DNA from: a virus
IMG/VR virus record: IMGVR_UViG_3300044491_002403
Location: 1 to 27,461 of that record
Direction: 5' to 3' (one strand)
DNA: 27,461 nucleotides
This document shows positions 1 through 27,461 of this stretch, one piece after another. The position numbers were made by a program, and so were the translations under genes. How positions within the stretch are numbered: the first letter of the stretch is position 1; each line of letters begins with the position of its first letter. The notes under the pieces are model-generated. The model searched no databases, had not been told where the DNA came from, and saw only the letters and a list, made by a program, of their open reading frames with translations.

Positions 1-2
1 GT

Positions 3-3000
3 ATTAAAAAAGATGTTGATTTTGATACAAGAGCATATAGATTTGATATAAATGGTGGTATAGCACTTGAAAATGTTTCTGGTTTTTCATTAAATGTAAC
101 ACCTCAACAAGCTCTTACAAGTTTTGGTATAGATTATAATTCAGATGTTATAAACCCAGATCAAAGTATTTATAAATATAAAGAAGATGGAATTACATTA
201 GGTGGAGAAGGTCCTCACATTAGTTATGAGTTTACTCAAAGAAGATATAATGTAGATGCAAGATATAATCAACAAAGATTTAGTACAATGTTTCCTGTTG
301 GACCTGCAGGGGGATATGCTCTTCCGTATAGACTCCCTTATAGTAATTCAGGCGGTACTACAGATAATTTAGGAGAAAATAATATTTATAATACAGGAAA
401 CCTTTGGTCAGATTTTAAATCTCCTTTTTTAAGTCATTATCAAAAAGGTTACAGAAGAGAAGAGACTTATAGATTTGCTTTTGTGCCATATAAAAACGGT
501 TCAGAAATTTACGCAAAATGGATTGCTGATATTAAAATGCCTTCTATTTGGGAAGAGTGGGATAGATATTTACAAGAAGATAGGAATCTTCCAGGAGGAA
601 CACCAAATTTTGGTGTTGAGGATGCTATTAATAATAATAGAATATTTCCTTTAACAGCTATTCCTCCAGATGGAGGAACTGCAATATGTATTAGTTTAGG
701 TGTTGAATTTACTGTTAATATTCCACCTGAGATAGCAGAACAAATTGACGGTTTTCGTATAAAACGTGTAAAATTAGAACCTTTAGATAGGACAGTAGTT
801 GCTCAAGGAATACTTCATTTAACTCATTATAATATACATAAAAATAAATACTATTTACAAGGTCGATCTCAAGAGCAAAAATTTCCATTCACTGAATATA
901 CTTTAAACGGAAGACGAAGTTCGATTACAAATAGTACTAGTTACACAGGACCTCTTCCTTCTCCAGGATATGTAGTAACTCCAGAATCTTCTGATTGGAT
1001 TGTAGATGGAAGTCGTATATATAGCCACCCTTTAATGAGTTTTCATTCACCAGACCTTTTGTTTGGTACTCCTATAAATTTTCTTGCTGGGGATAAGTTA
1101 AAAGTTGTACAAGGTTTAGGTATGTCAGCATCTACTTTAGATTCTCAAGTAACTCAAAATAACAGACCTGCAGAGAAAACTGTTTACCATAAAATATACA
1201 ACGGTTCTCCTTGTTTTGGGTCAAGAGGTCAAACGCATGAAATTATTAATGCTCAAAGCATTTCAAGAGACGGTGAATATTTAATTTCTAATTATGAATT
1301 TGTAAATCAAACTCCTTATATTGTTAATTTTGATGGTGCTACATCTATAGGTGCTCCAACAACTATGATTGCTCTTGATGGTAATTCAGGTATTAGATTT
1401 AGCAATAGTTGTGAAGCACCTAATGTTAACAGAACTAATATTAGTTTTGCGGTACGAGGATATTTGCCAGATTACAATTATGCTGTAGTTAATTATGATG
1501 AATATGGTGATTTTGTAAGCGAAAGATTTTATACAGGTGTTGAAACAAGTATGCGACCTGATAAATTTCATGCAAATTATATTAGAAAAAATTTAGGTCA
1601 ATATGGTGGTCCTGATTTTTCAAATAGACAACAAAATATTTATATTAATACTGGTACTGATGTAGTATTGAAAGAAAATCAATCATCATATACAATTAAA
1701 GTATACGGAGGAGATACTTATGTTAATATTTTTGATAGTTTAAAAGTTAGTAAAAATTATAATGAGGGTGCTCTTGGGATGGTTCCTGCAGGCTCATTAG
1801 TTGATGATGATAGTTTAACTTTTAGTACTGAGAAAGCAGAATACGGAAAAGAAAGAGTGGCTGTAGGTTTATGGTATCCTTGTGAAACATTTGTAAATAC
1901 TGACATGAGGCATGGTTATCATTTAAATGGAGGAACAGAGAATCAAAATCCATCTGGTTATATGGCACCCAGCGAGCAAGAAATACCAAATGCAGAATTA
2001 TTTCCTTTAGATTATGGAGAAGACTTTAAGTATAATTATGTTTTTTCTGAAGTTATGGATACACAAAGGTCTTTTCCGTTACCTGTAGGACAACCTGACA
2101 TAACTAAACATCCCGTAAGAATATGGGCATCAAACTCAAAAACTTATGGTGAAATTATTGATAGTTGGCGATATTGGGACTATGAAAAATACATAGATAT
2201 AGAAGGTGATTTAGGAGAAATACGTCAACTTATAACACATGGCGATCAATTAAATGCATGGCAAGAAAACGGTTTTGGTATAGCATCAGTAAATGAAAGA
2301 GCTGTTACTACTGACCAATCGGGTTCAGGTATTATACTTGGTAAATCAGGGGTACTTCCAAGATTTGATTATATATCAGAAATTATAGGTAGCTGGCATC
2401 AATTTAGTTTTGCTGTGTCACCAATAGGTATAATATTCTTTGATAAAAAAGATGCAGGTCTTTATATATTTGGTAAGCAAGGGTTGCGTGATATTTCGGC
2501 AGGTAAAATTAACTCTTGGTTGCATAAAAACACAAGAGGGTTAATACTTCAAAACGATGCCCCTACAAATCAAGCTTTTCAAGCGGGAATATCTTCTACA
2601 TATGATTATGTAAATAAAGAGTTTCTTATTACATTTTTTGATAGAAACCCTTATAATGAATCAGGCACACCATTTCTTTTTACAATCCCGTTTACTCTTG
2701 CGTATAGTGATGTATCTGATGTGTTTACATCATTTAGGTCGTTTGCTCCTAATATGTATATTAATGATAATAAAAATATCTTTACTCCTAAACCTTTTAG
2801 CATACCTTCAGAGGTATATGTACATGAGCAAGGAGAATACGGTGTCTTTTATGATAAAGACCCATCAACATCATCTATTACAACAGTAGTAAATAAAGAA
2901 CCATTTATCACTAAGATATTTGATAACATCAGATGGTTAACCGAAGTATTTTTACCTGACGGTACAGAGGTGTCAGACGAAACATTCTCATCAATAGAGA

Positions 3001-3206
3001 CATTCAATACATACCAAACAACAGGTGTAAAGACTGTATTCAGAAGGTTGATGCGAGAATGGAAGCATGCTATCCAGTATCAGTTTGGTACGAAGAATCG
3101 AATTAGAAGTCACTACGTTAGAGAAAAGTTTGAGTTCTTAAATAACAATGATAAAGAATTTAGATTACATTATTTAATGAATCTTTTTAGGAAGATTATG
3201 AAATAA
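3..3206 (+). CDS. Large beta-rich tail protein, muzzle/nozzle-like (5' end outside window)
   Basis: The reading frame is open from the first full codon at base 3, so the ATG at 288 is internal and the gene begins upstream; 1067 residues are visible before the TAA. The product is rich in aromatic, Asn and Gly residues and in short beta strands, with blade-like stretches such as the one at visible residues 792-833 (SPIGIIFFDKKDAGLYIFGK), which suggest a beta-propeller. The last 80 residues turn helical and basic and contain a W-x-n-RIRSHY segment near residue 1037. From memory, this architecture fits the crAss-like muzzle/tail-stabilisation proteins, functional counterparts of P22 gp10 and T7 gp12 at the tail tip. 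Position just upstream of the hydrolase, cargo and polymerase genes fits that role. The family call is inference from pattern, with no database match; a receptor-binding or other tail-hub protein is the alternative. Confidence 0.55.
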   Translation: MKKDVDFDTRAYRFDINGGIALENVSGFSLNVTPQQALTSFGIDYNSDVINPDQSIYKYKEDGITLGGEGPHISYEFTQRRYNVDARYNQQRFSTMFPVGPAGGYALPYRLPYSNSGGTTDNLGENNIYNTGNLWSDFKSPFLSHYQKGYRREETYRFAFVPYKNGSEIYAKWIADIKMPSIWEEWDRYLQEDRNLPGGTPNFGVEDAINNNRIFPLTAIPPDGGTAICISLGVEFTVNIPPEIAEQIDGFRIKRVKLEPLDRTVVAQGILHLTHYNIHKNKYYLQGRSQEQKFPFTEYTLNGRRSSITNSTSYTGPLPSPGYVVTPESSDWIVDGSRIYSHPLMSFHSPDLLFGTPINFLAGDKLKVVQGLGMSASTLDSQVTQNNRPAEKTVYHKIYNGSPCFGSRGQTHEIINAQSISRDGEYLISNYEFVNQTPYIVNFDGATSIGAPTTMIALDGNSGIRFSNSCEAPNVNRTNISFAVRGYLPDYNYAVVNYDEYGDFVSERFYTGVETSMRPDKFHANYIRKNLGQYGGPDFSNRQQNIYINTGTDVVLKENQSSYTIKVYGGDTYVNIFDSLKVSKNYNEGALGMVPAGSLVDDDSLTFSTEKAEYGKERVAVGLWYPCETFVNTDMRHGYHLNGGTENQNPSGYMAPSEQEIPNAELFPLDYGEDFKYNYVFSEVMDTQRSFPLPVGQPDITKHPVRIWASNSKTYGEIIDSWRYWDYEKYIDIEGDLGEIRQLITHGDQLNAWQENGFGIASVNERAVTTDQSGSGIILGKSGVLPRFDYISEIIGSWHQFSFAVSPIGIIFFDKKDAGLYIFGKQGLRDISAGKINSWLHKNTRGLILQNDAPTNQAFQAGISSTYDYVNKEFLITFFDRNPYNESGTPFLFTIPFTLAYSDVSDVFTSFRSFAPNMYINDNKNIFTPKPFSIPSEVYVHEQGEYGVFYDKDPSTSSITTVVNKEPFITKIFDNIRWLTEVFLPDGTEVSDETFSSIETFNTYQTTGVKTVFRRLMREWKHAIQYQFGTKNRIRSHYVREKFEFLNNNDKEFRLHYLMNLFRKIMK

Positions 3207-3222
3207 TATTATAAAAATGTAC

Positions 3223-3253
3223 TTGACAAATGAACTGCAATAAATTATATTTG
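3223..3253 (+). promoter_or_regulatory. Bacteroidota-type promoter for the downstream virion gene run
   Basis: The 51-base gap after the tail gene contains TTG at 3223-3225 (within TTGACA) and TATATTTG at 3246-3253, separated by 20 bases. This matches the Bacteroidota housekeeping consensus TTG-N17-23-TAnnTTTG. The expected transcription start lies at or within a few bases of the ATG at 3258, which would give a leaderless or nearly leaderless message. A 6-base inverted repeat (ACAAAT at 3226-3231, ATTTGT at 3249-3254) brackets the spacer and may be chance. It is the only gap over 12 bases before the terminator, so it is the natural promoter for everything from 3258 to 27136. Recognition by the host sigma factor rather than a phage polymerase is inferred from the motif. 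Confidence 0.6.
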
Positions 3254-3257
3254 TAAA

Positions 3258-5399
3258 ATGGACTTAAAAGCCTTTAAAGGACTACCCCATGAATTTGGTG
3301 GAATTGATTACACCGAAGGTTCCGAAGTAGAAGGAGGAGAATTTGCTGTAAATATTGGTAAAAGCGGCAATGAGTACATCTTCGACAAGAACTCTTCCGA
3401 AGGAGAGAAACTCTCAAAAGAATTTAAAAGACTTGATGCAAACGGTCGTCTTTCTGAAGATGACCCTCTTGCTTTAGAAGCCTTTGATCAGATTGCAAGA
3501 GAAGAAGCTCTCAAACACGCACAACGTTCTGTAAACGAAAAAGGTATTGACCCTTTCCGTAATATGTATGACGAAGGAGGTCAGGCTGCTAACGGTGGTG
3601 TTAAGTATGCCGCAGGTGGTGCTAAAGATATGTATTTCTTTGGTGGTATGATGGGAGGAATGGGAAGTATGATGGGAGGAATGTCAGGTGGTTCTGGAGG
3701 TTCTGGAGGAATAGGAAGTTTTCTTGGTGCATTCTCAGGTGGGGGTGGTGATAATCTTACAGGGGCAATGGGAACAGATCCTTATATGATGGACCCTTTA
3801 CAAATGCAAAATCAACCAAGTCGTAGTGAAATGTCAGGAGGTTATGAGCTGGTTACAGATGGTCCAACATCTTACATAAATAATCTTACTGGTACAGGTA
3901 GAAATGATGCAATTAATTTAAACCCGCAAGATAATTTATCTTATAATACTCCTCAAATGCCATCTGCTCCAGCACCTCAACAACGTTTGGCAACAGACCC
4001 TATGACATCCATGCCTACTATGGATTCTTATCAATTACCTACACAACAAACTCCTCAAATGCCAACTGTTGCTACAGATGATACAGCAAGAACAGATCAT
4101 TTATTAGCTCAAAGTAACCTAAAGCAAGAACAAGCAGCTAACGCTCCTCAAGAAACTAAAGAAGGAAGCGGTATGATATCAGGAATAGGTAGAGGATTAG
4201 AAGGATTAATTAAATCTACAAATAACGCAGGTGCTGTAGAGCAACAAGCTTCTTATAGATCTTCTCCTGATGATTTAACACTTTCTAAAGGTACTAAATA
4301 TGTACAACCAAATCAAGCAGATTATGCAGGTTCTGCAATAGGAGGTTTTGCATCAGGTTTTGAAACAGGAAATCAAATGGGAGGTCCTGTTGCAGGTGCT
4401 GTAATGGGAGTTATTCAAGGAATAGCAGAGCCTCTTATGGAAAAAAGTAGAGCAAAAAAGCAACAAGACGCTGCTGATAAAGAGTTTAAAAACAATCTTG
4501 CTTTTTCAAGAATTGACGAGCTTAAAACACAACAACAAAATAATATTGCTCAAGATATTAATTCTGGAAAAGGTGCAACAGATTATCACCCTGGTTTATT
4601 TTCTAAACAAGGAGGTGCTCTTCCAAAAGAAAAAGGTGTCTATGGTTATTATGCAAACGGTGGAGGTAAGAAAAAAGAAGAGTCGTATGATGGCATGAAA
4701 GACCCTGCACAGTGGGATATCATGCAAAACTATATCGCAAGTAATGACACAAGGGATAGAATGTCTCAAGCTGCTGTAGGTAGCGGAGATGAAATGTATG
4801 CTCCTTATAGAGTAGACAATACTTGTGTAGCAGGAGTAAACTGTTTTGAAGATCTTGCTGGAATACCAAGTTCTGAAGGTATGCCTGATGATGTTTATAA
4901 TAACAGATTATTAAATGAGTTTTTTAAATCAAAAGAAGGTAAAAAGCTTTTTAGAAAAGCTAAAAACGAAAAGCCAGGTGATTACGTGCAGTTTGAAAAA
5001 AGAATAAGAACGATTGAGCAGGAATTACCAAATGGTGAAATAGTTAATATACCAACAGGGCAATTTAATTATCCTTTTCATTTAGGTATGGTTACAGGTG
5101 ATGATAGATATTTAGGTGATGGAAGTCGTAATAACCCATTATATTATAGTAATATTAATAAAGAACCTTCTGTTCAAATTCCTAATTTAGCAGGGCTTGA
5201 TTTAGAATTTAATAATATAAATCCTAATTTCTATAGAATGCGTGATAAGAAAAACAGGCAAAAAGTAATAGATGCTGCCCTTCAAGCTAAACAACAAGGT
5301 AAAGATGTAATACGTCCTACTTTAGGTCAAGAAGCTACTGGCTATCTTCCTCTTCAACAATATAGAAAAAACTCACAATATCCTATAGCAGGACTTTAA
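3258..5399 (+). CDS. Gly-rich virion protein with C-terminal NlpC/CHAP-like cysteine hydrolase domain (putative)
   Basis: 713 residues. An N-terminal segment (residues 1-110) carries an EVEGGEFAVNIG motif of a kind I associate with other crAss-like virion proteins. A Gly/Met-rich stretch follows (about 117-170), then a Pro/Gln-rich linker (about 175-300) and a Gly/Ala-rich region (about 350-400). The C-terminal part looks like a papain-fold hydrolase: C523 in TCVAGVNCF at the start of a helix, PGDYVQF around D575, and H608 in YPFHLGMVTGDD. This is the Cys, strand, His order of NlpC/P60 and CHAP peptidoglycan hydrolases. A catalytic C523/H608 pair is inferred, and a second cysteine (C529) lies close by. 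The start follows the promoter directly and the next in-frame ATG is about 100 codons on, so 3258 is favoured. The next gene, 11 bases downstream, encodes a second wall hydrolase. The hydrolase call is tentative. Confidence 0.5.
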   Translation: MDLKAFKGLPHEFGGIDYTEGSEVEGGEFAVNIGKSGNEYIFDKNSSEGEKLSKEFKRLDANGRLSEDDPLALEAFDQIAREEALKHAQRSVNEKGIDPFRNMYDEGGQAANGGVKYAAGGAKDMYFFGGMMGGMGSMMGGMSGGSGGSGGIGSFLGAFSGGGGDNLTGAMGTDPYMMDPLQMQNQPSRSEMSGGYELVTDGPTSYINNLTGTGRNDAINLNPQDNLSYNTPQMPSAPAPQQRLATDPMTSMPTMDSYQLPTQQTPQMPTVATDDTARTDHLLAQSNLKQEQAANAPQETKEGSGMISGIGRGLEGLIKSTNNAGAVEQQASYRSSPDDLTLSKGTKYVQPNQADYAGSAIGGFASGFETGNQMGGPVAGAVMGVIQGIAEPLMEKSRAKKQQDAADKEFKNNLAFSRIDELKTQQQNNIAQDINSGKGATDYHPGLFSKQGGALPKEKGVYGYYANGGGKKKEESYDGMKDPAQWDIMQNYIASNDTRDRMSQAAVGSGDEMYAPYRVDNTCVAGVNCFEDLAGIPSSEGMPDDVYNNRLLNEFFKSKEGKKLFRKAKNEKPGDYVQFEKRIRTIEQELPNGEIVNIPTGQFNYPFHLGMVTGDDRYLGDGSRNNPLYYSNINKEPSVQIPNLAGLDLEFNNINPNFYRMRDKKNRQKVIDAALQAKQQGKDVIRPTLGQEATGYLPLQQYRKNSQYPIAGL
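3648..3683 (+). repeat. Direct repeat of 15 bases, period 21, in the Gly/Met-rich stretch
   Basis: ATGATGGGAGGAATG occurs at 3648-3662 and again at 3669-3683, in frame and encoding MMGGM twice. It is followed by a short TCTGGAGG-type repeat encoding GSGGSGG. This looks like recent slippage expansion of a flexible linker, not a regulatory element. Confidence 0.8.
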
Positions 5400-5410
5400 A
5401 ATACAATACA

Positions 5411-7357
5411 ATGGCGACACCAAAACAAAAAAAAGAATTTTATGAACTATACGGTCCTATTGTTGAAGAACAAACTAAGGGAACAGGTCTATATCCACAA
5501 GTAATATTAGCACAATTAGCTTTAGAGTCAGCTTACGGAACAGCCAAGTCTGCTAAAGGTAACTTAGGTGGAAGAAAATTACCACAGTCAAGAATATCTA
5601 GTTTAGAGAAAGGCGTTGATTATGAGATTAAAAAAACAAGCGAGAACTTTTCTACAAAAGAACAGGCTGATGCTTTTGCTAAACAACAAAAAGATTTAGG
5701 GTATAAAGTATACGGAAATCCACAAAAAAAAGGTAACGAGTTTGTTATACGGCTTGACCAGCCTTTTGAAATATCTGGAGATGGAAGTGCAGAAAGTAAT
5801 GTACAAACTCAAATAGATTTTTTCCTTAAAAATCCAAGATACGAAAAAAATGGTGTGTTTAATGCTACTAGTCCAAAAGAGCAAGCTGAATTACTAAAAA
5901 AAGCAGGATACGCTACGGATGCTAACTATGCAACTAAAATTGAAAGTATTTACAATCAAAAAGATTTTTTCCCGTATACAACAGAACAAGGAATTGATCG
6001 GACACTTGACCGTACAGCAGAAGCGTTAGGACTTCCTACATCAGAAGACCTTCAAAGTCAATTATATAGCTATAATGCTATAAAAGAATATGAAGACCTT
6101 GCTGCTTCAGATCCTAATATTGTAGTTCCTTTACCGAACGGTGATTATGATCCTAATAAATCAATATCTGAACAATACTTAGGATTTAATCCAGAACTTT
6201 CTGAATACTTTCAAGGAGCAGATAATATACCGTCAGTTCCTATTAATACACAGCCCGCATCAACAGAATCTTCCGAAGACTTACAGACAAAGGTACAAGC
6301 ATATAATGACTTAAAATCCTATGATGATGCTGTAGCTGCGGGTCAAGCAGATTTTGCATTAGCAAATCCTAATTATGATCCTGATAGACCGCAAGCAGAA
6401 CAGTATTTAAATGCTAATCCTGATATTAGGTCTGCTATAGAAGGAGCTTCTGACCCATCAATTCCTTCTTCAGAAGGTGATGTAACAAGTGATCCTACGT
6501 CTACAGGTACAGGAAATACAGGTAGAGCATCAGGTTACGAAGGCATGTCTGCTGAAGAGCTTCAAGGAATGTATCAAAGTTTATTAGATGCTGATGCTGC
6601 TGCAGCCGCAGGAGATGGAGTATACCCTCTTATAAATCAAGATTTTGAACCTGGACCTCAAGCACCTCAATTTCTTGAAAGACGTATGCAAGGAGTTGGC
6701 TCTGCAAATTTTTCAGATGCTAACTTTGTAGGACCGCCTGAAGCACCTGATGAACCAATAAATCCCGAAGAACCTGAAGACCCTGTAAAGCGTAACATGT
6801 TGTCTAAACTAAAAGGTCAGGACTATATGGGAATGCTTTCAGATATAGGTGGTTATGCTGCACGTATGGCTCCTTTAGGTAGAGCATTGAGAGATTCAAG
6901 TTCTTATGATGAAGAAAGATACCCAAGATTTTCTCCTGTACTTCCTACTGCTTATGTGCCTAAACAAGATGTAAAAACTGCGTTTACTACAGCCCAAAAT
7001 ACTGCATTACAACAAGGTAAACTTGACTTAGGTGCGTTATCTGCACTAGCCACTCAACAAGCTAGAGAGACTGCACGTGTAGAAGAGAATGTAGCCAATG
7101 AAAGAGTAGGGTTGATTAATCAAGCACAACAGGTAAACAACCAACTTACAATGCAGGAGATGGCAGATACTGCAGCTAATAAAGGTGCTGCGGATACAAT
7201 GAAATATCAAACACTTGCTGCAATGAGTCAAATGGGTCAAGGTAGTCTCAGAGAAGCTAATATGAGACGTAACGATGCGAATGTTAAAAACATGTTTGAG
7301 AATGTGTTTGGTGATGAATTTGGTAGCGACCTTAAAGATAAATACAGTAACGCTTAA
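5411..7357 (+). CDS. Virion-associated peptidoglycan hydrolase, N-terminal glucosaminidase (GH73-like) with tandem repeats
   Basis: 648 residues. Residues 1-185 match the GH73/FlgJ-type N-acetylglucosaminidase pattern: a helix with ILAQLALESAYGT (E39 is the expected catalytic acid), NLGG at 51-54, FFLKNPRY, and the C-terminal signature GYATDANYATKI at 166-177. The domain would cleave the glycan strands of peptidoglycan, presumably to let the tail cross the cell wall. Between NLGG and FFLKNPRY there are about 50 extra residues with a SPOR-like look. Residues 211-440 hold three diverged tandem repeats (starting at about 211, 287 and 380) joined by Ser/Thr/Pro linkers. The last 170 residues are Ala/Gln-rich and helical, probably for virion assembly. 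It begins 11 bases after the previous stop and ends 3 bases before the next start. The glucosaminidase call is fairly firm; delivery with the virion is inferred from the neighbours. Confidence 0.75.
   Translation: MATPKQKKEFYELYGPIVEEQTKGTGLYPQVILAQLALESAYGTAKSAKGNLGGRKLPQSRISSLEKGVDYEIKKTSENFSTKEQADAFAKQQKDLGYKVYGNPQKKGNEFVIRLDQPFEISGDGSAESNVQTQIDFFLKNPRYEKNGVFNATSPKEQAELLKKAGYATDANYATKIESIYNQKDFFPYTTEQGIDRTLDRTAEALGLPTSEDLQSQLYSYNAIKEYEDLAASDPNIVVPLPNGDYDPNKSISEQYLGFNPELSEYFQGADNIPSVPINTQPASTESSEDLQTKVQAYNDLKSYDDAVAAGQADFALANPNYDPDRPQAEQYLNANPDIRSAIEGASDPSIPSSEGDVTSDPTSTGTGNTGRASGYEGMSAEELQGMYQSLLDADAAAAAGDGVYPLINQDFEPGPQAPQFLERRMQGVGSANFSDANFVGPPEAPDEPINPEEPEDPVKRNMLSKLKGQDYMGMLSDIGGYAARMAPLGRALRDSSSYDEERYPRFSPVLPTAYVPKQDVKTAFTTAQNTALQQGKLDLGALSALATQQARETARVEENVANERVGLINQAQQVNNQLTMQEMADTAANKGAADTMKYQTLAAMSQMGQGSLREANMRRNDANVKNMFENVFGDEFGSDLKDKYSNA
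6041..6730 (+). repeat. Three tandem protein repeats of about 60 residues
   Basis: Units start at SEDLQSQLYSYN (6041), SEDLQTKVQAYN (6272) and SAEELQGMYQSL (6548). Each runs helix, an Asp/Ala-rich turn, a PN-x-DYDP or related motif (DYDP, NYDP, DFEP), then a closing QYL or QFL segment. Units are separated by Ser/Thr/Gly/Pro linkers. The third is the most diverged. They are repeats at protein level; the DNA has drifted. I do not recognise the family; a spacer or binding role is possible. Confidence 0.7.
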
Positions 7358-7360
7358 GTT

Positions 7361-10300
7361 ATGGCAATAAATAGATTTACAAAATACACAGCACCTCAGT
7401 TTGTACAAGCATACGATCCGTACCCTGTGCAACAGATGATGGGACTTGCTCAACATCAACAAAGACGATTTGATCAAATAGATACTGCTATTGGTAAAGC
7501 ATACTCTGATGCTGTAATAAAGCCTGGTCTTTCTGTTGAAGGTCGTAGAACGGCTGCTGCAGTAAACAAAGAAAGAAAAGAACAGCTTGATAGTCTTGTA
7601 AATGATTTTTATGAAAATCGTAATGTTAGAGGTGCTGTAAGAGGTTTATCAGAACTATCTTCTAATTGGAAAAACGATTCACGTGCTGACTTTGTAAATG
7701 CAGATCGTGAACTTATGAAACCTGTTCTTAATCAAACAGGTCAAGAAGGTTATGGTGATTATTATACACATAAGTCTTACAACCCTACTACAGGAGAACA
7801 TACATTAGGTTATACTGATGAACAAATAGCAGCAGGTATTGCTCCTACAATGGCTGATTATGGTGCTATGAGCAATCCTGGATCTTCATCAGCATTTAAA
7901 ACATATATTGACCCTGTAAAAGATGTTGTATTTCAAAACGTATCACAGGATGCTCAAGGTAATCTTATTACACAAGATGGTAAATATCTTAACTCTAAAG
8001 TATTCTTAGAAAGAGCAGGAGCTGATCTTGATAAACTAAGTTCTGATGGAGTACATCTTGATAATGTATCAGATGCATCACCAGAAACACAACAATTTAT
8101 TGCTTGGAAAAAACGTGAGTATGAACTTAATGGTAAAGAATATACTGCAGATCATTTTAAAGCAGATTATCTTACTGAAGTAGAAAAGTATGCATTTGGT
8201 CCTCAAATAAAAACATCAATAAAAGGTTCATCTGGATCTACATCTTCTGCTGCAGATAATATAACTCCAAACCCGTTAGCTAACGCTGTTACAACAAATA
8301 CTATGGCGCGTGATCGTCAAATAAATAAAGATATAGCCGAAGACGGAACAAAAACTTTTTTAAGTAATATAGGTATCCAAGATTATGAAACTGCTACTAC
8401 ACTTACTGTTGATCCTACAAATGAAGCTGCTGTTGCAGAAAGAGATGCTGCTCTTGAAAAAAGTGTAGGTGAAAAAGTCGAAAAACAAATGGGTTCCAAG
8501 TATCATTATAGAAGAAATAAGAATACTGGAAAAATGGAAAAGCAACCTAAATACAGTGAAGCTGAAATTAAATCTAAAAAAGCAGAAGAAATTAAAAAAG
8601 TAAAACAAGGTTTAGATAAGCTTTTCTATTTTAGACAAAAAGCAATTGACAAACTTACACCTAAAGAGTTTGAGATGTTGCAATTTAATGATGACGGAAC
8701 TATTGATCTTAAACCAGAACACAAAAAAACTTTAGAAGAAAAGATAGCAAATAGTTTTAGTGTAGAAGGAATTCCTTTTGACGCAGAAGGTTTTACAAGA
8801 GTAGCCAAAGAAGCAGGAGCTAATTGGGGAGAACTTTCTGAGTTTTTAGAAATTGTTAAATCTCCAGATGCATTAAATAAATTAGGAGCAAGCGGAAAAG
8901 GAATAAAAACACTGTTTAACATTGGTTCTAAAATGGCAGGAGGAGCTGAGTCTTTTTTAAAAGGAGTTTCAAATATTTCTGAAGATTTTATAGACAACCC
9001 TCTTTATAAGATTGAAAATACTATAGATGAAGATATGAAAAACCATTATGGTGATAGAGAGTTCTACAATACTAAAATGTATCTTAAAGATAAAGGTGCT
9101 ATGGGTATAACAACTATGGTAGACCCTGTACATCAAGAACTATATTCTATTGCTGTAGCAAATGCTGAAGATGTAGGAAGACTATCTGTTGCAGGTAAAC
9201 CCATAAAAAGAAGTGACCTTGAAGATGAAGAAACTACTACAGAAATAGAAGTAGACTTTAGAGGAGATGGAGCGTTTTTTGATCCCAATGCAATAGAGTT
9301 TGACTTTGTAGGAGACGGTTATAAGATATATGCTACAGGTCTAATGAAAAAGAAAGTAAAAACAGATAATGGTTTTTCTGAAACACATAGTCAAAAAGAA
9401 TATCAAGTTGATATTACAGATGCTTTTATGCAAAAAATGCCTCAATCAGAAGCGAATCAATTGTTATATCAAGATGCGATAATTGATATTGCATATGAAC
9501 TTACTCCTAATAGTGGTGAAAGTGTTCCTGTCTATTTAAATCAAAAAATGTCAAAAGAAGCTGAAGAAGTTCTTGGTGGAGACGCTGCAAGTATATCAAA
9601 AAGAACAGTAGGTAATCAAGATCTTTTTAGTATCAGTGGTAAGGTAGCTATTTACAATGAACAAGGAGAACCTGAAATTGTAGATGCTGAAACCTATGTT
9701 GATAAAAAAGGTAAAATGCCTTTTATTGATATAAGTCAAAAAGAAATGTTAGGTATCTCAAAAGAAATAGCAATGGCTCTTCCTTTCTTAAAAGGTGACC
9801 AAGCATTAAGCATGACAGAAGCTGAACAACTTGCTGTTACTGAAGCTGATATAAAACCAACAGAAGTAGAATCATTTGATGTTGGTGTATTTAAATTGAA
9901 TACTCAAGAAGATAGTTCTCCTCAAAGACAAGAGGCAATAGGTTTTGCTACAAATGAAAATGAGTATGTTCCTGTAAATCAAATGACTCCTGAACAACAA
10001 ACTAATTACGCTTCTCATCTATTTGTAAACGGTAAAGGCGGTTGGGATCAATGGAATGTTGCTGCAACTGCAGATGATGGTTCATTTGAAAATGCTAAAT
10101 TCGCAAATGCTGTAGGTTTACTATCAGACCTGAACGAATCAGGTAAAGAAATTACAGCACAAACCGTATATGACAAAATCAAAGATTCTGCTCCTGGAGC
10201 AAGTATTCAAAAAGTAAGATCTGTAATGAGTGAGTTCTCTCAACCAATGCTACAAACAAAAGCAAAAAGTGGTTATACTCAAAGTAGTATAGCTGCGGAA

Positions 10301-10396
10301 ACAGGACTTACAGATGCTATGATTGCTATTGCAACCATTATGGCAGATTCAGGATTCAATACAGACGCTGTTACTATCAACAGAAAGAGCAAGTAA
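7361..10396 (+). CDS. Putative internal virion (cargo/ejection) protein
   Basis: 1011 residues with no enzymatic motif that I can recognise. The N terminus (residues 1-110) is helical, with a QFVQAYDPYPVQQMM segment followed by a Gln/Arg-rich helix. This is a layout I associate with crAss-like virion proteins near the polymerase gene. A Ser/Thr/Gly linker lies near residues 290-300. A highly charged Lys/Glu helical stretch covers about 376-430, and a Gly/Lys-rich amphipathic stretch about 505-545 (GIKTLFNIGSKMAGGAESFL). The rest alternates acidic helices and beta strands, and no signal peptide is seen. It starts 3 bases after the preceding stop and ends 6 bases before the polymerase gene, so it is almost certainly co-transcribed with it. 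In well-studied crAss-like virions, proteins from this region are packed in the tail and capsid and delivered on infection. The cargo role here rests on context. Confidence 0.5.
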   Translation: MAINRFTKYTAPQFVQAYDPYPVQQMMGLAQHQQRRFDQIDTAIGKAYSDAVIKPGLSVEGRRTAAAVNKERKEQLDSLVNDFYENRNVRGAVRGLSELSSNWKNDSRADFVNADRELMKPVLNQTGQEGYGDYYTHKSYNPTTGEHTLGYTDEQIAAGIAPTMADYGAMSNPGSSSAFKTYIDPVKDVVFQNVSQDAQGNLITQDGKYLNSKVFLERAGADLDKLSSDGVHLDNVSDASPETQQFIAWKKREYELNGKEYTADHFKADYLTEVEKYAFGPQIKTSIKGSSGSTSSAADNITPNPLANAVTTNTMARDRQINKDIAEDGTKTFLSNIGIQDYETATTLTVDPTNEAAVAERDAALEKSVGEKVEKQMGSKYHYRRNKNTGKMEKQPKYSEAEIKSKKAEEIKKVKQGLDKLFYFRQKAIDKLTPKEFEMLQFNDDGTIDLKPEHKKTLEEKIANSFSVEGIPFDAEGFTRVAKEAGANWGELSEFLEIVKSPDALNKLGASGKGIKTLFNIGSKMAGGAESFLKGVSNISEDFIDNPLYKIENTIDEDMKNHYGDREFYNTKMYLKDKGAMGITTMVDPVHQELYSIAVANAEDVGRLSVAGKPIKRSDLEDEETTTEIEVDFRGDGAFFDPNAIEFDFVGDGYKIYATGLMKKKVKTDNGFSETHSQKEYQVDITDAFMQKMPQSEANQLLYQDAIIDIAYELTPNSGESVPVYLNQKMSKEAEEVLGGDAASISKRTVGNQDLFSISGKVAIYNEQGEPEIVDAETYVDKKGKMPFIDISQKEMLGISKEIAMALPFLKGDQALSMTEAEQLAVTEADIKPTEVESFDVGVFKLNTQEDSSPQRQEAIGFATNENEYVPVNQMTPEQQTNYASHLFVNGKGGWDQWNVAATADDGSFENAKFANAVGLLSDLNESGKEITAQTVYDKIKDSAPGASIQKVRSVMSEFSQPMLQTKAKSGYTQSSIAAETGLTDAMIAIATIMADSGFNTDAVTINRKSK

Positions 10397-10402
10397 ATTT
10401 AC

Positions 10403-13400
10403 ATGAGAAATTTAAGACTTACACCTTTAAGAAAAGGTCAGGCAGTATTAGGGCAAGAACAGATTGACCCTGCTACAAGCCTACCTACAAGTACAGAAGA
10501 TAGACAACCATTACGTTTAAGACCACCATCGGCACCTAAATCATCAATGCCTGTTTTGGCATCACCAGAAATAGATTCAGGTTTTGATGTAGACTATTCT
10601 GAACTTGATAGACCTATCAATCCCATGCGTAATATTGAAGACCAACTTGCTGATACGCAATCAGGTTTTCAAATGACAATGAATGCTCTTGGTCGTGCAG
10701 GAGCAGAAGTAGGTTTAGGTACTCTTGAAGGTATAAGTTATTTAGCAGACTTTGAGCAAATGGGAAATATTCTTCAAGGTGAAGAGGAAGAATATAGTAA
10801 CTGGTTTGCTGATTTTATGAAACAAGGTAAAGAAGCTGTTCGTGAAGCAGCTCCTGTATATCGTACAGAAGAAGCACAAGCAGGGTTTGCTCCATTTGAT
10901 TCTACATGGTGGGCAAGTAATGCAGAAAGTATTGCATCTACATTATCGCTTATGGTTCCTGCTGCAGGTGCAGTCAGAGGATTGTCAATGATAGGAAAAG
11001 CTGCACGTGCTGGTCTTAAAGGTACTCAGATAGCTACAAGAGCAAAGAATACATCAGCAGCTATCAAAGCAGCTAACAATCTCATATACGGTAAGAATGC
11101 TTCAAATGTAATGAAAGGCGCAAGCCAAGCTGTTATATCCCGATATATGGAGAATACAATGGAGGCATCTGAAGTATTTAAAAATTCATATGAGCAGTTA
11201 CTTGCAGAAGGAGTTCCAGAAGAAGAAGCAAGACAACGTGCAGGTAAGGGTGCATCACAATCTTGGAATACCAATTGGGTAAACTTAGGTTTTGATATGA
11301 TGCAGTACATTACTCTTACTAAGGGTATGAACGCTGCAAACTTTGCATCTAAAGAGTTCCGTAAGAATGCAATGGGTAAAGCAAAAGATTACCTTGCTAA
11401 TATGGGACAGGAAGCTGCAGAAGAAGGTATTCAATTTGTTACTGGTGCTGAAGCTGAACGTGCTGCTGTAGAAGGTAAAAGTTACTTTGAGCTTAAAGGT
11501 TTAGGCACACGTATGGCAGACTATCTTACTGATCCTGAAATGCAATCTGCAATGTTCTTAGGAGCTGTAGGTGGAGGTGTATTTGAAGCTTTTGGCGGTA
11601 TAGCTAATAAGGTTGCAGGTGTAGATAAATCTGCTGATGCATATCTTGCTACAGTTAAATCACTTGACAATGGTGATATTAAAACTGCTCATATGGTGCA
11701 AGGTACAAAACTTGCAGAGCAAGCATTTGCTTATTCACAAGCAGGTAGACTTGGAGATCTAAAAGGATTCTATCAAGAGATGGCAGATGCTACAGACGAG
11801 CAGCTAACTCAAAAAGGAATGTCTACTGAAGAAATTGCTGACAAAAGAAAACGTGATGCGGAGATTCTTTCAGACATTGATTATTTAGGTGAAACATATT
11901 CTACAATATTCAACGATACTACTAAGACATTTGATCAGAAAGCTGACGAGTTAGGTCTTTTATTTGAAACAAGAGTACAGGAACGTACAAGAGGTGCTCT
12001 TGAAAATAGTTATTCAGAATTGAAAACAGAGGCATTGAAAACAATGTCTGAAACTCAATTCACCTATAAAGAGAATGTAGGTAGACTTGCAAGACTTACA
12101 TTATATAAAAAAGCAGTCGAAAAAAGACTCAAAGGTAAACCAGGGCTTGCATCTTTAACAGAACAACTTGACAATAAAATAAAACAAGCACAAGAAGCTG
12201 TTAACGAAAGCAAAGAAAAACTTAAAGAAGAAGGTAATACAGAAGCTATTCCTATCAGCCCTGTTGATTCTAAGTTGTTCGGTGACCCCGCAAACCCTGA
12301 TGCTCCAGGTATCATACCTCAGATGGATCAGCTTACTGTAAATCAACTTGAAGTACAACGTATTCTATCTACGGCAAATACTCCTGAAGGTCAGAAAGAA
12401 CGTCAAGAACATGTTGATGCTCAAAAAACTCAAAATGCTCTAAAACAAATAAATCATAATGCTCCATATTCTGTACTTCAGAATGTATTGAATGACAACA
12501 CTCTTCCTGACTCTGCAAAGAAAGCTGTTGCAGATCAGATAGAAAAGATGGAGAAAGGGGGTGAGACAGTATTTACTGTGCCACAGGAAAATAAAGAACA
12601 AGAAGGTATGGAGCTACGATACAAAAGTAGCATCATGCTTGGTAAAGACATTAATGCTCTAAGACAAAAAGGAGCAAACGTTGCGGGTATTACAACAGGT
12701 AATGCGTTTATGAATCGATACCTTAAGGATTCTGATTTTAGAAAAGCAGCAAACGAGCATTTCAAGCAACTAAGAGAGCAAGCTGAAAAAACACAGGTAC
12801 CTGATACATCTGTACCTCAACCTTCAAATGAACAACCTTCTACTGCTGATAATACAGTAAATGGAAATGCAAGCACACCTTCTTATACTGACAATAAGTA
12901 TAATGAAGGAGTAGCAAACGAAGGTGATACTCACTATGTACAGACCAATGAGTTTGTAATGACAGAGTATAATGATGGCTATCTTAGGATAACTGGTGTT
13001 GAAGGCATCAATCCTAAAGAAAAGTTTTCTATGGAAGAAGGAGCAGCCAAAATCATGGAAGTGCTCGGTGTAGATGCAGGAAACATTCCAGAAGGAGGTC
13101 TTTGGGTACTAAAAGATAATCAAGGTCAACCTGTAAGAAGTAATATTAATACTCTTAAAAAAGATGGAGAAGTTGTAGGAGAACTTATGAGCGAAGAGGA
13201 TTTTAGAATCCTTAATGATCCTAATGTAGATCTGTTCGGTAAGAAACTCAAAATGACGCTGCTTCTTGATTATGATTTCAGTCCTACGTTCAAGTTTGTC
13301 GGTCAACAGACTCCTGTTAACAATATGCTTGTAGTTGTCAGCACTGAGGTTGACGGTAAAGAAGTGCGTCTCGGCATGCTCAGAACTACAAAGAAAGGTG

Positions 13401-16400
13401 ACAACAGTGCTATTACACAGTTGCGTAAGAATCTATACGAGCAGTGGGCAGCATCAGGAAGAACATCTGGTACATTTGAGTTTGATACAGAAGTTACTAT
13501 CAACGGTCGTAAGAACGGTTCGTTGAATACTGTAGAACAATTGAATGACCCACATACTATAGTTTATGAGAATGAAGAGGTTTACTTTGGTATTGTAACT
13601 GTTGAGGATGGCAAAGTTGTTATTCTTGACAACAATGCTTTTGAAAAACAAGAAGAGTATGAAGACTTTGTAAATCAAACATACAGTCGTGAGTCAGGTC
13701 TTATAGATCATCCAGGACAAGCAGTTCAATTCATACGTTCTTCAAGCGGTACATATATTCCTACATATCTATTTGCAAAAGCTTTAGAAAGCAATCCTGA
13801 AGTCATGCAGGAAGTGCGTGAAAAAGTTGAAGCATTCTATGAAGCCGTAAAAGTCAAAGACGGTGTAATGACTGCTCGTGAAACTATTAAGAGTGAGTTT
13901 GAAAAATTACAGACAGAACTTGATGCACGTGTATCTGGTAGAGTAGTATATGATGAGATCAACGATACCCTTACAGTAAAAGAAGTAAGAAACGAGCAAG
14001 GGGAAATTGTAGACATGGTAGGTCTTGATGTAGATGGAGTTATGGATATTCTATCAAAACGTGTAATGCGTTTAGACCTTAAGAAAATAAATACTCCAGG
14101 TTACAATGAGATGGTGTCAAAGCAAGGTAGAGTAAAATCGAACGTCTCTCCTTCTCAGCACACATTCAATTCAAACATCGAAATGAATTTGAATGATGTT
14201 ACTGTAACGCCTCAGTTAACTGCTGCAGAAACATTTGAAGCACTTGGGCTTACAGTACCTCAAACACAACCTACTACTACTACTAAAGAGGGAAAGCCTA
14301 TACTTCAAACAAGAACTGATAAGAAAGGTAGAACTATTGAAGTTGAAACTGCTACCAGTGTAGACGGTGGTATTACTACTACAAAGTATGAAGCTTTTAG
14401 AATTGATGAGAAAGGTAGAAGAAAATTAACTGGTTCAGGATATGTTACTACGGTAGGAGAGCTACGTTCTAAACTTCTTGAAGCAGATAGTGTAGATGCT
14501 CTTGAAGGTTTAGATGATTCTGCAGAGGTAGTAATTCTTGAAGAAAGTATTGGTGATACTGGTTCACGTGTTACTTTCAAAGTTCCAGGTGCTGCTGACA
14601 TAACAACTTTAACTAATAATCTAATAGTTACACCTTTTGATGCTACAACAGCACCTACTACTGAAGGAACTGTAGAGATACCTGTAAATGATATGACTAT
14701 TGTCTACAACCCTCAGACGGGTGAGATGACATTTAAAACTACAGGTGGTACTCCTAATGAGACAGTAAGCAACAAAGCTCTTGTAAGATATGAAACCACT
14801 CAAGGTACTTTAAGAAGAGTTACATATAATAATACTGAATATGCGATATTATCAGATGATCGTATCATATCATTGAGTAAAACATCTGCAGGTAAAGAGG
14901 TTTATAAAACAGGTCCTCAAAGAAATAAGATTCTTGAACAAGCAGGAGAAGTATCTGCACCTGTACAAACTGAAGCATCTGTTACTGAAGAAACTACAAC
15001 TGTTCCAGATGTAGATCCTTTTGACTTAGATATAGATCTTGATTCAGATAAAACTGATGATACAAGAACAAGAGAGGTAAACGAAAATATAGAGTATGAA
15101 GAGTGGGATCAAGAAGAAGAGCTTGCTTGGTTCAAAGAAAATTATCCTGATGTACCTGTAGAGGTTCTTAATGATATACGTGAGGTTGTAGGTAACGGAG
15201 GTCCCGATGCATGGGGATTATTCCGTAATGCTTCTGTATACATTCAAAGTAACGCAGCTAAAGGTACAGCATACCACGAAGCATTTCACGCTGTATTCAA
15301 TCTTATGCTTACTGAAAAAGAGCGTAAAGCGATTCTTGAGGCAGGTGAAAGCTTTGCAGTAGGTGCTATAAACATAGAAGAATATTGGGCAGATAAATTT
15401 ATGGAGTACCAACTTGCTGAAGGTGCTACTGCTTATACTCTGCCTCAGAAGATAGCTGACTTTTTTAAGCGTCTATGGCAGATGATTCGTATTGCAGGAG
15501 AGCGTGTAGGTATTGGTTCTGCTTCTATGAATGATTACATGTATCGTGTAAGCAAAGGTCTTTATGCTAAGAAAGGAATGTCTAAGCTTGGTGATGTAAA
15601 TTTCAAAAGAAATATTACAAGGTATAAAGTAAACAATACTGCACAGAACGGAATGCTTAACTCTTCAGAGAAGGTATTTGCAAAACGTTTTATAAATGGT
15701 GTTGTCATTGATAAAATCCTACCTATATACAGAAGCAAAGAAAATCTTGTAAATGATAATACTCTTGATGATAGAGAAACCCTTAGGAAAATTGTTTCAA
15801 GTAAATCTAAGAATCCTCTTATGTCATTGCAAGGTGTATATACTGTAGCTTACACGCAACTTAATAAAGAGCTTGTAGAATATAAAAAAGATCCTGAAAA
15901 GAATGCAGTAAAAATAAGTCAGCTTGAGCGTACTCTTCAAACTATGACAATCAATGAAGAAGGTACTACTGATGAAGGTGCACTTATTCCTCGTAGAAAA
16001 GAAGATGGTACTGTAGTATTCAGACCTTTCTTAGGTAATCTTGTTACAGGACTTGCAAACTATGGTATAAGATACAATGTATTCAGTGAAGATGTTAACC
16101 CTACTACGTTTGCTGAAACAACTGAACTGCTTGAAGAAACAGAGGATGTCATTGAGAACTGGATGGTCAAAGAGAAATTCATGGGACCATTTGAAAAGTT
16201 CAGTCAAAAAGCATCAAGAATATTTTCAACAATAAAATCCAATGAATCATTTGCAGGATTTACAATCTATGAAAACCCTTCAAACGTAAAAGGTACACTT
16301 ATATACGAACTATCAGACTCAGGCTCTACAGATGAGATGATGGAGAATCTACGTCTTCTTTCGTTATATAAACCTCAGTATGAAAAGTTATATGACTATC

Positions 16401-19400
16401 TAAAAGACAACAACGAAGTACGTTCTGAATTTTGGATTAATATAGGTCAAAGAAAGAATACAGAGTTTATACTGATGTATGCAAAAGATGACGGTAGTGC
16501 AGCACCTTCATCAAGCAATAAAAGAAATCTTAAACGAGACCTTGTAGAAAACTTCAGGTATAATTTCTACAACAACTCCAAGTATTATAATCCTGAAGAC
16601 AACTCTGTAAAAGAGATACCTGGTCTTCAAGAGGATGTAGATGTTTTAGCTGAGATTGTAAAAGATGTACAAGGTATTGTAAATAATAATCGCGTTAGAC
16701 CGAATGCAGAAAACTTTAGCCTTACTGATGATCAGATTGATGCTATATATAAAATAACTTCAAAATACAAGCTTGATTTATCTAAAGAAAGAATGAAGCA
16801 GGTGTTTACAGCAAAAGAAGGTGAAATATTACAACCTCTTAAAAGATTCTTAGAATTTGCAGGAACACGAGCCACACAGGGTAAAGGTCTTACTACATTT
16901 TTAAATAAACTACAATCAGGTAAAAACCCTTTCTTCGGAGAAGATCTATCAGGTATAAAGTCTATTGAAAAAATGATGGATGTTGTAATGATGGCTGATG
17001 AACAGCGTTATCAACCTTCACCAAGAAACGTAAATGGAGATACTATCTATACAGTATTGCAGTCAAGATTTATGTTTAAACTGCTTAATAAATTTAAAAG
17101 TAAAAACAGTAAAGGGTTTTATAATAATACTCACATAGATGAGTATATGCAAGATCCTTTTTATGAAAACTCTCCTTTTCTTAAAGCAATAGAAGGAGAT
17201 GTAAATCTTCGTAACGAACTTGACATTGCAGTATTTGACGGTTTGCGTTATCAAGGTACAAGACAAGCAAAAGAGTATCAGGATCTTACACCTGAAGAGC
17301 TTGAATCTGTAAATATCAATGCATATTACAATCGTCAAGAAAGCGGTAACGAACCTGCTTACGGTTATTTTATGATGCCTGTACTTGCAGATTCAACATC
17401 TGCAGCTTTTGTAAAATTCAAAAAGTATACAAAAGAGGAAGCTATTCTCAATATTATAGAAACGGCTAAACAAGAAAGAGCACGTATCAATTTTATTGAG
17501 AAGTTAAAAGAAAACGGTAAAGAAGAATTTATTACCGATTCTATGGAGCAGACGGGTAGTAAGTTCCAAATGTTTCCTTTCTTAAACGGTAAAAATTTCA
17601 ATGACGATGCTGTACTTGATAAGCTTGTAAGAGAATGGGTAGAGTCTTCTATTGAATCTGAATATCAAAAAATGATAGACAGTGGTATGATAGAAGAATT
17701 TGCAAAAGGTACTAAGATAAAAAGAGGAGCAAATAACGAACTTATTGATAAAAGAATACTCAAAGGTGAAGATGGTAAATTCAATATACAAAAGTATATA
17801 GCTAATAATATGTATATGAACATGCAACTTGCAATCACATTTGCTGGAGATACTGCATTTTATAAACCTGAAAGAATAAACGGTGATTTTACGGGACAGG
17901 TTGACTTTACTGATTTTTACAAGCGTGTAAAAGAAATATGGTCACCAGGAGATTATCTGTCTGTAGATGACAATAACACTTATACAGATAAAAGTGGTAA
18001 AAAAATAAAGGTAAGAGAAAACTATAATGTTTCTTATATAGAAGATCCTACTGAAATTACAGCAATTCAATCTGCACATATAGATACGATCGATAAACTT
18101 TTTCCTAATGCTAAAGACGCTTGGATACGTAAAGCATACAGAGAACTTAATAATACAGATGCTGCTACTTGGATAGATATATTTAGATATCGTGAAATCA
18201 TGATAGGTGCAGGTAGATGGAGTGATGAAAAACAAGCTATCTATGATGATGTAATGGCAGGTAAAAAACTGTCAACCAAAGCAGCTATGGTATTCCAACC
18301 TATCAAACCGTTCAACTTCTCTCATCGAATGGTAAATACAGGAGTTGGTAAATTTATGATGCCTACACAGCATAAGAATGCAGAGATGCTTCTTACTCCT
18401 GATATGGCAATGAATAATCCAAAGCTTGAGGAAATGATGGGTAAAATGGGATACTCATTTGATAAGGCTGCTGACGGTAAAACAATAGGTTGGTCGTTCA
18501 ATGAAGCTAAACGTATTACTGACAGCATCATGTTCACATCTGCTGTAAAAGTAGGTAGGTACAATGTACAGAATGATATATCTACGATCAGTAGTGATAA
18601 TACAATATCAATGCTGAATGAGAACTATAGAATACAGCAATCTACTCCTGAACATCATATTGATTCAGAGAATCTGTTTGGTTCTCAGATACGTAAAATC
18701 ATTATGAACATTGACCCTACTGATACATTTACTGATCCTGCAACAGGAAAAGAAATATCAGGAGAAGAGGTTATTCGTAACTATCAGACTGCTATTGCTA
18801 TGAACATCAAAGAGTCTTATGACGAATTGATGAAACGTTTTAAGAATAAAGACGGCAGTACTAATATTGAAGGTCTTGTTCAGGCAATGAGAGAGCAAGC
18901 AATTGAAATGGAGTACGGTGATGAGATTGTTGAAGCATTTGAATGGCTTGATGACAATAAAACTGAAACCGTACTTCCTATGTGGCACCCACACATTGCA
19001 TCCCGTGTAGAAGCAATGATGTATTCTTACTTTAAGAATAAGGTTACTAAACAAAAGATTAACGGTATATCTGCATACAACACTACATCATACGGATTCC
19101 TTGAAAATAATGATAAAGGATTGCGTAAGCCAGATATCGTATTTGATGAAAGAGAGTATATAAAAGATGGAGTATTCTACAGTGAAAAAGAAATAAAGAA
19201 TATGAACCTTTCTTCTGAAGATCTAAAAAAATACAAAAACCCTAACTATGGTGGTATAATGCATTACGAAGCGTTACTACCTGCTCATATGAAAGGTCTT
19301 GAAGTATATGCTGACGAAGATGGTATAATCGATATAAATAAAGTACCTGAAGAGTTAAAAGAAGGTATCTTCTATCGTATTCCTACAGAAGATTACTACT

Positions 19401-22400
19401 CTGTATTCCATATTAAAGTAATAGGATACTTACCAAGTGCTGTAGGTGGACAGATTATTCTGCCTGATGAAGCTACTACTATTGCAGGTCTTGACTTTGA
19501 TATTGATAAACTGTTCAGTATGATGTACAATACTGAAACATCTGTAGATGGAGAACTCAGAAAGGTTCCTTCAGGGATGGACAGTAAAGAAGCAAGGGAT
19601 AATATGATTATTGATATGGGAATTGCTGTTCTTAAAAACAATAAGACAACTCAAGCGCAACTAAAGCCTGGTAACTTTGAAAGTCTCAAGAGTATGAAAG
19701 AATACCTTGATATTCTTATGGGTAAAGAACCACAAGATCTTAATCCTGCATTACTTTCTACAAGAAAAGAGATATTTGAACGTAACATGACAGGTGCAAA
19801 ACTTATCGGTACATTTGCTAATCATAACGCAAACCATTTGCTTATGATACACGGTGACTTTGCATTTACAAAAGACGAAGAAACAAAAACTGACAACAGT
19901 ATAAAAATAAATATGGTTAACGGTAGATTCTTAAATAATAGAGAATTTAACGGAGAACGTATTACAGATAATCTTGCTGAGTTTCTTGCTGCTGCAGTAG
20001 ATAATGCAAAAGATCCACTTGCGTCATTCTTGAATATTACAGATGCATCTGCAGACTGGATTGCCACGATGGTACGTGTAGGACACAGTATTCCTACAGC
20101 TATTGCGTTTATGAATCTACCTCCTGTAAGAATGATCACTGATATGGCAAAATCATCAGGTCTTACAGGTAGTGCTGCTATAAACAAAGCATTCAGTGAA
20201 GTGGAAGTAGCACATAGAGAAGCACTTAAAAAGTTTGTACTTGAAGAAAACCCTGAGTTTAATGATGCAACACCTGAAGAAAGAGACGCTCTTGTATCAG
20301 AAGCTATTAATAAAAAAATCAATAACTATAAAAAATCTGAAGGAGGTCCTGGTAAAATATTACAGTTTAAAATAAATAAACAGAAACCTGAATCAGTTGA
20401 AGATTTCTCAGGAAGCATGGCAGAAATGCTACAGGAATCCTATGATATGAATGATATAGATTCTCTTACCGAAGATCAGGTGTTACGAAGAATTGTTGCT
20501 ACAAACCTTTTAGCTAAAGTTAAAAGAAATGCAGACGCTCTTACTACCACACAGGCAGCTATGCGTTACGATTCATCAAACAACGCAGCAGGTCCTGATG
20601 TAATGACATCATTAGACCTTGAAGAAAAGTTCTTAGAAGCAATGCGTATAGATGGAGGTACAATAGAAGGGTTTGAAGCCTTTGTAAACTCTGGTGTGGT
20701 TCCTTATGTAAGTGATCTTTACGAGTATGGTATAAAAGCAGCTAATGAAACCCTTTCTGAAGTTACAGGCATACCATATGCAAGACTTGACGGTTTCTTT
20801 GCTGCATTCAGAAATAGTGTTATTGGAGCTAAAAAAGGAATAACTGTAAAAGAAAAGAATCTTATAAATAGAATGCTTATTACAATTATGGGTTCTGGTT
20901 ATCAGACGTATAATAATAAAGATCTTCTCACAGTTATGAATGAACTTCCTGATAAGATATCAAAGTATCAAGAAGCTAACCCTGATAGTCCATTCAGATT
21001 GTTCTTGAGTAGATTCGCTCCTATATCAAATAAGAAAACTGAAGGTAGAATATTCATTGATTTCAACAGGTCAGGTATTGATAAGATCCATCAGCAAGAG
21101 ATTACTGATATTTGGAAGTCAATGCTTGATTCCAACAATGAGACTGAAAGAGAGATTGCAAATGACCTTGTAAAGTATGCATATGCACAATCAGGTTATA
21201 CATTCGGACCCAATGCATTTATGGATATTGTACCTACAAGATATATGGCTGAGCTTCACGACAATCCTGATAAAAGTTATACTAATCACTTGAAAGATAA
21301 CTTTGTCAAAATGGAAAATGATTATTCCAAGCTTAAAGAAGAACTTGCAGAAGCAGAAGCAAAAGCTATAGAAATTTCAAAACAATTAGCACTTGTTCCT
21401 CAAGGTAGCTCAAGATATGAAGAACTAAACAGAGAACTACAAGCCGCAGAGTCTCTTGTACAAAAAGCAAAAGAGAATATCAGAAGACTGTTTGAAGGAT
21501 TTGCAGATCAGACTACAAGAAACTTGTATGAGCGTATGGACTCTGTACCTAAGTTTTATCCTATGTCAAAAGGTCGTACTACTATGATGGGAATAAATCA
21601 AGAAGGTAAAAGACAGATCGGAGCAGATTCAGGTTCTTTGTATATTAAAGTAGTAACTGCTGCCGATGAATTATCGGGTACAGAAGGTAAAACATATTTG
21701 ATGAAAAAAATGTTTGATGCTGATGGAACACCGTTAGTAGACTCAGTTACAAGATTTCCAATGTATGAAGAAGCAGAACCATTAGGAGTTAACAATCAAT
21801 ATTTAGAAGTTGATCTTAACAATGCTTTATCATCAATGAATGATAACTACGAACCGTTACTATCAAAGGTAAACAAGCTTAAAACTGTTGAAGTTAACAA
21901 TCAACATCAAACAGCATCTACGCTTGATGTTGTATCAGCAATGCCTAATCTTATGGCAGGTGCGCCAGAAGATGTAATGCTTTCTTTAAAGAACTTTGAT
22001 GTTAATGGTAAAGTAGACCTGTCACATCCATTTGTAGCATTCTATAAAAAGATGTCTGCAGAAGAAAAAGCAAACTTTAAACAAGGGTTAGTACCTTTGG
22101 TAGAACCTATGTTTCAAATGCCTGTAGATCCTGCACCTGTAGCTCAAGCTAAGAATGTATTGAAAGAACTTGTAGATATGGTAGAAACAGAACAACCTAC
22201 TACATTACCTGAAGCAACTCAACCAACACAACAAACTGGTGAGGTTAATTTTGATAAACTAAGGGAAGAATCTAAAAAGAAAGGTGTACCTATTTTTGAG
22301 TTAAAAGATTGGTCTTTAAAAGAACCTATTCAAAACGGAGAAAATACAATAACTCATATTATACCAAATCCTACTCAGGGTAACTTTAAAGTTTTATTTA

Positions 22401-22870
22401 ATAGACCTACAGGTCAGTGGATGGCTAAATTTAGTTTAAAAAACGGTGTTGTTCAGAAAAAACTGTTTAAAAATGAAGGCACTAAATCTGAACCTTCTAT
22501 GATAAGTAGTTCTAAGATGTCTGAAGATTTTATGGACGAAAGCATTTCTGCAGCAATACCTGCAGATTTAATAACTTCAATTACAGAAGATTTAAAAAAT
22601 GTACCACCTCAAACAGATACCAAATTAAATACTAAAGATTTTGCATATACAGAAAGTATAGATAAAAAATATGGTATAAAGAAAACTCTTGGAGATATAG
22701 CTCAACCTACTACTGCGCCAACACAACAAACTCAGTCACAAACGAAACAAGTTACTGAAGCTATTGATAAAAAGATAATGGAGAAAAACGATATCCCACT
22801 TTCTATGTTCAATGAACTTACAGAAGAGGAGAAAGAAATGATGCGTAACCAAGAAAGAAATTGTAAATAA
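10403..22870 (+). CDS. Giant crAss-like virion RNA polymerase fused to zincin metallopeptidase and N-terminal virion domains
   Basis: 4155 residues. The catalytic centre is AGLDFDIDKL, with D3031, D3033 and D3035, the metal-binding DxDxD of the single-chain crAss-like virion polymerases (phi14:2 gp66 type, related in fold to eukaryotic RNAi polymerases and to beta-prime). Before it is a strand-rich block ending in GYLPSAVGGQIILPDEA, as in a beta-prime double-psi barrel. Upstream are FGSQIRK (K2765) and a Lys-rich stretch (2878-2885) followed by NGISAYN, possible parts of the beta-like barrel. Downstream is AVDNAKDPLASF (D3200, K3203), a likely bridge-helix region. Residues 1-790 are helical, with a hydrophobic segment near 170-195, and 840-1500 are beta-rich and unassigned. 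An intact zincin motif is at 1625-1629. Acidic or Thr/Gln/Pro linkers at about 793-835, 1517-1555, 3929-3948 and 4100-4117 divide the chain. It should be packaged, injected and transcribe early genes. The polymerase call is firm; processing into pieces is possible but unproven. Confidence 0.88.
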   Translation: MRNLRLTPLRKGQAVLGQEQIDPATSLPTSTEDRQPLRLRPPSAPKSSMPVLASPEIDSGFDVDYSELDRPINPMRNIEDQLADTQSGFQMTMNALGRAGAEVGLGTLEGISYLADFEQMGNILQGEEEEYSNWFADFMKQGKEAVREAAPVYRTEEAQAGFAPFDSTWWASNAESIASTLSLMVPAAGAVRGLSMIGKAARAGLKGTQIATRAKNTSAAIKAANNLIYGKNASNVMKGASQAVISRYMENTMEASEVFKNSYEQLLAEGVPEEEARQRAGKGASQSWNTNWVNLGFDMMQYITLTKGMNAANFASKEFRKNAMGKAKDYLANMGQEAAEEGIQFVTGAEAERAAVEGKSYFELKGLGTRMADYLTDPEMQSAMFLGAVGGGVFEAFGGIANKVAGVDKSADAYLATVKSLDNGDIKTAHMVQGTKLAEQAFAYSQAGRLGDLKGFYQEMADATDEQLTQKGMSTEEIADKRKRDAEILSDIDYLGETYSTIFNDTTKTFDQKADELGLLFETRVQERTRGALENSYSELKTEALKTMSETQFTYKENVGRLARLTLYKKAVEKRLKGKPGLASLTEQLDNKIKQAQEAVNESKEKLKEEGNTEAIPISPVDSKLFGDPANPDAPGIIPQMDQLTVNQLEVQRILSTANTPEGQKERQEHVDAQKTQNALKQINHNAPYSVLQNVLNDNTLPDSAKKAVADQIEKMEKGGETVFTVPQENKEQEGMELRYKSSIMLGKDINALRQKGANVAGITTGNAFMNRYLKDSDFRKAANEHFKQLREQAEKTQVPDTSVPQPSNEQPSTADNTVNGNASTPSYTDNKYNEGVANEGDTHYVQTNEFVMTEYNDGYLRITGVEGINPKEKFSMEEGAAKIMEVLGVDAGNIPEGGLWVLKDNQGQPVRSNINTLKKDGEVVGELMSEEDFRILNDPNVDLFGKKLKMTLLLDYDFSPTFKFVGQQTPVNNMLVVVSTEVDGKEVRLGMLRTTKKGDNSAITQLRKNLYEQWAASGRTSGTFEFDTEVTINGRKNGSLNTVEQLNDPHTIVYENEEVYFGIVTVEDGKVVILDNNAFEKQEEYEDFVNQTYSRESGLIDHPGQAVQFIRSSSGTYIPTYLFAKALESNPEVMQEVREKVEAFYEAVKVKDGVMTARETIKSEFEKLQTELDARVSGRVVYDEINDTLTVKEVRNEQGEIVDMVGLDVDGVMDILSKRVMRLDLKKINTPGYNEMVSKQGRVKSNVSPSQHTFNSNIEMNLNDVTVTPQLTAAETFEALGLTVPQTQPTTTTKEGKPILQTRTDKKGRTIEVETATSVDGGITTTKYEAFRIDEKGRRKLTGSGYVTTVGELRSKLLEADSVDALEGLDDSAEVVILEESIGDTGSRVTFKVPGAADITTLTNNLIVTPFDATTAPTTEGTVEIPVNDMTIVYNPQTGEMTFKTTGGTPNETVSNKALVRYETTQGTLRRVTYNNTEYAILSDDRIISLSKTSAGKEVYKTGPQRNKILEQAGEVSAPVQTEASVTEETTTVPDVDPFDLDIDLDSDKTDDTRTREVNENIEYEEWDQEEELAWFKENYPDVPVEVLNDIREVVGNGGPDAWGLFRNASVYIQSNAAKGTAYHEAFHAVFNLMLTEKERKAILEAGESFAVGAINIEEYWADKFMEYQLAEGATAYTLPQKIADFFKRLWQMIRIAGERVGIGSASMNDYMYRVSKGLYAKKGMSKLGDVNFKRNITRYKVNNTAQNGMLNSSEKVFAKRFINGVVIDKILPIYRSKENLVNDNTLDDRETLRKIVSSKSKNPLMSLQGVYTVAYTQLNKELVEYKKDPEKNAVKISQLERTLQTMTINEEGTTDEGALIPRRKEDGTVVFRPFLGNLVTGLANYGIRYNVFSEDVNPTTFAETTELLEETEDVIENWMVKEKFMGPFEKFSQKASRIFSTIKSNESFAGFTIYENPSNVKGTLIYELSDSGSTDEMMENLRLLSLYKPQYEKLYDYLKDNNEVRSEFWINIGQRKNTEFILMYAKDDGSAAPSSSNKRNLKRDLVENFRYNFYNNSKYYNPEDNSVKEIPGLQEDVDVLAEIVKDVQGIVNNNRVRPNAENFSLTDDQIDAIYKITSKYKLDLSKERMKQVFTAKEGEILQPLKRFLEFAGTRATQGKGLTTFLNKLQSGKNPFFGEDLSGIKSIEKMMDVVMMADEQRYQPSPRNVNGDTIYTVLQSRFMFKLLNKFKSKNSKGFYNNTHIDEYMQDPFYENSPFLKAIEGDVNLRNELDIAVFDGLRYQGTRQAKEYQDLTPEELESVNINAYYNRQESGNEPAYGYFMMPVLADSTSAAFVKFKKYTKEEAILNIIETAKQERARINFIEKLKENGKEEFITDSMEQTGSKFQMFPFLNGKNFNDDAVLDKLVREWVESSIESEYQKMIDSGMIEEFAKGTKIKRGANNELIDKRILKGEDGKFNIQKYIANNMYMNMQLAITFAGDTAFYKPERINGDFTGQVDFTDFYKRVKEIWSPGDYLSVDDNNTYTDKSGKKIKVRENYNVSYIEDPTEITAIQSAHIDTIDKLFPNAKDAWIRKAYRELNNTDAATWIDIFRYREIMIGAGRWSDEKQAIYDDVMAGKKLSTKAAMVFQPIKPFNFSHRMVNTGVGKFMMPTQHKNAEMLLTPDMAMNNPKLEEMMGKMGYSFDKAADGKTIGWSFNEAKRITDSIMFTSAVKVGRYNVQNDISTISSDNTISMLNENYRIQQSTPEHHIDSENLFGSQIRKIIMNIDPTDTFTDPATGKEISGEEVIRNYQTAIAMNIKESYDELMKRFKNKDGSTNIEGLVQAMREQAIEMEYGDEIVEAFEWLDDNKTETVLPMWHPHIASRVEAMMYSYFKNKVTKQKINGISAYNTTSYGFLENNDKGLRKPDIVFDEREYIKDGVFYSEKEIKNMNLSSEDLKKYKNPNYGGIMHYEALLPAHMKGLEVYADEDGIIDINKVPEELKEGIFYRIPTEDYYSVFHIKVIGYLPSAVGGQIILPDEATTIAGLDFDIDKLFSMMYNTETSVDGELRKVPSGMDSKEARDNMIIDMGIAVLKNNKTTQAQLKPGNFESLKSMKEYLDILMGKEPQDLNPALLSTRKEIFERNMTGAKLIGTFANHNANHLLMIHGDFAFTKDEETKTDNSIKINMVNGRFLNNREFNGERITDNLAEFLAAAVDNAKDPLASFLNITDASADWIATMVRVGHSIPTAIAFMNLPPVRMITDMAKSSGLTGSAAINKAFSEVEVAHREALKKFVLEENPEFNDATPEERDALVSEAINKKINNYKKSEGGPGKILQFKINKQKPESVEDFSGSMAEMLQESYDMNDIDSLTEDQVLRRIVATNLLAKVKRNADALTTTQAAMRYDSSNNAAGPDVMTSLDLEEKFLEAMRIDGGTIEGFEAFVNSGVVPYVSDLYEYGIKAANETLSEVTGIPYARLDGFFAAFRNSVIGAKKGITVKEKNLINRMLITIMGSGYQTYNNKDLLTVMNELPDKISKYQEANPDSPFRLFLSRFAPISNKKTEGRIFIDFNRSGIDKIHQQEITDIWKSMLDSNNETEREIANDLVKYAYAQSGYTFGPNAFMDIVPTRYMAELHDNPDKSYTNHLKDNFVKMENDYSKLKEELAEAEAKAIEISKQLALVPQGSSRYEELNRELQAAESLVQKAKENIRRLFEGFADQTTRNLYERMDSVPKFYPMSKGRTTMMGINQEGKRQIGADSGSLYIKVVTAADELSGTEGKTYLMKKMFDADGTPLVDSVTRFPMYEEAEPLGVNNQYLEVDLNNALSSMNDNYEPLLSKVNKLKTVEVNNQHQTASTLDVVSAMPNLMAGAPEDVMLSLKNFDVNGKVDLSHPFVAFYKKMSAEEKANFKQGLVPLVEPMFQMPVDPAPVAQAKNVLKELVDMVETEQPTTLPEATQPTQQTGEVNFDKLREESKKKGVPIFELKDWSLKEPIQNGENTITHIIPNPTQGNFKVLFNRPTGQWMAKFSLKNGVVQKKLFKNEGTKSEPSMISSSKMSEDFMDESISAAIPADLITSITEDLKNVPPQTDTKLNTKDFAYTESIDKKYGIKKTLGDIAQPTTAPTQQTQSQTKQVTEAIDKKIMEKNDIPLSMFNELTEEEKEMMRNQERNCK
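15275..15400 (+). other. Zincin metallopeptidase motif inside the polymerase polyprotein
   Basis: The encoded stretch AYHEAFHAVFNLML has H1625, E1626 and H1629 as a complete HExxH zinc site. EEYWADKF follows at residues 1659-1666, whose glutamates could supply the third ligand. An amphipathic helix with FFKRLWQMI comes after it (about 1687-1695). The domain sits just before the inferred start of the polymerase core, after an acidic linker, which suggests either self-processing of the giant chain or cleavage of a host protein. Neither role is shown by sequence. Confidence 0.75.
19493..19507 (+). other. RNA polymerase active-site codons (DFDID)
   Basis: These 15 bases encode D3031-F-D3033-I-D3035. 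The Ile between the second and third Asp, instead of the Gly of cellular beta-prime (DFDGD), is the form reported for the phi14:2 crAss-like polymerase. The three aspartates are expected to hold the catalytic magnesium ion. This is the strongest single diagnostic in the window. Confidence 0.88.
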
Positions 22871-22872
22871 TG
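22868..22872 (+). other. TAATG stop-start overlap between the two largest proteins
   Basis: The polymerase stop TAA (22868-22870) shares its last A with the ATG of the next gene (22870-22872). The upstream bases are A-rich with no Shine-Dalgarno sequence, so termination-reinitiation coupling is the simplest explanation. It would keep the two products in proportion. Confidence 0.7.
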
Positions 22873-25800
22873 TCAATCTGTATAAATACATCACATCCTG
22901 ATTTTATAGCATTGCAGGAAAGTACTGAACTGAATCCTGTCATTCTTAAAGCTAAAGTTGCATTGTGGCAACAAAGAAACAATTCTGATGAATTTCCAGC
23001 AGCTAATGAATTAGTAGGAATAAAAGAAGTTAAAGGGTCTCAAACTCCTGTATTCTTTCAGCAGCCAAATGCTTTGAGTGAAGTACGTAAGATTGCTATG
23101 ATGTACAACATGAATCAAAGTAATTTCTTTGGTTCTCAGATCAATCCTGATGAAGTGCGCCCTAAGTTGCGTAAGTTAGGTTTCGGTCTTAAAAAAACAC
23201 GTACAGGTACAGGTTATTTTATTACTAAAAACGGTAGAATGTTTAAACCGTTCGGCGGTCCTTATAGAAACATTCAAGCTACTAAAGTTCCTGCAAATTC
23301 AGTTATTGACGGTCGCATGAAAGATATTATGAATGATCTTGGTATCTCATTGACAGACTTTGAACAGTACAGTGAATGGTACGAAACAACATACGGTGAA
23401 AAACTACAGGCAAATGCTGTTGCTGATATGATGCAAAAAGTAATTGCTGTTAAAGAAGGTGCTCAAAAGATAGATACGCTTCCTGAAGAGGTTGCTCACT
23501 TTATTGTATTTGCATTGCGTAATGATTCCAGGGTTCAAGAACTTATGGATAATGTAGAAGGTACTCCTATATGGGATGCTGAGTCTGAAGCTTATATGCA
23601 AGCATACAACAATGATGTTGAAAAAGTTAAGATGGAAATTGTAGGTAAGATGGTTGCTGATGCTCTTATTAAGGGGGTTACAGAATCAACTACACCGAGA
23701 CAACGCACTCTTATTCAACGTATATGGAATGCATTTAAGAATTTCTTTACATTCGGTACTAAAGTAAAAGAACGTAGAGTTCGTACTGCATTAGATTCTA
23801 TTGTCTCTCAAACATTAAATGATACTAAATCTATTAAAGAAGAACTTGAAAAACAAGTAACTAAAGATGAAGTGTTTTTTCAAATAGATACCAAAGCATT
23901 TGAGAACAGTAAGATTCTTGACGGTATGAAACCAAAGCTTGAACAAGCAGTTACCATTGTAAGTGATAAGATCAAGCGGTATCAGACAAAAAAGAAATAT
24001 GCAGCTAAAGAAAGAGTATTACTATCAAAACTCCATAGATCACTTGATGACAATCGTACTACACAAGGTCTTATTACATTCATAAATAAAGTAGAATCAG
24101 AAGCTGATCTACTTCTTGATAGATTAGTAGCTGTAAGAAGAGGATTCCAAGAAGGAGTATATGATGATAATCTGAATGAGTTCGGGTCATCATTACGTGA
24201 TCTAAGCGTATATATTGAAGCGTACAGACCTCTTGTTGATAGCTTAATGTCAGAGACCGTTCAGCAAAAAAGAATGCTTGAAAAAGAAGATCCTACATCT
24301 TATGGTGAAGACGGTATATCACTGAATAATAAAATTCAACAACTTGATGAGATCATTAAAGCTCTTGATAACATCAATAAGGGTATGACAGCAATGTCTG
24401 AAAGTTACGATCAATACTCTACAAATCTATTTGTATCTGCCTTTAGACCTTTTCTTGAGCGTAGATATGCAGGAGAACCCGATGCTGATATGAAAGTATT
24501 ACAAGAGATCGAAAGGTTGTTAAAGTTAGCAGAATCTACTGATAGAGATGTACCATTTCTCAGAAGATGGGTTGATTCTGTTGCTGAAAGCACTGATGAT
24601 CTTCTTATGCTTACAGATAGACTTGTTAAAGAGCATCTTGAAAAGGCTGCATTTGAAGTTGATGATATTATGAAAGACATTCTTGATGCTGATGCTAAAC
24701 TTAAAGCAAGTGGAGTAGAGAATACAGAATGGTTATATGAAAGAAGTAATGGTGCGCTTACAGGAAACTATATAAGTGAGATAAATACTTATGAGTTCAA
24801 TAAAGCTAAAGATAAATTCTTTGATGATCTGCACGATAAATATGGTCTTTCAAAAGGTAGGGAAAACGTAAAGATACGAGAACGAGAATTAGCAAACCTT
24901 AACCCTAATGCTTATGCTGATTATCAGATGGAAATAGCTAAATGGTTTGAAAAGAATACAGAACCTAACCCTAACTATCAAAAGATATTAGATGCTAAAA
25001 GAGAATCCATTTATAAACAGATTGTTACTGAAAAGTTTGACAAACGTATTAAAAGATCTCAGCAACAAGAAGCAGAAAGAATATATCAAGAGTGGAAAAA
25101 CGAAAGATATGTGACTTTTACTCTTGACGGTTATAATGAGCAAGTAAGCTTTAGAAGAGAACTTGCAATGCCTAAAAAATCAATATATGAAAATAAAGAG
25201 TTCGCAAAGCTTACTCCTGCTCAAAGAGAATACTATGATTCGTATATGAAGTTACGTGAAGAACTTACTAAGCATATGCCTGAAAAGTTCAGAAACAATA
25301 TGACTGCTATTCAGATACGTAAAGATTTTATTGAAAGAGCAAAAGCAGACCCTAAACGAACGTTGTCAGAATCTATACGTGATGCTTTTGTAGAACGTGA
25401 AGATGATACAGAGTTTGGTAGAGTAATTACAGATGAGTCTGGTAATCCTATAAAAAACATTCCAATATTTTATTTTACTGAGCTTGATAATATGACCGAC
25501 CTGTCTACAGATGCTACTGCAACAATGATCATGTTTGCAGATATGGCAACAAGACACAGAGAGTTATCAAAAGTAGTAGATATTATTGAAATAGGTAGAG
25601 ACGTAATAGCTAAAAGAAAGATACTTACAGGGTCAGGTGTAAAACAAGGAGGTAGTGCTCTTGATAGATATGTAGACTATATGAACATGGTAGTTTACGG
25701 TGAGCTGAAAAATCGTGAAGGTGAGCTATTTGGCATAAGTAAAGCAAAAGCAGCAGATGCTCTTGCCAAATATACAGCTATCAACGGTCTTGCTCTTAAC

Positions 25801-27018
25801 GTGTACGCAGGATTCTCTAACGTATTATTCGGTGAGGTAATGCTGCGTGAAGAGCAGTTTGCAAAAGAGTATGTCAACAGTGAAGACATGAAGTTTGCTG
25901 AAAAACAATACTGGCTTGCAGGTAAAGATGGTGTTTCTGGTCTTATGGCAGATGTAGGTAAAACACGTTCTTCAAATAAGCTTAGACTTTTTATGGAAAA
26001 GTTTGATGTATTACAAGACTTTGAAAACAGAACACGTGAAGTAAATACAGATCGTAGTAGATGGGGCAGAATGTTCAACAGTTCTGCAATGTTCTTTGTA
26101 AACCATGTGGGTGAACATCAAATGCAGGGTCGTATGGCACTTGCTCTTGCTCATAATAAAAAAGTAAAAGATTCATCAGGTAAAGAAATACCAATGTATG
26201 AAGCTTTTGAAGTAAAGAATAATCGTCTTGTAATAAAAAATGGCATAAAGAATCTTAACGGTTCTGAATTTACTCAACAGGATATGATAGCTTTTAAACT
26301 CAGAATGAAAGGTGTCAATCAAAAACTGCATGGTATCTATAATAATACTGATAGAGGTGCTATGCAGAAGTTTGCTGTAGGTCGTCTTGGTATTCTATTT
26401 CGTAAATGGTTAAAACCTGCATTCAACAGAAGATTTGATAGACAATACTATAACTACTCTTTAGATCAAGAAGTTGAAGGTATGTGGATAACCACAGGTA
26501 ATTTTATGAAACAGTTATTTACTGAATACAAAGAAGGTCAGTTTACTTTCAGTAGAGTAAAAGAAGCTTACAATGAATTGCCTGATAATAAAAAAGCAAA
26601 CATAAGAAGAACTCTTACAGAACAAGGATTATTCTTAGCTACATTATTTACAGCAAGTGCGCTTATAGGACTTGCAGATGATGAAGATGACAACTGGTTA
26701 TTGAATATGGCTGCCTATCAAGCAGAAAGATTAAGTACAGAACTTGGTATGTTCAATCCTATTACTCTACCTAAAGAAACGCTTAAAATAGTTAGTTCTC
26801 CTTCTGCCGCAGTAAACCAACTTGACAGTCTTCTTAATCTATATAAAACAGTAAGCCTGAATCCTTTTGATGACGAGCCTATTTTTAAAAGATACAAATC
26901 TGGTAGAAACAAAGACAGTCTAAGGTTATATGTATGGGGCAAAAAAACAATACCGTTGGTAGATACCGTAGAAGATATATTCTATCCAGAAGAAAGATTG
27001 AAATACTTTATAAACTAA
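22870..27018 (+). CDS. Large virion protein with degenerate zincin-like module, coiled coils and C-terminal membrane-type helix
   Basis: 1382 residues. Residues 1-180 are a mixed domain with FGSQINPDEVRPKL and GYFITKNGRMFKPFGG segments that I cannot assign. Residues 200-290 resemble the zincin module of the polymerase protein: LPEEVAHFIVFAL at 204-216, a later EIVGKMVADAL helix (E256), then a basic helix with IWNAFKNFF at about 285-293. The first zinc-ligand His is replaced by E206, so a normal HExxH site is absent. Long charged, coiled-coil-like helices fill about 310-900. Near the C terminus, GLFLATLFTASALIGLA could enter a membrane, and a Trp/Tyr-rich tail follows. The gene overlaps the polymerase gene by one base, so joint production and packaging with the polymerase are likely. 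By architecture it fits a phage large polyvalent or ejection protein; its exact role is unknown. Confidence 0.65.
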   Translation: MSICINTSHPDFIALQESTELNPVILKAKVALWQQRNNSDEFPAANELVGIKEVKGSQTPVFFQQPNALSEVRKIAMMYNMNQSNFFGSQINPDEVRPKLRKLGFGLKKTRTGTGYFITKNGRMFKPFGGPYRNIQATKVPANSVIDGRMKDIMNDLGISLTDFEQYSEWYETTYGEKLQANAVADMMQKVIAVKEGAQKIDTLPEEVAHFIVFALRNDSRVQELMDNVEGTPIWDAESEAYMQAYNNDVEKVKMEIVGKMVADALIKGVTESTTPRQRTLIQRIWNAFKNFFTFGTKVKERRVRTALDSIVSQTLNDTKSIKEELEKQVTKDEVFFQIDTKAFENSKILDGMKPKLEQAVTIVSDKIKRYQTKKKYAAKERVLLSKLHRSLDDNRTTQGLITFINKVESEADLLLDRLVAVRRGFQEGVYDDNLNEFGSSLRDLSVYIEAYRPLVDSLMSETVQQKRMLEKEDPTSYGEDGISLNNKIQQLDEIIKALDNINKGMTAMSESYDQYSTNLFVSAFRPFLERRYAGEPDADMKVLQEIERLLKLAESTDRDVPFLRRWVDSVAESTDDLLMLTDRLVKEHLEKAAFEVDDIMKDILDADAKLKASGVENTEWLYERSNGALTGNYISEINTYEFNKAKDKFFDDLHDKYGLSKGRENVKIRERELANLNPNAYADYQMEIAKWFEKNTEPNPNYQKILDAKRESIYKQIVTEKFDKRIKRSQQQEAERIYQEWKNERYVTFTLDGYNEQVSFRRELAMPKKSIYENKEFAKLTPAQREYYDSYMKLREELTKHMPEKFRNNMTAIQIRKDFIERAKADPKRTLSESIRDAFVEREDDTEFGRVITDESGNPIKNIPIFYFTELDNMTDLSTDATATMIMFADMATRHRELSKVVDIIEIGRDVIAKRKILTGSGVKQGGSALDRYVDYMNMVVYGELKNREGELFGISKAKAADALAKYTAINGLALNVYAGFSNVLFGEVMLREEQFAKEYVNSEDMKFAEKQYWLAGKDGVSGLMADVGKTRSSNKLRLFMEKFDVLQDFENRTREVNTDRSRWGRMFNSSAMFFVNHVGEHQMQGRMALALAHNKKVKDSSGKEIPMYEAFEVKNNRLVIKNGIKNLNGSEFTQQDMIAFKLRMKGVNQKLHGIYNNTDRGAMQKFAVGRLGILFRKWLKPAFNRRFDRQYYNYSLDQEVEGMWITTGNFMKQLFTEYKEGQFTFSRVKEAYNELPDNKKANIRRTLTEQGLFLATLFTASALIGLADDEDDNWLLNMAAYQAERLSTELGMFNPITLPKETLKIVSSPSAAVNQLDSLLNLYKTVSLNPFDDEPIFKRYKSGRNKDSLRLYVWGKKTIPLVDTVEDIFYPEERLKYFIN
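23485..23499 (+). other. Degenerate zincin motif (EEVAH)
   Basis: These codons encode E206-E-V-A-H210, where an active zincin would have H-E-x-x-H. The surrounding pattern (LP before, hydrophobic helix after, a later Glu-containing helix and a basic IW helix) parallels the intact HEAFH module at residues 1625-1629 of the preceding gene. A pseudo-enzyme or changed metal site is inferred. Confidence 0.55.
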
Positions 27019-27022
27019 TGAC

Positions 27023-27136
27023 ATGGCTGCTCAAAGACAAAAGAATGTAAAACGAACAGTAGGTAAGGGAGGTAACTTCCGATCTACTAAGAGTGGTGCA
27101 GGAATGACCAAAAAAGAAATAACTACTCACCTGTGA
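27023..27136 (+). CDS. 37-residue basic miniprotein, DUF6321-like N-terminal motif
   Basis: ATG at 27023 opens a 37-codon frame ending in TGA. The product has six Lys, three Arg and a single acidic residue (E32). Its centre reads GKGGNFRSTKSGAGMTKK. As I recall them, phage and other proteins with the DUF6321-type motif share an N-F-R-x-T-x-x-GAGMT-x-K core that usually continues into a longer Arg/Pro/Gly-rich tail. Here the frame stops nine residues after GMT, just before the terminator, so it looks like a minimal or truncated form. The start lies 4 bases past the preceding stop. An ATG at 27018 in another frame gives only ten codons and is not preferred. The strong motif match over a short span makes a real gene likely. 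Function is unknown; the charge suggests nucleic acid binding. Confidence 0.6.
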   Translation: MAAQRQKNVKRTVGKGGNFRSTKSGAGMTKKEITTHL

Positions 27137-27141
27137 ACAAC

Positions 27142-27173
27142 AAAAAAGGGGTACAAATTGTACCCCCTTTTTT
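27142..27173. terminator. Bidirectional intrinsic terminator between convergent genes
   Basis: The stem GGGGTAC (27148-27154) pairs with GTACCCC (27160-27166) around the loop AAATT. It is flanked by A6 (27142-27147) on the left and, after one extra C, T6 (27168-27173) on the right. The A and T tracts give a U-run on whichever strand is transcribed, so the element can stop the rightward virion operon and the leftward gene alike. The T-run overlaps the stop codon of the minus-strand gene. Confidence 0.88.
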
Positions 27174-27461
27174 ATTTTGTTTTTTCTATATACTTAATAA
27201 CCAACTTTAAATTATCAATAGTTGCGTCACAACTATCATCATCTGGCTCCCAAGTACCTGTACGTAGCATGTGAATGTCTTCTACAACTGCAAGCAATGC
27301 TTCCAATGTTTCTTTACGTTCTTTATCAGCTTTTGTTTTTGGTACAAAATTTTCTTTTACGAAGTTTTCCCACCTTTCAGACACATCATTAACTTCTTTT
27401 ACAATAATGTCAAGACCGTTGAATCTTGATGCATCCTTTCCATAAGTTAACTTAGCTATTG
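27172..27461 (-). CDS. Small helical hypothetical protein, 3' end of a convergent gene (start outside window)
   Basis: On the minus strand the frame is open from the window edge to a TAA at 27174-27172, giving 95 complete residues. An in-frame GTG at 27384 could start a 70-residue product. But the upstream codons (a stretch reading IAKLTYGKDASRFNGLD) look equally protein-like, so the gene probably begins beyond 27461. The product is charged and mostly helical, with Trp in SERWENF and TGTWEPDD segments and a single Cys. No signal peptide or membrane segment is visible. I do not recognise the family. It is the only minus-strand gene in the window and faces the virion block across the shared terminator, so it likely belongs to the opposite transcription block of the genome. 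Confidence 0.65.
   Translation of the reverse strand, partial: IAKLTYGKDASRFNGLDIIVKEVNDVSERWENFVKENFVPKTKADKERKETLEALLAVVEDIHMLRTGTWEPDDDSCDATIDNLKLVIKYIEKTK

Follow-up and report, generated by a model that had tools for sequence, protein, structure and literature searches.

The 4155-residue product of P0001, a giant gene in a 27,461-base stretch of viral DNA (an entire linear IMG/VR contig, hereafter the window), is probably a virion RNA polymerase that is fused to the neighbouring cargo subunit and delivered with it, as a single chain, together with the phage DNA. The fusion is real but largely ordinary, since the known gene block to which it belongs occurs in several arrangements, of which this one is the commonest: domain order in the crAss-like transcription block is fixed while gene boundaries move, and the giant protein fits this simple rule. 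The part of the finding that deserves follow-up is the flanking of the polymerase by zincin-like modules with retained inactive copies, for which we found no description in the literature later than the primary gp66 and first crAss-block papers.

The giant chain and its parts

The window is a Crassvirales fragment, an assignment made because its first gene encodes the crassvirus muzzle protein; the hallmark terminase, portal, capsid and primase genes are absent from these 27 kb. What it holds is the block of cargo and transcription genes of a crAss-like phage, in which the muzzle gene is followed by genes for a 713-residue protein, a 648-residue protein with a glucosaminidase domain, a 1011-residue protein, P0001 and the 1382-residue P0006 (Table 1). 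The glucosaminidase domain heads its protein, which is encoded soon after the muzzle and is likely to be a peptidoglycan-cutting entry protein. Searches of Pfam and PHROGs with the 1011-residue protein returned no family.

Table 1. Coordinates of the features in the window (positions in nucleotides; aa, residues of the encoded protein)
Feature	Position	Strand	Basis or remark
Muzzle protein, 5' end missing	3..3206	+	Pfam crAss_MUZ E 3e-92, crAss_MUZ_C E 7e-10
648-aa protein in cargo position, glucosaminidase domain (aa 16-183)	5411..7357	+	Pfam Glucosaminidase E 1.5e-15
1011-aa protein between muzzle and polymerase, in the position of cargo proteins	7361..10396	+	gene position
P0001, 4155 aa, fusion of cargo subunit A and virion RNA polymerase B	10403..22870	+	
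N-module, aa 51-420, all-helical	10553..11662	+	phmmer, iterated profile, AF2 model
Fast-evolving middle, aa 421-1555	11663..15067	+	jackhmmer
Low-complexity linker, aa 797-835	12791..12907	+	
Low-complexity linker, aa 1284-1304	14252..14314	+	
Low-complexity linker, aa 1512-1562, immediately 5' of the zincin-like module	14936..15088	+	
Zincin-like module (site 1), aa 1556-1730	15068..15592	+	alignment of 17 sequences
HEAFH motif, aa 1625-1629	15275..15289	+	candidate third ligand Glu 1659 or 1660 at 15377-15382
Virion RNA polymerase, aa 1731-3650, homologue of phi14:2 gp66 (6VR4)	15593..21352	+	hhalign, PDB profile, Foldseek
Catalytic DFDID, aa 3031-3035	19493..19507	+	
C-terminal tail, aa 3651-4155 (505 residues)	21353..22867	+	
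Two low-complexity tail linkers (aa ~3919-3948, ~4098-4117)	22157-22246, 22694-22753	+	
P0006, 1382 aa, third cassette protein (called S49)	22870..27018	+	homologue of crAss001 gp49, phi14:2 gp076
Second zincin-like module (site 2) in P0006	23317..23829	+	hhalign against site 1
EEVAH, P0006 aa 206-210	23485-23499	+	HEFGH at this place in relatives

P0001 is one unbroken open frame, with GC and GC3 even throughout. Whole-protein searches of Pfam, PHROGs and the PDB with P0001 alone gave nothing useful, so that profiles were required, and searches for related loci with the single proteins P0001 and P0006 yielded no loci. By profile comparison, the polymerase region is almost certainly a virion RNA polymerase of the gp66 type. 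With a profile built from 12 relatives, residues 1922–3617 aligned with residues 224–1976 of phi14:2 gp66 over 1492 columns (hhalign probability 100, E 1.6e-79); a profile of the core had 6vr4_A as its sole match among all PDB sequences (E 4e-51); and the AlphaFold model of residues 1540–2460, a range outside which the catalytic core lies, had 6vr4_A as its sole significant match (Foldseek E 1.9e-9, probability 1.00). In the alignment of the polymerase core, D, F, D, D and K of the DFDxDK motif are invariant, and by homology to gp66 the single chain of P0001 is predicted to carry both double-psi barrels. A first-pass annotation of this DNA had placed the DFDID core in the C-terminal 60% of the chain and had staked its reading on a match of residues of about 1700–3900 to gp66; both hold, as the polymerase (from residue 1731) and the tail make up the C-terminal 58%, with DFDID beginning at residue 3031. 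Its estimate of roughly 2200 residues for a polymerase alone agrees with the 2180 residues of gp66.

The same annotation had described extra material, including an intact HExxH motif, fused in front of the polymerase; it amounts to about 1700 residues, and the motif is HEAFH at residue 1625. Our comparisons indicate that this is no new material. In phi14:2, the block consists of the muzzle, three cargo genes, gp078 (1797 residues), gp077 (the 2180-residue polymerase, which is the GenBank designation of the gp66 of the literature) and gp076 (1421 residues). P0001 unites the counterparts of gp078 and gp077 in a single frame, P0006 is the counterpart of gp076, and the order of the phi14:2 genes, namely muzzle, cargo, subunit A (gp078), polymerase B (gp077) and subunit C (gp076), is the domain order of the window. 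Furthermore, the N-module has homologues at the N-termini of p-crAss gp45 (phmmer 8.5e-25), crAss001 gp47 and phi14:2 gp078 (the latter two reached by iterated profile), and the site-1 module is homologous to the C-terminal part of crAss001 gp47. As P0001 is thus the counterpart of gp078 plus gp077 and its modules are homologous to theirs, the extra residues are a known cargo subunit, the adjacent gene of the gp078/gp47 type, joined in frame, and we consider it very probable that P0001 is a fusion of two cargo genes.

The middle region has homologues only in the three loci L016, L020 and L017 (jackhmmer), and for the tail no homologue was detected, even in L016. The N-module had no match in a fold search of the PDB, nor in Pfam when 26 members were searched, and has zero predicted Kyte-Doolittle transmembrane segments. 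The proposed succession of ejection domain, protease and polymerase stands as N-module, peptidase motif and polymerase, but "ejection domain" is a putative label for an all-helical module with no PDB match and no transmembrane segment. The low-complexity linkers that had been noted are present, although there are at least five internal ones rather than four.

Gene boundaries in the transcription block

To place the fusion among its relatives, we collected loci through DFDxDK-type patterns: the first scan, with an alignment of the core, gave 80 loci, and three scans with alignments from other clades gave 240, partly overlapping. A polymerase core was present in 334 loci, 233 of which were non-redundant at 90% core identity, and 160 had a complete cassette; because of the patterns through which the loci were found, the proportions that follow are no census. 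The form seen in the window, with A and B fused and C separate, is the commonest (76 of the 160), followed by cassettes in which all three are separate (51), all three are fused (21), B and C are fused (7), or all are separate with A inverted (5). Three-way fusions that are closed at both ends reach 5,920 residues (L320). On the core tree, at least 22 changes fall at the A/B boundary and at least 13 at the B/C boundary (11 and 8, respectively, on a smaller maximum-likelihood tree), while the domain order N-module, zincin, polymerase and S49 remained constant. The domain order of P0001, which had been singled out for a close look, is consequently not special: it is the order in which the genes of the block ordinarily stand, less one gene boundary, and this is the commonest form in the sample. 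As the order is fixed while boundaries move, fused and split forms can serve as natural experiments that bear on the packing and ejection of several hundred kilodaltons of enzyme.

The nearest relatives of the window, L016 and L020, have 48–49% core identity to it and are both fused in the same way (3919 residues in L016; in L020 the end of the locus cuts the frame), as are many other contigs and the deposited genomes cr50_1 (4774 residues), cr1_1 (4551 residues) and FpV4 (4287 residues). Although the window is a single uncurated 27-kb contig, an assembly or sequencing artefact, such as a lost stop codon, is refuted to the point of being exceedingly improbable, because relatives share the fusion, and the composition of the frame is even. 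That related fusions exist among crAss-like phages, as the first-pass annotation had stated, is also noted in the literature: a review puts the length of crAss-like polymerase genes at as much as about 6000 residues, in one to three subunits (PMC10136315), and a variable multidomain transcription block has been described (PMC7886860).

Comparison with characterized phages illustrates how the same parts are differently divided. In phi14:2, gp66 (PDB 6VR4) is homologous over the 1492 aligned columns, DFDID included, and has the same position in the cargo block; however, it is a separate gene, and its neighbour gp078 has the N-module without HExxH, an HEIMH motif being found in gp076 instead. The Steigviridae member crAss001 has the same three subunits (gp47, gp50 and gp49), with both the N-module and a TYHEAFH zincin motif in gp47, and its polymerase core is closer to that of the window than is that of phi14:2. 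In the smaller maximum-likelihood core tree, a clade joins the window, crAss001 and other Steigviridae with a support of 99, while phi14:2 is placed elsewhere. crAss001 differs from the window in having three genes, with gp47 on the strand opposite gp50 and gp49. P0006 matches crAss001 gp49 at 30.9% over 1319 columns, and tblastn gave E 2e-151 for this homology. In the Suoliviridae cr50_1 and cr1_1, A and B are fused, C is separate and an intact zincin motif precedes the polymerase, but the sequences are very distant and the N-module is undetected by profile. Finally, p-crAssphage (Intestiviridae) has the same parts in gp45, annotated as an RNAP associated protein fused to a zincin protease, and gp44, though in a mirror arrangement: A is separate and B is fused to C, the gp076-like subunit.

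Zincin-like modules and proposed delivery of the chain

The HExxH motif of the P0001 module is conserved together with a downstream glutamate. When 17 sequences were aligned over 921 residues of the window protein, only 12 columns proved invariant, among them HEAFH and two later glutamates (1659 and 1660). No named peptidase family gave a significant match to the site-1 module: the best peptidase for the window module was Peptidase_M41 (E 0.069), and among the members of the module it was Tox-MPTase4 (E 0.003); PDB hits had E 0.19 or worse. Confidence in the structural model is low (blocks at pLDDT of about 40–74), and the model had no zincin match. Given this lack of a significant family match and the poor model, we call the module zincin-like and assign no family.

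A second module of this kind (site 2) lies in P0006. The two sites matched each other by hhalign (probability 96.5, E 7e-10), whereas controls with profile segments from outside the module and with shuffled columns each gave at most 0.8%. Site 2 reads HEFGH in many relatives, but EExxH in the window itself and in most members of the clade to which it belongs; in the closest relative, L016 (14898–19925), HEVGH is found at residue 451, where P0006 of the window has EEVAH. From these sequences, EEVAH may reflect either a labile active site or the conservation of a pseudo-peptidase. Another HExxH class (TxxHExxHxxT), found after the polymerase, is similar to both sites. The modules may be either duplicates or separate recruits from one clan.

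HExxH sites cluster beside the polymerase rather than across the block, and what was a vague notion of a protease within the cargo proteins thereby becomes a testable question about delivery. The motif occurs 50 times in the 53,537 residues just before the polymerase (0.93 per 1000 residues) and 54 times in the 93,611 residues that follow it within its frame, but only twice in 116,055 residues further upstream (0.02 per 1000) and never in the 281,868 residues inside it. Since site 1 is found either at the C-terminus of A or at the N-terminus of B in split genomes, it is a property of the junction, not of one gene. A mutual exclusion of site 1 and site 2, suggested by the first 59 cassettes (Fisher p 0.004), was rejected as unsupported by phylogenetically independent pairs in either set; among the 160 cassettes, site 1 occurs alone in 33 and site 2 alone in 74, while 27 have both sites and 26 have neither.

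We favour the reading in which P0001 would be packed in the virion alongside the DNA and would pass through the tail either before the DNA or together with it, the N-module leading, so that the peptidase and then the polymerase would follow. The polymerase would then arrive tethered to the delivery apparatus and could transcribe early genes from the entering DNA, functioning without a need for cleavage. Gene boundaries may shift freely because all parts travel together. That P0001 itself is delivered as a single chain is moderately likely. The vRNAP of coliphage N4 (gp50), which belongs to a different, T7-like polymerase family, is a giant single chain that is ejected with the DNA and has a likely membrane-spanning N-terminal domain. 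It has been described as consisting of an N-terminal domain, polymerase and C-terminal domain (PMC12633501). By mass spectrometry, gp47, gp49 and gp50 of crAss001 are present in virions (PMC10172136), and P0001 has the counterparts of two of these in one chain. A similar giant virion chain, gp96 of Thermus phage P23-45, combines a DxDxD polymerase with a metallopeptidase and is reported to be full-size in virions; its authors, who noted that crAss-like polymerases are fused to large proteins, proposed a coupling of entry and transcription (PMC10770324). In P23-45, however, the polymerase forms the N-terminal part of a tail tape measure protein, rather than belonging to a capsid cargo protein.

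The zincin is most likely a working peptidase at delivery, whose target might be a protein of the host or the envelope, or else the chain itself, which it would trim near the preceding linker. The first of these, a branch of the favoured reading, would have the peptidase acting in trans while the fusion merely co-packages both activities. Such a role is consistent with zincin motifs that occur before or after the polymerase, or in separate genes, and with a second hydrolase, the glucosaminidase, two genes upstream; on the other hand, it would make strict placement beside the polymerase unnecessary, and we consider it plausible at somewhat below even chances.

Alternatively, the chain may be a self-processing polyprotein, in which the zincin cuts within the linker at about residues 1512–1562 or after residue 1730 and so frees the polymerase during maturation or after entry. 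The concentration of HExxH just before the polymerase, its presence at the junction in fused and split genomes alike, and the low-complexity linker immediately preceding it all point in this direction. So does the distribution of site 1 among cassettes with a separate C, where the motif is present in 39 of 76 A/B fusions and 16 of 56 split forms; after correction for relatedness, however, this association is not significant (about 4.7 pairs in the same direction, 0.5 in the opposite direction, median p 0.125). Moreover, 56 of the 97 cassettes in which A and B are joined have no HExxH at the A/B junction, for which reason a requirement of fusion for an intact zincin was rejected. In 10 of the 21 three-way fusions, the intact motif is absent at both junctions, five of these reading WEAFR or WEAMR at site 1, in place of the HEAFH seen elsewhere. 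Retention of the zincin in split genomes and the full-size P23-45 chain (PMC10770324) likewise argue against self-processing. Cleavage of the chain by the zincin is therefore possible but not required by the evidence, given the many fusions without HExxH and the P23-45 precedent, and we regard self-processing as unlikely. The idea of a delivery polyprotein, put forward in the first-pass annotation, accordingly holds insofar as a protease and other functions share one frame, but not insofar as the protease would be kept wherever the parts are fused; the observation behind it is confirmed and its interpretation partly supported.

More speculatively, the homologous modules that bracket crassvirus polymerases could form a built-in release or gating system, in which one or the other module is catalytically intact in most lineages and cleaves the chain at the junction of the modules once it has been delivered, while a silent EExxH copy is kept as a conserved pseudo-peptidase; this would make gene fusion and fission interchangeable. 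We consider this improbable, even more so than self-processing by site 1.

Further observations on crAss-type polymerase genes

In the clade formed by L049, L070, L076, L083 and L095, the three parts are in one open reading frame of about 5,500–5,700 residues; the zincin-like modules are still recognisable, although site 1 reads WEAFR or WEAMR and site 2 lacks HExxH. In three other loci, the polymerase frame is broken at or soon after the DFDxD region and resumes after a gap (L015, 19761–28664 and 28955–31351; L036, 7208–11713 and 12585–15131; L078, 7556–13387 and 16935–19550), and these breaks look like an intron or other insert. The Flavobacterium psychrophilum phage FpV4 (L009, 12561–25424), whose record is not assigned to Crassvirales, encodes an A/B-fused crAss-type polymerase with HEVIH after the polymerase. 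Giant polymerases are also found under other names: that of cr50_1 (L010, 11253–25577) is annotated as "DNA helicase", and that of cr126_1 (L014, 17703–24911) as "DUF1768 domain-containing protein".
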